In this document: piece after piece, positions 1-52,022 of the stretch
How positions within the stretch are numbered: position 1 is the first letter of the stretch
Layout: every line of letters starts with the position of its first letter
Origin: Methanobrevibacter sp.
GTDB taxonomy: Archaea > Methanobacteriota > Methanobacteria > Methanobacteriales > Methanobacteriaceae
DNA length: 52,022 nucleotides
Reading direction: 5' to 3'
NCBI RefSeq assembly: GCF_017468685.1
Contig: NZ_JAFUHT010000051.1
Coordinates: 1-52,022, forward strand
Made by a program: the position numbers and the translations under genes
The notes under the pieces: model-generated
Told to the model about the DNA's origin: nothing
Database searches by the model: none
What the model saw: only the letters and a program-made list of their open reading frames with translations

Positions 1-3000
1 AGTAGTCACAGGAGTTACAACAACACTTTCAATCTCACTAGCATGCTTGTAAACAGTAAATACTGTGGAATTAGTTGCAGCAGTATAATAATCATTTTCA
101 GCAACCTCAGCAGTAATAGTGTAATTACCAGCAACAGTACCATTAAATCTGTATTTTCCATCAGCACCTTTAACAACTTCAACACCATTCACTTTAACAA
201 CCAAAGTAGCATTACTATTAGTAGTAACAGTAAATGTCAAGTTATGATCAATTTCAATAACCTTATCAGCAGTGATATTAACCCAAGCAACAGTCTTGTT
301 AACCACATGGAAGACATCACTTACAGCACTAGTAGCATTATACTTGTCATCACCAGGATAGTAAACTTTAGCGGTGTAGTCACCAACAGGCAAGGTTACA
401 TTCAATTGAGCGACATGATCTTTAATCGCAACAGTGTAATTATATCCATTGACTTCAATCATGACACTGCCAGTTTCGTTGTTAGCCATAGTCACAGTGA
501 TTGTGCTGTCTTTACCAACAACAACACTAGGAGTTACAACAACACTTGCAATTTCACTAGCATGTTTGTAAACAACAAATCCACTAGAATTAGTTGCAGC
601 AGTGTAATAATCATTTTCAGCAACCTCAGCAGTAATAGTGTAATTACCAGCAACAGTTCCGTTGAAGCTGTATACTCCACCAACAGGAGTGACTTCAACA
701 CCATTCACCTTAACAACCAAAGTAGCATTACTATTAGTAGTAACAGTAAATGTCAAATTGTTGTCAATTTCAATAATCTTATCAGCAGTAATATTTACCC
801 AAGCAACAGTCTTATTAATTACATGGAAAACATTGCTTGTGTTGGTTGATGCATTGTATTTGTCATCACCAAGGAAGTAAGCCTTAGCGGTGTAATCACC
901 AGCAGGCAGAGTAACGTTCAATTTAGCAACACCATTGTTTAAAGCAACAGTGTAGTTGATTCCGTTCACTTCAATAATCACGTTTCCAGAAGTAACATTG
1001 ACTGATGTTACTGTGATTGTTGTGTTTTTGCCCACTACAACACTTTCTGGATCTGCAACCACTATTAAGTCAGAACTGTCTTTGAAGATACGTAATGAAG
1101 TTGAGTTGATGTTTGAAGTGTAGTTTTGATCACCTTTGTAGAACACAACAACATTATGGTTTCCACTAGCTAAATCGGTTACATTCAATGTTACACTGTG
1201 GTTAACGATTGTTCTTTCAAACATTTGTCCGTCAACATATATTGTTACGTTTCCGGTTGCGTTTCCAGATACTGTAATGTTTATTGTAGCGTTATCGCCA
1301 ACTTTTGCAGGGGTTGCATTTATAATAATAGTTGGAGTTGCCTGATCGATTATGAACTTGTCGCTGGATGACTTGTTGGTGTAGTTTTCATCACCAGGGT
1401 AGTATGCATTTACTTCATGCAATCCAGCGGAAAGGTTGTTTAATCTTAATTCTCCTACACCATCGGTTAGTTTAACAGTGTAGTTTACTCCATCGATTTC
1501 TAAGGTTACATTTTCTTTTGCATTTTCAGGTAATGTTACAGTGATTATTGTATCTTCACCATATTTGTGTGCTTCAACATCAATGTCAAGTGTCCAGTCA
1601 TCGGTTGGCAGGACATGGAATATTGTTCCGTTCTTGTCTTTTGGAGCGTATCTTTCATTACCGTTGTAAGTTACGTTAACTTCATGTTGGCCAGCCTCTA
1701 ATCCTGCAATATCAGTTAATGTTGCAATTCCGTTTGTAATATTAACTGTTCCTCTGTTGACACCGTCAATGTAGATTGTTACGTTTCCGGTTGCATCGCT
1801 TGGCAGTGTGACAATTACAGTTGCGTTTTCACCGTAAGTAATGTTGTTTGCAATTACTGTGATATTGTAATCTTCAATCGGTTTGACTGTGAAGTTTGCT
1901 TCAGCAGTGTTTACAGTGTAGTTGTCAGTGGATATACCATAGTAGGTTGCTCTTACAGTGTAGTTTCCTACTTTTAGGTTTTGAGGATATACTGCAGCTT
2001 GACCATTTGTTACAGTTTTGAAGTAGCTGTCTCCGCCAATGATTTCAATTACCACATAACCGGTTGCATTAGCTGGCACTTTAACAGTAATGTTACCGTC
2101 TTCGCCAACAGTTATGTTTTGAGCAGTTATGTTTATTGTTGGAGTTCTTTGACCTACGTTGAATTTAACCATTGTCCTGTTTGCGGTCAGGTTTCTGTCT
2201 CCATCATAGAATACCCAAATGACTTTGTGTCCGACTGTTAAATCAGAAGTGTTGAATCTTGCAATTCCATCTTTAATTTCTGCAGTGTGGTTTACACCGT
2301 CAATATTGATTGTCACGTTGCCGGTTGCGTTTGTAATAATTTCACCAGCAGCGTCTTTAATTGTAATATTTATGTATTCTGTATCCCAAACGGTGATGTC
2401 ATGTACATCAACATCCAATTCAGTGCCGATTTGGAATACCTCAAAGTCAGTAGTGACTGTATCATCAGAATAGTTATCGTTGCCTGAGTAGATAACTTCA
2501 ACAGGATAATTTCCGACAGCTAATCCTGCAACAGTTAAGTTGACTTTGCCTTCAGTTATTGTTAATGGCTCGCTTTCAGTTCCATTAACTTTTATAATTA
2601 TAGTTCCTGTTACCCCATCAGGAACAGTTACTGTAATGTTAGCGCTTTCACCATAGTTGATATCTTCAACTGTGACGGTAAGTACAGGTGCTTGCCTATA
2701 TACTGTGAAGTTAGTTTGAGCGGTGCATACTGAGTAGTTTCCATCACCATTATATGTTGCTTCAACAGTGTAGTTGCCAGCAGGCAATATTGTGCCCGGA
2801 AGAGTTACTTTGCCATCAACAATTTCCTGCTCTTCATATACAAAGATTGTGTCATTTACTTTAATTGTTACATTTCCAGTAACGCCGTCAGGTAAAATTA
2901 CAGTAATTACAGTTTCATTTCCATAAGTTACATTGTCAACGTCAATTTCAATAGCTGGCTTGATTTTAGTTACATTGAATAATGTTGAATTTGTTGAATT

Positions 3001-6000
3001 GTAATATTTCTTATCTCCATTGAATATTACAGTTACGTTGTAAGTTCCAACAGCTAAATCAGAGACATTTACTTGTGCAGATCCTCCAACCAGTTCTACA
3101 AGGTATGGAGTGTCATTAATCAATACTTTTATAATTCCTTCAGCATCCTCCGGAAGAGTGATGTTGATGATTTCAGTGTCTTTGAATGTGATATTAGCTG
3201 TTTCTATTCCAATGGTTGAGTTGTATTTAGTTACATTGAATCTGTCTTGTGCCCATGAAGGTGCATATATTTCAGTACCTTCATATGTAGCAAACACATA
3301 ATTTATGCCATCTTTTAACTCAGTTGCATTAAATTCGACGAAAGTTGAATTGTCTACAGTCTGCAGGGTTAACTCATGAGGTATACCATTAATGTAAAGA
3401 GTTATATTCCCTTCACCTTTAGGCAATATGGTTACCTTAATTGGAACTGTTTCGTTAATGTAGTATAATTTTTCAGAGTCAACGTCAAGCACTAAAACAG
3501 TTTGTGTTTTTTCAGTTACATTTGCCTCAGTTGAATTTGTAATATTATAATAATTGTTATCTCCATGATATGTTGCATTGACAGTGTAGTTTCCAATTGG
3601 TAAACCGTAAATAATGGTCATTCCTTGACCGTTACCGAGATATATTGTTGCTGTTCTGTCTTCAACTTGAATTGTCACATTTCCGGTTGCATCTGTAATG
3701 TTATACTCACCATCCATTACAGTCACATTTACCAGCAAGTTGTATCCTATACCGGTTACGTTAAGTAGCATTACTGGAGTTATTTTGGTTATTTCCAATA
3801 TTGCGGTTGTATTTGATTTATCATATTTCACATTACCGTTATAAACAAAGGATAAAGTGTGATTGCCCACAGGCAAGTAAACTCCTTCAACCAATGTGGA
3901 CATATTAATGGAACCTTTGGAATTATCTAAAGTAATATTTGCAATGAATGTATCTCCAATATATACAGATACGTTACCGGTAGCTCCCTGAGTCACATTT
4001 ACATTTAGGGTTGAATTTGAGTGGTATGTAGTTTTGTTTGCAGATGCATTGACCTGTGAAGCAGATCTTGTAGTGGCTTTTATTATAGTATAATATGTAT
4101 CATCATTGAGTTCTGATTCAACATACATTTCGTGATAATTAGTATCACTGATAATGTCAGACAGATTTAAGTAAACTTTACCGTCATTGTCTGTTAAAAT
4201 ATTTTGCTCAACTAACTTTCCATCACCGCCATATACTCTAACAGTTAGGTTTTGACCGCCTTCCGGAGTATCTTGAGCAGTTGTGGTTGGTACTCTGATT
4301 CTAGTTTCACCAGAGTTAATTTCACCAGTTTCATCCCAATAGGTTACATTGGTACAATATAATATACATCCTCCATTGAGATAGATTGCATTTAAGTATT
4401 TGTCTTTACCTTTGAATAGCACTACGATTTTTCCAGTATCCTCATCAAAACTAATGTCGAGTGAACTTGAATTAGCTTGATTTTCCATCACATAAACATC
4501 AATTAAGGTAAGGTCCTTATTAGCCCAAATTGCTGAACCGGCAAATGCCTTATTACCAGTCATTGTGACATTTTGGACTGTAGAGGTAGTTGTAATATAA
4601 ATAGCTCCGCCTCTTTCAAGTGCGGTGTTATTTATAAATTTCATGTTCTGAATCTTAATGTTTGCCTTATTCCAATACAACCCTCCACCATATGTAGCAG
4701 TGTTATTAATGAATGTTATATTATTATAAGTCATATCAGCGATAGTGTATAATCCACCACCATTGTCAGATGCAGTGCTGTTGGCAATTGTTGTGTTGTA
4801 TATGTAGAATAGCTTATTAGCCCAGATACTTCCACCGTTACCGTTGGTAGCCTTATTGTTATCAAAAGTACAATTAATGAATTGTATATTTGTTCTAGTC
4901 TCTAAAACAGTGACTGCACCACCTTGATTTGCAGTGTTATTCCTGAAAGTTACGTTTTGGAATACTGCAAAGTCGCATTGTTTAACTTGAACCGCTCCAC
5001 CACCGTTGGAATTCTGACCGATAGCTTGAGCGACATTATTCTCAAATGTGGTATTTACAATAAAAATTTCGCGTCCATTAGTATTAGACTGAATATATAA
5101 TGCGCCGGCTTCTTTTTCAGAATAACAATTTATGAATTTGGAATTACTGATAGTGTATGGATCATCGACTCTCATATAGATTGCTCCACCTTGAATCCAA
5201 ACATCACCAGTATTAGTTGTGGTAATATAGTCTCCATCAAAAATACAATTATCAATTAATGCATAATGACATTTATCCCATAGAATAGCCCCACCATCTG
5301 CTTTAGTTGATGATTGAACGGAGTTATTGATAAATTGAGAATCTTTAATAGTGCCGTAATATCCTCCTTCAGACCAATAGATAGCACCTCCACCTTTGGT
5401 GTTTGAATTGGAGTTTGCATAAGCAACATTTTCTAAGAATATACAACCGATTATGGTGTTGTTTACTGAATTTTTTCCACCAAACCAGTACATAGCTCCT
5501 CCGTCACCTCTAGCTTCATTGCTTGTGAAACTGGAGTAGTATATATTTGAATATGAACCTGTGGAATACAGCGCACCACCATCAACATAGGCGTAACCAT
5601 CTCTTACAGAAGAGTTAGATACATTACAATAATTACCTTCCAGGTAAAGTGCTCCACCCTGATAAGCACGGGAGTCTTCAAATTCTGAACCGATAATATT
5701 AGCATAATTTCCTTTAATGTATATGGCACCACCTAAATTATTAGTTTCATAGCTATCTCCAGTTATTGCAAAAGTATTATTTATAGTGGAGTTTATAACA
5801 GAGGCATTTACACCATCAACGTAAATTGCTCCACCTTTTCTTGCAGAAGAATTATAGATAGTCGAATTTATAACTCTAACATCATGACCAATAATATAAA
5901 TTGTTCCACCATCAGAGCTTCTAGCTACTGAATTATTAAAGTTACATCCAACAAGGTCCACATCATGTCCTGTGATGAATACTGTACCTCCAACATTTTC

Positions 6001-9000
6001 ACCGTTATTATTTTCTGTGTAACTATCAGTGAAATTGGAATCAGATATTTTTGTATAGTTTCCGATTATGGAGATTGTACCTCCTTTGGAAGTATGGGAA
6101 TCAGCACTAATGCCCTTATTATTTACAAAGACACATCCGGCAAGAGTACCGTTATTACCTTCCCAGTTTACTGCTCCACCATCATCGGCTGCAGTGTTGT
6201 TAATGAATGTGGAATTATAAATTTCAGTTAAGAAACCTGTGATATATATTGCGCCACCATCTTCATATGCATATCCGTTGGTGAAATTAGAACCAACGAT
6301 AGTGGCATCGTTTCCACTTATGTAAATAGCTCCGCCTAAATTAGCGGAGGAATTATCAAAAGTGGAATTATAAATCTTAGTACTGTTACCAATAATATAA
6401 ATAGTTCCTCCGTTATTGGATTCTGATTTGGAGTTGTTGAAGTTGGATCCTACAATATCCACATTATTTCCTGTGATGAATATTGTACCTCCTTCATTGT
6501 TGGTGTAACTGTCAGTAAAATTAGAATTGTATATATCGTTATTGTCACCGTTGATGGATATTGCACCTCCTTTGGAAGTGTGACCATCTTGGCTTAAACC
6601 GCTATTGTTTGAAAAGACACATCCTTCAATGAGACCATCATTACCAACCCAATTTATAGCTCCACCATCATCACCCGCTGTGTTGTTAGTGAAAGTGGAA
6701 TTGTAAATTTCAGTTAAGTTACCAGTAATATAGATTACACCACCGTCCTCATATGCATAGCTGTTTTTGAAATTGGAGCCAATTATAGTAGCATCATTTC
6801 CACTTATGTAAATAGAACCTCCCAAATTAGATGAAGAATTATCAAAAGCGGAATTATAAATCTTAGTACTGTTACCAATAATATAAATTACTCCACCCTC
6901 TGATGTATTGTCCACACTGGAATTAATGAATCGTGAATCGGAAACAGTTACATTATTTCCGGTAATGAATATAGCGCCTCCAGTACATTTAGCATAACTG
7001 TTAGTGAAGTTAGATTGGGTTACATTAATGTCTGAACCGACAAGACAGATTGCACCACCTTTGGAATTACCGTTGGCACTTATACCTCTGCTGTTTTCAA
7101 AAGTGGAATTGGCGAGAATACCGACATTACCTGTCCAGAATATTACCCCACCGTCATCGCCTGCAATGTTGTCAGTGAAAGTGGAGTTATATAACTTAGT
7201 GTTGTTACCGTTGATGAATATTACACCGGCGTCTTCATATGCATAATTGTCACTGGCATTGATTCTGTTCATGAAACCGTTGTTTCCTTGCCAGTAGATA
7301 GCACCACCCATACCCCGGGTAGCGTCAGGATTACCTTCATGACCTTTGGCTGTTGCATTGTTGTTTTTAAATGTTACATTGTCCATGGTACCGTTTAGAC
7401 CATGCCAGTAAACAGCACCACCATTTTTGTTTGCAGTGTTATTGTCAAATATTAAATTGAGCAACTTACCGAAACGAGCTCCTTCATACCAGTCTACAGC
7501 ACCACCATTGCCGTCAGCGAAGTTATTTGTAAAGTTAGATAAATCAATTGTAAGGTTAGCGCATAAACCTTCGGTACTTCCTTGCATGAATATAGCCCCA
7601 CCGTTAACTTTAGCCTTGTTTTCATCAAAAGTGGAATTATATATGTAACCTTCAGCACCAGTCCACATAATAGCACCACCATGACCACCATAAGTCATAA
7701 CACCATATGAATTATTGTACAATACATTACCTAAAGCGGAGTTGTTGGTGAATGTGGAATTTATAATATCACCATAAGTACCAAACCAGAATACAGCACC
7801 ACCTGACCTGTTAGCGATGTTATTGGTAAATTCGGAATTTGTAATGTTTCCATCATAAGCACCTTTATAGAAGTCAACAGCCCCACCGTTCACACCAGCA
7901 AAGTTAGCATCAAAACTACAATCATCAATGAGAATATTAGCACAGTCTCCCTCAGTACTGCCCTGCAAGAATATAGCTCCACCATTAACCTTAGCCTTGT
8001 TATCATTGAAAGTGGAATTATATATGTAACCTTCAGCACCAGTCCACATCACAGCACCACCATGACCACCAGGGGTTATCCTACCATAAGAGTCAGTAGC
8101 ATTAACATTACCTAAAGCACGGTTATTCTCAAATGTGGAATTTGCAATAGTACCATTATGACCGAACCAGTATACAGCACCACCAGACCTCTCAGCAGTG
8201 TTGTTGACGAAATAGGAATTTGAAAGTGTTGAGTCTTGTGCACCTTCATACCAATCTAGAGCACCACCATTGATACCCGCATAATTTTCAACAAATCTGC
8301 TGCCGTCAACAGTAATATTACTACAATCACCCTCGGTACTACCTTGCATGTATATAGCACCACCATTACGTGAAGCATTATTCAAAGTAAAGTTACTGTT
8401 TAAAACCTTACCATTAGCACCAGTCCACATAATAGCACCACCATGACCACCAGGAGTTATCCTACCATAAGAGTCAGTAGCATTAACATTACCTAAAGCA
8501 CGGTTATTCTCAAATGTGGAATTTGCAATAGTACCATCATTACCAAACCAGTATACAGCACCACCAGACCTCTCAGCAGTATTGTTAATAAATACAGAAT
8601 TATAGAGATTCGCATCATGAGCACCTTCATACCAATCTAGTGCACCACCATTAACACCAGCATAGTTCTCAATAAACAAACCACCATCAACAGTAATATT
8701 ACTACAATCTTCATTAGAACCAGCTTGCATGAATATAGCACCACCATTACGTGAAGCATTATTCAATCTAAAGGTAGTGTTTATAATATCCCCTTCAGCA
8801 CCTTTCCATACAATAGCACCACCATTACCACCAAGGATAATAGAACCATCTGGTCCAGTTCCATTAACAGTACCTAATGCCTTATTGTTGGTAAAGTTGG
8901 AATGTAGTATTGTACCATTATGACCACTCCAGTATACAGCACCACCTGTACTACTTGCAGTATTGTTGGTGAAATCACAATAAGTTACAACACCATCATG

Positions 9001-9996
9001 AGCACCTTCTTGCCAATCAACAGCACCACCATTCAAACCAGCATTATTGTTAGTGAATATGGAATGACTTAATGTAGTATTAGTACAGTTTTCTGTAGAG
9101 TTACCATGTAGGAATATAGCTCCACCACGGTTTTGAGCAACGTTATCAGTAAATATACAATTGTCGATAGTACCATTACTACCTACCCATAGTACAGCAC
9201 CACCGTCTCCACCACCAACGATACCACCGATTTCACCAGTCACTTCACCGGTAGCAATATTGTTAGTGAAATTAGAATCTCTTATAGTACCATAGTGACC
9301 ACTCCAGTGTACAGCACCACCTGAACGTTTAGCGGTATTGTCTGTGAAAGTGGAACCGATAATCTGACCTTTTGATGAACCGGCATACCAATCTATAGCA
9401 CCACCATTTCCTCCAGCGACATTGCCTTCAAAGTTACAGTTGGTAATTGTATCTCCTTCACCGGATCCTAGGTATACCGCACCACCATGGCCACTAGCAG
9501 TGTTGTTTATGAAATTACAATCGGAAATTATTAATGTACCCTCAGAATTTATAGACCCTCCGTTTCCATCAGCATTGGCATTAATAAATGTAATTCCTGT
9601 CAGTATTACACTGTGACTGCTGTGTATATTAAATATTCTAGCCTGCTGGCTACCATCGATAACTATGTTTCCGATACCAGTTATACGGTTAACTGTATCT
9701 GGAACAGAAATACCGTTGACTAAACCAGTATCTATAGTATTATTAAAAGTATAATTTTTAGTTAATACTATGTCCCCTCCAAGGCTCAAATCATTCTGCA
9801 AGTCTGAAAATGTTCCTGCATCACTTCCATCCTGCAGCTGATTATCTGTGTTAGGAAGTGAATATGCAGAGACATTACTTTCTGTTGTTAAAACAACTTG
9901 ATCTGTTGAATTTCCATCACTTGCTGCCGCAACGGCCTGCAGTGAGAAAAGACAACATATTATTAAACATATAATTAATATCTCTTTTCTTAACAT
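1..9996 (-). CDS. Giant adhesin-like surface protein, beta-helix plus Ig-like repeats (C-terminus outside window)
   Basis: The frame appears open from the ATG at 9996 to the window edge, about 3332 codons; I checked it by sampling lines, not exhaustively. A GGGAGGGG ribosome site lies just upstream. Residues 1-25 (MLRKEILIICLIICCLFSLQ) are a signal peptide. Residues about 50-1870 are a right-handed parallel beta-helix built of short repeats of the type 'N-FxxNxAxxxGGAI', as in pectin-lyase-fold adhesins. From about residue 1980 on there are about 13 Ig-like domains of roughly 90 residues, each with a 'Y.GD..Y' turn. This matches the adhesin-like proteins abundant in Methanobrevibacter, thought to act at the cell surface in attachment or cell-cell contact. 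Several internal repeats are close to identical at DNA level, which suggests recent intragenic recombination. The wall anchor would lie upstream of position 1 and cannot be seen. The ligand is unknown. Confidence 0.9.
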   Translation of the reverse strand, partial: MLRKEILIICLIICCLFSLQAVAAASDGNSTDQVVLTTESNVSAYSLPNTDNQLQDGSDAGTFSDLQNDLSLGGDIVLTKNYTFNNTIDTGLVNGISVPDTVNRITGIGNIVIDGSQQARIFNIHSSHSVILTGITFINANADGNGGSINSEGTLIISDCNFINNTASGHGGAVYLGSGEGDTITNCNFEGNVAGGNGGAIDWYAGSSKGQIIGSTFTDNTAKRSGGAVHWSGHYGTIRDSNFTNNIATGEVTGEIGGIVGGGDGGAVLWVGSNGTIDNCIFTDNVAQNRGGAIFLHGNSTENCTNTTLSHSIFTNNNAGLNGGAVDWQEGAHDGVVTYCDFTNNTASSTGGAVYWSGHNGTILHSNFTNNKALGTVNGTGPDGSIILGGNGGAIVWKGAEGDIINTTFRLNNASRNGGAIFMQAGSNEDCSNITVDGGLFIENYAGVNGGALDWYEGAHDANLYNSVFINNTAERSGGAVYWFGNDGTIANSTFENNRALGNVNATDSYGRITPGGHGGAIMWTGANGKVLNSNFTLNNASRNGGAIYMQGSTEGDCSNITVDGSRFVENYAGINGGALDWYEGAQDSTLSNSYFVNNTAERSGGAVYWFGHNGTIANSTFENNRALGNVNATDSYGRITPGGHGGAVMWTGAEGYIYNSTFNDNKAKVNGGAIFLQGSTEGDCANILIDDCSFDANFAGVNGGAVDFYKGAYDGNITNSEFTNNIANRSGGAVFWFGTYGDIINSTFTNNSALGNVLYNNSYGVMTYGGHGGAIMWTGAEGYIYNSTFDENKAKVNGGAIFMQGSTEGLCANLTIDLSNFTNNFADGNGGAVDWYEGARFGKLLNLIFDNNTANKNGGAVYWHGLNGTMDNVTFKNNNATAKGHEGNPDATRGMGGAIYWQGNNGFMNRINASDNYAYEDAGVIFINGNNTKLYNSTFTDNIAGDDGGVIFWTGNVGILANSTFENSRGISANGNSKGGAICLVGSDINVTQSNFTNSYAKCTGGAIFITGNNVTVSDSRFINSSVDNTSEGGVIYIIGNSTKIYNSAFDNSSSNLGGSIYISGNDATIIGSNFKNSYAYEDGGVIYITGNLTEIYNSTFTNNTAGDDGGAINWVGNDGLIEGCVFSNNSGLSQDGHTSKGGAISINGDNNDIYNSNFTDSYTNNEGGTIFITGNNVDIVGSNFNNSKSESNNGGTIYIIGNSTKIYNSTFDNSSANLGGAIYISGNDATIVGSNFTNGYAYEDGGAIYITGFLTEIYNSTFINNTAADDGGAVNWEGNNGTLAGCVFVNNKGISADSHTSKGGTISIIGNYTKISDSNFTDSYTENNNGENVGGTVFITGHDVDLVGCNFNNSVARSSDGGTIYIIGHDVRVINSTIYNSSARKGGAIYVDGVNASVINSTINNTFAITGDSYETNNLGGAIYIKGNYANIIGSEFEDSRAYQGGALYLEGNYCNVSNSSVRDGYAYVDGGALYSTGSYSNIYYSSFTSNEARGDGGAMYWFGGKNSVNNTIIGCIFLENVAYANSNSNTKGGGAIYWSEGGYYGTIKDSQFINNSVQSSTKADGGAILWDKCHYALIDNCIFDGDYITTTNTGDVWIQGGAIYMRVDDPYTISNSKFINCYSEKEAGALYIQSNTNGREIFIVNTTFENNVAQAIGQNSNGGGAVQVKQCDFAVFQNVTFRNNTANQGGAVTVLETRTNIQFINCTFDNNKATNGNGGSIWANKLFYIYNTTIANSTASDNGGGLYTIADMTYNNITFINNTATYGGGLYWNKANIKIQNMKFINNTALERGGAIYITTTSTVQNVTMTGNKAFAGSAIWANKDLTLIDVYVMENQANSSSLDISFDEDTGKIVVLFKGKDKYLNAIYLNGGCILYCTNVTYWDETGEINSGETRIRVPTTTAQDTPEGGQNLTVRVYGGDGKLVEQNILTDNDGKVYLNLSDIISDTNYHEMYVESELNDDTYYTIIKATTRSASQVNASANKTTYHSNSTLNVNVTQGATGNVSVYIGDTFIANITLDNSKGSINMSTLVEGVYLPVGNHTLSFVYNGNVKYDKSNTTAILEITKITPVMLLNVTGIGYNLLVNVTVMDGEYNITDATGNVTIQVEDRTATIYLGNGQGMTIIYGLPIGNYTVNATYHGDNNYYNITNSTEANVTEKTQTVLVLDVDSEKLYYINETVPIKVTILPKGEGNITLYINGIPHELTLQTVDNSTFVEFNATELKDGINYVFATYEGTEIYAPSWAQDRFNVTKYNSTIGIETANITFKDTEIINITLPEDAEGIIKVLINDTPYLVELVGGSAQVNVSDLAVGTYNVTVIFNGDKKYYNSTNSTLFNVTKIKPAIEIDVDNVTYGNETVITVILPDGVTGNVTIKVNDTIFVYEEQEIVDGKVTLPGTILPAGNYTVEATYNGDGNYSVCTAQTNFTVYRQAPVLTVTVEDINYGESANITVTVPDGVTGTIIIKVNGTESEPLTITEGKVNLTVAGLAVGNYPVEVIYSGNDNYSDDTVTTDFEVFQIGTELDVDVHDITVWDTEYINITIKDAAGEIITNATGNVTINIDGVNHTAEIKDGIARFNTSDLTVGHKVIWVFYDGDRNLTANRTMVKFNVGQRTPTINITAQNITVGEDGNITVKVPANATGYVVIEIIGGDSYFKTVTNGQAAVYPQNLKVGNYTVRATYYGISTDNYTVNTAEANFTVKPIEDYNITVIANNITYGENATVIVTLPSDATGNVTIYIDGVNRGTVNITNGIATLTDIAGLEAGQHEVNVTYNGNERYAPKDKNGTIFHVLPTDDWTLDIDVEAHKYGEDTIITVTLPENAKENVTLEIDGVNYTVKLTDGVGELRLNNLSAGLHEVNAYYPGDENYTNKSSSDKFIIDQATPTIIINATPAKVGDNATINITVSGNATGNVTIYVDGQMFERTIVNHSVTLNVTDLASGNHNVVVFYKGDQNYTSNINSTSLRIFKDSSDLIVVADPESVVVGKNTTITVTSVNVTSGNVIIEVNGINYTVALNNGVAKLNVTLPAGDYTAKAYFLGDDKYNASTNTSNVFHVINKTVAWVNITADKIIEIDNNLTFTVTTNSNATLVVKVNGVEVTPVGGVYSFNGTVAGNYTITAEVAENDYYTAATNSSGFVVYKHASEIASVVVTPSVVVGKDSTITVTMANNETGSVMIEVNGYNYTVAIKDHVAQLNVTLPVGDYTAKVYYPGDDKYNATSAVSDVFHVVNKTVAWVNITADKVIEIDHNLTFTVTTNSNATLVVKVNGVEVVKGADGKYRFNGTVAGNYTITAEVAENDYYTAATNSTVFTVYKHASEIESVVVTPVTT
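11..946 (-). repeat. Two-domain Ig-like direct repeat, period about 516-519 bp
   Basis: The segment starting at 11 recurs at 530 with long stretches of identity, for example around 61-130 and 595-650. The offset is 519 bp at the start and 516 bp near 347/863, so one codon has been lost between copies. Each unit is about 172 codons, that is two Ig-like domains. The unit probably continues beyond position 1. Confidence 0.75.
6291..6896 (-). repeat. Beta-helix direct repeat, period 486 bp
   Basis: About 120 bp at 6291-6410 recurs at 6777-6896 with few differences. The offset is 486 bp, or 162 codons, so the reading frame is kept. It lies inside the beta-helix half of the giant adhesin. Confidence 0.7.
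8041..8600 (-). repeat. Beta-helix direct repeat, period 381 bp
   Basis: A block of about 175 bp at 8041-8215 recurs at 8422-8596 with only a handful of substitutions. The offset is 381 bp (127 codons), so the frame is kept. It is the most nearly identical pair seen in the beta-helix half of the giant adhesin. Confidence 0.8.
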
Positions 9997-10110
9997 AATA
10001 CACCCCCTCCCATATTCTTTACATGATTTTTCATCATATAGGGAGAGTCTATCGTGATATATATATTGATATTTACTAATATATAAACTTTAACAAATGG
10101 ATTTTTAAAA
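9997..10110 (-). promoter_or_regulatory. Promoter and leader of the giant adhesin gene
   Basis: Reading the minus strand, TATA-like stretches lie at about 10078-10087 and 10051-10064. A leader follows with a short ATGAT/ATCAT inverted repeat near 10022-10036, then the GGGAGGGG ribosome site at about 10003-10010. Which TATA is used cannot be told from sequence. The rest up to 10276 is AT-rich and shows nothing else. Confidence 0.45.
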
Positions 10111-10276
10111 AAATTTAGAATTTTTACATTATAAGATAATAAATACTGGAATATTAATATAAATATAACTATAAAATTAAAAATTGATTAATTAGTATAT
10201 TCAATGAATAAACAAAAAAAATTATAATAATAGAAAAATAATTCGAAAATTAAAAAAAAGAAGTGAATAAAGCAAT

Positions 10277-10858
10277 CTATTTGATTACTTTACTTTTGAT
10301 GATTTCCACTCTTTTGAGAGGGTAAATCTTTTTAGCGTTGTGGTAAATTTCAGATGCTAATTTACCGTTTACGCAAACGGTTACTAAATCATCGAATGAT
10401 CTTTCAGCTGCTGCATTGATGAGCAATTCTTCAATGGTTTTTCTCATGTATCTTTGTTGGGAAGATTTTGCTCTTCTGGTGGTTACAGCTAAAACTTGTA
10501 ATTTTAATTTGCGGTCATCTTTGGTTTTTACTATTGCGGAAGCATCGATTCTGGAAGTTCCTCTTCTAATCATGCTTCTTACATAATCGGTAGTGGTCTT
10601 GTGACCTGTGAATTTGGTGTTTGCAACGGTTCCTGCAACGTTGTCAATTTCAAACCTGAGTTTGATGTATTGTTTTGAGAAGTCACCGGTTAATTCCCTC
10701 ATGGTTACTTCTACTCCTCTACCGATGAGAAGATCTGCATCTTTTGCTGGGGTTTCCCCAATTTCTTTGTCTTCAAAGTTCACTGGTGTTTTGATAGTAT
10801 ACCAGGATTTTTCTTTCCATGTATCACGTACTCTACGTCTTGCTTTTGCTTTTGCCAT
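10277..10858 (-). CDS. rps3ae: 30S ribosomal protein eS1 (S3ae)
   Basis: A 193-aa basic protein beginning MAKAKARRRVRDTWKEK, with the characteristic S3ae segments 'WYTIKTPVNFEDKEIGETP', 'FEIDNVAGTVANTKFTGH' and 'MIRRGTSRIDA'. It is the archaeal/eukaryotic ribosomal protein eS1 of the small subunit, located on the platform near the mRNA exit. The length fits the archaeal family. It appears monocistronic here: a TATA-like sequence lies upstream (rightward), and the giant adhesin starts 280 bp beyond its stop. An AAGGTTGAT ribosome site precedes the ATG at 10858. Nothing odd was seen. Confidence 0.96.
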   Translation of the reverse strand: MAKAKARRRVRDTWKEKSWYTIKTPVNFEDKEIGETPAKDADLLIGRGVEVTMRELTGDFSKQYIKLRFEIDNVAGTVANTKFTGHKTTTDYVRSMIRRGTSRIDASAIVKTKDDRKLKLQVLAVTTRRAKSSQQRYMRKTIEELLINAAAERSFDDLVTVCVNGKLASEIYHNAKKIYPLKRVEIIKSKVIK

Positions 10859-11296
10859 TATATCAACCTTATAAATTTTAATATATTATATATAGTAATT
10901 TAGCGTTTTCGCCATTAAATTTTAAAAATGTCTTAAAATATGTGCTTTATCAAACAGCACACTAAATAAACTGTAAAAATGATTTTAAATAAGTATAGAT
11001 TTACAATCGTTTATTTAAAAATTGTGAGTTATTCTCACGTTATTTTAAGAAAATATTTGTAATTAAGTTTTAATTTTAAAAACCCGCCCATAAAGGTTAT
11101 TATTAGTTATTTTATTCATGATATATAAAGATTGTTGATATTGTAGAAAATTGTTGAAATTTTTTGATTAAAAAAAATAATAAAATTTTTTTCAATATCC
11201 AATAGAAAAAGAAAAATGGGATTTATGATGGCGAAATCCAATATCAGGCCATATAAATTGCCCTTTGATATAAGTTACAATATAATGAAAAATCAT
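10859..11296. other. Intergenic region with eS1 promoter
   Basis: 438 bp without a convincing gene. On the minus strand a TATA-box-like run (ACTATATATAATAT) at about 10882-10900 and the AAGGTTGAT ribosome site serve the eS1 gene. The remainder is AT-rich with one small GC-richer patch (AACCCGCCCATAAAGG near 11080). I found no tRNA-like fold or small ORF with a ribosome site. Confidence 0.5.
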
Positions 11297-11626
11297 CTAC
11301 ATTATATTTTTGCTCATGAATTCCACATGATCAACGTATCTTTTGAGAACCTCATCGACAGGTCCCTCATCCATTACAAGTTTGATGTTTGCATCTTCGG
11401 CCTTGATTTTTGATTTGAATCCGTATTGAACTGCAATCAATACATCACAATCACCGCAGGTTTTAATTACTTTTCCACCCTGATGTTTTGCATCTTCTGC
11501 AATTTCAACTTTCCTTTCCTCTACAAATGTCAATTCACCGTCATAATCATAGACAAAAACATTCCTTCCCTTTCCAAGATGCAAGTCCACATTTTTTCCA
11601 TCGGAAGACACTACAGCCAAACGCAT
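11297..11626 (-). CDS. NifX/NifB-type dinitrogenase cofactor domain protein
   Basis: A 109-aa single-domain protein beginning 'MRLAVVSSDGKNVDLHLGKG' and containing 'GKVIKTCGDCDVLIAVQYG'. This matches the dinitrogenase iron-molybdenum cofactor (NifX/NafY/NifB C-terminal) family. Family members bind iron-sulfur cluster precursors; in methanogens without nitrogenase genes nearby the role is unknown, possibly metal-cluster handling. The C-D-C at residues about 57-59 could bind metal. It begins 19 bp after the phosphorylase stop in the same direction, so the two are probably co-transcribed. No nif gene is seen in the window. Confidence 0.8.
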   Translation of the reverse strand: MRLAVVSSDGKNVDLHLGKGRNVFVYDYDGELTFVEERKVEIAEDAKHQGGKVIKTCGDCDVLIAVQYGFKSKIKAEDANIKLVMDEGPVDEVLKRYVDHVEFMSKNIM

Positions 11627-11645
11627 TAAAATTCCTCCATTTTAA

Positions 11646-12404
11646 TTATACTTCAGCACCGTCCAATGCATGGTTGCATGCACAGTCTGCGCCGTCATCA
11701 ACATTTTTTATGAAATTATATATAAGCTCAAGCAGGTCGGCTTCCCTTTCGCTGACCATTTCAAAGACCTCATCGATTGTAAGCTCACCATCTGAAATTC
11801 CGGAGGCGTAGTTGGATACGATGCATATTGAATTGTAGCATATTTCCCTTTCACGTGCCAGAGTGACCTCAGGAACTCCGGTCATCCCAACAAGGTCTCC
11901 GCCAAGCATCTTGAACATCTTTATCTCAGCGGGAGTCTCGAATCTTGGCCCTTCAGTGCAGACATAGGTTCCCCCTAGAATCACATCCCCTGACTTGTCC
12001 AAAACATCACGAAGAGACGGGCAGTATGCCTCGCTAACATCCACATGTACAACCTTATCCTCATAGAAGGTCTTTACCCTATCCTGTGAGAAATCTAAAA
12101 AATCATCGGGAATGACAAATGAACCTGGAGGCATTTCCGTATTCATTGAGCCGACGGAGTTGGTTGCGATTATTTTTGTGACACCAACGTTTTTTAAAGC
12201 ATCAATATTGGCTCGATAGTTAATTTTATGTGGTGGAATGGAATGTCCTGAAGCATGGCGAGGAATGAACGCCACTTCCTTTCCACAGATGTCTAGAATT
12301 GACACTTCAACTTCACCATATTCTGTTTTGACCAGTTTATCTGTGGAGGAATCAGCCTTTTGGGTGATTTCATATACTCCGCTGCCGCCGATTATACCAA
12401 TCAT
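11646..12404 (-). CDS. 5'-methylthioadenosine/methylthioinosine phosphorylase
   Basis: A 252-aa member of the MTA phosphorylase family (purine nucleoside phosphorylase fold). It begins 'MIGIIGGSGVYEI' and has 'IPRHASGHSIPPHKINYRAN' (phosphate and ribose site), 'TNSVGSMN', 'GTYVCTEGPRFETPAE' and 'GMTGVPEVTLARE'. It cleaves a 5'-methylthio-nucleoside with phosphate in salvage. In methanogens the substrate may be methylthioinosine rather than methylthioadenosine, as for the Methanocaldococcus homologue; this sequence alone does not decide it. I chose the ATG at 12404, not a longer reading frame from 12527, because the extra residues overlap rtcB and an AAAGGATG ribosome site lies 5-12 bp upstream. 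It starts 4 bp after the rtcB stop, so the two are coupled. Confidence 0.87.
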   Translation of the reverse strand: MIGIIGGSGVYEITQKADSSTDKLVKTEYGEVEVSILDICGKEVAFIPRHASGHSIPPHKINYRANIDALKNVGVTKIIATNSVGSMNTEMPPGSFVIPDDFLDFSQDRVKTFYEDKVVHVDVSEAYCPSLRDVLDKSGDVILGGTYVCTEGPRFETPAEIKMFKMLGGDLVGMTGVPEVTLAREREICYNSICIVSNYASGISDGELTIDEVFEMVSEREADLLELIYNFIKNVDDGADCACNHALDGAEV

Positions 12405-12408
12405 GCAA

Positions 12409-13857
12409 TCATCCTTTACAAACTGATAGAGGTCTGACTTTTGCAACAAGTTTTGCAATGCCTGTGCTGTCGGATACGCGAACAACACTGTCCACATCCT
12501 TATAGGCACCGGGTGCTTCCTCTTCAATCACATGTTTGCTTGTGGCCTTGATTCTGATACCGTTTGATTCCATGTCGCTGGTGATTTCATCAGCATCAAA
12601 GTCCTTTTTGGCCTTTGACCTTGACAGGATTCTTCCGGCACCGTGTGCGGTTGAACCGAAAGTCTCTTCCATTGCCTTTTCGGTACCGTGCAATACATAT
12701 GAGGCGGTTCCCATAGTACCAGGGATTAAAACAGGCTGTCCGATATGCCTGTATTTTTCAGGAACCTCCTCACATCCAGGACCGAATGCCCTTGTTGCAC
12801 CTTTACGGTGAACGAGAACCTCTTCCTCACGGTTGTAGACCTTATGGGTTTCCATTTTGGCAATATTGTGAGCCACATCATAGACAATGTCCATTTCCAT
12901 GTCTTTTGCGGATTTTCCTAAAACATCCTCAAAGGTTTCCCTTATCCAATGTGTCATCATTTGCCTGTTTGCCCATGCGTAATTGGCTGCAGCAGCCATT
13001 GCCTGAATATAATCCTGAGCTTCTTTTGAATCCAAAGGAGCGCATGCCAATTGTCTGTCATCAATGTTGATTTTGTATTTCTTATATGCCTTGTCCATGA
13101 TTCTCAAGTAATCGGAACAGATTTGGTGTCCGCATCCACGAGATCCTGAATGAATCATGATGACAATCATACCCTTTTCAAGTCCGAAGGCTTCTGCTGC
13201 ATCCTCATTATATATTTCATCAACAACTTGAACTTCAAGGAAGTGATTTCCGGAACCTAATGAGCCCAGTTGAGGGATTCCTCTTTTTTTAGCCTTATCT
13301 GAAACGATGCTTGAATCTGCATCGATCATTCTTCCGTTTTCCTCTAAAACTTCAAGGTCCTCTTCCCAGCCATATCCGTTTTTAACGGCCCATTCAGCAC
13401 CGTAATCAAGTACGTCATTGATTTCATCCTCTCCAAGTCTGATTTTACCTTTGCTTCCAACACCAGAAGGTATATTTTCAAAAAGCTTTTCTGTAAGCTC
13501 ATCCAATTTGTCCTCGACATCTTCAAGAGTTAAATTGGATTTGATTAGTCTGACTCCACAGTTGATGTCAAAACCAACTCCCCCAGGAGATACAATACCA
13601 TTTCTTAAGCTGAATGCTGCAACTCCACCGATTGGAAAACCGTATCCGAAATGGATATCCGGCAGGCCAATGGAGTACCTTTGAACACCAGGAAGGCATG
13701 CAACATTGACAATCTGTTCGATTGCACCTTCCTCCAAATCATCAAAGTACTCGTCAGCTATATAAAACCTTCCAGAAGCCCTCATGGATTTATTGTAGGA
13801 TCCCGGAATTTCATAAACGTTATCACTAACTTTTTTAATTTCATCTTTAATGCTCAT
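12409..13857 (-). CDS. rtcB: RNA-splicing ligase RtcB
   Basis: A 482-aa RtcB, the GTP-dependent ligase that joins 2',3'-cyclic phosphate and 5'-OH RNA ends in tRNA splicing and RNA repair. Residues matching the metal and guanylylation site are visible: C100 in '[10 protein letters not shown]', H205 in '[10 protein letters not shown]', H236 in '[10 protein letters not shown]', H330 in 'VAHN', and the His accepting GMP, H405, in 'STAHGAGR'. Length is normal, and no intein is present, although inteins interrupt rtcB in several archaea. Downstream lies the MTA/MTI phosphorylase, 4 bp away. Its partner archease lies upstream on the same strand, separated by one small membrane gene. Confidence 0.97.
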
Positions 13858-13970
13858 AGTATCACAAAAATATTATAATTTAATGTTTATTTATAGTATT
13901 TAAATAAAGTTTTGGTAAAAAAAATGTTTTTTAAATTATTTGAAAAATAATTTAATGAATTAAAAATTAA

Positions 13971-14291
13971 TTATTTCCTAAACAATGCAGAAACCCCTGC
14001 AATCAACAGAAATATTGCACCCAACACATTAATGTAATCTGACCCGACAATGACAAACATTGTTGCAAGTACAAATCCTACACCAGCAATTTCTGAATTT
14101 TTTGAAACGTAATATGTTGAAGCCAAACCTAAAACTGATGCAATAATTGCAACAAGCCCTAAAAAAGGAGTGTGTGTCTGACCGACATGTTCTAGAAATA
14201 TTAGAAATGATCCGGAAAATATTCCGATAACAGAACCTATAATTCCCATTATCATTTCGAATGTTCTTGAGATGGTTTTAGTTCTTTTCAT
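13971..14291 (-). CDS. Small membrane protein, DUF4064-like
   Basis: A 106-aa protein starting 'MKRTKTISRTFEMIMGIIGS', with about four hydrophobic segments (residues 13-33, 42-62, 69-86, 88-104). The short charged N-terminus followed by 'GIIGSVIGIFSG' resembles the DUF4064 family of small integral membrane proteins, whose function is unknown. It sits between archease and rtcB in the same direction, with a 35-bp gap upstream and a 113-bp gap downstream. Membership of an RNA-repair operon is positional only. Family assignment is from memory of the motif, with no search. Confidence 0.65.
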   Translation of the reverse strand: MKRTKTISRTFEMIMGIIGSVIGIFSGSFLIFLEHVGQTHTPFLGLVAIIASVLGLASTYYVSKNSEIAGVGFVLATMFVIVGSDYINVLGAIFLLIAGVSALFRK

Positions 14292-14326
14292 GCTTAATAT
14301 TATGTCATATAATATTATTTAAAATT

Positions 14327-14740
14327 TTACAAATCAACTATCGCCTGAAGTTCTACATGGTCAGTTTTGTTAACTTCCATCTTATGGAATGTTATTGCCT
14401 TTATTTCAGTTTTTCTTTCATGCTTATCCCAATTAATCTCTTCACCCTTTATTTCAGCCTTAAGATGAAGATTTTCATCGATTTTAACATGAAATTCGCT
14501 GAAAAGCATGAATTCAGTTTCATGATAAAACAGAAGTTCCTCCAAATAGTCATATAAAAGTGATACATCGTCTTCTGAATCTATTTCAAATTCTATTGTA
14601 TTTACTGCATCAATTTCTGAAGTATCAGAAATAATATTAAAAATTGCCAAACTTGCATTTTCAAAAGCTTCATTCCTATCTTTTCCATAAGCTTTAAGTC
14701 CAATGTCAGCAGTTGCTTCAAAATATTCATACCTTTTCAT
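14327..14740 (-). CDS. Archease, RtcB activator
   Basis: A 137-aa archease. It has the family N-terminus '..ATADIGLKAYGKDRNEAFENA', a middle 'SLLYDYLEELLFYHE' and the C-terminal 'HVELQAIVDL'. Archease promotes guanylylation of RtcB and gives the ligase multiple turnover, so it belongs functionally with the rtcB gene at 12409-13857. Oddity: the residue usually written as His in the family's 'HTADIG' motif is Ala here (ATADIG), while the following Asp remains. The start at 14740 is supported by the family N-terminus. It is divergent from the small gene at 14826, with 85 bp between them. Confidence 0.9.
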   Translation of the reverse strand: MKRYEYFEATADIGLKAYGKDRNEAFENASLAIFNIISDTSEIDAVNTIEFEIDSEDDVSLLYDYLEELLFYHETEFMLFSEFHVKIDENLHLKAEIKGEEINWDKHERKTEIKAITFHKMEVNKTDHVELQAIVDL

Positions 14741-14781
14741 GACGCTTACCCCAAATATTACTTTTCAAATGCTCTCACTCT

Positions 14782-14800
14782 TTGCTTATATATGTACTTT
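14782..14800 (+). promoter_or_regulatory. TATA box in the archease / small-gene divergent spacer
   Basis: CTTATATATG at about 14784-14794 is a good archaeal TATA box. It lies about 32 bp upstream of the ATG at 14826, so the plus-strand mRNA would have a short leader of about 5-10 nt. The core TATATA reads the same on both strands, and may also serve archease. Confidence 0.5.
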
Positions 14801-14825
14801 TTACAACTTTAATATAGTGATTAAA

Positions 14826-15002
14826 ATGTTAGGCAATAATGACACCACAATTCAAGTAGATTTAAGAAAAAGAAGTTCAATGAAAGACGAAATAATGTAC
14901 AGTAATTTAGATGTTCAATCTTGCATGGTAGTGCTTGTAGTAATAGCAGCATTACTTTTCTCTGTTATTTCTGTTGTAGCAGCTCAAGCTCCAATTATTT
15001 AA
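14826..15002 (+). CDS. Small single-pass membrane protein, unknown
   Basis: A 58-aa protein: a polar N-terminus (MLGNNDTTIQVDLRKRSSMK), then one strongly hydrophobic helix at about residues 33-53 (CMVVLVVIAALLFSVISVVA), ending 'AQAPII'. I do not recognise a family. The ATG at 14826 is favoured because a TATA box lies 32-42 bp upstream; an internal ATG at 14880 would give 40 aa with the same helix. It stands alone between divergent archease and convergent Orc1/Cdc6. Such a protein could be a subunit or regulator of a membrane complex, but nothing nearby suggests which. Confidence 0.6.
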   Translation: MLGNNDTTIQVDLRKRSSMKDEIMYSNLDVQSCMVVLVVIAALLFSVISVVAAQAPII

Positions 15003-15115
15003 ATTTGAGCTTAAAAACAATGCCAAACCCTTTAGTTGCACATTAGACTATGAGCTTACCATGCAAATACTCTAATGTTAACAGAAACTAATTTCCCTTA
15101 AATACAGGAAAACGA

Positions 15116-16225
15116 TTAAATGGCATAATCATCGGGGTTAAAACGCAATATAATTTCTCTTGATTTTCCTCTAACCCCTTTTCCTGTAAATTTTGTATCA
15201 ATCAATCTTACGAATTCCAGTTTATCCAATGCACGATTAAATGATGCATAGCTGGAACCTGTTTTTTGTTTAAACAATTCAGACAATTCACCAGCAGTAT
15301 ATATGCCTTCATAATCTGAAATCATCCTTAAAATTGTTCGTTCATTATCATTTAAAGATTTTAATGTTTCGAAAACATTGACGGATACCAGAGATTCCAT
15401 TGCTTTGTCAAAGTGTTCCTGAGTGATTTGGCGGCTTGCATCCGCTTCTGCAATGTTACCGCATGATCTTAAAAGATTAATGCCCACTCTCAAATCACCG
15501 TTTTCTTCAGTGTACATTGCAATTTGCTCCAATATATCATCAGGCAAGACATTAGGGAAAAATCCTGCTTTTGCACGGTCACGTAAGATATCTTCAAGTT
15601 CAGAATAAGTATATAATGGGAATGTTATTTCTTGAGGAATAAATACAGTATTTACATTTTTATCAAAGGCATATTTAAATTCCAGATCTGACAATATGGC
15701 AAAAATTGATGTTTTTACACCAGGATATTCCTCATATGCTCTTAATAAATCATAAACAACTTTATCAGCATTTTTTGATTGGAACAGATAGTTAATATCA
15801 TCCAGTGCCACAACCAGTGACCTTTCCTTTTTTTGAAGGTCTTTCATAATCTGGTCATAGATTCTTGAAAAAGGAACTCCAGTTTCAGGAGGAATGTGTC
15901 CGAAAAGCTTTTTGTAAATTTGTGAAAATATTCCAAAACGTGTAGTGTGCAATTGACAGTTGATATATACGCATACTACCTTATCTGAAGTTTTTTCAAC
16001 CAGTTCGAATACTTTCCTTATTGATGTGGACTTTCCTGTTGCCGGTGAGCCTAAAACAATTGCGTTTGACGGTTGTCCTCCTCTTAAAGCAGGCCTTATT
16101 GACATTGCCATTGCTTCCATTTGTGTGTCCCTGTAATTGAAGTTTTGAGGAAAGTAATCCGGATCAAAAGCATTAATGTTTTGAAAAAGACTTTCATCAG
16201 CCATTAAAATATCTTCTATTCCCAT
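15116..16225 (-). CDS. Orc1/Cdc6-type replication initiator
   Basis: A 369-aa AAA+ protein of the archaeal Orc1/Cdc6 family. Walker A is 'GSPATGKST' at residues 59-67, Walker B 'VVALDDIN' with D142/D143, and the C-terminal third (about 285-369) is a winged-helix DNA-binding domain ending 'GKSREIILRFNPDDYAI'. The family binds origin repeats and loads MCM. Length is normal. It lies 36 bp after mptE on the same strand, a probable two-gene unit. Archaeal origins often lie beside an orc1/cdc6 gene, but I could find no convincing set of origin-recognition repeats in the short flanks. Confidence 0.92.
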   Translation of the reverse strand: MGIEDILMADESLFQNINAFDPDYFPQNFNYRDTQMEAMAMSIRPALRGGQPSNAIVLGSPATGKSTSIRKVFELVEKTSDKVVCVYINCQLHTTRFGIFSQIYKKLFGHIPPETGVPFSRIYDQIMKDLQKKERSLVVALDDINYLFQSKNADKVVYDLLRAYEEYPGVKTSIFAILSDLEFKYAFDKNVNTVFIPQEITFPLYTYSELEDILRDRAKAGFFPNVLPDDILEQIAMYTEENGDLRVGINLLRSCGNIAEADASRQITQEHFDKAMESLVSVNVFETLKSLNDNERTILRMISDYEGIYTAGELSELFKQKTGSSYASFNRALDKLEFVRLIDTKFTGKGVRGKSREIILRFNPDDYAI

Positions 16226-16261
16226 ATTATCATATTATTATTTCTTATTATAAAACGATTT

Positions 16262-16981
16262 TTATTCACATAAATTGATAATATCGACATTTTCATTGTC
16301 AATTATCCATTGTGTGAACTTCTCGGCATATCCTAACTTTTTCTTTTTAAAGTCATCTGCCTTTGCAGTGTCAGTTTTGATATTTGGCCTTGAGTATCTG
16401 GTTACGATTTCACCGAAATCCATACCTGCAAGTGTTATTTCAACTGCCCCTAATGCTACAGATAGAAATAGCGCCCTGTCACCATCGGTGAATCCTCCGA
16501 AATTATAGAGGTTTCCAACAGGCTGTGATTGAGTAGTTCCCAATATGCTTGTAAAGAATGGTGTCAGCCTTGCAATCTTATCTATATTGTCACCATGCGC
16601 ATGTATCGCTACATTTGCTCCTCTCAAGTTTGCCAAAAGAATATCATCAAGGTTTCCATCCAAATCTGTAGCAATTATGTCCGGTGCGATTTTTTCTTCT
16701 ATTAAAGCGGTTGTTGCACCATCTGCTGCAACAAGAATGTAGTCTTTTAAATCATAATCCTCTTTTAGGAGTTTTATATGTTCCTTTAAGGATGGGCCTG
16801 CACCAAATACTATAAATTTATCTGAAAAATCAACAAATCCTTTTAAATCATCTAATGTGAGACATCCTTCTGTTGACAGTATTTCATCCAGTAATTTTGC
16901 AGACTCTTCATCGTTTTGGCGTGAAAATCCAAAATCTTCAAGAATTTCTGTATAATATTTTTCCCAAAGTCCAAATTCCAT
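16262..16981 (-). CDS. mptE: 6-hydroxymethyl-7,8-dihydropterin pyrophosphokinase MptE
   Basis: A 239-aa protein of the DUF115 family. Motifs are 'FIVFGAGPSLKEHI' (residues about 57-70), 'AADGATTALIE', 'PDIIATDLDGNLDDIL' and 'AIHAHGDNIDKI'. MptE transfers pyrophosphate from ATP to 6-hydroxymethyl-dihydropterin in the archaeal route to tetrahydromethanopterin, the C1 carrier of methanogenesis. Length and motif order are those of the family. It precedes orc1/cdc6 by 36 bp. The start at 16981 has no strong ribosome site (AGTGAGGTTTAA). Confidence 0.9.
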   Translation of the reverse strand: MEFGLWEKYYTEILEDFGFSRQNDEESAKLLDEILSTEGCLTLDDLKGFVDFSDKFIVFGAGPSLKEHIKLLKEDYDLKDYILVAADGATTALIEEKIAPDIIATDLDGNLDDILLANLRGANVAIHAHGDNIDKIARLTPFFTSILGTTQSQPVGNLYNFGGFTDGDRALFLSVALGAVEITLAGMDFGEIVTRYSRPNIKTDTAKADDFKKKKLGYAEKFTQWIIDNENVDIINLCE

Positions 16982-17161
16982 ATTTAAACCTCACTATAAT
17001 TATATTAGGTCATTTTTAATTAAATAATTTATTATTAGATATTTAATTAAAAATGGATTTATACTTCTTAAATTACAAATAAAAAGTAATAATATTAATT
17101 TAACATGAATACATTTATATACTCTGTAATTTAAACCAATAAGTATAGATAAATTGATATT
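16982..17161. other. Divergent spacer with promoter for the decayed ORF
   Basis: AT-rich spacer. A TATA-like sequence (ATTTATATAC) lies at about 17110-17119, some 57-66 bp upstream of the codon at 17176. Nothing else stands out. Confidence 0.4.
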
Positions 17162-17372
17162 AGGAGGTCGATAAAATTATTTACACTTTAAAAGATGTAT
17201 TGGACATATTGGAGAATATTAAAAGGAATCCAGCCGGTATAAAATACCAAAATCATGTTTAAGCCACGCACAAGAGATAAACATTGACATTAACAAAATA
17301 ACTCAAACATTATGTGAAGATATACCAGTAAGCATTGAAAAAACATTTAAAAATCATCAAAATTTGAATTAA
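17162..17372 (+). pseudogene. Small ORF with intact ribosome site, ATT at the start position and a frameshift
   Basis: A strong AGGAGG lies at 17162-17168 region and, 8 bp on, the codon at 17176 is ATT rather than ATG. Reading from it gives 'IIYTLKDVLDILENIKRNP' and stops at 17260-17262. A second frame, reached by a one-base shift near the A-runs at 17240-17252, continues as 'SHAQEINIDINKITQTLCED' and stops at 17370-17372, 20 bp before the next gene. I read this as a gene of about 65 codons that has lost its start codon and frame. Sequencing error, or genuine ATT initiation of a 28-codon peptide, are alternatives. No family recognised. Confidence 0.5.
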
Positions 17373-17392
17373 AATATAATTACAAACATTTT

Positions 17393-17812
17393 ATGGATTT
17401 AAGTATAAATCTAGAAATATTAAATGAAAATGAAGTAGAAATTACAAATATTAATGAAATTAAAAAAGTAGACACCGAATACACCTACGATTCAAGATTA
17501 GACATCATTAGAATTGAAGTCAAAGAAAAATACAAATCTAAAGAATCCATAGAATTAGAATCTGGCATTTATCTTGATTTTGATGAAAATTATTTCCCTG
17601 TCAATCTTGAAATAAATGATGCATCTAAAAGAATTGAAGTCGATGAAAAATTTTTAACCAAACCCTCAGGCAATGTAAAAATAGTTATAGATAAAGAATC
17701 AATATACGTTGAAGTTACATTTAAAAATAACAATAGATATGAATTTTTAAATCTGGATACAATTGGTGAAGACTACCTTCCAAATATTAAAACTGATTTT
17801 GCAATTGTTTAG
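17393..17812 (+). CDS. DUF2283-like protein
   Basis: A 139-aa acidic protein. Its first half contains 'YTYDSRLDIIRIEV...ESGIYLDFDENYFPVNLEINDASKRI' (residues about 30-84), which follows the DUF2283 pattern: a short beta strand, 'GI.LD.D...', then 'E..ASK'. DUF2283 proteins are small and of unknown function. There is no clear ribosome site before the ATG, so it may depend on translation of the decayed ORF 20 bp upstream. A second DUF2283-like gene lies at 38986. It converges on the next gene with a shared hairpin over both stop codons. Confidence 0.6.
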   Translation: MDLSINLEILNENEVEITNINEIKKVDTEYTYDSRLDIIRIEVKEKYKSKESIELESGIYLDFDENYFPVNLEINDASKRIEVDEKFLTKPSGNVKIVIDKESIYVEVTFKNNNRYEFLNLDTIGEDYLPNIKTDFAIV

Positions 17813-17830
17813 AAGTCATCACTTCTAAAC
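17807..17830. terminator. Bidirectional hairpin overlapping two stop codons
   Basis: 10-bp arms GTTTAGAAGT and ACTTCTAAAC with loop CATC. The left arm contains the stop of the DUF2283-like gene (17810-17812), and the last base is the first base of the stop of the convergent membrane gene (17830-17832). Confidence 0.65.
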
Positions 17831-18480
17831 TAATTTTTATTGACCACATTCACCGCAGAACCTGTCAGACGTTCATACAGGTTGTTGATTTGCCTTAAAG
17901 TGAATCCGACCAAAAATGCAGAAATTATTGTTCCAATATTTACTGCTCCCAAAATGTTTGTATACCACAATCCGCACATTATAAGAGATATTATGACCAT
18001 TGTTGCATCAAAACCTATTTTGATTGTGGAAAATCTCCAGTTGGTAACGATTGCAACTGATTCAACACATCCTTCACCTGGAAGCGGAGCAATGTTTGCA
18101 GGCATGTAGACGAATATGCCGAAAGCTGTAAGGAATATGCTTATAAATAAAAATACAATCATCATGATTACAGATCCGTCAAACGGAATGAATGAAACAA
18201 TATATAATGCCAAATCGGTGAAATATCCGAAAAGCACACAGTTGATTAGCTGCAACAGCCTTCTTTTGTGAAATCTTGACCTTAAAATAAGAAACTGTAT
18301 CAATATTAACGCAGCATTGAATATGAAAGTTGTTATTCCTATGTTAATATTAGTTATTAATGCCAGAGAATAGGAAATTGAACTGATCGGTGTTGTTCCA
18401 AGGGTGGAAACGATTGAAAATGCCACTCCAAGGGACATTATAAACAGACCGATTACAAATAAGCAAATCCTTTTTATCAT
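17830..18480 (-). CDS. YczE/YitT-like membrane protein (paralog 1)
   Basis: A 216-aa integral membrane protein with about five to six helices. The N-terminal 'MSLGVAFSIVSTLGTTPISS' and the later 'YMPANIAPLPGEGCVESVA' are the paired half-repeats typical of the YczE/YyaS/YitT-type family of bacterial and archaeal membrane proteins. Function is unknown; small-molecule export or sensing has been suggested for relatives. It lies 15 bp after its paralog at 18496-19164, on the same strand, so the two are a tandem duplicate and probably one transcript. They may form a heteromer. Confidence 0.7.
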   Translation of the reverse strand: MIKRICLFVIGLFIMSLGVAFSIVSTLGTTPISSISYSLALITNINIGITTFIFNAALILIQFLILRSRFHKRRLLQLINCVLFGYFTDLALYIVSFIPFDGSVIMMIVFLFISIFLTAFGIFVYMPANIAPLPGEGCVESVAIVTNWRFSTIKIGFDATMVIISLIMCGLWYTNILGAVNIGTIISAFLVGFTLRQINNLYERLTGSAVNVVNKN

Positions 18481-18495
18481 ATTATATAATATATA

Positions 18496-19164
18496 TTACA
18501 TCTTTTTTAAATCTACATCATGACCTGTAAAATGGCCATAGATTTTGTGAATATATTTGACGGTTGTTCCGATAAAGAGCGCACCGAGAATTGTTCCAAT
18601 CCCAACACTTCCAAATTCTCCTAAAAATCCATAACTTAATATTAATGCTGTTGCAACCACAGTTATATCAAAATAGACCTTGATTTTTGGAAATGGCTTG
18701 TCCAGCACAATCGCTATTGCCTGTGTGACTCCCTCAACAGATAACGGAATGATGTTTGTCGGCACATAAAAGAACAGTCCAAGAGCTATGAAAAATATTG
18801 ACAATACTGTCATTATTAATGCTATTAAAAAATTATCTGCAGAGGGTATGAAACCAAGTAATGCCACAGAAAAGCTTGTGAATGCTCCAAAAAGCACCCC
18901 GACAAATACCTGCAGGAAGTGTTTTTTCTTGAAATCTCTTCTTAAAAGCAGCAATTCGATTAAAACCAGAAATGCATGAAATATGAATGTTGCAACACCT
19001 ATTTCTATTGCCCAAATCAGGTTCATTGCATATGGAATTGAACTAACCGGTGCTGAGCCCAAACCGGACTTTATTGAAAATGCCACCCCAAGGGTTATCA
19101 GGTAAAGGCCAAAAACATAGTTGAATACTCTTTTAATTGTTAGTTCTTCTCCACTGAATTGCAT
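18496..19164 (-). CDS. YczE/YitT-like membrane protein (paralog 2)
   Basis: A 222-aa integral membrane protein clearly homologous to its downstream neighbour: 'ITLGVAFSIKSGLGSAPVSS' matches 'MSLGVAFSIVSTLGTTPISS', and 'YVPTNIIPLSVEGVTQAIAI' matches 'YMPANIAPLPGEGCVESVAI'. The C-terminus ends in a charged cytoplasmic tail (HFTGHDVDLKKM). Function unknown. It is the first gene of the pair and faces the aminotransferase gene across a 198-bp divergent spacer. Confidence 0.7.
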   Translation of the reverse strand: MQFSGEELTIKRVFNYVFGLYLITLGVAFSIKSGLGSAPVSSIPYAMNLIWAIEIGVATFIFHAFLVLIELLLLRRDFKKKHFLQVFVGVLFGAFTSFSVALLGFIPSADNFLIALIMTVLSIFFIALGLFFYVPTNIIPLSVEGVTQAIAIVLDKPFPKIKVYFDITVVATALILSYGFLGEFGSVGIGTILGALFIGTTVKYIHKIYGHFTGHDVDLKKM

Positions 19165-19307
19165 ACAATAATATATGTTTTAAAAGTATTTAAACAATAT
19201 GTATAAAATATCTTATCAAATTAAACAGTGCACTAAAATGTACATTATAAAATAGTGAAAATGTGAATAAATACCCCATTAAAAATATTTAATAAGTATA
19301 AAAGTAA

Positions 19308-19334
19308 AAAATATATATAGCTTAAATTAAGCTA
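19308..19334 (+). promoter_or_regulatory. TATA box followed by a 17-nt palindrome
   Basis: The TATA box ATATATATAG at 19311-19320 runs directly into the palindrome TAGCTTAAATTAAGCTA at 19318-19334. It lies 29-45 bp upstream of the aminotransferase ATG. Placed between TATA and the expected transcription start, the palindrome is well positioned as an operator; no regulator is identified. Confidence 0.5.
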
Positions 19335-19362
19335 ATTTTCTAGAAAATTGGAGGAAAAATTA

Positions 19363-20505
19363 ATGAACGATATCTTATTAATGCTTCCTGGACCAACAAC
19401 AGTGCATCCTAGAGTACTCAATGCAATGTCACAAGCTGTTGTTAACCACAGAGGAGCAAAATATGGTGAAATATTAACTGAAACTACTGAATTAATGAGT
19501 AAAGTTTTCCAAACCCCAAATAACTCTTATTTACTAACTGGATCTGGAACTGCAGCTATGGAAGCAGGAATTGCCAACACTGTAGCACCTGGAGAAAAAA
19601 TGTTAAATGTCGTAGGTGGAAAATTCGGTGAAAGATTCATGAAAATTGCGCAAACCCATGGAATCGATGCCAAAGAATTAGCAGTAGAATGGGGAACTGC
19701 TGTAACACCTCAAGCTATTAAAGAAGCTCTTGACGAAGATGAAGACATTAAAGCAGTTAGTGTAATTCACAATGAAACCTCTACCGGTGTAGCTGCACCT
19801 ATTGAGGAAATCGGTAAAGTAATGAAAAACTACGATGCACTATACATTGTAGATACCGTATCATCCCTTGCAGGAGATGAAGTGAACGTTGAAAAATTCG
19901 GAATTGACGTTTGTCTTACCGGATCTCAAAAATGTATCGCTGCACCACCGGGCATGGCTGCAATCACATTCAGTGACGACGCATGGGCTGCAGCAGAAAA
20001 AGTGGAAACCAACACTTTCTACTTAGACATGAAAGCTGCTAAAAAAAGCGGAGACAAAGTACCTCCTCAAACTCCATACACTCCATCAGTTTCACTCACA
20101 TATGCAATGAATGAAGCTTTAAAAATGGTTATAGAAGAAGGAATTGACAACAGAGTTGCACGTCACCACAAAGCTGCTAAAGCAAGTGTTGCTGCAGTTA
20201 AAGCATTAGGTTTAGAATTATTCGCTGATGAAGCAGTATCCTCTGCAACCGTAACTGCTGTTAAAATGCCTGAAGGAATTACTGATGATCAGTTCAGAGG
20301 CACAACCCGTGACAAATATGGTGTAGAATTAGCTGGCGGTCAAGATCACTTGAAAGGAAACATTTTCAGAATCGGACACATGGGAAATATTTCCTACAAG
20401 GAATTAACTCAAACCTTTGCTGCTATCGGTATGACTTTAAAAGGTTTAGGTGTAATTGACGACGCTGGTGCTGGTGTTTCATCCATTGCAGAATCATACT
20501 TATGA
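19363..20505 (+). CDS. Class V aminotransferase (serine-pyruvate / alanine-glyoxylate type)
   Basis: A 380-aa PLP enzyme. It begins 'MNDILLMLPGPTTVHPRVL', has the 'TGSGTAAMEA' phosphate-binding segment, 'YIVDTVSSLAGDEV' with the cofactor-stacking Asp, and the Schiff-base lysine K190 in 'LTGSQKCIAAPPG'. It belongs to the serine-pyruvate/alanine-glyoxylate family; methanogen homologues are often annotated as broad-specificity aspartate aminotransferases, so the natural amino donor is not settled. I chose the ATG at 19363: GGAGG sits at 19350-19354, and a longer frame from the TTG at 19348 would include the ribosome site. A palindrome lies between TATA and start. A T-rich tract after the stop (20510-20537) probably ends the transcript. 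Confidence 0.87.
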   Translation: MNDILLMLPGPTTVHPRVLNAMSQAVVNHRGAKYGEILTETTELMSKVFQTPNNSYLLTGSGTAAMEAGIANTVAPGEKMLNVVGGKFGERFMKIAQTHGIDAKELAVEWGTAVTPQAIKEALDEDEDIKAVSVIHNETSTGVAAPIEEIGKVMKNYDALYIVDTVSSLAGDEVNVEKFGIDVCLTGSQKCIAAPPGMAAITFSDDAWAAAEKVETNTFYLDMKAAKKSGDKVPPQTPYTPSVSLTYAMNEALKMVIEEGIDNRVARHHKAAKASVAAVKALGLELFADEAVSSATVTAVKMPEGITDDQFRGTTRDKYGVELAGGQDHLKGNIFRIGHMGNISYKELTQTFAAIGMTLKGLGVIDDAGAGVSSIAESYL

Positions 20506-20600
20506 TTCTGTTCTTTTTCTTTTTTTATTATATTTTAGTTATAAGTTATAACCCACTATTTTTTTGAAAAAATTTTCTGCTTGTAAGTTATAAGTTATAT

Positions 20601-20775
20601 GTTACACTTGAAATGCATGTCTTCAACTTGTGTATTAGAACTTATAAGTGAAAAGTTACACTTGAAATCGATGTCTTCAACTTGTGTATTAGAACTTATA
20701 AGTGAAAAGTTACACTTGAAATGCACGTCTCAAAATTTAGTTGTAAGTTATAAGTTACACTTGCAATATATGTCT
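20601..20775. repeat. 54-bp tandem repeat, about 3.5 copies
   Basis: Copies start at 20601, 20655, 20709 and 20754, with spacings of 54, 54 and 45 bp. Each begins GTTACACTTGAAAT (last copy GTTACACTTGCAAT). The first two are nearly identical and carry TTGAA/TTCAA arms nine bases apart and the palindrome ACTTATAAGT. Related AAGTTATA-type words run from 20538. The array lies in the 350-bp spacer between the aminotransferase and the GerW-like gene; no gene is apparent there. The word TTACACTTGAA recurs on the other strand at 41209-41220 and 43887-43898. Confidence 0.85.
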
Positions 20776-20855
20776 TATAACTGAAAAAAGTATTACTTTA
20801 AGAAATTATTTAAAAAATGAAAACAAAAATATAACCAATAATAGGATGTGAAACT

Positions 20856-21278
20856 ATGGCTGAAAATATAAAAACAACAGTTGAAGAATTACGTAAATTA
20901 ATCAATGTTGATAATGTAATAGGTACACCAATAGAAACTGAAGATAAAATCTTAATTCCAGTAATGAAAATGGGAGTAGGATTTGGAGCTGGTGAAAACA
21001 TATTAGGCAGTGAAGGAAGCGACGCTGCAGGAGCAGGTGCTGGAGTAGAACCAATATCCATGGTAATGATACCTAAAAAAGGAAATGATGCTGAAGGAGT
21101 TCGTGTACTTGACTTAAGTAAAGGAACCGAAACCAACAAGGCAATATCCGACATTGGGCTTGTCATTACTGATTTAGTGAAAAGCTTCTTGGATTCACAG
21201 CAAGGAGTATCAGAATACTATGATGAATCCGAATACATAGAGCCTGAATTCACCACAAGCGAAGAACAACAAGAATAG
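20856..21278 (+). CDS. GerW/YtfJ family protein
   Basis: A 140-aa protein matching the GerW (YtfJ) family: 'TTVEELRKLINVDNVIGTPI', 'TEDKILIPVMKMGVGFGAGE', a glycine/alanine-rich loop (residues about 49-67), then 'VEPISMVMIPKKG'. In Bacillus the family takes part in spore germination; archaea do not sporulate, so the role here is unknown. The acidic tail from about residue 120 (YYDESEYIEPEFTTSEEQQE) is low-complexity. It is followed 11 bp later by a DUF2953 gene, the same pairing as ytfJ-ytfI in Firmicutes, suggesting a conserved functional pair. Confidence 0.82.
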   Translation: MAENIKTTVEELRKLINVDNVIGTPIETEDKILIPVMKMGVGFGAGENILGSEGSDAAGAGAGVEPISMVMIPKKGNDAEGVRVLDLSKGTETNKAISDIGLVITDLVKSFLDSQQGVSEYYDESEYIEPEFTTSEEQQE

Positions 21279-21289
21279 GACTTTACTAC

Positions 21290-21868
21290 ATGTTAAACAT
21301 CCTAGGGATGATTATACTAATAATCATCTTATTTATTATTATTTTACTCTTGATTGGGATTAAACTACAACTGGAGTATAATAAAAAGGGTAGTAAAGTC
21401 AAAGGATGTTTAAAAATACTTATTTTCAAAAAATTAAAAATATACACATACCATTTCCCCTCTGATGATGCTGATGAGGACACAGATGATGAAAAAGAAC
21501 ACGAAAGAGACCACAAAAAACTGTTTGATCTGGCCAAACCCTGTTTTAAATATTTCAAAAGCTATCTGAAATCCGCTTTAAAAATTATAAAAATCGAAAA
21601 ATTTGAAAACCACTTCACCGTCGGTTTTGCAAGCTATGCAGACACCGGAAAATACATTGGAATAATCTGGGGAATTCTTGCAGTCATCAATTCAATGCAT
21701 GAAAAGTTAAAGATAAGCGCCGAACCATCATTTACAGGAAGCACTTTTGATGCAATTGGAATAAACGAAGTTGAAATCTATCCTCTTAAACTCTTGATTC
21801 CAACAGTCAAGTTAATTTCAAAAAAGGAAGTCAGAATATTCATAAGAGGTGTTATGGATGAGCGATGA
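21290..21868 (+). CDS. DUF2953 domain protein (YtfI-like)
   Basis: A 192-aa protein with one N-terminal transmembrane helix (residues about 3-25), then a cytoplasmic or surface domain. A highly charged linker (DDADEDTDDEKEHERDHKK) at about 61-79 separates two parts. The C-terminal part 'FTVGFASYADTGKYIGIIWG...' fits DUF2953. In Bacillus the homologue ytfI lies next to ytfJ (gerW). Here the same two genes are adjacent, and the end of this gene overlaps the start of the next by 11 bp, so three genes form one operon. Confidence 0.72.
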   Translation: MLNILGMIILIIILFIIILLLIGIKLQLEYNKKGSKVKGCLKILIFKKLKIYTYHFPSDDADEDTDDEKEHERDHKKLFDLAKPCFKYFKSYLKSALKIIKIEKFENHFTVGFASYADTGKYIGIIWGILAVINSMHEKLKISAEPSFTGSTFDAIGINEVEIYPLKLLIPTVKLISKKEVRIFIRGVMDER

Positions 21869-22118
21869 TTTTCTAAAAGATCTTTTTGAAATCCGTGAGG
21901 ATACAACATTTGAGTTTAAAGAAATCTGCGGATTCACATTTGCATTCATGACAAAAACAACACTCATCAAGGATAAAATTTCAGCATATGAAATCATCCC
22001 AATCGGAATAATTTACACAGAAAATGATGAATATTATTTCGCACCCCTAGATAGAGTGGATTATATTGATGATGTTATTGAAGAATATGTGAAAATTGCC
22101 TCCAAAATTAAATATTGA
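21858..22118 (+). CDS. Small acidic protein of unknown function
   Basis: An 86-aa protein (MSDDFLKDLFEIREDTTFEF...YVKIASKIKY) rich in acidic and aromatic residues, with no membrane segment. I do not recognise a family. The ATG at 21858 is preferred: AGAGGTG at 21845-21851 is its likely ribosome site and lies inside the end of the DUF2953 gene, giving an 11-bp overlap. A GTG at 21849 is an alternative. Position makes it the third gene of the GerW-DUF2953 operon and a possible soluble partner. Confidence 0.7.
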   Translation: MSDDFLKDLFEIREDTTFEFKEICGFTFAFMTKTTLIKDKISAYEIIPIGIIYTENDEYYFAPLDRVDYIDDVIEEYVKIASKIKY

Positions 22119-22154
22119 TTTAAACGAGTTAAATTGATTTTAAAAGAAACTGAC

Positions 22155-22274
22155 ACATTTATATATTAAAAAAACCATATTACTTAACATGATGTGAAAA
22201 CAAAAGTATTTCACAAAATAATGTACTTAAACAGATAAGTACTATTAAAATTAATGCAATCAAGTAACCCTTGA
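22155..22274 (+). promoter_or_regulatory. Promoter and long leader with three inverted repeats
   Basis: A TATA box (TTTATATATTAAA) lies at about 22158-22170. Downstream, before the GGAGG ribosome site of the XRE-ImmA gene, come three inverted repeats: GTGAAA/TTTCAC (22194-22214), GTACTT/AAGTAC (22223-22242) and TCAAG/CTTGA (22260-22274). The leader would be about 100 nt. XRE proteins often bind such repeats at their own promoters; that is an inference here. Confidence 0.45.
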
Positions 22275-22299
22275 TAAATTAAACAAATGGAGGCATAAT

Positions 22300-23325
22300 A
22301 TGGGAAGAGTACAGATTAATCCAGAAGCACTGAAATGGGCAAGAATAGATGCAGGGTATGAATATTCAAATTTACCAAATAAAATTAAACCTAAATTCAA
22401 AGAATGGGAAAATGGAAAATTGATGCCCACTTGGAATCAACTATGCGACATTAGCAAGTATTTCAAAAGACCAACAGCATTTTTCTTTAGAGAAAAATTT
22501 CCAGACCACATAAACATGGATTTTATAGAATATAGAAAATTAGATTCATATGAATCTGACATCAAATCACCCTCATTAACAATTGGAATCAGGGAAGCAA
22601 TTTCAAAAAGAAAAAATTTTTTAGAGTTAATGGAAGATATGCATTATCCGATTGCCTCCTTTGGACGATATAAATTGAATTCAAGGAACATCTCTGAATT
22701 ATCAAATCATATAAGAGATATTTTAAAAATAGATTTGAACCAGCAAAAATCATGGCTATACAATAATGGTAGAAAAGATTCTGCCCATTATACCTTCCTG
22801 AATAACTGGAAAGAACATATTAGCTCAAAATTAGGCGTTTTGATTTTTGAAATACCTCGTGTTTCATTAAATGAAATGAGAGCATTATGCATATATTACG
22901 ATGAATATCCAATAATTCTACTGAATAGTGCTGATTCGCCTAATGCCCGAATATTTTCAATATTCCATGAATTGACACATTTGATTTTGGGAGAAAGTGC
23001 AATCTGCGATGTGGACAAAAGCAATTCAAAAGAATGGTTATGCAATTCCGTAGCTGCAGAATTTTTAGTTCCTAAAAATGATTTAATGAAACATCCGATT
23101 GTTGTGAAAAAACAAAGCAACTGGACTATTGAAGAATTATCGAAAAAACGAAGTTCAGGAGGAAGATCTCCCGTTTTAAACCAAATTAAGTATAATGGGA
23201 AATTATACACACAATTATTTTTAACCGCTTATGAAAATGGAGTGATTTCAAGTGTTGAATTTTCACAAAGTGTTGGTTTGAGATTGAAACATGTTGATGA
23301 GTTAACAGAAAAATTGTTTCAATGA
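22300..23325 (+). CDS. XRE-family regulator fused to ImmA/IrrE metallopeptidase
   Basis: A 341-aa protein. Residues about 5-60 are a helix-turn-helix of the XRE/HigA-like type, with 'FKEWENGKLMPTWNQLCDIS'. From about residue 195 comes an ImmA/IrrE (COG2856) peptidase: 'FHELTHLILGE' holds the zinc motif H223-E224-x-x-H227, with E254 in 'VAAEFLVP' as likely third ligand. Such proteins cleave repressors in stress or mobile-element control. Oddity: after 'TIEELSKK' (about 283) the segment normally reading like 'F.VS.E.I..RL' is missing and the sequence jumps to 'RSSGGRSP', so a stretch appears deleted in frame. GGAGG lies before the ATG. Confidence 0.82.
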   Translation: MGRVQINPEALKWARIDAGYEYSNLPNKIKPKFKEWENGKLMPTWNQLCDISKYFKRPTAFFFREKFPDHINMDFIEYRKLDSYESDIKSPSLTIGIREAISKRKNFLELMEDMHYPIASFGRYKLNSRNISELSNHIRDILKIDLNQQKSWLYNNGRKDSAHYTFLNNWKEHISSKLGVLIFEIPRVSLNEMRALCIYYDEYPIILLNSADSPNARIFSIFHELTHLILGESAICDVDKSNSKEWLCNSVAAEFLVPKNDLMKHPIVVKKQSNWTIEELSKKRSSGGRSPVLNQIKYNGKLYTQLFLTAYENGVISSVEFSQSVGLRLKHVDELTEKLFQ

Positions 23326-23387
23326 ATTGGACATCCCCTGCATGACTTTTGATGAGTTCATGATTCATAATGGCTGGCAATGGTGAG

Positions 23388-24920
23388 TTATTTTGGAAGT
23401 GGAATATCCTCACTTTCCACAATAACCTCAACAACCAACGGCCCTGTCAAATCATTACCTAAAAGAAGTTCCAAATCAGCCAAATTATCAACCCTCACTG
23501 CATCAATACCATAACTTGAAGCTAATTTTACAAAATCAGGATTATTTAATTTAACCTGATATGCATCCATTGAGTAGAATGATTCCTGCCATTGTCTGAT
23601 TATCCCATATTCAGAATTGTTTAAAATAAATACTATGACATCCAGATTATTTTCCTTTAATGTTGCAAGTTCCTGAAGGTTCATCTGGAAATCCCCGTCA
23701 CCATTTATGACAATTATTTTCTCACCTGTTGCAATAGCTGCTCCAATCGCTGCCGGAAGTCCATAACCCATAGGAGCCATTGCACCTGAGAACAAAAGCT
23801 GTCTTGGTTTGAGGGATTTTTTAAGCAATGTTGTCCATGTTGTGTGTGAACCTGCATCTGAAACAATGATATTGTCTGAAAATTTATTTAAAATTCTTTT
23901 GATTGCAGATTGAGGTTTTCTTTCACTATCCAAACCTTCCAGATGATATGAATCATCTTTTTTAGTAATTTCACTTATCCAGTCAACTTCTTTAAATTTA
24001 ATTTCAGCTAAAAAGTCCTCAACCTTGCCGTAAATCGGATAATCGCCGACCAGAACATCCATGTTTATGTTCACATGGATGAAATTGTCAGGGATTTCAG
24101 GCAATGTCCTTTCACTTGCCTTGATTGCCAAGCCTATTATGCAATCTGCATTTTCAAATGCATATTTTGCCTGTTCATTTGCCCTAATTCCGCACAGTCC
24201 AAGATTTAATGGATTGTTTTCTGATATTATGCCTTTAGCGTGAAAAGTGGTTGTTACCGGAATTTGATATTTTTCAGATATTTCCCGAATGTGTTCAGCC
24301 TGACCTATTGCCCCTGTGCCTAATATTAAAAGTGGCCTTTTGGATTTGTCTATAAGCTCCTGTGCCTTGGTTATGTTTGACAGATCATCGTCACACAAAT
24401 AGCACAAATCGAAATCATCGAAATCCTCCTGAAGAAGCACATCCTTTGAAAGATTAATGTGGATCGGTCCTTTTGGGAAGTTTTTCAGCTCATAAATTGA
24501 AGCTCTAAGCACATACATTGCTTCTGTTCCGTTTAAAGGATTATATGATGCCTGTGTGATATTTTTAAATATTTCAAATTGAGGTGTTGTCTGGAAATGA
24601 TTGGTTCCGCGATATTTCAGCTCATTGTCACCTGTCAGAATCAGCAATGGAATACTGTCCATGTAAGCTGTTGCAACAGCCATCACTGTATTTAGTGCTC
24701 CAGGTGAAGCTGTTGTGATGCATACACCGATTTTTCCGGTTGAACGGGCATAACCGTCAGCTGCATGAGCTGCAGCCTGTTCATGCCTTGTAAGTACATG
24801 TCTGACATTGCCTTTGGAGAGTGCTTCATAAAGAGGCATTATCTGCTCGCCCGGAATGCCAAAAACATCACTAATGTCTTCCTCTTCAAGAATCCTTACG
24901 ATTTTATCAGCCACATTCAC
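23388..24920 (-). CDS. Acetolactate-synthase-like thiamine-diphosphate enzyme
   Basis: A 510-aa ThDP-dependent enzyme of the acetolactate synthase/benzoylformate decarboxylase superfamily. The catalytic Glu is E47 in 'RHEQAAAHAADGYAR', and the ThDP/Mg motif is 'GDGDFQMNLQEL...NN' near residue 420. The three domains (Pyr, central, PP) are all present. At 510 residues it is shorter than typical IlvB (about 560), with no ilvN regulatory gene beside it, so it may not be the biosynthetic enzyme; the substrate cannot be named. Its ATG overlaps the end of the dUTPase/Dcd-family gene by 4 bp, so the two are translationally coupled. Confidence 0.8.
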   Translation of the reverse strand: MNVADKIVRILEEEDISDVFGIPGEQIMPLYEALSKGNVRHVLTRHEQAAAHAADGYARSTGKIGVCITTASPGALNTVMAVATAYMDSIPLLILTGDNELKYRGTNHFQTTPQFEIFKNITQASYNPLNGTEAMYVLRASIYELKNFPKGPIHINLSKDVLLQEDFDDFDLCYLCDDDLSNITKAQELIDKSKRPLLILGTGAIGQAEHIREISEKYQIPVTTTFHAKGIISENNPLNLGLCGIRANEQAKYAFENADCIIGLAIKASERTLPEIPDNFIHVNINMDVLVGDYPIYGKVEDFLAEIKFKEVDWISEITKKDDSYHLEGLDSERKPQSAIKRILNKFSDNIIVSDAGSHTTWTTLLKKSLKPRQLLFSGAMAPMGYGLPAAIGAAIATGEKIIVINGDGDFQMNLQELATLKENNLDVIVFILNNSEYGIIRQWQESFYSMDAYQVKLNNPDFVKLASSYGIDAVRVDNLADLELLLGNDLTGPLVVEVIVESEDIPLPK

Positions 24921-25375
24921 TCTTCCACCTCTTGATAAGAGCCATTGTATTCCCCTGAGCCTTCAACAGGAAATACTACTGCCTGGGCAATTCTGTCACC
25001 TGATTTGATTTTATATTCGAACTCTCCGTGATTGTAAATCATGAACATCAATGTTCCGTAAAATCCGGGATCTCCCACAGCGGTTTGAACTGAAATAAAT
25101 GACCTTAAAAGTGTTGAACGTGGAAGGTAAAGCATAGTATAACCTTTGGGAATCTTTACTTTCCTTTTTATACTTGCAAGATATGCAGTGTGAGGTTTTA
25201 AAGTATATATTGGCCCATCCAGTTCCTCAATTTCAGGCAATTCCTTTTCATTGTCAATCAAAGAGCCAGCAGTCTTTTGAACATAAATCTTGTCCAATTC
25301 CAAGTCGATTCCGGATGGCTGCACCAAATCTGCAAAATCCGGAAAGAGTTTAACAAGTTCCTTTTCACCAAGCAT
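24917..25375 (-). CDS. dUTPase / dCTP-deaminase family protein
   Basis: A 152-aa trimeric dUTPase-fold protein. It has 'VQPSGIDLELDKIYV' near the N-terminus, 'YLPRSTLLRSFISVQTA', 'VGDPGFYGTLMFMIYN' and 'GDRIAQAVVFPVEGSGEYNG'. These are the conserved motifs of the Dcd/Dut family, which removes dUTP or deaminates dCTP to supply dUMP. The short length favours a dUTPase over a full dCTP deaminase (about 190 aa), but this is not proved. Its stop overlaps the ALS-like gene start by 4 bp. It is divergent from the tautomerase across 63 bp. Confidence 0.8.
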   Translation of the reverse strand: MLGEKELVKLFPDFADLVQPSGIDLELDKIYVQKTAGSLIDNEKELPEIEELDGPIYTLKPHTAYLASIKRKVKIPKGYTMLYLPRSTLLRSFISVQTAVGDPGFYGTLMFMIYNHGEFEYKIKSGDRIAQAVVFPVEGSGEYNGSYQEVEE

Positions 25376-25438
25376 TTTATCAAATCCTTAATAAAGTATT
25401 TATTTAATTTAATTAATATAGTTAAACGGTGATAAAAT

Positions 25439-25627
25439 ATGCCAGTAATTACAATAGGTGGAAACGACGGAATAACTATCGAGAAAAAACGTGAAATGGT
25501 TAAAAAAGTATCTGAAGTTGTAGCGGAAGCATATGATCTTCCAATTGAAGCTATAACAGTATTAGTTCAGGCTTATCCAAAAGAAAGTATTGGTGTGGCC
25601 GGAGAACTTTTAAGCGATAAAGAATAA
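25439..25627 (+). CDS. 4-oxalocrotonate tautomerase family protein
   Basis: A 62-aa protein starting MPVITIGG, typical of the 4-oxalocrotonate tautomerase family. After removal of Met the N-terminal Pro is the catalytic base. 'LVQAYPKESIGVAGELLSDK' matches the family C-terminus. These small enzymes assemble as hexamers and tautomerise enols; the physiological substrate in methanogens is unknown. Stands alone. A GGTGAT ribosome site precedes the ATG, and a strong hairpin lies 9 bp after the stop. Confidence 0.87.
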   Translation: MPVITIGGNDGITIEKKREMVKKVSEVVAEAYDLPIEAITVLVQAYPKESIGVAGELLSDKE

Positions 25628-25636
25628 ACATTTTAA

Positions 25637-25658
25637 GGAGGTTATATGCATAACCTCC
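25637..25658 (+). terminator. Hairpin terminator after the tautomerase gene
   Basis: Perfect 9-bp arms GGAGGTTAT and ATAACCTCC with a 4-nt loop ATGC, then AATTCTTT. It sits 9 bp after the stop codon. The left arm looks like a ribosome site (AAGGAGG), but the ATG after it leads nowhere. Confidence 0.65.
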
Positions 25659-25707
25659 AATTCTTTAAACCAAAAAAGAACTTGTATTTGAAATATCAAA
25701 TACATTA

Positions 25708-26637
25708 TTATTTTTGGTTTTTATGAATATAATAATTTCCATTCATGGTAATTAAATCCAGTTTTATCAGCTCATCAATGTTTTTGCGGATTTTTTCATC
25801 AAAATTTTTACTTTTAAATCTCACCAGTGATTTTTTAATATCATCAAAGGTTGAATTATCAACTGCATCATATACTGATTTTTGAAAAGGAGTTAAATTG
25901 AAAATGATATCATTTAATGGGTCTTGAACATTATTAAAGCTCCAGACATTATCGGAAGCCTTAATGTTGAATTTATCTTCAAGTTGTGAAAGCTTATCTG
26001 TCAGCTCATCCAAATGGGGATGACTTGCAAGTCCGAATTTGTGCTTTGAAATTTTTCTCAGAAACTCCTGGTGACATTTATCCAAATCAATAGCCTGTTT
26101 TGTTTTAAATGACCCCAAAACATATGCCTTATCGTCAATGACTTCAATTACCCAAAATAACTTTGTTTCTTCATCATACTCGATTTGTGAGAATTCATTT
26201 ACATTCCAATGGTTGTCCAGAAGGAAATTTCTCACAAACTCGGCATCTTCCATCTTATCATAATATCCAAAGATGTAATCGTCTCCTGCAATTTGCTTTT
26301 TGATTATGAATGTATCGAAGATTCGTGTGATGTTCAAACCATATTTTGAGTTATTAGGGTTTCTCAGATGCCTTTTGTAGAGCTCATCAACTGCTTTTTG
26401 TGAGGGTTTTTTGGAATATCTTGCAAGAATGTGGAGCTTTTCATCAATTGCCTTAACAATCAGATAATCATTGTTGAATTCATATACATCATCAAGTTCG
26501 CCAATCTGCCAGTCATTTTGAATAAGCAAATCCCTTATGAAAAGCGCTTCATCAATGTTTTTGAATTTACCATAATTTCTGGAGCTTTTAACTATTGCAA
26601 ATGAATTTTTATTTTCACGAATGTATTTGTGACTCAT
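25708..26637 (-). CDS. Uncharacterised protein with two internal repeats
   Basis: A 309-aa soluble, basic protein of no recognised family. Two copies of one motif are visible: 'SRNYGKFKNIDEALFIRDLLIQNDW' region (residues about 19-43) and 'YIFGYYDKMEDAEFVRNFLLDNHW' region (about 120-143). This 'YG.F....EA.F.R..L....W' pattern recalls AP2-like or homing-endonuclease-associated DNA-binding modules, which is only a resemblance. The C-terminal third (about 230-305) has a helix-rich, winged-helix-like look. It could be a DNA-binding regulator. It stands alone, downstream of nothing co-directional and close. Confidence 0.6.
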   Translation of the reverse strand: MSHKYIRENKNSFAIVKSSRNYGKFKNIDEALFIRDLLIQNDWQIGELDDVYEFNNDYLIVKAIDEKLHILARYSKKPSQKAVDELYKRHLRNPNNSKYGLNITRIFDTFIIKKQIAGDDYIFGYYDKMEDAEFVRNFLLDNHWNVNEFSQIEYDEETKLFWVIEVIDDKAYVLGSFKTKQAIDLDKCHQEFLRKISKHKFGLASHPHLDELTDKLSQLEDKFNIKASDNVWSFNNVQDPLNDIIFNLTPFQKSVYDAVDNSTFDDIKKSLVRFKSKNFDEKIRKNIDELIKLDLITMNGNYYIHKNQK

Positions 26638-26703
26638 TGAAGATATTATATTGATGGATTTATTTAAATTTAATTAAAAAAAGAGAAAAAAGTTAAAAAA
26701 TAA

Positions 26704-28116
26704 TTATTTTTTAACTACAACAGTTTGTTTAACGGTATTTTTACCGTAGGATACCTGATAAGTGAGTTTTTTACCGACTTTAAGTTTTTTAAGTGTTGTC
26801 TTTTTAACTGTTATTTTAGCAATTCCTTTCTTGTTGGTTTTTGCAGTGTAAGTCTTTTTGTTGAACTTGAATGTCAGTTTTTTGTTTTTGGCAACCTTGT
26901 TTTTGATTTTCAAGCTGGCTGTAATCACTAATTTTTTAGCTGACTTTTTAACAACAACCTTTTTAAGGGTTAATTTGGCATTTGACTTTACAACAACCTT
27001 GAAAGTGTTTGAATAGAAAACATTACTACCGTAAGGGTCCAGATTAATGGAAATGTAATGAGTTCCTACTGATAATCCTGAAATTGATTCTTTTAAACTG
27101 CCGGAATTAAATCTAACATCCTTGAGGTATTTACCGTCAACATAAATTGATACATATTCACTGTTTCGAGGTCCGGTCATTTTGATAGTTACGGATTTTC
27201 CATCATAGATTGATGTTTTTGAAATTGATGATTTAAATCCGGGACTGTTGTTTTCAACACGTATGTCGATAATTTCACTACTTTTATATGTTCCTATTTT
27301 ATAGTCCAATTGGAAGCTTAAAGATCCTGCATTCAGTTTTTTCAATGGGATAAATGCATAACCGTTGGATATTTTAACTGTGGAAATTGCATTTCCCTTT
27401 TTATAAATGGTATTGTTATATTTATCACTGCCCACTTCATCTCTAATGTAAAGTGTTGCAGTACCGCTCATTTTAGAATTTCCCCTGATTATTATGCCGT
27501 TTGCCTCACCAACTGACATAATGTATGGAGAGATGACATCAGGTACAGAGACGAAATTAACTTTACGGGAATCTGTTCTTGCTTTACCTGTATTGTAAGT
27601 GATTTTTACGCTATGATAGCCAAAACCATATTTTTTTAGGTTTATGACATCATTACCTATTGAATAAAAATATTTGCTTCCAGAGGTGAATTTTTTAGAG
27701 AAAACCTTTTTGCCATCAATTGATACAGAAACTGTTCCCTTAATTCCATTACTGTCCTCAATATATCCCAAATCATAATAAGAAGTTGAAAGATCAACAG
27801 TATCGTAAATCCGAATATGGATTTTACTGGTGTAATAATCTCCAAGGACCTCTTCAGAGTTTACTTTTGCACCCAGAGGCTCTGATTCATTTTCATCTAC
27901 TGTCATTGAGATTTCATCATCATCTGTTTGCTTTAAAACCTCCTCATCATCTGAAGGACTTTGTGATAATTCATCCGTCGTGATTTCTTCAACTGCCAAA
28001 TCATCACTGGATTCCTGAGTCAGATTATCATCAGACAAATCCTGTGATGCACTAACAGCACCTATTGTTAAAATGGCCAGCATTAGACAGACCATCATTA
28101 AATGTTTTATTTTCAT
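26704..28116 (-). CDS. Secreted adhesin-like protein with Ig-like domains
   Basis: A 470-aa secreted protein. Signal peptide MKIKHLMMVCLMLAILTIGA (cleavage about residue 23, 'VSAS'), then an acidic linker (about 25-90), about three Ig-like domains, and a very lysine-rich C-terminal domain from about residue 378 (KLTLKKVVVKKSAKKLVITA...). No transmembrane anchor follows, so attachment to the wall is probably through the basic domain and anionic wall polymers; that is inference. The same C-terminal domain occurs in the next two genes. Role presumed adhesion; ligand unknown. Confidence 0.82.
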   Translation of the reverse strand: MKIKHLMMVCLMLAILTIGAVSASQDLSDDNLTQESSDDLAVEEITTDELSQSPSDDEEVLKQTDDDEISMTVDENESEPLGAKVNSEEVLGDYYTSKIHIRIYDTVDLSTSYYDLGYIEDSNGIKGTVSVSIDGKKVFSKKFTSGSKYFYSIGNDVINLKKYGFGYHSVKITYNTGKARTDSRKVNFVSVPDVISPYIMSVGEANGIIIRGNSKMSGTATLYIRDEVGSDKYNNTIYKKGNAISTVKISNGYAFIPLKKLNAGSLSFQLDYKIGTYKSSEIIDIRVENNSPGFKSSISKTSIYDGKSVTIKMTGPRNSEYVSIYVDGKYLKDVRFNSGSLKESISGLSVGTHYISINLDPYGSNVFYSNTFKVVVKSNAKLTLKKVVVKKSAKKLVITASLKIKNKVAKNKKLTFKFNKKTYTAKTNKKGIAKITVKKTTLKKLKVGKKLTYQVSYGKNTVKQTVVVKK

Positions 28117-28257
28117 AATATCACAATTGAATTTAATTTGAATACAGAGATATTTTTGTGAAAAATTACATATATATTTTAATATTTAATAGGTTATTTT
28201 AAAAAAAGAGATTAAAAATCAATATAATATTCAAATTATTGAAAAAAAATAAGAAAA

Positions 28258-28277
28258 ATAAGGAAATTAATCCTTAT
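28258..28277 (-). terminator. Hairpin over the stop codon of the 667-aa adhesin gene
   Basis: Arms ATAAGGA and TCCTTAT, loop AATTAA, followed on the minus strand by T-rich sequence (rc of 28242-28257). It covers the stop codon at 28274-28276. The same element closes the next adhesin gene, and a lone copy is at 38731-38764. Confidence 0.65.
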
Positions 28278-30277
28278 TTTTTAACTTTTACGGTTAATTT
28301 TTTAACAGTTTTTCCGTAAGATACTTGTATTTTTACCTTTTTACCAACTTTAAGTTTTTTCAATACTTTTTTCTTAATGGTTACTTTAGCAACACCTTTT
28401 TTGTTGGTTTTTGCAGTGTATTTTTTACCATTGAATTTGAAAATAACTTTTAAGCCTTTTTTAGCTTTTTTGTTGATTTTTAAGGTAGCCTGTAAAACAA
28501 GTTTTTTAGCGGATTTTTTAACTTTAACCTTTTTAAGAGTTAATTTAATAACATCTTTTTTAACTGGAGGTTTAACAATAGGTGCCTGTTTAGCATTAAC
28601 TTTTACTGAAAAAGTGTTAGAGTAGAATACATCACCACCCTCCTCGTTCCAGTATTTAACTGAAACATCATGAGTTCCAACAGATAACCCGGTAATGTCA
28701 TAAGACATTGATCCGTTAACCAATTTAATTTCTTCTTTATATTCTTTATTATCGACATAAATGTCAATATATCCGATTAATGTTTTATTTCCAGCAAAAA
28801 TTACAGTTACTTTCTCTCCTACTGTGATGTCGGTTAGAGTTACACTAGAACTGATTCCTTTAGTATTATTTCTAACTTCAATTCCAATATTTGAATCAGC
28901 ATATTCTCCAGCGATTGTAGCATTTATATAGAAATTATAATAGCCTTCAGTTAAATTATCCAATACTATTTTTGCAGACCCGTCAACAACATTGACTGAT
29001 TTAAATTCTTTTAATTTACCTTCATCATCAATAGTGTAAAGAGTTGCAGTACCAGTAGCTCCCTTATATCCTGTTATGAGGATTGTGTCTTTTTCACCAA
29101 CAGAAATGGAAGGGAAGTAATCGAAGACAGGAGGATATACAAAGTTAATTTTTGCTTCTTTTTCATATGTTTTGGTTGCAGTAGCATATGTAACTTTTAC
29201 TGTATGATTACCAATTGTTACTCCAGCAGAAGTAAAATCCACTGATACAGAATAATAATCCTCTTCATCAAGAACTACTTTGCTTAAATATTCTTTACCG
29301 TCAATAAATACTTTAACAGTACCGTTTATTTTATCAACATTAATGTAAGCAATTTCTTCATCCTTTAAACCCATGTTAAAATCACTTTCATCAAATAGTT
29401 CAACAACATGGTCTTCACGAGATTCGAAACGGACAGTTGAAGATTCATTTACATCTCCATAATTGCCACCCACATAACTTACAGTAATCTCATAATCATC
29501 CTTTTCGAGGGTTGGATTTAATTGATTTGTCCAAATAAGATATTTTACTCTACCTTCAGTGTTATAGTCCTCATCAGGACTGCATTGAGTCAAATTTTTA
29601 TTGAAGACATAACCCTTACCTTTGATATATACTGTAATATTACCTTGAGCATCTGAAGGAAGTTCAACAGATGCAAAATAATCTTCCTCCAAATAACAAA
29701 TCATAGGTTCTCCATCCTCATCAACATCATAAATCTCTATATAAATTGCATTCGGATTATCAGCCGGTTCATCATATCCTGATAAGTTTTCAAATTTAAC
29801 AGTTCCATTATCAGAATCAATTAAGTTATTATCAGCACCAAAATATTTTACAGTGATAAATAAACTATCTTCATTAATGACTCTGTTCAAATCATTTAAG
29901 GTAATTAAGAATGTATCAAAATCATCATCATATGTTAAACTTTGAATTGATTTATCCATCAATGTTTCAGATTCATCTTCACCTGCCAAAACAGTGACCC
30001 TGCCTGTTGAATCTTTAGGAGCATATTCAATATATGCTATTTCACTACTATTTTTATTTGTATCAACCACATATGGCGGTTCATCATCCACATCATACTC
30101 ATCTACAACGACAGATATATCATCAGAATCTTCCTCTTCACCATCTTGTGCTATTATATCAACATCTGATGATGAATCATCGATTGCAATTTCATCAGCT
30201 ACCTCTGATGCACTTACCGCACCAATTGTTAAAATAGCCAGTATTAAACTAACAATTATCAAATGTTTTATATTCAT
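28274..30277 (-). CDS. Secreted adhesin-like protein with Ig-like domains (667 aa)
   Basis: Signal peptide MNIKHLIIVSLILAILTIGA (to about residue 24), a strongly acidic segment (residues about 25-75), about five Ig-like domains, and a C-terminal lysine-rich domain from about residue 577 ending 'KKLTVKVKK'. The last 90 residues are almost identical to those of the 650-aa paralog at 30495, at DNA level as well (28274-28540 versus 30495-30761). The upstream 65 bp and the terminator are shared too, so the pair arose by duplication or is kept alike by gene conversion, while the middle has diverged. Presumed surface adhesin. Confidence 0.85.
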   Translation of the reverse strand: MNIKHLIIVSLILAILTIGAVSASEVADEIAIDDSSSDVDIIAQDGEEEDSDDISVVVDEYDVDDEPPYVVDTNKNSSEIAYIEYAPKDSTGRVTVLAGEDESETLMDKSIQSLTYDDDFDTFLITLNDLNRVINEDSLFITVKYFGADNNLIDSDNGTVKFENLSGYDEPADNPNAIYIEIYDVDEDGEPMICYLEEDYFASVELPSDAQGNITVYIKGKGYVFNKNLTQCSPDEDYNTEGRVKYLIWTNQLNPTLEKDDYEITVSYVGGNYGDVNESSTVRFESREDHVVELFDESDFNMGLKDEEIAYINVDKINGTVKVFIDGKEYLSKVVLDEEDYYSVSVDFTSAGVTIGNHTVKVTYATATKTYEKEAKINFVYPPVFDYFPSISVGEKDTILITGYKGATGTATLYTIDDEGKLKEFKSVNVVDGSAKIVLDNLTEGYYNFYINATIAGEYADSNIGIEVRNNTKGISSSVTLTDITVGEKVTVIFAGNKTLIGYIDIYVDNKEYKEEIKLVNGSMSYDITGLSVGTHDVSVKYWNEEGGDVFYSNTFSVKVNAKQAPIVKPPVKKDVIKLTLKKVKVKKSAKKLVLQATLKINKKAKKGLKVIFKFNGKKYTAKTNKKGVAKVTIKKKVLKKLKVGKKVKIQVSYGKTVKKLTVKVKK

Positions 30278-30345
30278 AATAAATCACATTTTTACTTTAA
30301 ATATATTCAATTTGAATACAATATAATATTTATTTTACACACATA
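30278..30345 (-). promoter_or_regulatory. Shared adhesin promoter with palindrome (copy 1)
   Basis: On the minus strand an AT-rich TATA-like run lies at about 30318-30330, then the 13-nt palindrome ATTCAAATTGAAT (30305-30317), then GTGATTTATT before the ATG; GTGAT is the likely ribosome site. The block is nearly identical to 32448-32515. Confidence 0.55.
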
Positions 30346-30478
30346 TAAATATTAGTTTTACAATATTATAAAAGAAAATATGAATATTAAAAAATAAATA
30401 ATAAAAAAATGAAAATTAAATTCAAATATTAAACTAAATAACTAAAAATTTAATAATTAATTAAAAATAAAAAAAGAA

Positions 30479-30498
30479 ATAAGGAAATTAATCCTTAT
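30479..30498 (-). terminator. Hairpin over the stop codon of the 650-aa adhesin gene
   Basis: The same arms (ATAAGGA/TCCTTAT) and loop (AATTAA) as at 28258-28277, covering the stop codon at 30495-30497 and followed by T-rich sequence on the minus strand. Confidence 0.65.
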
Positions 30499-32447
30499 TT
30501 TTTAACTTTTACTGTTAATTTTTTAACAGTTTTACCGTAAGATGCTTGGATTTTAATCTTTTTACCAACTTTAAGTTTTTTCAATACATTTTTCTTAATG
30601 GTTACTTTAGCAATACCTTTTTTGTTGGTTTTTGCAGTGTATTTTTTACCATTGAATTTAAAAATAACTTTTAAGCCTTTTTTAGCTTTTTTATTGATTT
30701 TTAAAGTTGCCTGTAAAACAAGTTTTTTAGCGGATTTTTTAACTTTAACCTTTTTAAGTGTTAAAGTGATTTTGTCTGCTTTTTTAGGAGTTACAACTGC
30801 TTTTTCTTTAACTGTTACTGTGAAAGTGTTTGAGTAGAATACATAATCTTCTTCTCCTTCTCCCCAATAATCAGAGGAATATACTTTAATTGTATGATCC
30901 CCAGCTGTTTTAAATGGAATAGAATAAGTTTTTTCACCTAAATTAAATATATTAATTTTATCTTTTTGTTCAACACCATCAACATAAATTTCAAAGTATT
31001 GGTTTAATGTTTTTGGTCCAGTAATTTTAACTACAACACTGTTTCCAACTTCAACTGTTGATGGAGTAACTGTTACAGAAATACTTGCATCATTTTTCTT
31101 AACAGAAACATAAGAAGTATCGGTGAAATTTTGAGTTCCATTATTATATTCAACAATTAATATATGATACCCTTCAGCCAATTTAGCTAATGAAACACTT
31201 GCTTTACCTTTAACAACATTTGCACTACCTACATCACCATCTTTTATATATCTCCCTTCATCATCAGGATCTTCTTTAGCAGTGTATACTTTAAGAGTTC
31301 CAGAATATGAACTTGGTAAATTAATAGAAATAAATTCATTTTCACCAATACTCATTTCATAAGGAGTATAAATATCAAATACAGTTTTTACAGTGTATGT
31401 TGTAGTTTTAAGTGGATAAAATGAATCATTACGTAATTCAACTGATAATTGATATTCAGCATCTAAATTTAAATCACCAGTGAAAAGAGTATAATTTGCA
31501 TGACCATCTTTGTAAGATAATTTAGTTTCTTTACCATTGAATATTAAATATAAATCCCCATTTGCATTATTTGGTACACAAATATTTAATGATATATCAG
31601 ATCCAATAGAAATTTCCTCATCACCATCATAAAATTCATCAATATCAACATTAAAATCAATTGAAATAGTTTTTGATGCAACTACAGTTGAATTTTCCCC
31701 ATCAAAATATTTTATTTGAACAAAATGCTCGCCCATTTTTGGAGTTTTGTTTAAATTTTCTAAATAAATTTCATTATCAGAACCAATAGTTTTATTATAA
31801 TATAACTCACCATCAATATAAATGAGAATATTACCGTCTAAATCAAGATTATAATAATCACAATAAATAAAATCATTAGATTGACCTTCTGAAGGATTAA
31901 CAATACAATTATAAATACTAGCACTAATACCATCATATCCTTCATTTTCAGTGACTTTTAAAGTATAATCAAGAAGAGTTATTCCAGTACCGGAAACTGG
32001 TATAAAATTAACAAGAATTTTATAATCTCCCGGAGAGGATATATTTAAATCAGCTAAGTCAAACTCAACGAAATCATTCTCACCATAACTAAAGTCTTCA
32101 TCATATATTGGAGTTTCACTATCTCCAACAGTGACAGTTAAGTTACCTTCACTATCTTCAGCGTAATTTGATACACTAAATACATAATTATCGGAATTAT
32201 TAGCAATAGACTTTTGATAATATGTAGAAAAGTCATCGGCACTAAGTTCTTTAGCAGGCTCTTCATCCGGATTATCTCCAGGTTCATCTCCTCCTTCATC
32301 ATCACCAGCAATTACACCAACATCATCAACTGCCAATGCATCGCCTTCTTCAACTGCAAGTGCATCTGCATCATCAGCTGCACTTACAGCACCAATTGTT
32401 ATTATAGCCAGTATCAAACTGACTATTATCAAATGTTTTATCTTCAT
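30495..32447 (-). CDS. Secreted adhesin-like protein with Ig-like domains (650 aa)
   Basis: Signal peptide MKIKHLIIVSLILAIITIGA, an acidic segment rich in Asp/Gly/Glu (residues about 25-66), about five Ig-like domains and a C-terminal lysine-rich domain from about residue 560. The C-terminal 90 residues match the 667-aa neighbour almost exactly, while the central domains differ clearly. This pattern (fixed ends, variable middle) would keep export and wall attachment while changing the exposed surface. The promoter palindrome and terminator hairpin are also shared. Ligand unknown. Confidence 0.85.
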   Translation of the reverse strand: MKIKHLIIVSLILAIITIGAVSAADDADALAVEEGDALAVDDVGVIAGDDEGGDEPGDNPDEEPAKELSADDFSTYYQKSIANNSDNYVFSVSNYAEDSEGNLTVTVGDSETPIYDEDFSYGENDFVEFDLADLNISSPGDYKILVNFIPVSGTGITLLDYTLKVTENEGYDGISASIYNCIVNPSEGQSNDFIYCDYYNLDLDGNILIYIDGELYYNKTIGSDNEIYLENLNKTPKMGEHFVQIKYFDGENSTVVASKTISIDFNVDIDEFYDGDEEISIGSDISLNICVPNNANGDLYLIFNGKETKLSYKDGHANYTLFTGDLNLDAEYQLSVELRNDSFYPLKTTTYTVKTVFDIYTPYEMSIGENEFISINLPSSYSGTLKVYTAKEDPDDEGRYIKDGDVGSANVVKGKASVSLAKLAEGYHILIVEYNNGTQNFTDTSYVSVKKNDASISVTVTPSTVEVGNSVVVKITGPKTLNQYFEIYVDGVEQKDKINIFNLGEKTYSIPFKTAGDHTIKVYSSDYWGEGEEDYVFYSNTFTVTVKEKAVVTPKKADKITLTLKKVKVKKSAKKLVLQATLKINKKAKKGLKVIFKFNGKKYTAKTNKKGIAKVTIKKNVLKKLKVGKKIKIQASYGKTVKKLTVKVKK

Positions 32448-32515
32448 AATAAATCACATTTTTTACTTAAATATATTCAATTTGAATACAATTTAATATT
32501 AGTCGTGTAAACTAT
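32448..32515 (-). promoter_or_regulatory. Shared adhesin promoter with palindrome (copy 2)
   Basis: The palindrome ATTCAAATTGAAT at 32475-32487 lies between an AT-rich TATA-like run and the GTGATTTATT leader of the 650-aa gene. It is nearly identical to 30278-30345. A degenerate form is present before the 470-aa gene at about 28131-28143. The rest of the spacer to 32668 is AT-rich with nothing evident. Confidence 0.55.
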
Positions 32516-32668
32516 ATATGCCTTATGCTTTTTATCGAATGTTTAACCAATATTTTTTAAAAAAAGTGAATTATTTTAGTTAAATATTATAAAAATAATA
32601 ATAAATTTTCAAAATATTATAAAAATAAAATAAAAAAATGACAATCTTTTAATATATTCAAATTTTAC

Positions 32669-34813
32669 CTAAATTTTAACAGTATTTTTCAAATATGTTG
32701 CACTAATTGACTTTATTGTTTTAGGTTTTTTAACAGTCAAGCCTGCAACGCCATTTTTGTTGGTTTTAATCAGATACTTTTTGGAGTTGATTTTGACTGA
32801 GACCACTTTATTTTTGACTTTTTTGCTGATTGTGACCTTAATTACCAGTTTCTTTTTGGTTTTAGACACTTTTAAAATAATTGGCACTGCCTTTATCTTT
32901 TTTGTAAGCTTAAATCCCATATACTCAATTTTCAATGAGTATTTTTTGTTTTTGAGCTTCATTGATTTTTTAAATGTCATGATGCCTTTTTTGTTGGTTT
33001 TGATTTTGTATGTTTTGCCGTTGAACTTGACAGTCACGACCTTGTTTGCCAGTGCCTTGCCATTTTGAGTTAAAAGCTTCATTTTAACATTTATTCCCTT
33101 GAAATTTGCCTTAAAAGATATGAATTTGATTTTTGGAGCAATGACACTTAATTCCGCCCAATTATCCAAATCAGTAAATCCATCTTCACCATGATACTCA
33201 ATATTAACTTCATAATCGCCGACTTTCAGGTTTTTAAGAGACAATTTAGCGATTCCGTCTTTTACATTAATCCTGTACTGCTTTTCATCAATTTCAAATA
33301 TCACATATCCTTTGGACTGGCTTGGAACCTTAACTGTAATGTATTGGTTATCTCCTGCCGTAAATTCCCACTGGTAAGTGATTTTGGCAGCGATGTAGAC
33401 TTTCTCTGATTGGTTTTTTACCGCATAATCACTTCCGCTGTACTGTGCCAGTATGTCATGATATCCGAGATTCAGTGATGCAATGTTGATTTCAGCGTAA
33501 CCCCCTCTAAGTTTTACTGATTTGAAGTGCTTGCCGTCAGCATAAACTACCAAATCTCCCTGTGCGTCACCTGGAAGTTTAAGATACACTTTTGAATCAC
33601 TTTCAAAGTGGAAATAATACGGAATGCTTATGGAATAGTCGATTGTAAAGTTGCATGTCTTATTCAATGCATAATATTTCACATCTCCTGAGTATGACAT
33701 GAACAATGTATATGTTCCTGCCCTTAAGTTTGAAATATCTATCTCAACGATATTATTTACAGTAGTTGATCGTTTAAACTGATATGTCTGACCGTTGATT
33801 GTTGTTTTAAGCAGGTTATTGTTTAATGTATCCGGCAGATAGATTTCAAGGATGTTCTGATTGCCATATGTGAAATGGTCAGTCCATACCTCAAGGTCAT
33901 AGCTCATATTTACAGATTGTATCTTTGTTCTTGAGAAATCCTTTGAAGTGTAGATGACCTTGATTTCACGGTTTGTATATTTCAGATACCCTTCAAGAGA
34001 CATTATGAATTCCCCGTTATCCGTGTTTGAATTAACAATCAGCTTATCGTCAAGATATACTTTAACATTTCCATTGATGTTTTCCTGTGTTTTAACGCTT
34101 ATGCAGTCATCATGCCCGATGTTTATCACTTCAGGAATGCTTATTACCACATTTGTGACTGTGAAGTTGAATGTCCTGTTGTATGGATGATAATAGCTGT
34201 CTCCATGATAGACAACCCTGAATGTATGGTCTCCAAGAGACAGTCCTGAAAACGGATTATCGGAAAAGTAAACGGTCGGTCTTGATGTGGTTCTGTTTAG
34301 AAGTTCATCATCAATATAAAATTCAACTATTCCGTTAGCAGATCTTGGAAAAGCCAGAAGTGTAGAGTATTTATCACCCTGCAATATCTCCTGTGGAAAA
34401 TGAAGCATATTATAGTCCGGAGAATATTTCATTATCTTCAATGGAGTGGTGATGTTCAAATCAGCCCCATTATAAAAGGCACTTACCTTATAATACCTGC
34501 AGTCAATAGGCGGCCAGATTGAAACAACAAGTTCATGAGTCCTTTCGGGAAGTGTGATTGGAACCTTAAATGATTTTTCAGTGATTGTACGGTTATATAT
34601 TACCTCATCATCTATTTTTACGGCAAAATCCCCTGAGGCATTTTCGGGCAGTTTTACATCAATGTCGCTTAGATTCTCATGCCACATCTGCTCATCGAAC
34701 GTTACTTCGATTTTTTCGGTTAAATTGTCAGAAGTGGAATTGTCCTCTGCGCTGAGAGCACCTAAACTCAGCAAAAAAAGAATTATAAACAGCAGGAGAA
34801 GTTTGACTTTCAT
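32669..34813 (-). CDS. Secreted adhesin-like protein with Ig-like domains (714 aa)
   Basis: Signal peptide MKVKLLLLFIILFLLSLGA (cleavage about residue 21). About five Ig-like domains follow, with 'YHGDSYYHPYNRTFNFTV' and 'YSGDVKYYALNKTCNFTI' as typical edges. The C-terminal part has two successive lysine-rich modules, each with 'F.GK.Y.IKTNKKG', from about residue 565 to the end. It is related in design to the three upstream-numbered adhesins but is GC-richer in codon choice, has no shared promoter block and ends differently (YLKNTVKI). Presumed surface protein. Confidence 0.82.
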   Translation of the reverse strand: MKVKLLLLFIILFLLSLGALSAEDNSTSDNLTEKIEVTFDEQMWHENLSDIDVKLPENASGDFAVKIDDEVIYNRTITEKSFKVPITLPERTHELVVSIWPPIDCRYYKVSAFYNGADLNITTPLKIMKYSPDYNMLHFPQEILQGDKYSTLLAFPRSANGIVEFYIDDELLNRTTSRPTVYFSDNPFSGLSLGDHTFRVVYHGDSYYHPYNRTFNFTVTNVVISIPEVINIGHDDCISVKTQENINGNVKVYLDDKLIVNSNTDNGEFIMSLEGYLKYTNREIKVIYTSKDFSRTKIQSVNMSYDLEVWTDHFTYGNQNILEIYLPDTLNNNLLKTTINGQTYQFKRSTTVNNIVEIDISNLRAGTYTLFMSYSGDVKYYALNKTCNFTIDYSISIPYYFHFESDSKVYLKLPGDAQGDLVVYADGKHFKSVKLRGGYAEINIASLNLGYHDILAQYSGSDYAVKNQSEKVYIAAKITYQWEFTAGDNQYITVKVPSQSKGYVIFEIDEKQYRINVKDGIAKLSLKNLKVGDYEVNIEYHGEDGFTDLDNWAELSVIAPKIKFISFKANFKGINVKMKLLTQNGKALANKVVTVKFNGKTYKIKTNKKGIMTFKKSMKLKNKKYSLKIEYMGFKLTKKIKAVPIILKVSKTKKKLVIKVTISKKVKNKVVSVKINSKKYLIKTNKNGVAGLTVKKPKTIKSISATYLKNTVKI

Positions 34814-34868
34814 GGTAAAATATATGTTATACTGATTAATATTGTTTTAGTTTAAAAAAAGAAAAGAA

Positions 34869-34889
34869 AGTTTGATTAAAAATCAAACT
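34869..34889 (-). terminator. Hairpin terminator of the zinc-ribbon membrane gene
   Basis: 9-bp arms AGTTTGATT and AATCAAACT with loop AAA, just after the stop codon of the gene at 34891, followed on the minus strand by TTTCTTTTC. Confidence 0.65.
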
Positions 34890-34890
34890 C

Positions 34891-35745
34891 CTAGATAGTT
34901 GTGCTGACAGTTACCACACCATAATCCTTGGTGGTGCTTTCATCATCCACAACATTTCCGTCTTTTATAATTTGAACTTCAAGCTTGTCTGACCCGCTGG
35001 TCTTTTTCTGCACAGCAGCGGCAATTACATCATATTGTGACTCATCGATTTCAATGACCTCATCGCCTGTTCCCTCATACATTGTGCTGGCATCTCCATC
35101 ACCAACAGATGCTGACCAGTCAACCGGACATGAGATTCTTATCTGCAGACCCTCATCTGAGCTTACAGTGTTGATGTTTCCCACATTACTTACAAGGCCG
35201 CTGTCAACATCATCATCAGATGCTACTTGAGCGACTGCAAAAGCTCCTGCTGCAATTAAAGCAACAATAAGTAGTACAATAAGAATTATGTGCTGCGAAC
35301 GTGACATGGCCTCCGGATCAGCAATTCCAAATAATGGAGGAACCATTCTTCCTTCATTGATTGCCTCTGAGCATTTAATAGCATCATATGCTGCATAAAT
35401 AGTCCATCCCATTCCAAGAACAAGAGAGACTAAAGTGACAGCCAAACTTTCACCTGCCGCCCACTGAAGAAGCAGGTTAAAAGCCATGATAAAAGCACCG
35501 ACAGTACAGAATACCAGTCCTCTTTTATATAAACGCAGATAGAATATATGTCCGATTCCACACAGGAAATATGAAATCAGACCTCCGACGATATCAAGTA
35601 TTGGAGCTATCCATTTGTTCTTTTCAGCTGGCTTTTGGGATGTGTTTTGCGGTTTGGATGGAACTTCCGGCAATTCAGCACCGCAATCTATGCAGAACTT
35701 TGCAGGATCCGGATTTTCACATCCGCATTTTGGACAGAATTTCAT
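34891..35745 (-). CDS. Zinc-ribbon membrane protein with extracellular domain
   Basis: A 284-aa protein. Residues 1-25 form a zinc ribbon (C4-x2-C7...C18-x2-C21 in MKFCPKCGCENPDPAKFCID). Four hydrophobic helices follow at about 46-71, 77-96, 102-122 and 152-172, with an 'AYDAIKCSEAINEGR' loop. The last 110 residues after the fourth helix are acidic and probably extracellular. Such zinc-ribbon/membrane proteins are common in methanogens and Firmicutes; function unknown. It starts 13 bp after the secreted repeat-protein gene's stop, so the two are one operon. Confidence 0.75.
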   Translation of the reverse strand: MKFCPKCGCENPDPAKFCIDCGAELPEVPSKPQNTSQKPAEKNKWIAPILDIVGGLISYFLCGIGHIFYLRLYKRGLVFCTVGAFIMAFNLLLQWAAGESLAVTLVSLVLGMGWTIYAAYDAIKCSEAINEGRMVPPLFGIADPEAMSRSQHIILIVLLIVALIAAGAFAVAQVASDDDVDSGLVSNVGNINTVSSDEGLQIRISCPVDWSASVGDGDASTMYEGTGDEVIEIDESQYDVIAAAVQKKTSGSDKLEVQIIKDGNVVDDESTTKDYGVVTVSTTI

Positions 35746-35758
35746 AATATCACCTTAA

Positions 35759-36703
35759 TCATTTTACAACTATTTCTTTTAACAGATTATCATCAGCCCC
35801 GACAATTGAAACTAGCTTATTGTCTTTTGCATAAGCAAATCCTTGAACCCCTTCAATATCATAGTCATATCCTTTAACTCCATTGATTGTTTTTGAATCT
35901 CCTGCAACCTGTTCAACAACGGAATTGTCAACTTTACGCTTGTCATATGATATTACACTGAATGTTATGTTGTCTTTACCTTTCTTGAAGGTTTTCTCGG
36001 AGATGAACATTTTAACGCCATTTTCGAGTTTCTGTTCGTAATCATCAAATGATGCGCTTGCATCCTCATTATATCCGTCCGGAAGCTTGAATTCTATTCC
36101 TTCAATGATTACCTTTTTGGTAGTGGTTTTAGGAGCGGATGTGTCTTTATTGTCAGCATCAATCTGTGCACCGTTTCTAAGTATGATATACTGGCCGTTT
36201 TCAAGGGTTATGTCCTTGTCGGTTTTGAAGTTGTCGTTTTCAACGATATCTTCAATCTGATGTCTGGAATTCTTGGTTATTTCAATATATGCCTGCTCTT
36301 CAGTGGATTTGACAGTATATTTCCCTGCAGGGATGTCATCGCCTACCTTATACATTCCTTCCTTATAGTGTCCGTCTTCAGCTTCCCTGTCTGGAGAGTC
36401 ATCAAGCTCGTATAAATCACCACCCTGAATTTCAAGGTATTCTCCGTCTTCAACTGTGATGTATACCCCACCGTGTGTGTTGAGGTTGTAGATAACACTG
36501 TCAAGATCACCTGAAGAGTCTGATGAAACTGCAAGGTAAAGATTGTAGGTATTGCATTTCACATAATATTCGCCTGCAGGAAGATCATCGCCCACCTTAT
36601 AGGTACCGTCGCTGAGCAAAATATCTTCAGCACTTACATAGCTTATAGCTGCCACAGCAACTATTAAAATTAGAAATATTTTAAAAAAAGTTTTATAATT
36701 CAT
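35759..36703 (-). CDS. Secreted protein with two 'VGDDxPAGxY' repeats
   Basis: A 314-aa protein with signal peptide MNYKTFFKIFLILIVAVAAI (cleavage near residue 25). Two repeats begin 'DGTYKVGDDLPAGEYYVK' (about 32-49) and 'EGMYKVGDDIPAGKYTVK' (about 114-131). The same '.Y.VG.DIPAG.Y' motif is known from secreted bacterial lipoprotein-like domains of unknown role. The C-terminal 120 residues form a separate domain, 'IEGIEFKLPDGYNEDASASF...', like small membrane-associated domains in methanogens. It precedes the zinc-ribbon membrane gene by 13 bp, suggesting a joint envelope function. Confidence 0.72.
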   Translation of the reverse strand: MNYKTFFKIFLILIVAVAAISYVSAEDILLSDGTYKVGDDLPAGEYYVKCNTYNLYLAVSSDSSGDLDSVIYNLNTHGGVYITVEDGEYLEIQGGDLYELDDSPDREAEDGHYKEGMYKVGDDIPAGKYTVKSTEEQAYIEITKNSRHQIEDIVENDNFKTDKDITLENGQYIILRNGAQIDADNKDTSAPKTTTKKVIIEGIEFKLPDGYNEDASASFDDYEQKLENGVKMFISEKTFKKGKDNITFSVISYDKRKVDNSVVEQVAGDSKTINGVKGYDYDIEGVQGFAYAKDNKLVSIVGADDNLLKEIVVK

Positions 36704-36739
36704 ATAATCTCCTCATTTATTGAAAAAAAAAGAAAAATA

Positions 36740-36759
36740 AAGAGGAAATAATTCCTCTT
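36740..36759 (-). terminator. Hairpin over the stop codon of the 525-aa surface gene
   Basis: 8-bp arms AAGAGGAA and TTCCTCTT with loop ATAA, overlapping the stop codon at 36758-36760, followed on the minus strand by TTATTTTTCTTTTTTTTTC. Confidence 0.7.
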
Positions 36760-38335
36760 AGACTACTTTAATAACTTGGACATGTGTATAGAAATATCCA
36801 ACTGAATAATGGTTGTGAGTAGTTGTCTTACCACATCCAGGGCATTTGAATCTGGAAGTTGCCTTAACCTTTTTGCTGCTGGATTTATATTTATGGGATG
36901 CTGGAATATATTTCAGCTTAACAACTTTATTAATAACTTTTTTATAAGTTTCAGTGTTACCGCTCATTGATTTAAAATGTTTCATTCCCAAACCATACAG
37001 CAATACTTTAGCTTTTCCATTTTTAACGGTAGCATAACTGGTTGCACCGTTAGCTCTGATTTTAAGCTTACCGTCTTTAACATTCTTACCACTAGTAGTT
37101 TTAACCTTTATAGTGATTATTTTACTGGCAGTGGAATAAATAGAATATTGTTTTTTCATTACAATTTTGGTTTTAAGACGTTTTTTCAAAACAGCTTTAG
37201 CTTTAACCTTTTTAGAAGCCTGTAAGTTGGCATTTCCATTAAATTTAGCAGTGTATTTGTAGGTTTTGGTTTTACTTAATTTAATAGATTTAGTAGCCCA
37301 TCCATTTTTAACAGCAACTTTATAGGTTTTACCGTTGATTTTGAATGTGACTGTTCCTTCGTTAACAGCCTTACCATTACTGGTCACTTTTGCCTTAATA
37401 GTTGTCTTGAAACCTTTATACTCAGTCACTTTATAAGCTTTAATACTTACAGGGGCTTTAGTGATTACAGCAGTTTTTGTAACAGCAGCTGCAGTTACGT
37501 AAGATAATTGTGATGAAAATGTAACACTCCAAGTTCCAACACCTACAGCAGGTGTGAATGAAATATAACCGTTGGAATCAGTTACATAAGATTCTTTTAC
37601 CTCAGTACTGCCTTTTTTATATACCACATTCAATCCCATAGATGTAAGAGGATTTCCTTTTGTATCAGTTACTCTTGCAGTCATGGTTCCGGTATTATAA
37701 ACCCCATTGAAATCATTTGCAGTAATTACTGCGTTTCCACTAACCTTAATTGAATTTGCACTCATAAGGTTGCCATCAGCTTTATTATATGCACCTACCA
37801 TATAAAGGCCTGGTTTAAGAAAATTTTTTCCAAGAGTGATATAGTAATTACCTGCAGAGGCTGAACCTTGATCACCATAGTAATATTGGGTTTCCTGAAC
37901 TTGAGTGCCATGCACATCAAAAAAGACAAACTTGAAATTATACGCTTCAGTATAATACATACTATATGGACTAAGATAATAATAGAACTTTCCACCACTT
38001 GTTGATGAAATCTGATTGTCGTCTAAAATTTTAACAGTATACTGATATGAATAAACAGGTATAGCTGCTGAAAGAGCCTCCTCAGATTCATCCTTAGATA
38101 TTATTGAGTCATCATTTACAGTAGATAACACCTCATCATTTTCTTCAATTGCAACCTCATCATCTGCTGTTGCTTCATACGTATCCTCACCAACATCTGC
38201 TACTATCTCCTCCACTTCCTGATTATCAGTTGCTATAGTATCAGTAGCATTATCTGCAGCACTAACAGAGGACATAGCACAAATACTTACTATTAATAAC
38301 AGTAGGATTAATAATCCACTCTTCTTTTTCAACAT
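36758..38335 (-). CDS. Secreted Ig-like surface protein with C-terminal CxxC/HxH motif
   Basis: A 525-aa secreted protein: signal peptide MLKKKSGLLILLLLIVSICA (cleavage about residue 26), an acidic linker (27-90), about four Ig-like domains, the later ones basic ('GTVTFKINGKTYKVAVKNGW', 'KLKIRANGATSYATVKNGKA'). Unusually, the C-terminus is a short cysteine/histidine segment, 'FKCPGCGKTTTHNHYSVGYF', which looks like a half zinc site or a redox CPGC pair on the outside of the cell. No other protein in the cluster has it. A wall- or partner-binding role is possible. Function unknown. Confidence 0.8.
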   Translation of the reverse strand: MLKKKSGLLILLLLIVSICAMSSVSAADNATDTIATDNQEVEEIVADVGEDTYEATADDEVAIEENDEVLSTVNDDSIISKDESEEALSAAIPVYSYQYTVKILDDNQISSTSGGKFYYYLSPYSMYYTEAYNFKFVFFDVHGTQVQETQYYYGDQGSASAGNYYITLGKNFLKPGLYMVGAYNKADGNLMSANSIKVSGNAVITANDFNGVYNTGTMTARVTDTKGNPLTSMGLNVVYKKGSTEVKESYVTDSNGYISFTPAVGVGTWSVTFSSQLSYVTAAAVTKTAVITKAPVSIKAYKVTEYKGFKTTIKAKVTSNGKAVNEGTVTFKINGKTYKVAVKNGWATKSIKLSKTKTYKYTAKFNGNANLQASKKVKAKAVLKKRLKTKIVMKKQYSIYSTASKIITIKVKTTSGKNVKDGKLKIRANGATSYATVKNGKAKVLLYGLGMKHFKSMSGNTETYKKVINKVVKLKYIPASHKYKSSSKKVKATSRFKCPGCGKTTTHNHYSVGYFYTHVQVIKVV

Positions 38336-38985
38336 AATATCCCTTTTAAATTAATTTAATCATAGGACAATATTTACCTATGTTAATAAATCTGTTTAAA
38401 ATTGTATATAATAGTTATTCATTAAATGTAAAAAATAATGGACATATGAGTTAATTTGGTAAAAAAAAATAGTACAATATCTTGAAATATTACAATTATC
38501 TAATAAATGTTCAGAAAATACAATTAAAATTTATCCAAATCAAGAATTATTAATAAAAATAAATATTCATAACAAAAATTAATATAAAAATTATTAAATG
38601 ATTAAAAATACTGAACAAAATTTATGTAAAAAATATCATACATTAAACGGTTCGAATCTTATTGAGACAAAGATACGTACGTAATTATAAATTTATTACT
38701 CTGACTAAAATATAGTCCATGAAATGAACTAAAAAAAATAAGAAAAATAAGGAAGTTAATCCTTTTTAATGATTTTTATCATAAGTTGCAATACATGTAA
38801 CTTTTGTTATTTAAGAACTTTTTAGTCAACATCCAATGTATCATTAACTTTCTTCAAATATTTATCAGAATGGAATTTATATAAAGAAATAGAGAGATCA
38901 TTTGAAAAGTAAATCTCTTTTAATGCTTCGTTTCACCCACTGACCTTTAAGGTCAATGTATTCTTTCACTATAAGATAAATTAAT
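38336..38985. other. 650-bp spacer with relics
   Basis: No intact gene. It contains (a) at 38731-38764 a copy of the adhesin 3' end and terminator (33 of 34 bases equal to 28242-28275) without any adhesin gene attached; (b) a possible coding relic on the minus strand at 38822-38935; (c) the palindrome TGACCTTTAAGGTCA at 38941-38955; (d) GAGACAAAGATACGTA at 38664-38679, matching 41230-41246 with one gap. It reads as a site of past deletion. Confidence 0.6.
38822..38985 (-). pseudogene. Possible broken gene end, unknown
   Basis: On the minus strand, one frame reads 'KEYIDLKGQWVKRSIKRDLL' (about 38975-38900) and stops; an overlapping frame reads on as 'NEALKEIYFSNDLSISLYKF' and then 'HSDKYLKKVNDTLDVD' to a stop at 38822-38824. 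A single frameshift would join them. No start codon with ribosome site is visible. No family recognised; the call rests only on protein-like composition. Confidence 0.3.
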
Positions 38986-39348
38986 TTAAACTGTAATTAA
39001 TTGAGTTTCGATTGCAGGAATATTATTTAAATTACTGGTTATTCTGCTTGCATCAAATATTTGCGCATTATTATGAATAATGGCAACTAACTGAACATTC
39101 AAACAAATGTTTTCTTCAGTAATGGCTGCTTGGATAGTGATACTAACCAAATTTTTGAAATAACCTTTATCTAGGTTAAATAGTTCAGATGCATTTAAAA
39201 ATTCAAATGCAACAGGTTTGGAATTGATATCCAAATCCAATGTTACATCATTATCCAACTCAATTGAAACATCATATTCATAAGGATCACTAGAATAAAC
39301 AAATAATGAATTGTTTTTATAATCATAATCATATCTTAATCTAGCCAT
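38986..39348 (-). CDS. DUF2283-like protein
   Basis: A 120-aa acidic protein, 'MARLRYDYDYKNNSLFVYSS...VTLDLDINSKPVAFEFLNAS', which follows the DUF2283 layout (short strands, 'V.LD.D....P...E.LNAS'). The C-terminal half is a separate strand-rich segment. DUF2283 function is unknown. I prefer the ATG at 39348 because GGATG lies 6 bp upstream; an ATG at 39357 would add three residues. It lies 107 bp after the PIN-type gene on the same strand and is distantly like the gene at 17393. Confidence 0.62.
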   Translation of the reverse strand: MARLRYDYDYKNNSLFVYSSDPYEYDVSIELDNDVTLDLDINSKPVAFEFLNASELFNLDKGYFKNLVSITIQAAITEENICLNVQLVAIIHNNAQIFDASRITSNLNNIPAIETQLITV

Positions 39349-39455
39349 ACATTTCATCCATTTACATAATTTATTTTTTGATTGAATCGATTAATTCACA
39401 ATTATTACTTATTATGTATTCTAACAACATATAATCAATATTAAGGCATGCAATA

Positions 39456-40169
39456 TCAGTTATTAAGAAACTCTTCAGGTTTTTTCGGAATAACTTCTCC
39501 ATTAAATATAGAAAAAATACCAGTTGAATTATTAATTATTCCATTATCTCGAGTAATAAAATAAATTACATTATCCAATTTATCAGATGTTTTAAAGGCA
39601 TCCAATAGAATTTCTGCATCCGGGCTATGAATTCCTATATCATTAAGAAAACCAATAATTTGAGCATCCCCTAAATTAATAGAATAATGATATAAATCCA
39701 CTTTTTTAAAAAGAAAGTTAAGAGCAGAATAATAATTTTTATAATCTGATTTTAAAGTCAAAAATTCTTCATTTATCCAGATTTCAAAAGAGGAACTAAT
39801 AGAATATTTTAAAATATCATTATAGTAAGAAAATAACCTATTAACAATTTTTAGAAATTTTTTCCTATTAAATCCAAATGGATAATCTTCAAAAGAATAT
39901 TTATTTAAAAATTTTCTTTTAACAATATATAATGAAGAGGCAATTTTTTCATCAGGAATTTTATTAACTAAAATAAATTTCCTAATACAACCAATAACTT
40001 CAAATGAAATTTTTTCAAGCTTAGAGAGTACATTATTCGATTCTTTTTTAACATTCTCACTAGTAACTTTAATTGAGTTGGATTTAAAGTATTTTTCGCA
40101 AATATCTTTTGCACTGTCTTTAGTAGCAATTGATAGAAAAATATTGCTATCTAAGAAATGATAATTCAT
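39456..40169 (-). CDS. Probable PIN-domain ribonuclease (toxin candidate)
   Basis: A 237-aa protein with the acidic pattern of PIN nucleases: D6 in 'MNYHFLDSNIFLSIA', E43, D184/D190 in 'HSPDAEILLDAF' and D208 in 'YFITRDNGI'. PIN enzymes cleave RNA and are common toxins. The ATG at 40169 is chosen because AGGAGG lies at 40175-40180 upstream of it; a longer frame from 40196 would add nine residues overlapping the previous gene. It begins one base after the stop of a Panacea-like gene, which suggests a toxin-antitoxin pair. It is larger than usual PIN toxins (about 130 aa), with a helical insert at about 60-160. Confidence 0.65.
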   Translation of the reverse strand: MNYHFLDSNIFLSIATKDSAKDICEKYFKSNSIKVTSENVKKESNNVLSKLEKISFEVIGCIRKFILVNKIPDEKIASSLYIVKRKFLNKYSFEDYPFGFNRKKFLKIVNRLFSYYNDILKYSISSSFEIWINEEFLTLKSDYKNYYSALNFLFKKVDLYHYSINLGDAQIIGFLNDIGIHSPDAEILLDAFKTSDKLDNVIYFITRDNGIINNSTGIFSIFNGEVIPKKPEEFLNN

Positions 40170-40170
40170 A

Positions 40171-41049
40171 TTAATCCTCCTCAAAATAGATATCAATTAA
40201 TGGACCTAAAAATCCTCTATCTTCGTGAGAACAGTCAGCATATTTTGTAAAATCTATCCACTCATCTGATTTATTAATAAAATCATCAACTATATGATCT
40301 AAATTATAAATTGAAGTTTGAAATTTTTGATTCCATTGAGTATAGTTTTCATCATAAAATGAATCATGTTCCAGACATCTTAAACCTTGGGCAAAACTAA
40401 ACCAAAGATTTTTAATAGGTTTTTTTAGAATATTCCATTTTTCAGATATTAAATTTTCATCATTTAAAAAATCAATTTGGCGAGTGAATTTAGTGAAAAT
40501 TAAACTAAAATCTTGCATATAAATAATTGGAATTAATTTACATTGACAATTCCTAAATGACATAACATATTCATCTCCATCACCAATGAACTTATCATTT
40601 CCAGTTGGATTAAAAATACCATATTTGAATTCGTGAAGCATATCTAAAGGAGCAAAATCCTTATAAATATCTTCAGCCAACGCCGAATAAACATAATTAC
40701 CTTTAGAAATTAAATTTAAAATTGATTCGGTGATTTCTGGAAAATCATTTATGTCATTACCATTAAATCTGTCCAAATATTTATCATTCAAAGAATAATT
40801 TTCACCAACAGCTGTTAAATATTTTTTAGATTCATTAAATGAAAATCTTAAAGTTTCACTGAACGGACCATAGCAATACCAATAATATGGCAAATCATCA
40901 TACAATGGATGGTCTTCACCCAAATCCATTTTTACTTTATATATTACTTTTTGAAGTACTAATTCGTTAATAGGCATACTGTTTTCTTTAAATAAACAAA
41001 TTACATTTTTAGTCAATTCATTATTGGTTTTAATTATATTTGAAATCAT
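40171..41049 (-). CDS. Panacea/DUF4065-like protein (antitoxin candidate)
   Basis: A 292-aa protein. Residues about 27-70, 'NELVLQKVIYKVKMDLG...LPYYWYCYGPFSETL', resemble the SocA/Panacea (DUF4065) domain, 'LQKL.Y...' followed by 'YYW..YGPFS'. Panacea proteins are antitoxins that neutralise diverse toxins in two-gene modules. The remaining 200 residues are mostly helical and unrecognised. It ends one base before a PIN-type gene. GGAGGAAATGGT precedes the ATG at 41049. The family call is from motif memory; a search is needed. Confidence 0.55.
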   Translation of the reverse strand: MISNIIKTNNELTKNVICLFKENSMPINELVLQKVIYKVKMDLGEDHPLYDDLPYYWYCYGPFSETLRFSFNESKKYLTAVGENYSLNDKYLDRFNGNDINDFPEITESILNLISKGNYVYSALAEDIYKDFAPLDMLHEFKYGIFNPTGNDKFIGDGDEYVMSFRNCQCKLIPIIYMQDFSLIFTKFTRQIDFLNDENLISEKWNILKKPIKNLWFSFAQGLRCLEHDSFYDENYTQWNQKFQTSIYNLDHIVDDFINKSDEWIDFTKYADCSHEDRGFLGPLIDIYFEED

Positions 41050-41204
41050 ACCATTTCCTCCAAAAAATTAATTAAATTATAATATGTTTTAATAATATAT
41101 AAATATATTGAATAATCCAAAAATTAAAAAATGTATATAATATAGCCAAATTAATTAAAATAGCTTAAAATAACTTATTTTACCAAAATAAATCAAAAAA
41201 AGTA

Positions 41205-41250
41205 TATGTTCAAGTGTAACGTATATTTCGAGACATAAGATACGTAATAT
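41205..41250. repeat. Dispersed repeat core
   Basis: TTCAAGTGTAAC at 41209-41220 is the reverse complement of the first 12 bases of the 54-bp repeat at 20601. GAGACATAAGATACGTA (41230-41246) matches 38664-38679 apart from one base. The surrounding spacer 41050-41279 is AT-rich and otherwise empty. Confidence 0.45.
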
Positions 41251-41279
41251 ATTATATACTTAAAAAAAATAAAAGGGAA

Positions 41280-41480
41280 TTAATCTAAATTATCGGCAAT
41301 ATTATCAAACATTGCCTCATCAAATTCTAATCCCCTTTTCTCAAATATAGTTCGTAGCATATCCATTCCTGTTGGAATATTAGGGTCATTAATTCTTTCC
41401 CTAATTTTTTCATGCTCTTCAGGTGTGGGTTTTTTTGTACAGTAGTATTCTGCACAATGTATTTTTGATTTAATAGTCAT
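41280..41480 (-). CDS. Small partner protein of tandem cassette, copy 1
   Basis: A 66-aa charged protein (MTIKSKIHCAEYYCTKKPTP...) of unknown family. Its start overlaps the stop of the 216-aa gene by one base (TAATG), so the two are translationally coupled. It is homologous to the 59-aa protein at 42335-42514: both have 'C.KKPT/RKLPT.EE', 'R...DP.I.TG.D.L' and an acidic end 'FDEAMFDN' / 'YDEIFAD'. Cys residues at 9 and 14 might bind metal. Conservation of a tiny partner in both copies argues that it is a real gene. Confidence 0.65.
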   Translation of the reverse strand: MTIKSKIHCAEYYCTKKPTPEEHEKIRERINDPNIPTGMDMLRTIFEKRGLEFDEAMFDNIADNLD

Positions 41481-42130
41481 TAGTCATACCCCATTCTAGT
41501 TAATTGTATACCTTTTATGTTTTTATCATTTATATAATTTGATAATGCAATCCCATACATAATATCACAAATATCATTAGCTTTTTCAGAATCCGAATAT
41601 TTTTCATCACAATCATTTTGACAAGATTTTAAAATTGATCGAGCATATTCTTTTAAAAATAAATGAAATAAAATATTTATTCCTTTTGATTTTAAAATCA
41701 ATAGTTCTTTTACGCTTGCAACTAATTCATAATCCTCAAAATCTCTTATTAAAACACCAAAATTTCTATCAGATGGAGGAGAATATGAATCTTTTGTATG
41801 ATTATGAATAGATACAACATGATGCCCTTCAAACTCACCATCATCAAATGTTATTTTAACATTATTTTTTATTCCTTTTGCACATTTAAGAATTTCTCCA
41901 GTCACATAATCAAAATATACTACAAATTCATAGTCAAGATTTCGAGTTTTTTTAATGAATTCATCAACTGTTTTAAATGCCTCATCACTGAATTCAGACG
42001 GCAGATCCTCCATTCGAATTGAGGAAACATTTTCGGTTTTCAATTTTTGATAATCTTCAAAATCATCGCCAATATCCAACATACAAACTAATAGCACATA
42101 TACACAAATTAAAATATTTCTAAATTTCAT
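41480..42130 (-). CDS. JAB/MPN-like protein of tandem cassette, copy 1
   Basis: A 216-aa protein. Residues 5-20 (NILICVYVLLVCMLDI) form a signal or membrane helix. The core has E79 (TGEIL) and 'VVSIHNHTKDSYSPPSDRNF' with H109-x-H111 and D121, which resembles the HxH...SxxD metal site of JAB/MPN-type peptidases, one residue short of the standard spacing. A deubiquitinase-like or amidase role cannot be inferred. The first 111 codons plus 110 bp upstream are almost identical to the second copy at 42548-43165, while the 3' half differs strongly. The small partner follows with one base overlap. Confidence 0.6.
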   Translation of the reverse strand: MKFRNILICVYVLLVCMLDIGDDFEDYQKLKTENVSSIRMEDLPSEFSDEAFKTVDEFIKKTRNLDYEFVVYFDYVTGEILKCAKGIKNNVKITFDDGEFEGHHVVSIHNHTKDSYSPPSDRNFGVLIRDFEDYELVASVKELLILKSKGINILFHLFLKEYARSILKSCQNDCDEKYSDSEKANDICDIMYGIALSNYINDKNIKGIQLTRMGYD

Positions 42131-42334
42131 GAACAGATATTGGTTTATAAAACTTATAAAGCTTTATTTTAAAAATAAAAAGCAAATGACTTAATAAATG
42201 AATTTTTAAGAGTAATTTTACAAGTTTAAGGCAATATTGCACAACAAAAAATAGATTTGCAATGAATTTAAATTCAACTAACAAATTTAAATGGAACCCG
42301 TTATCTTTAAAAACCCATGAAAAAATAAAATCTT

Positions 42335-42514
42335 TTAGTCAGCAAAGATTTCATCATACTCAACATCAAAACCAAGCATCTTATAGAGAGCATAAAGTCT
42401 ATCCTTGCCAGTTAAAATAGTGGGATCAGCTACTCTTTTTCGAGCAAGTTCAATTTCTTCATGAGTAGGTAGTTTTCTACAACTATATCCAATAGTATTT
42501 ACAGCATTGTCCAT
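42335..42514 (-). CDS. Small partner protein of tandem cassette, copy 2
   Basis: A 59-aa protein, 'MDNAVNTIGYSCRKLPTHEE...YDEIFAD', homologous to the 66-aa protein at 41280. AAAGGAG lies 10 bp upstream of the ATG. It begins 33 bp after the stop of its larger partner because that gene stops early in this copy; in copy 1 the two overlap. In the gap the old frame is still readable ('GIQLTKKEYVT'), showing recent loss of the coupling. Confidence 0.68.
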   Translation of the reverse strand: MDNAVNTIGYSCRKLPTHEEIELARKRVADPTILTGKDRLYALYKMLGFDVEYDEIFAD

Positions 42515-42547
42515 AGTAACATACTCCTTTTTAGTTAATTGTATACC

Positions 42548-43165
42548 CTATATGATTTTATCATTTATATACTTTAATAATTCACTCCCATATATAATAT
42601 CATGCATTTTGTTGATTATTTCATCATCAGAATATCTAGAAACACACAATTCAAGACAGGAGTCTGCAATATCATCAGAACAAATATTCAACAAAAATGA
42701 TAACCCCTTATACACTCCTTTGGCCTCTAATATCCAGAATGAACTAAAACCTGCAACCAATTCATAGTCTTCAAATGGTCTGTCAAAAATTCCAAAATTT
42801 ATGCCCGATGGAGCAGACAAGGAATACTTACTGTGATTATGAATGGACGCCACATGATGCCCTTCAAACTCACCATCTTCAAATGTTATTTTAACACTAT
42901 CTTTTATCCCCTTTGCACATTTAAGAATTTCTCCAGACACATAATCAAAATATACTACAAATTCATAATCAAGATTTTGAGTTTTTTTAATGAATTCATC
43001 AACTGTTTTAAATGCCTCATCACTGAATTCAGACGGCAGATCCTCCATTTGAATTGAGGAAACATTTTCGGTTTTCAATTTTTGATAATCTTCAAAATCA
43101 TCGCCAATACCCAACATACAAACTAACAGTACATAGACACAAATTAAAATATTTCTAAATTTCAT
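42548..43165 (-). CDS. JAB/MPN-like protein of tandem cassette, copy 2
   Basis: A 205-aa paralog of the gene at 41480. The first 111 residues differ in only a few positions, but from residue 112 the sequences part: 'SKYSLSAPSGINFGIFDRPF' here, 'TKDSYSPPSDRNFGVLIRDF' there. H109-x-H111 and E79 are kept, but position 121 is Gly instead of Asp, so the presumed metal site is incomplete. The protein ends at TAG where copy 1 has AAA, losing about ten residues. It might be inactive, or have a binding role only. Confidence 0.6.
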   Translation of the reverse strand: MKFRNILICVYVLLVCMLGIGDDFEDYQKLKTENVSSIQMEDLPSEFSDEAFKTVDEFIKKTQNLDYEFVVYFDYVSGEILKCAKGIKDSVKITFEDGEFEGHHVASIHNHSKYSLSAPSGINFGIFDRPFEDYELVAGFSSFWILEAKGVYKGLSFLLNICSDDIADSCLELCVSRYSDDEIINKMHDIIYGSELLKYINDKII

Positions 43166-43287
43166 GAACAGATATTGGTTTATAAAACTTATAAAGCTTT
43201 ATTTTAAAAATAAAAAGCAAATGAGTTAATAAATGAATTTTTAAGAGCAATTTTACAAGTTTAAGGCAATATTGCATTAAAGAAATA

Positions 43288-43843
43288 ATGAAATCAACTC
43301 CAAATATAATATCCCATCTTGAAAATAAAACGGAAATAGAAAATAACATACCTCTCCACGTCGACACCATCTTCATTAGACAAAAAGATGGCAGGAAAGT
43401 TTAAAATAGTCTTGTGTACAAAACAGGTACACAAGAGGAATTATCTGATAAGGAGGCAATAGACTTGCTTTTGTTGCCAGACATGGATATTGACTTACCC
43501 ATCAAATCATTAATGACCATGATTTGTTTAATACTTTCCAAAAACAATATTTCAGACTTAGATTTTAAAAAGAAAATCATTCTTTGCGAAATTAAAGTTC
43601 TTAACAGATTTTTCAATGATTATGAATTTTCTAGTTGATTGAAATGTTACAAACAAAAAACCCTGAAGTCGAACGCATAATCCAAAAATACGGAGAAGGA
43701 TTCGACACCATATACTTCGACGGAAAAGCCGACGGTATACTCAAAATTGCCCAAAAAGGTTTAATGGAGGAATTGATGAGGACATTATTTCCCATCTAAC
43801 TGGTTTTTCCATCGACAAACTCAAAGAAATCAAAAAAGATTAA
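43288..43843 (+). pseudogene. Broken Rpn-family (PD-(D/E)XK) transposase/nuclease
   Basis: Recognisable pieces of a recombination-promoting nuclease/putative transposase run in order but in different frames: 'STPNIISHLENKTEIENN' (from 43288), 'LSDKEAIDLLLLPDMDIDLP' (43441 on, in the frame opening at 43414), 'CEIKVLNRFFNDYEF' to a stop at 43636-43638, then 'NPEVERIIQKYGEGFDTIYF' with 'DGKADGILKIAQKGL' (to about 43763), and, after one more shift, 'GIDEDIISHLTGFSIDKLKE' ending 43843. The catalytic N-terminal part is missing. At least two frameshifts are visible. It abuts the tandem duplication. Confidence 0.72.
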
Positions 43844-44068
43844 ACACTAAGGGATAATCATTGAGGAAACTCAAACGAAAGATATGTTTCAAGTGTAAAA
43901 ATGCTAAAACGTGTTAAATAGACTTTCATGGACAATTTTAAAGCAAAATTTAAGGAACACACATGAAGTAATTTTATCTATTTTTAAATGCAAAACATGG
44001 TGAAAATATCAAGTTACTGTCAGGAAATTTTTTTCGAGTAAATAGCTGAAAATGTTTGAAAACAAAAA
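43844..44068. other. Spacer with one dispersed repeat core
   Basis: 225 bp with no gene. TTTCAAGTGTAA at 43887-43898 (inside GAAAGATATG and the following bases, 43878 on) is a reverse-strand match to the start of the 54-bp repeat at 20601. Nothing else is seen. Confidence 0.4.
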
Positions 44069-46981
44069 TCAGTCATTGACAAAATAGGAATACATCTCTT
44101 CGGAAACTTCACTTTCGATGTGGAATTTGAAGTTGACTATAGGATGGGTCTTGCCGTCGATTTCCCTGTACATCTGTTTATAGCTTAATGGAGTCATCCT
44201 GCCGATGTAGTAAAATTCAATTCCCTCATCATTGTTTTTCTGAATGAACAGTTCAATTTCCAAGTCAGTGTAGTTGATTAGAGGTTCCAGTTCCTTTGAA
44301 GAGGTTTTACGATTGTTTCTACTCATCCAGTTGAAGGAGTCCTTGGTTATGAAGTGGTCTTCGTAGTTGATGGTTTGTGAGATGTCTTCGGACTTGTGGT
44401 AGGTTACAAATATTGGACATGTATTGTATTTAATCTTGTATCCTCCGATGTTTTGACCGTTCATGTAGTATTTCCAGTCAAGAAGTCTCAGCGCATCCTC
44501 ACGTGAGTATTTTTCATACAGCTTGAATCTGGAGTCAGATTTGTATACGCTTTCGTATTTGTGGAATGCATACTGCAGCGCATCGTTTAGATGTTCATAA
44601 AATATTGGATTTGAAAGTGATTTTTTAAACTGGTCGGATATTTCAAACCTGTCATCTGATGATGATTTGAAAAAGAGATTTTCAGGATTTTTTACCAGTT
44701 TTTCAATTGTGTTTGCCTGATATCCGTCGCCTTTTTCCTTGCGGTAAAAGTCCAGGCTCAGATAGTTGATTGCACCTTTAATTGAATCGGTTTGGTTAGT
44801 GAGATTGAAATTGTCATTAAGGTATTTCTCAATTTGAGGGACTGTAAAGTATTTGTTGATTTTCAAGCATTCCAGAATAACCAGCTCATGTGGCCTGATT
44901 CCTTTTAGAAGTTTTTTAGTGATGAATTTAAGAGGGTCGATTTCATCGTCTGGAATCTCTGAAGTGTAGTCATCCTCAATGTCTGACAGGAAATCATGGT
45001 ATGTCGGATAATCCTTGTGCGCAAGGATCAGTTCAGGATTGAATTCTCCGTTAATTGCGAAGTCATAAAGTGAAGGGATCCTTCCCAACTTGTATTTTAA
45101 TTGAGTGTACTTTTCTTTAAACAAGGCCTTTCTGTTGAATGAAGTGTTGTTGATTGAATCATATATACGCTTTTGTGAAATCTCATCAAAGTTGATTGAA
45201 GAGGCACCGGGAATAATCTTGTTTCCCTCCATCAGATATTTCCTAATACGATCCTTGTCATAAGTCCTGTCACCTGAAAGGGCAATCGGAATCATGAAAT
45301 TGTTTTTGTAGTTTCCGATAAAGTCAAGAATAACCACATACTCCTTGTTTTTGTATTTCCTAAGGCCCCTTCCAAGCTGCTGGATGAAAATGATTGGAGA
45401 CTCGGTAGGCCTGACCAAAAGAACCTGATTGATTTCAGGAATGTCAACACCCTCATTGAAAATGTCAACAGTGAAAATAAACTCAATTTTATCCGGATTT
45501 GCATCATTGGTCAGCCTGTCAATGGCATCACGTCTTTTTTCCTGTGCGTCATCACCTGAGAGAAACACTGACTTATATCCCCTCTGGTTGAATTTGTCTG
45601 ACAATAATTCCGCTTCCCTTTTTCTTGAACAGAATACCAATGCCTTTCTTCTCTCGCCTGAATATGAATAGAATTCCGATTTTTCAATAAGATAATCAAC
45701 ACGCTCATCAGATGCCAGGAGATTGAAATCAGTAAAATTATCATCGATTTCACCGGTATCGAATTCAACATCACTGATACCGAAATAATGGAACGGACAT
45801 AACAAATCCTCTTCCAAAGCTTCCTGCAAACGGATTTCATGGGCAATGTTGTTGTCAAACAAATCATAAATGTTAAAACCATCTGTACGCTCAGGTGAAG
45901 CGGTCATGCCCAGCAGAAATTTTGGTTTAAAGTAATCCAATACTTTCAGGTATGACAGAGCCCCCGCCTTGTGCACCTCATCCACTACAATATAATCAAA
46001 GTGGTCTTTTGAAAACTTGGTGTAAACATCCTCCTTAGACATGGTCTGGATGGTTGAAAACAAATATGGACTGTCATAATCCTTGTTGTTACCAGTTAAC
46101 AGACCGAATTTTTCATGGTCAGTGAATACGTTTTTGTAAGCTTCAATTGACTGTTTGGCAATCTGTTCCCTGTGAACCAGAAAGAGAAATCTTTCAGGCC
46201 CAAAATCATCAACTGCAAAAGCAGATGCATAGGTCTTACCGGTACCTGTGGCCGATACAAGGATGGCACGGGACTCTCCATGACTTATTAGATTTCTGAT
46301 ATTTTCAAGAAACTGCTCCTGCATATAGTTTGGAGTTAAAGTGACATGCTCATCTTTAATCTTTTGGGTAAGCTTTCTTAAATTGGTGAACTTTTTGTTG
46401 GCATCATAGATTTTTTCATACTCGGGAAGTGCATCTTCAAGACTTGCCGCATTTTGCCATAACTCATTGAATTCGGAGCGAAGTTCCAAAAGAATCTCAC
46501 CTTCCAACATCGAGGTGAACTCAACATTCCATTCCTTGTTGACAGTAAGTGCATTCATGGTCATGTTGGAACTTCCGACAATTCCAGTAAAAACATCCCC
46601 TTTTTTGAATATATAACCCTTTGTGTGAAACCCCTCATTTTTTTGCAAATAGAGTTTGATTTCAATATTTTTAAAATCATTAAGTTTTCTTAACGCCTTA
46701 GGTTCTGTAAAAGTCAGATAGTCAGTGGTGAGGATTTTACCCTTAATATTTCTCTTTTCTAGATTGCGAAATTCTTCCAGTAAAGGAGTGATTCCGCCCA
46801 TGGTGATGAAAGCAGCAGAGATTATGAACTCATCACAGTTTCTGAGTTCATCCCTGATTGAATTTATGACCTTGGAGCGATTATTGTTGTATAATAATTT
46901 TGGACGAAAATCAGAGCTGGAGCTGGAATGCTGATTTATAAAAGCGGTTTTCGCACCATTCAGGATTTCATCCATGTTCAT
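44069..46981 (-). CDS. PLD-nuclease / SF2 helicase / DUF3427 protein
   Basis: A 970-aa protein with three parts. Residues about 30-180: phospholipase-D-type nuclease with H119-x-K121 and 'GSSNMT' (136-141). Residues about 210-580: superfamily 2 helicase with Walker A 'SATGTGKT' (243-250), 'DEVHKAG' (334-340), 'GMTASPERTD' (358-367) and 'QLGRGLRKY' near 540. From about 600 to the end: DUF3427, often found with this helicase type. The set suggests an ATP-driven DNA translocase with its own nuclease, of the sort found in defence islands. It is the last gene of the operon. No strong ribosome site, and the Met at residue 3 is an alternative start. Confidence 0.88.
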   Translation of the reverse strand: MNMDEILNGAKTAFINQHSSSSSDFRPKLLYNNNRSKVINSIRDELRNCDEFIISAAFITMGGITPLLEEFRNLEKRNIKGKILTTDYLTFTEPKALRKLNDFKNIEIKLYLQKNEGFHTKGYIFKKGDVFTGIVGSSNMTMNALTVNKEWNVEFTSMLEGEILLELRSEFNELWQNAASLEDALPEYEKIYDANKKFTNLRKLTQKIKDEHVTLTPNYMQEQFLENIRNLISHGESRAILVSATGTGKTYASAFAVDDFGPERFLFLVHREQIAKQSIEAYKNVFTDHEKFGLLTGNNKDYDSPYLFSTIQTMSKEDVYTKFSKDHFDYIVVDEVHKAGALSYLKVLDYFKPKFLLGMTASPERTDGFNIYDLFDNNIAHEIRLQEALEEDLLCPFHYFGISDVEFDTGEIDDNFTDFNLLASDERVDYLIEKSEFYSYSGERRKALVFCSRKREAELLSDKFNQRGYKSVFLSGDDAQEKRRDAIDRLTNDANPDKIEFIFTVDIFNEGVDIPEINQVLLVRPTESPIIFIQQLGRGLRKYKNKEYVVILDFIGNYKNNFMIPIALSGDRTYDKDRIRKYLMEGNKIIPGASSINFDEISQKRIYDSINNTSFNRKALFKEKYTQLKYKLGRIPSLYDFAINGEFNPELILAHKDYPTYHDFLSDIEDDYTSEIPDDEIDPLKFITKKLLKGIRPHELVILECLKINKYFTVPQIEKYLNDNFNLTNQTDSIKGAINYLSLDFYRKEKGDGYQANTIEKLVKNPENLFFKSSSDDRFEISDQFKKSLSNPIFYEHLNDALQYAFHKYESVYKSDSRFKLYEKYSREDALRLLDWKYYMNGQNIGGYKIKYNTCPIFVTYHKSEDISQTINYEDHFITKDSFNWMSRNNRKTSSKELEPLINYTDLEIELFIQKNNDEGIEFYYIGRMTPLSYKQMYREIDGKTHPIVNFKFHIESEVSEEMYSYFVND

Positions 46982-46983
46982 AA

Positions 46984-47133
46984 TTACTGCTCTTCAAGGT
47001 GTTTTATTAAATCTTCAAGTTTGGTTATTTGGATTTGGAACTCCTCTTCTTTTGGAGTGCCTTTGACCTTTTCCAACTTGTTTTGGAGTTCTTCAAGTTT
47101 ACGCTTTGCTAAAGTGATTCTTTTGTCTGTCAT
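46984..47133 (-). CDS. 49-aa coiled-coil protein
   Basis: A short ORF with a normal ATG and stop: 'MTDKRITLAKRKLEELQNKL' and further heptad-like Leu/Ile residues up to 'LIKHLEEQ'. It would form one long charged helix or a helical hairpin. It begins one base after the NUDIX gene stop and ends two bases before the helicase ATG, so it is embedded in the operon. Function unknown; an adaptor or oligomerisation role between neighbours is a guess. Confidence 0.7.
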   Translation of the reverse strand: MTDKRITLAKRKLEELQNKLEKVKGTPKEEEFQIQITKLEDLIKHLEEQ

Positions 47134-47134
47134 T

Positions 47135-47527
47135 TCAATCATCCATAGTTTCTTTTAGGTAATCTATGATTTTTAAATCGGCAGGAATCCAGTTGACATC
47201 GTTTAGTTGATCTTTAGTGAGCCATCTTGCATCGTTATGTTCTAAAAGCTTTGGAGTTCCCTTTTCAATTATTGCCTCATAGCATGACATCTTAAGATAA
47301 AAAGTAGGATACTGGTATTCGAGGTCAAGGGCAAACTTGGTGGGTTTTATTGTGCAGTCGAGTTCCTCTTTGATTTCTCTTATTAAAGCTTCCTCTTTTG
47401 TTTCTGAATTTTCTATTTTTCCGCCTGGAAATTCCCACATGTTAATGAATTCACCATAGCCTCTTTTGGTTGCAAGGATTTTATTGTCCTTTTTGATAAT
47501 AGCTGCAACAACATTTAAAGTTTTCAT
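47135..47527 (-). CDS. NUDIX hydrolase (MutT-like)
   Basis: A 130-aa NUDIX protein. The NUDIX box 'GGKIENSETKEEALIREIKE' with 'EL' following fits GX5EX7REUXEE, and 'VVAAIIKKDNKILATKRGYG' with 'NMWEFPGGKIE' matches the MutT (8-oxo-dGTPase) group. It would hydrolyse a modified nucleoside triphosphate or another nucleotide. Placed inside a McrBC-like operon, it may act on a modified phage nucleotide or a signal rather than in general housekeeping; that is inference. It is 45 bp after the McrC-like gene. Confidence 0.9.
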   Translation of the reverse strand: MKTLNVVAAIIKKDNKILATKRGYGEFINMWEFPGGKIENSETKEEALIREIKEELDCTIKPTKFALDLEYQYPTFYLKMSCYEAIIEKGTPKLLEHNDARWLTKDQLNDVNWIPADLKIIDYLKETMDD

Positions 47528-47572
47528 GATTGTTTCTCCTGGTTAAATATAGGGCAGCTTACGTTATAAATG

Positions 47573-49447
47573 TTAATTATTGCTTACCCATTCTCGAGTA
47601 GTCAAACCCTTATTAAACAGTAAAGTCCAAATAACTTCTTTAATAAATGATTCCAAATCATCCTCTTCAAATCCGTCATTTCCAGGAGTTAAAGAAAATG
47701 CTCCAACAGAAGGGATTACAGTATTTGTTTCTAAGAATTTTTTTGTTCTGTTTCCAGGATATAAAACATATGACCCTTCAGTTAGTAAAATTGAATCTTT
47801 ATAGGTATGCATTTTATAGATATCTCCATCTTTAAAAAGCCTTTCTTTTTCTTCAAGAGAATCTCTTTTTTCTATTTCCTCATCTAATTGTTTATTTGAT
47901 TCAATTGTATCATAATAATCTATTATTTCCAGTTCTGACCTATATTTAGCATCAAAATGAACATAGTTAATTTCATCATTTATTTTTACAAGCAGTGTAT
48001 AATCCGGTTTAAATGCAAGTGAATAAGACCGGTATTGCGATCCATCTGAAAATCTTAAATTGTAAAACAAATCTATTTCAATATCATGGCCATATAAATT
48101 CAAATGAAAAGTTTTACGAGACCCAATTCCTTTTTTAATACTTATTGACCAGTTATCCTTATTGATTTTAAATACATCTTCAAAATTAATCTTTTTTATG
48201 CTCAATTCATTTAAAACTTTTAGCAATTTAAAATAGCACCAATATTCATATAATTCAGATAATTTCTTTTCAAAACCCTTAAATTGATTGTTTATCTCAT
48301 CCCAACTTAATCTAAATGAAAATTCAAGCATCAGGAAGTATTGAAATATTTCCCTATATCCCTCTTTTTTCTGCAGTATCTGTGAGTTAAATGGAACATA
48401 ATCCATTGTTGAAATATGATTGAAAAACTTATTTGACAGGAAATATTCCATTTCTTCTTCAAATGACAGCAGTTTATCTTTAATATAACCTTCTTTAGAT
48501 GTTTTAAGTAGCTTTTCAATTAACTCCAGTATCAATTCCAAAAAGTATTTGAAAAACCTGTTTTCAGCAACATCAATGATGTCCTCATGTTTGGTTTGTT
48601 CTATTTCACGAGGAATATAACCATTTAATTTTTCAACTATTTTAAAATCAGCATCTGATTTAGATAGATTATTTGACTTTGAAACCATATTTTTTAAAGT
48701 ATTCTGATTTACATTTGATGCAAATGAAATTGGAACAGTTTCTGTATGATTTATCAATTGTGAGTGTAAATTTTTAGAAATGTATTCAAATATGGAAGGC
48801 AAATTATCACGACGGAAAAGATACTCCAAAAACATGAAATCTTCATAATATGTTTCTTTTTGTCTATAATCAAGTTCAAATTCCTGATATAAAGGAGAAT
48901 TAACTTCAAATATTAAACTTAATGCATGCTGTGACAAATCAGCTATCATTGCTGAGTATTGGTTAAAGTAATCTATTTTTTTAGATCGAACTTCAATTGG
49001 AATTTTAATCGAGTTGACCCCATCTTTTCTGATATCCAAAAATGATTTTCCGACATAGCTTCTGAAATTCAAAGTGCCTGCAATTTTATAATTCTTCTTA
49101 TCACCCAAATCAAACCTAAACTCTTTAAAATGACTATCATTAATTTTTATTAATGAATACAACACATCATAAGAAGCATTAACATCTTTTGATTCGAATA
49201 GTACCTGATACTCAGTTTCTTCTAAAAATAGTAATTTAGCAAAATTGGCTCCAATGTCTGGACAATATTGAATGGGAGTCAAGTTATCGGGCTCATCAAC
49301 AATTGGAACATTAATTAAGGTTATTGAATGAGAAATATCCCTATTGGAATCTTTGCTACCCCTATAATCCAGCGAACTAATTGTTAAAGTTCCAAGATTA
49401 TCTGATTCCTCATCAGTCAAATGAATTATTACTTTTTGCTCAATCAT
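47573..49447 (-). CDS. McrC-like DUF2357 endonuclease
   Basis: A 624-aa protein. The N-terminal 290 residues are strand-rich (DUF2357 type), the middle is helical, and the C-terminal part contains a PD-(D/E)XK nuclease core: 'FKPDYTLLV' with D482 and 'HFDAKYR' with D499-x-K501. This is the layout of the large McrC relatives paired with McrB, which cut DNA when the AAA+ partner hydrolyses nucleotide. It starts 6 bp after the McrB-like gene, as in other mcrBC pairs. Whether it cuts modified DNA, as E. coli McrBC does, cannot be told. Confidence 0.85.
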   Translation of the reverse strand: MIEQKVIIHLTDEESDNLGTLTISSLDYRGSKDSNRDISHSITLINVPIVDEPDNLTPIQYCPDIGANFAKLLFLEETEYQVLFESKDVNASYDVLYSLIKINDSHFKEFRFDLGDKKNYKIAGTLNFRSYVGKSFLDIRKDGVNSIKIPIEVRSKKIDYFNQYSAMIADLSQHALSLIFEVNSPLYQEFELDYRQKETYYEDFMFLEYLFRRDNLPSIFEYISKNLHSQLINHTETVPISFASNVNQNTLKNMVSKSNNLSKSDADFKIVEKLNGYIPREIEQTKHEDIIDVAENRFFKYFLELILELIEKLLKTSKEGYIKDKLLSFEEEMEYFLSNKFFNHISTMDYVPFNSQILQKKEGYREIFQYFLMLEFSFRLSWDEINNQFKGFEKKLSELYEYWCYFKLLKVLNELSIKKINFEDVFKINKDNWSISIKKGIGSRKTFHLNLYGHDIEIDLFYNLRFSDGSQYRSYSLAFKPDYTLLVKINDEINYVHFDAKYRSELEIIDYYDTIESNKQLDEEIEKRDSLEEKERLFKDGDIYKMHTYKDSILLTEGSYVLYPGNRTKKFLETNTVIPSVGAFSLTPGNDGFEEDDLESFIKEVIWTLLFNKGLTTREWVSNN

Positions 49448-49453
49448 TTAAAT

Positions 49454-51181
49454 CTAATTAATAAATGAAACATATCTTTGATCAGACAATACTTTAGCCA
49501 TGTTTTGAAGCTTTAATGCAGATGTATAATATCTTGAGTTTTCTTTTGTGACTTCAAAGTTTTTAGGATTTTCATTATTGTTTCTTTCAACCAAACAGAT
49601 ATTAAACAAGTTTGTTACGACATTTCCAATAGCTTTTTCAGATCCATGTAATTTTGGAAGGATTTTTTGTTTGATTTGCGCATCAAAGTATCTTTCCCAA
49701 TTATTCCACTCTTTAGGTTCGTTTTCATATCTCCATGCAACTACCATAAATCTTAAAATTTCGTTGATTACCCTAAAACCAAAATCAAAACTGGAATCTT
49801 TAAGAGTTTCCTGAAAACCTGTGAGCTCCATTGCCAAAGTATCCCATAAATTATCCTCACCATTATAAATTTGAGATAAAATTTCCTTTAAATCTTCAAT
49901 GTTTAAATTAGAGATATCAGAATCTTCAAGTGGAGATTGCAAGTAATTAATGTCTCCTTTAAAATCATCATCACTGGAATCAGATAACATATAATCCCAT
50001 GCGCGCAAAGTATCAAATTCAATAGTATTTGCCCTATCCAATACTTTTGGTGAGAACATATAAGTTGTTTCATCAACATTAACAGTACCTATTATGAAAA
50101 GATTATCTGGAAGTTTTAAAGTCTCATTATTACCATATAATGGAATTTCTTCACCACTTTCAATAGCTGACAGGAAATCAGCAAAATATCTTTCAACATG
50201 TGACAGATTCATTTCGTCTAAAATTAAAAAGTAGGGATTAGTTGGATCATTTTTAGCCTGTTTAATTAATTCATATGCAGGAGTTGACTGATAATCTTCT
50301 GTAATTACATTATAATATCCGACAATATTGGTATTATCAGTCCAATTTGCTCCAATAGGTATTATTTTATATAAATCTAGGTAATTATTAGTTAAATCCG
50401 GAACATTCTCAAAAGAATCATCAACATTAATTATAATTTCAACATCTTGATCCTTTTTTTGTTTTAGATGTTTTTGAATTTTTTTATCTTTTTCATAATA
50501 TAACTTTCCCGTAATTCGAATTTTAGCCCAATATTCCTTGCCATTTACAAAAATACTTCCTTCACAATAACTTTTTGGAAAAACAGTATATTTATAGAAA
50601 TCAGTTTCTAAATTCCATTCTGGTTTTTTACCCCGATTATCATATGAACAAAAATTGGAAGTTTGATGAATTTCAGCTTTATGATCTATAGGTATAGGAA
50701 CATTACTAATAAATTTATTTACTAACTCCGAATTGATATTGAAATAGGTCTCATCTTTTCCTGAATCTAAAATTTGTTGAAAATAATTTGTTAATTCCTC
50801 ATCCTTATATCTTAGCTGAACTAATAAATAAATTGACCCCTTTGCAGGTATTCCATCAATAGTTAAATCATAGTTCCCCTCATAATATTCAAAAGGAAAT
50901 ATATTTTTAATTGAATCCCTACCTATAGTTGCCCAACGATTTTGATTTAAAACAGAATCAGTCAAATTAATTTTTATTAGAGGATGAGAAATTTTGCTTG
51001 ATATAAATTTAGCAAACAATTGAGATAATTTTGTTTTTCCAGTTCCAGAATTCCCAGTTAATATTTCAAATGGCTTAACCTTTAATGACAACAAATAGTT
51101 TTCAATCAATTCTTTATCAAAATAATATCCATTAGAAATTAAATATCTATAAAATGAATCAACCTGTATATTTTCAGACAT
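49454..51181 (-). CDS. McrB-like AAA+ NTPase
   Basis: A 575-aa AAA+ protein. Walker A 'GNSGTGKT' is at residues 43-50, the pore-region motif 'PIGANWTDNTNIVGYY' at about 275-290, Walker B 'YFLILDEMN' at 317-325, and 'GTVNVDETTYMFSPKVLDRA' at 365-384 corresponds to the McrB GTPase signature area. It lacks a DNA-reading domain before Walker A (only 42 residues), but has an extra domain of about 180 residues at about 85-270 between Walker A and the pore motif, which may take that role. The ATG at 51181 is chosen: a longer frame from a TTG at 51241 would begin inside the TATA box. First gene of the operon. Confidence 0.87.
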   Translation of the reverse strand: MSENIQVDSFYRYLISNGYYFDKELIENYLLSLKVKPFEILTGNSGTGKTKLSQLFAKFISSKISHPLIKINLTDSVLNQNRWATIGRDSIKNIFPFEYYEGNYDLTIDGIPAKGSIYLLVQLRYKDEELTNYFQQILDSGKDETYFNINSELVNKFISNVPIPIDHKAEIHQTSNFCSYDNRGKKPEWNLETDFYKYTVFPKSYCEGSIFVNGKEYWAKIRITGKLYYEKDKKIQKHLKQKKDQDVEIIINVDDSFENVPDLTNNYLDLYKIIPIGANWTDNTNIVGYYNVITEDYQSTPAYELIKQAKNDPTNPYFLILDEMNLSHVERYFADFLSAIESGEEIPLYGNNETLKLPDNLFIIGTVNVDETTYMFSPKVLDRANTIEFDTLRAWDYMLSDSSDDDFKGDINYLQSPLEDSDISNLNIEDLKEILSQIYNGEDNLWDTLAMELTGFQETLKDSSFDFGFRVINEILRFMVVAWRYENEPKEWNNWERYFDAQIKQKILPKLHGSEKAIGNVVTNLFNICLVERNNNENPKNFEVTKENSRYYTSALKLQNMAKVLSDQRYVSFIN

Positions 51182-51235
51182 ATTAAAAACCTGCACGACC
51201 GTTTTGCGAAATGAAATCAATATTTCCTTGATTAT

Positions 51236-51256
51236 ATACAATTTATATATAAACAG
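51236..51256 (-). promoter_or_regulatory. Promoter of the McrBC-like operon
   Basis: A TATA box (rc of ATTTATATATAAAC, 51241-51254) stands about 60 bp upstream of the chosen mcrB-like ATG. This would give a leader of about 30-35 nt. AGGT about 7 bp before the ATG is a weak ribosome site. No other promoter is seen before the following four genes, whose gaps are 45 bp or less. Confidence 0.5.
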
Positions 51257-51367
51257 ATATTAAAAAATGTCGATCGTTAATTAATAACTATCCCAAACAA
51301 ATAATAAAAAACATTATAAATATGACGTTATAAATTTGATATTAAAAAGTATAAAAAGGAGAATAAA

Positions 51368-51733
51368 ATGAACAAGAAATTTTTAATTTTAACCGTTTTA
51401 ACAATTTTTCTCGTGGGCATGCTCTGTGCTTATGCCGTAGAACCTGTTGATGCCAAGCCGATTGTTAAAATCAAGAAACACAAAACATATTATACAGCAA
51501 AATTCAAATACAAAGGAAAAACCTATAAAGCAAAACTAAAGAAAAACAAAAAGGACAGCAAAATGTATGGTGAAAAGATTTATGACACCACCAAAAAGAA
51601 AGGCGGGTCCAAATTCAGATTATTCTATACAAAGAATCCTGATGACTGGAGCAAAAAAGGCTGGAATTTCTGCAAATTAAGAGCAAGCAGTGGAGACTCA
51701 CACCTCTACTACAAAATCAAATGGGTCAAATAA
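51368..51733 (+). CDS. Small secreted basic protein
   Basis: A 121-aa protein with signal peptide MNKKFLILTVLTIFLVGML (cleavage near residue 23-29, 'AYAVEPVDA'). The mature part is rich in lysine and aromatic residues ('FKYKGKTYKAKLKKNKKDSK', 'NFCKLRASSGDSHLYYKIKW'). Two aromatic-rich strand pairs suggest a small beta domain. The family is not recognised. AAAAGGAGAATAAA gives a strong ribosome site, and a TATA-like CATTATAAATATG lies at about 51312-51324. It likely sits in the pseudomurein wall. Confidence 0.8.
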   Translation: MNKKFLILTVLTIFLVGMLCAYAVEPVDAKPIVKIKKHKTYYTAKFKYKGKTYKAKLKKNKKDSKMYGEKIYDTTKKKGGSKFRLFYTKNPDDWSKKGWNFCKLRASSGDSHLYYKIKWVK

Positions 51734-51753
51734 GCAGTTTAGACTAACTGCTT
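51732..51753 (+). terminator. Hairpin terminator of the small secreted gene
   Basis: 8-bp arms AAGCAGTT and AACTGCTT with loop TAGACT, followed by TTA. The left arm touches the TAA stop codon. Confidence 0.65.
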
Positions 51754-51781
51754 TTACCCCATCTATAGTTAAAAAATTCAC

Positions 51782-52022
51782 CTAAGCCTTATCCTTATAC
51801 CACACCTTAATGCTAACCGGAACATACCCTTTAACAGGATTTATCTTAACCAAATCCTTTCCAAGTTTAACAGGACTTTTTGAAATTACCTTTCCGGTTT
51901 TTGAGTTTTTAAACAGGAATTTCACTTTTGTGACTTTTGTGTGTTTTGACGCGCCGAGACCGTTATATCCTGAAATATAAAGAAATACTCCTTTTTCACC
52001 CCACAGTCCTTTTTCATCATAG
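51782..52022 (-). CDS. C-terminus of a secreted or surface protein (partial)
   Basis: The last 80 codons of a minus-strand gene whose start lies beyond the window. It reads 'YDEKGLWGEKGVFLYISGYN', 'SKHTKVTKVKFLFKNSKTGK' and ends 'VPVSIKVWYKDKA' with TAG at 51782-51784. The lysine- and aromatic-rich strand pattern resembles the C-terminal domains of the small secreted proteins of this window. No family is named. It converges on the gene at 51368 with a 48-bp gap. Confidence 0.65.
   Translation of the reverse strand, partial: YDEKGLWGEKGVFLYISGYNGLGASKHTKVTKVKFLFKNSKTGKVISKSPVKLGKDLVKINPVKGYVPVSIKVWYKDKA

What the first reader, a model, noticed from the sequence alone, without database searches (positions are those of the whole stretch)
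41280..43275. Tandem two-gene cassette with constant 5' half and divergent 3' half
Seen: the larger gene and 110 bp upstream are almost identical between copies at a 1035-bp offset for about 444 bp, then diverge abruptly at codon 112; each copy is followed by a homologous small partner. This constant-variable pattern resembles polymorphic toxin or effector genes, or gene conversion limited to one half. The larger protein has a JAB/MPN-like HxH motif and a membrane helix. I know of no named system with this pair.
Basis: partly seen in the sequence, partly recalled or inferred. Interest (0 to 1): 0.66.

Follow-up and report, generated by a model that had tools for sequence, protein, structure and literature searches.

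The report
Virus-derived toxin–immunity-like gene pairs in methanogens
Two neighbouring gene pairs in a gut methanogen belong to a genus-wide family that looks like an effector with its protecting partner, related to the variable tip of a viral head protein, in which the front half of the effector is repeatedly copied between neighbours while the back half and its partner gene stay distinct.

Summary
Two tandem cassettes share about 110 bp upstream plus codons 1-111 (93% protein identity). They then diverge to 45%, though the 3' halves are still homologous. Each is followed by a homologous small gene.

The pair is a family found in 36 genomes of the window's genus. Every intact large gene has the small partner next to it or fused to it. 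Small genes without a large gene occur; the reverse was not seen.

A second species carries the same tandem pattern. AU tests reject a common tree for the two halves. The small gene's divergence tracks the C-terminal half (r=0.61), not the N-terminal half (r=0.09), with the switch at residue ~111.

The same domain is the C-terminal tip of a MuF-type head protein in a methanogen provirus. A sister provirus carries a different tip with its own small gene.

Best reading: a standalone, virus-payload-related effector–immunity family whose specificity module is C-half plus partner. The JAB resemblance is partial: the zinc-ligand Asp is Asn in all members of this genus. Toxicity, partner binding and target are untested. 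A new variant of polymorphic toxin–immunity systems.

The parts
42548..43165 (-). Large gene P2 (205 aa): N-terminal hydrophobic helix, effector-like domain with E68, H109-N-H111, S120xxN123, two C-terminal helices
42335..42514 (-). Small partner of P2 (59 aa); in relatives it is fused in frame to the large gene
41480..42130 (-). Large gene P1 (216 aa), same architecture; W144 of the family is L here
41280..41480 (-). Small partner of P1 (66 aa), start codon overlaps the stop of P1 (TAATG)
42833..43275 (-). Constant tract, copy 1: ~110 bp upstream plus codons 1-111 of P2
41798..42240 (-). Constant tract, copy 2: ~110 bp upstream plus codons 1-111 of P1
42548..42832 (-). Variable 3' half of P2; its lineage groups with the fused-type genes of other genomes
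41480..41797 (-). Variable 3' half of P1; its lineage groups with G050_sep and G053
42524..42527 (-). Shine-Dalgarno GGAG of the P2 small gene, inside the sequence that in fused relatives encodes ..KKEY..
42548..42550 (-). TAG stop of P2; the frame continues open into the small gene (GIQLTKKEYVT-MDNAV), matching the fused genes of relatives

Best explanation
Each cassette is an effector-immunity (toxin-antidote) pair. The large protein is a membrane-helix-bearing effector whose domain is homologous to the C-terminal payload of a MuF-type viral head protein. The small protein is its cognate neutraliser, made by translational coupling at the Shine-Dalgarno/ATG at the end of the large gene. Specificity lies in the C-terminal half plus the partner, which diverge as one module. 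The promoter and N-terminal half are interchangeable and are homogenised between neighbouring copies by recombination (gene conversion). Shown here: the anatomy, pairing, fusion with retained internal start, orphan partners, conflicting histories of the two halves, partner co-divergence with the C half, and homology to a provirus MuF tip. Inferred: that the large protein is harmful, that the small one binds and neutralises it, the target, and delivery or localisation.
For: Pairing: all 56 large genes of >=195 aa open frame have the partner: 48 separate (mostly within -23..+3 nt, usually with a Shine-Dalgarno), 7 fused in frame, 1 running off its fetched stretch just inside the small gene. Fused genes keep AAGGAGTATG..ATG at the internal start in most cases. 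Orphan small genes without a large gene in the fetched stretch: G048, G095, G081, G088, G054, G047 (contig edge); in G067 and G056 only the last ~35 residues of the large gene remain. Extra or tandem small genes follow fused or large genes in L080, L056, L085. Window N 93%/C 45%, G050 N 86%/C 51%; dS 0.18 vs 0.68 and 0.14 vs 1.30; AU tests reject each half's tree on the other half. Small-gene distances vs C half r=0.61, p=0.0005; vs N half r=0.09, p=0.2; jump at residue 111. Homology to the provirus MuF tips: hhalign 98.9%, E 1.4e-17; L071 is a 573-aa head-morphogenesis protein next to terminase and portal. On the same G115 contig a second MuF, 72% identical over its first ~293 aa, carries a different ~300-aa tip and its own 105-aa small gene; related proviruses carry ADP-ribosyltransferase tips.
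Against: No toxicity or binding data. The canonical JAMM Asp is Asn in all members of this genus examined and the second His is lost in three (L039 Q, L063 R, L065 Y), so the domain may not be an active metalloenzyme. The window copies have no carrier or secretion domain beyond a hydrophobic helix, and some clades lack even that. Partner-C-half co-divergence could reflect physical linkage alone, because the C half adjoins the small gene. Linkage breakdown between halves is seen only in the P-type clade; in other clades both halves track the partner.
Confidence: 0.58

Rival explanations
1. An intracellular toxin-antitoxin or antiviral abortive-infection module: the large protein is kept inactive by the small one (in cis when fused) and released when a virus is sensed. 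The viral origin of the domain would make it a sensor or decoy for virus components.
For: Fusions of the two proteins, small cytosolic-looking partner, translational coupling, location near a type IV restriction gene and a PIN-like gene pair, presence/absence at a fixed site between exbD and rpl15e, many pseudogenes.
Against: N-terminal hydrophobic helix in two clades. Orphan partners and a recombinable N half are more typical of effector-immunity systems. No PADLOC match for the pair.
Confidence: 0.22
2. A domesticated, catalytically dead JAB-like scaffold with a subunit, not a toxin. It serves a membrane-associated cellular function, and the pattern is plain gene conversion between tandem duplicates.
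For: D to N in the zinc site and loss of the second His in three members; dN/dS below 1 in both halves; long-lived locus at exbD/rpl15e in about 12 genomes.
Against: Patchy distribution (36 of the genus genomes searched), frequent decay of the large gene with the small one retained, module exchange beyond the tandem pairs, kinship with a variable MuF tip.
Confidence: 0.15
3. Only a recent tandem duplication of an ordinary gene whose 3' half diverges under relaxed or positive selection, with no recombination.
For: The copies are adjacent and in the same orientation.
Against: The C halves belong to two separate old lineages each with relatives in other genomes; forcing the window copies together in the C-half tree is rejected (p-AU 0.0016), and for G050 p-AU 2e-6.
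Confidence: 0.04

Closest known systems
MuF polymorphic toxins of temperate phages (PMC5576092)
   Same: Homologous effector-like domain at the C-terminus of a MuF/head-morphogenesis protein in a methanogen provirus, followed by a small gene; a sister MuF has a different tip and small gene
   Different: The window genes have no MuF domain, sit on the chromosome as standalone cassettes, and carry an N-terminal hydrophobic helix instead
[quoted passage not shown]
   Same: alpha+beta domain with E, HxH, S motif; a viral-structure search also found iridovirus, NCLDV and phage proteins, groups in which that paper reports Tox-JAB-2
   Different: No Pfam match to DUF4329, RadC or Prok-JAB in the window genus; Asp of SxxD is Asn
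RadC-like JAB domain
   Same: E..h..D and HNHP..PSxx(D/N) motif order; a related family member (L146) hits RadC and Prok-JAB weakly, E 0.02 and 0.06
   Different: Profile comparison of the window family with E. coli RadC proteins gives 7% probability; the wider MuF-tip set gives 65% over 30 columns
CDI/Rhs-type constant-N, variable-C toxins with orphan immunity genes (from general knowledge and PMC3482391)
   Same: Partner gene co-diverges with the C-terminal part; partner-only loci exist
   Different: The exchange point lies inside the domain, at the HNH motif, not between a carrier and a toxin domain; no known carrier

Membership tests
Polymorphic toxin-immunity system | Constant N-terminal part joined to varying C-terminal parts | tested here: met
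   (P-type clade only; C parts are divergent homologues)
Polymorphic toxin-immunity system | Small cognate gene directly downstream, co-varying with the C-terminal part | tested here: met
Polymorphic toxin-immunity system | Orphan immunity genes | tested here: met
Polymorphic toxin-immunity system | Recognisable trafficking or carrier domain at the N-terminus | tested here: not met
   No Pfam or PHROG domain in the window proteins; only a hydrophobic helix
Polymorphic toxin-immunity system | Toxicity neutralised by the partner | not testable with these tools
   needs expression assays
MuF polymorphic toxin | MuF/head-morphogenesis domain in the same protein | tested here: not met
   absent from the window genes; present in the homologue L071
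JAMM/JAB metalloprotease | E ... HxH-x(n)-SxxD zinc site | tested here: not met
   E68, H109, S120 invariant but D is N in all Methanobrevibacter members; D kept in L071, L072 and L143
JAMM/JAB metalloprotease | MPN fold by structure comparison | tested here: inconclusive
   Model pLDDT 92.5; PDB search no significant hit; viral library: minor capsid proteins E 1.1e-7 to 3e-4, phage metalloprotease and MPN-named proteins at E ~0.01-0.02
Tox-JAB-2 / DUF4329 | Match to the Pfam model | tested here: not met
Type II toxin-antitoxin | Antitoxin binds toxin and autoregulates a joint promoter | not tested
   promoter tract is conserved between copies but regulation was not examined

The most novel reading that the evidence does not exclude
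Gut methanogens use a virus-related payload domain as a self/non-self discrimination system: exported or membrane-displayed effectors act on neighbouring archaea, and arrays of chromosomal partners, kept even after the effector is lost, define compatibility groups. Recombination at the active-site motif would keep delivery and expression constant while specificity diversifies.
Probability: 0.15. Interest if true: 0.85.

Novelty: new variant of a known kind. Interest (0 to 1): 0.62.

Why it matters
Polymorphic toxin systems are described as rare in archaea (PMC3482391), and I found no report of one in Methanobrevibacter in the searchable literature. Here is a family present in dozens of species of a dominant rumen methanogen genus, related to a viral head-protein payload and with a built-in test of where specificity resides. 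If the pair is a toxin and its antidote, it opens antagonism and virus-host conflict in methanogens to direct experiment. It would also give a case where recombination splits an effector within its putative catalytic domain and not at a domain boundary.

Tried and rejected
Pfam, PHROGs, PADLOC and NCBIfam found no family for either protein; single weak hits below the curated cut-offs (for example PF09276 at E 0.017, DUF3290 at 0.039) hit one member each and were taken as chance. PDB sequence and fold searches gave nothing. Viral-contig scans with five queries found no relatives, and tblastn against phages and plasmids found none, so a virus carrying the window form itself was not found. Membership in RadC was tested with E. 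coli RadC proteins and not supported for the window family. Free mobility was considered: the second clade (C4-type) sits at one fixed site between exbD and rpl15e in about 12 genomes and is missing there in at least five genomes with both flanks, so it behaves as a presence/absence locus and not as a moving element. Not tried: complex prediction of separate chains (no such tool); the fused relative was predicted instead (pLDDT 93, pTM 0.75), which does not establish an interface.

Full report
Observation. The two cassettes lie on the minus strand of the window. P2 (42548-43165) is followed by a 59-aa gene (42335-42514), and P1 (41480-42130) by a 66-aa gene (41280-41480). At a 1035-bp offset, roughly 110 bp upstream and the first 111 codons are nearly identical (94.6% nt in the coding part, 93% protein). 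The 3' half is 63.5% nt and 45% protein identical. Identity falls from about codon 85, steeply at 106-113, and recovers over the last 15 codons. The 3' halves are therefore divergent homologues, and the small genes are homologous at 34%.

Family. A search of 139 genomes of the taxonomic family found relatives in 38, 36 of them in the window's own genus. Named records are Methanobrevibacter MAGs, mostly from ruminant gut. The window genome carries three further loci: C4, C31 and a frameshifted one in C6. Alignment of 52 large proteins gives invariant F58, K61, E68, H109, P119, S120, F124 and E135, and near-invariant N110, H111, S117, N123 and W144.

Partner. All 56 large genes with an open frame of at least 195 aa have the partner: 48 as a separate gene, 7 fused in frame, and one where the fetched stretch ends inside the small gene. 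In most fused genes the internal ATG of the small part still has AAGGAG or GGAG at the right distance. The peptide KKEY at the end of the large protein is simply that ribosome-binding site read in frame. P2 of the window looks like a fused gene with a TAG between the parts: the frame continues open into its small gene. Small genes also occur without a large gene (G048, G095, G081, G088, G054; G047 at a contig edge) or with only the last ~35 residues of one (G067, G056). No intact large gene without a partner was seen. Extra small genes follow L080 and L056, and L085 has a tandem one. Large-gene pseudogenes are frequent.

Two histories in one gene. G050 has an independent tandem pair in which about 125 bp upstream plus the N half are conserved (86% protein) and the C half is 51%. 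dS is 0.18 and 0.14 in the N halves against 0.68 and 1.30 in the C halves, so the N halves were homogenised recently, not merely constrained. In the N-half tree the window copies pair with each other and so do the G050 copies. In the C-half tree P1 groups with G050_sep and G053, and P2 falls among the fused-type genes. AU tests reject each tree on the other half's data, reject joining the window copies in the C tree (p 0.0016), and reject joining the G050 copies in the C tree (p 2e-6). Across 20 P-type cassettes, small-gene distances correlate with the C half (r 0.61, Mantel p 0.0005) and not with the N half (r 0.09, p 0.2). The sliding correlation jumps from -0.09 (residues 81-110) to 0.52 (111-140) and stays high to the end. 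Dropping one member of each tandem pair does not change this. In two other clades both halves track the partner, so free exchange of halves is a feature of the P-type clade. Physical linkage of the C half with the small gene could contribute and cannot be separated from functional matching by these data.

Viral kinship. In another genus of the family (genome G115) the same domain is the C-terminal part of a 573-aa protein next to terminase and portal genes. Its N-terminal part matches head-morphogenesis/MuF families, and it is followed by a 110-aa gene. On the same contig a second such protein, 72% identical over its first ~293 residues, has a different ~300-aa C-terminal part and another 105-aa follower. 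Related proviruses have ADP-ribosyltransferase tips (Pfam E 1e-7 and 9e-11). G124 and G105 carry further tip-like domains beside MuF remnants and small genes. Profile comparison of the window family with this set gives 98.9% probability, E 1.4e-17. The direction of transfer (virus to chromosome) is inferred, not shown.

Fold and motif. The P1 model is confident (pLDDT 92.5, pTM 0.85): N-terminal helix, a small alpha/beta domain, two long helices and a final strand. The PDB search found nothing significant. The viral library gave uncharacterised and minor capsid proteins of phages (best hit E 2.6e-9, best minor capsid hit E 1.1e-7), iridovirus and other NCLDV proteins, and weaker hits to phage metalloprotease and MPN-named proteins. 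The motif order E..HxH..S..N resembles JAB/JAMM. However, the zinc-ligand Asp is Asn throughout this genus, while L071, L072 and L143 keep Asp, and three members lack the second His. An active canonical JAMM protease is therefore not supported.

Location. The C4-type cassette occupies one site between exbD and rpl15e in about a dozen genomes; other genomes have exbB-exbD beside rpl15e without it. The N-terminal helix is strongly hydrophobic in the P- and C4-types but not in most others.

Interpretation. Small-partner retention, orphan partners, pairing without exception, a specificity block made of C half plus partner, and kinship with a variable MuF tip together favour an effector-immunity pair. 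The small partner would be the neutraliser, and recombination would keep the promoter and N half alike. An intracellular toxin-antitoxin or antiviral role and an inactive scaffold remain possible. Polymorphic toxins, including MuF ones (PMC5576092) and JAB-type ones (PMC3482391), are known. A standalone archaeal family of this layout was not found in the literature searched.

Noticed in passing
window 39456-41049 (-): A two-gene pair: a 292-aa protein followed by a ~237-246-aa protein whose start (HFLDSNIFL) looks PIN-like; no library match above cut-off. Possibly another toxin-antitoxin pair.
   Followed up: no
window 44069-46981 (-): Type IV restriction/helicase protein with PLD-like, helicase and DUF3427 domains (PADLOC mREase_IV E 1.5e-221), so the cassettes lie beside a defence gene.
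   Followed up: no
window 43414-43800 (+): Short open frames that look like remnants of a longer broken gene between the cassettes and the restriction gene.
   Followed up: no
L143 2981-5240: In genome G124 three successive small genes with different N-termini end in or near the same peptide, EWRE(Q/K)KYGKQ, next to a MuF remnant and a tip-like domain; the small gene of L072 ends the same way. A shared C-terminal tag on otherwise different candidate immunity proteins.
   Followed up: partly
L071 and L167 (G115 contig C113): Two proviruses on one contig with MuF head proteins ~72% identical over the first ~293 aa and unrelated C-terminal tips, each with its own small follower gene.
   Followed up: partly
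L085 2778-3164: Small gene duplicated in tandem and fused into one 128-aa frame.
   Followed up: no

What the first reader, a model, noticed from the sequence alone, without database searches (positions are those of the whole stretch)
44069..51181. Five-gene McrBC-like operon with NUDIX, coiled-coil and PLD-helicase partners
Seen: five minus-strand genes with gaps of 6, 45, 1 and 2 bp behind one TATA box. Known: McrB + DUF2357 McrC form nucleotide-driven restriction systems, and PLD/SF2/DUF3427 helicases occur in defence islands. Inferred: these five act as one anti-phage module in which NUDIX removes or makes a nucleotide (for example a modified phage dNTP), and the helicase-PLD degrades the cut DNA. 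The combination with a NUDIX hydrolase and a 49-aa linker protein is not one I recognise as a named system.
Basis: partly seen in the sequence, partly recalled or inferred. Interest (0 to 1): 0.78.

Follow-up and report, generated by a model that had tools for sequence, protein, structure and literature searches.

The report
McrBC beside a NUDIX–SauUSI restriction pair
Five neighbouring archaeal genes look like two separate DNA-restriction modules side by side, one of which pairs a known methylated-DNA shredder with a nucleotide-cleaning enzyme that accompanies it in many bacteria and archaea and may keep the cell's own DNA from being attacked.

Summary
The five minus-strand genes and their gaps are as described. 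The 970-aa "PLD helicase" is a full-length relative of SauUSI, the known 5mC/5hmC-dependent type IV restriction enzyme. The NUDIX goes with SauUSI: of 60 genomes drawn from the genus, 44 of 46 with SauUSI carry it and 0 of 14 without. It lies within 600 bp of SauUSI in 68 of 80 loci kept from a genome-wide scan; my McrC profile found nothing in those 80. NUDIX–SauUSI has its own conserved promoter-like element inside the 45-bp gap; its exact 14-mer occurs once in 26 of 60 genomes, in all 26 just before a NUDIX. McrBC is an exchangeable upstream neighbour: adjacent to NUDIX in 23 of 29 McrC genomes of the draw, replaced by a Pbe-like module in 11 loci, absent in others, never with Pbe. The NUDIX has a NudG-type (5-methyl-dCTP hydrolase) signature; I propose that it removes modified dCTP and so protects host DNA from SauUSI (untested). 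McrB carries a hypervariable tandem insert, shared with a Pbe-linked protein. Verdict: not one five-gene system but a recurrent pairing of two modules, with a plausible new role for the NUDIX. A 2020 figure legend already notes MutT homologues beside SauUSI in Streptococcus.

The parts
49454..51181 (-). McrB-type GTPase, 575 aa; Walker A GNSGTGKT, NxD signature (NVDE)
   Evidence: AAA_5; PADLOC PDC-M26A; 6HZ4/6UT6; alignment of 24
50396..51010 (-). Hypervariable insert in McrB (residues 58-262): two tandem copies of a ~95-aa unit, inferred target-recognition part
   Evidence: hhalign half vs half 98.2%; differs sharply between near relatives; AF2 pLDDT 89.4; unit shared with Pbe-linked protein
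47573..49447 (-). McrC: DUF2357 + PD-(D/E)xK nuclease, 624 aa
   Evidence: PF09823 E 5.6e-52; PF04411 E 7.5e-32
47528..47572 (.). 45-bp gap with promoter-like element of NUDIX-SauUSI: TATA box 47565-47570, AGGAG ribosome site 47536-47540 (both read by eye)
47554..47567 (-). Conserved element ATAACGTAAGCTGC just before NUDIX
   Evidence: once in each of 26 of 60 genomes; all 26 occurrences begin 27-42 bp before a NUDIX ATG
47135..47527 (-). NUDIX hydrolase, 130 aa, PADLOC candidate PDC-S07, NudG-type EH..AD signature
46984..47133 (-). 49-aa charged ORF, looks like a coiled coil by eye, optional in relatives
44069..46981 (-). SauUSI-type type IV restriction enzyme: PLD nuclease, SF2 ATPase, coupler, SRA-like TRD (DUF3427), 970 aa
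   Evidence: PDLC03658, 735.8 bits, 11-969; 7CLG 722 bits, 12-969
51243..51252 (-). TATA-like box upstream of McrB (read by eye)

Best explanation
Two modification-dependent restriction modules lie head to tail. Upstream is an McrBC of the NxD type, whose hypervariable tandem insert in McrB probably reads the target. Downstream, from its own promoter, is a NUDIX-(linker)-SauUSI cassette. The SauUSI homologue recognises 5-methyl- or 5-hydroxymethyl-cytosine with its SRA-like domain, translocates on DNA and shreds it. The NUDIX is its dedicated partner, of the NudG/MutT2 type that hydrolyses (d)CTP and 5-methyl-dCTP. By removing modified dCTP released or made during infection, it would keep modified cytosine out of host DNA, so that SauUSI does not attack self. 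Shown here: gene identities, NUDIX-SauUSI linkage, a conserved promoter-like element, modularity of McrBC. Inferred from homology: SauUSI target and shredding. Inferred only: transcription from the element, NUDIX substrate in this organism and its anti-autoimmunity role.
For: SauUSI: full-length match to 7CLG and to PADLOC mREase_IV. Pocket residues Tyr831, Phe841, Asp858 (roles from PMC7913695) are kept in 42/42 genus homologues over 900 aa and the His of HxK in 42/42; Trp868 is kept in the window. NUDIX linkage: 44/46 SauUSI genomes vs 0/14 without, Fisher p 7e-12; the 2 exceptions have SauUSI at a contig end, and in one of them (L104) a 76-aa ORF clusters with NUDIX. Beside SauUSI in 68/80 scanned loci in three arrangements: 43 upstream, 19 downstream same strand, 6 downstream opposite strand. 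Also in an S. aureus record (NUDIX WP_000755954.1 overlaps the start of the SauUSI match by 2 bases; identical to PDB 5X1X), two Lactobacillaceae and Hymenobacter. NudG signature: E96/H97/D117 at 95/97/97% of 115 linked NUDIX, as in E. coli NudG; MutT has EG..AN. NudG hydrolyses 5-methyl-dCTP (PMC3744803, PMC10742078 passages). Own element. Modularity: of 44 loci, 22 with McrC upstream, 11 with Pbe, 0 with both, 11 with neither.
Against: The NUDIX substrate is not tested; NCBIfam scores NudG (81.2 bits) and MutT (80.4) alike for the window protein, both below cut-off, and RefSeq calls E. coli NudG a 5-hydroxy-CTP diphosphatase. 12 of 80 SauUSI loci lack a NUDIX within 600 bp, four of them with under 1 kb of flank on one side; outside the genus but in the order 5 of 16 loci lack it; a second, truncated SauUSI copy in G001 (L097) has none. 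In the window Met829 of the model is Gly and Ile842 is Val. SauUSI and McrC do co-occur within the genus (27/46 vs 2/14, p 0.005), so some cooperation is possible. No expression data. Genomes of one genus are related, so these counts are not independent events.
Confidence: 0.48

Rival explanations
1. NUDIX is an antiviral effector rather than a guard: it depletes modified (or all) dCTP during infection, so that the virus must either use unmodified cytosine or stall, while SauUSI cuts whatever modified DNA is made.
For: Same linkage and same NudG signature; phage kinases that phosphorylate 5-methyl-dCMP and 5-hydroxymethyl-dCMP are reported (PMC10742078 passages).
Against: If modified dCTP is removed, viral DNA escapes SauUSI, so the two would partly oppose each other; the tight pairing fits a guard better (inference). 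No direct test.
Confidence: 0.22
2. All five genes act as one anti-phage system: McrBC cuts modified DNA, NUDIX edits nucleotides, the helicase-PLD degrades the fragments.
For: McrC-NUDIX in one order and strand in 23 genomes, 22 with SauUSI on the same contig; McrC is enriched with SauUSI in the genus (p 0.005); gaps of only 6, 45, 1, 2 bp in the window.
Against: 19 of 46 SauUSI genomes in the genus draw have no McrC match, none of 80 scanned loci has one in the flanks held and none of 16 loci of the order outside the genus shows one over 45 bits; own promoter-like element; in G055 McrC is broken while NUDIX and SauUSI frames are intact; McrC without SauUSI in G040 and G047; opposite-strand ORFs lie between McrC and NUDIX in L079, L086, L091, L094, L096 (homologous ORFs elsewhere for those in L091 and L094 only).
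Confidence: 0.12
3. NUDIX is an ordinary MutT-like housekeeper (8-oxo-dGTP) that protects DNA from oxidation and is linked to SauUSI only by historical co-transfer.
For: NCBIfam scores MutT and NudG alike for the window protein.
Against: EH..AD instead of EG..AN; close NUDIX absent in 14 of 14 SauUSI-less genomes; adjacency kept in three different arrangements.
Confidence: 0.1
4. The conserved element before NUDIX is a recombination or insertion boundary where modules are swapped, not a promoter/operator.
For: McrBC, Pbe or other genes end shortly before it.
Against: It contains the TATA box, begins 27-42 bp before the ATG mostly in two classes that fit leaderless and ribosome-site starts, and the exact 14-mer occurs only once per genome, so no second copy marks the far end of a module.
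Confidence: 0.15

Closest known systems
SauUSI (Staphylococcus aureus type IV restriction enzyme, PDB 7CLG)
   Same: Homology over residues 12-969, PLD HxK, SF2 motifs, SRA-type TRD with most pocket residues kept
   Different: Archaeal, Met829 replaced by Gly; often a 49-aa ORF in front; target sequence unknown and coupler/TRD differs sharply between two close relatives
E. coli McrBC
   Same: McrB GTPase motifs, McrC DUF2357 + PD-(D/E)xK, adjacent genes
   Different: NxD instead of NxxD; the variable part is an insert after Walker A, not an N-terminal ADAM domain (ADAM from PMC11090510 passages)
NxD-branch McrBC / CoCoNuT systems (PMC11090510: section 6 and passages)
   Same: NxD signature followed by E
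   Different: No CnuH-type SF1 helicase or RNA-related domain recognised in the array; no coiled-coil fusion recognised (no coiled-coil predictor was run); the paper calls CoCoNuTs nearly absent in archaea
E. coli NudG (Orf135) and mycobacterial MutT2
   Same: NUDIX box, EH/DH..AD signature, size
   Different: Linked to a restriction enzyme; 28% identity to NudG in the alignment; substrate untested
PADLOC candidate PDC-S07
   Same: NUDIX matches it at 160.7 bits
   Different: Listed as a candidate of its own; here and in 68 of 80 scanned loci a NUDIX of this kind is the neighbour of SauUSI

Membership tests
SauUSI-type type IV restriction enzyme | PLD nuclease + SF2 ATPase + coupler + SRA-like TRD on one chain of about 950 aa | tested here: met
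   match 12-969 to 7CLG 14-953
SauUSI-type type IV restriction enzyme | Catalytic HxK and modelled 5mC-pocket residues (Tyr831, Phe841, Ile842, Asp858, Trp868, Met829) | tested here: inconclusive
   HxK, Tyr831, Phe841, Asp858, Trp868 kept; Ile842 is Val, Met829 is Gly
SauUSI-type type IV restriction enzyme | Cleaves only 5mC/5hmC DNA, ATP-dependent | not testable with these tools
   needs purified protein
McrBC | McrB GTPase with Walker A and NxxD/NxD; McrC DUF2357 + PD-(D/E)xK next to it | tested here: met
McrBC | GTP- and modification-dependent cleavage | not testable with these tools
   biochemistry
CoCoNuT | NxD motif | tested here: met
   definition
CoCoNuT | Long coiled-coil fused to McrB/McrC | tested here: inconclusive
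   no such Pfam hit; insert modelled as beta-rich; no coiled-coil predictor run
CoCoNuT | Types II/III: SF1 UPF1-like CnuH helicase and CnuE effector | tested here: not met
   the only helicase in the array is the SF2 SauUSI homologue
NudG-type (5-methyl-)dCTP pyrophosphatase | NUDIX box with catalytic residues | tested here: met
   (R50, E51, E54, E55 in all 115 rows)
NudG-type (5-methyl-)dCTP pyrophosphatase | NCBIfam NudG equivalog cut-off | tested here: not met
   81.2 bits against cut-off 156 (MutT 80.4 against 97.9 also missed)
NudG-type (5-methyl-)dCTP pyrophosphatase | Hydrolysis of 5-methyl-dCTP | not testable with these tools
   enzyme assay; I therefore say 'NudG-like', not NudG
One five-gene system | All five co-occur wherever found | tested here: not met

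The most novel reading that the evidence does not exclude
NUDIX-SauUSI is a self-sanitising restriction cassette: a modification-dependent nuclease that travels with an enzyme scrubbing its trigger (modified dCTP) from the host's nucleotide pool. In this archaeal genus it sits, behind its own promoter element, at the end of an exchange slot whose alternative occupants (NxD McrBC, Pbe-like module) share a new hypervariable tandem recognition domain, so that new target specificities can be plugged in upstream while the SauUSI target domain is exchanged independently.
Probability: 0.33. Interest if true: 0.75.

Novelty: new variant of a known kind. Interest (0 to 1): 0.56.

Why it matters
SauUSI is a main barrier to gene transfer into S. 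aureus (PMC7913695), and type IV enzymes raise a general question: how does a cell with a nuclease against modified cytosine avoid attack on its own DNA when modified nucleotides enter its pool? A widespread NUDIX neighbour with a 5-methyl-dCTP-type signature, for which I found no explanation in the papers searched, offers a direct and cheap test. It would also suggest a function for PADLOC candidate PDC-S07. The shared tandem domain in McrB and the Pbe-linked protein is a candidate DNA-recognition domain.

Tried and rejected
Rejected: one operon with a single promoter, on sequence evidence only. Rejected: linker as a required connector; no tblastn hit (52-aa form) in 16 of 44 loci, though so short a query is weak and some loci without a hit keep a 165-190 bp gap that could hold a diverged copy. 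Not adopted: CoCoNuT membership (no CnuH/CnuE; coiled coils not properly tested). Not settled: what the McrB insert is. Pfam and a PDB sequence-profile search gave nothing credible; Foldseek had no match at E<=0.001; VIA-align best Z 3.3 (3.8 A over 76 residues, a sliding clamp). This is inconclusive, not proof of a new fold. The whole-McrB model was mediocre (pLDDT 72.5, pTM 0.46); its Foldseek list was led by McrB structures, none at E<=0.001. My McrC profile search of the 80 loci (nothing even at E<=10) used a profile trained on this genus plus three plasmid McrCs, and missed the cut DUF2357 fragment annotated in L119, so I checked with Pfam DUF2357 in the genomes of 50 of the 80 loci: 3 of 50 have one, none within 10 kb of SauUSI (nearest about 15.5 kb in Paenibacillus antarcticus, if contig C2 is the same record as L142). 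In L119 (L. plantarum plasmid) a DUF2357 gene lies about 5 kb after SauUSI, so proximity outside the genus does occur. Pbe-like modules were recognised by clustering with proteins of L102 and L098; only those two loci's proteins (and one each of L065, L091, L110) went to Pfam and PADLOC. Viral contigs were not searched.
Full report
WHAT IS THERE. The genes are as described to the base: five minus-strand genes, McrB 49454-51181, McrC 47573-49447, NUDIX 47135-47527, a 49-aa ORF 46984-47133 and a 970-aa protein 44069-46981, with gaps of 6, 45, 1 and 2 bp. The window is an archaeal contig. Contigs with the lengths of G003:C24 and G059:C45 of the genus draw bear the name Methanobrevibacter in the named scan (L179, L184), so I call the genus Methanobrevibacter, by inference.

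THE LAST GENE IS A SauUSI RELATIVE. The 970-aa protein matches PDB 7CLG, the S. aureus SauUSI structure, over 12-969 with 722 bits, and the PADLOC type IV model PDLC03658 over 11-969 with 735.8 bits. SauUSI is an ATP-dependent enzyme that cuts S-5mC-NGS or 5hmC DNA and shreds the stretch between sites (PMC7913695: abstract and sections 3, 24, 25 read). Of the residues which that paper models in the flipped-base pocket, Tyr831, Phe841 and Asp858 are kept in 42 of 42 genus homologues over 900 aa and Trp868 in the window alignment. Ile842 is Val in all 42; Met829 is Gly in the window and most others.

NUDIX BELONGS TO SauUSI. In 60 genomes drawn evenly from the genus, DUF3427 was found in 46 and a close NUDIX (E below 1e-35) in 44. 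All 44 are among the 46 and none of the 14 others has it (Fisher p 7e-12). The two exceptions, G019 and G022, have SauUSI at a contig end; in G019 (L104) a 76-aa ORF before it clusters with NUDIX. Against this, a second, truncated SauUSI copy in G001 (L097) has no NUDIX. A scan of GTDB genomes with a SauUSI alignment kept the best 80 loci. A NUDIX lies within 600 bp in 68 of 80: 43 upstream, 19 downstream on the same strand, 6 downstream on the opposite strand. Leaving out the six loci named Methanobrevibacter or Methanobacteriaceae it is 64 of 74 (my count). Annotated examples are S. aureus, Latilactobacillus, Lactiplantibacillus and Hymenobacter plasmid records. The S. aureus partner is identical to PDB 5X1X. 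In the same order but outside the genus, 11 of 16 loci read have the NUDIX (15 of the 21 such SauUSI genomes were fetched). The pairing is not wholly new: a figure legend in PMC7641849 says that small proteins adjacent to SauUSI homologues in Streptococcus are MutT homologues (section 11 read). Searches for SauUSI with nudix, DUF3427 with nudix, nudix with modification-dependent restriction, SauUSI with MutT, and pyrophosphohydrolase with type IV restriction found no further discussion (only papers in that open library, and of the hits I read only passages of PMC7159879, PMC7641849 and PMC9146914; PMC9409062 only in the listing). PDC-S07, the PADLOC label of this NUDIX, appears in six papers. 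In passages of two of them, PMC11514479 and PMC12988326, I saw it only listed; the first marks tested systems in bold, which the text held does not show. The other four I saw only in the listing.

WHAT THE NUDIX MAY DO. In an alignment with E. coli proteins the window NUDIX and two of the four named linked ones (S. aureus, Hymenobacter) share Glu-His ... Ala-Asp with NudG; the two Lactobacillaceae ones have Ala-His ... Ala-Asp; MutT has Glu-Gly ... Ala-Asn. Across 115 linked sequences these are E 95%, H 97%, D 97%, and the catalytic R50, E51, E54, E55 are 100% (a few genomes enter twice). [quoted passage not shown] passages). RefSeq names E. coli nudG a 5-hydroxy-CTP diphosphatase. [quoted passage not shown] This suggests that NUDIX removes the precursor that would mark host DNA for SauUSI. 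Against a firm call: NCBIfam scores NudG and MutT equally for the window protein, both below cut-off. The step from signature to function is inference.

OWN PROMOTER ELEMENT. Upstream of NUDIX in the genus lies tAaA.T.TATAAcGTAAGCTGC.aaATAtt, within 3 mismatches of the 14-base core in 32 of 43 loci with enough sequence. The exact 14-mer occurs once in each of 26 of 60 genomes; the control, the pattern read backwards, once in 60. All 26 lie just before a NUDIX: 25 by the coordinates, and the 26th (G043:C224) is followed by the first codons of a NUDIX before its contig ends. In one search the element (3 mismatches or fewer) is present in 18 of 22 loci with McrC upstream, 7 of 11 with Pbe and 7 of 11 with neither. 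Its distance to the ATG falls mostly in two classes, about 27-29 and 35-42 bp, as expected for leaderless and ribosome-site starts. In the window it is 47554-47567. So the single-TATA reading fails on sequence; no transcript was mapped.

McrBC IS AN EXCHANGEABLE NEIGHBOUR. McrC was found in 29 of 60 genus genomes. In 23 it is adjacent to NUDIX in the order B-C-NUDIX, or C-NUDIX at a contig end; in 2 (G007, G021) contigs break there; in 4 (G026, G032, G040, G047) it is not adjacent. Among 44 loci with NUDIX and SauUSI, 22 have McrC upstream (within 1.6 kb), 11 have a module whose PbeA helicase and PbeC DndD-like ATPase were identified in L102 and by clustering elsewhere, 7 of the 11 also with a D12 adenine methyltransferase nearby, 0 have both, and 11 have neither, five of these with under 1 kb of upstream sequence. 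G001 has a divergent McrBC (38-39% identity) in the same place; G055 has a broken McrC before intact NUDIX and SauUSI frames. Outside the genus, the 4 genomes of the order with both McrC and SauUSI have them on different contigs (G071, G072, G114) or about 30 kb apart (G085). None of 80 scanned loci gave an McrC match in the flanks held, and 3 of 50 of those genomes have any DUF2357. One exception to separation is noted: an L. plantarum plasmid with a DUF2357 gene about 5 kb after SauUSI. G+C in the window is 28% for McrBC and 35-38% for NUDIX to SauUSI, and SauUSI exceeds McrC in 22 of 22 loci with both. McrC presence is still enriched with SauUSI in the genus (27/46 against 2/14, p 0.005), so a functional benefit of the pair is possible.

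SPECIFICITY PARTS DIFFER SHARPLY BETWEEN NEAR RELATIVES. Between L065 and L088 SauUSI is 82-97% identical over the first 600 residues and 31-61% after, in coupler and TRD. Between L065 and L092 the McrB core is 89-97% and the first 300 residues of the frame 23-57%, while McrC is 89-98%. I read this as exchange of recognition parts. The McrB insert (window residues 58-262) is a tandem duplication (hhalign 98.2%), well modelled (pLDDT 89.4, pTM 0.82), with no convincing solved relative. Three loci have an insert of about 100 aa, one unit. A profile of the unit finds, among the ORFs listed for the 53 genus loci, only McrB (24) and one protein of the Pbe-like loci (8 members in 8 of the 11 loci, E 7e-17 to 1e-24), supported by profile comparison (98.8% over 84 columns). 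A model built from both occurs in 52 of 151 genomes of the phylum draw. So the two alternative neighbours of NUDIX-SauUSI share a recognition-like domain.

VERDICT. Two type IV-like modules side by side, recurrent in one genus, not a single five-gene machine. The parts with real interest are the NUDIX partner of SauUSI, its private promoter-like element and the shared tandem domain.

Noticed in passing
window 41480-42130 and 42548-43165 (-): Two tandem paralogues (216 and 205 aa) just downstream of SauUSI; members of the same cluster lie in several other genus loci.
   Followed up: no
window 28274-38335 (-): Row of large proteins, four with Big/Ig-like domain hits (two above Pfam cut-off), adhesin-like.
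   Followed up: no
L080, L098, L102, L107, L109, L112, L113, L115: Pbe-like module with a 319-632 aa protein carrying the McrB insert unit; no PADLOC or Pfam hit for the two members tested, L102 and L098.
   Followed up: partly
L072, L075, L113 (G014, G021, G046): Loci without the promoter element where a 102-aa ORF of unknown family precedes NUDIX, which then starts with TTG.
   Followed up: partly
L119 8880-9200: A gene annotated nucleotide pyrophosphohydrolase follows SauUSI in an L. plantarum plasmid, a second nucleotide enzyme at the same locus.
   Followed up: no
L085 (G040): McrBC without NUDIX-SauUSI, on the same contig as a relative of a gene (alanyl-tRNA synthetase in L065) that in L065, L073, L088 and L092 lies downstream of SauUSI, suggesting loss of NUDIX-SauUSI there.
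   Followed up: partly
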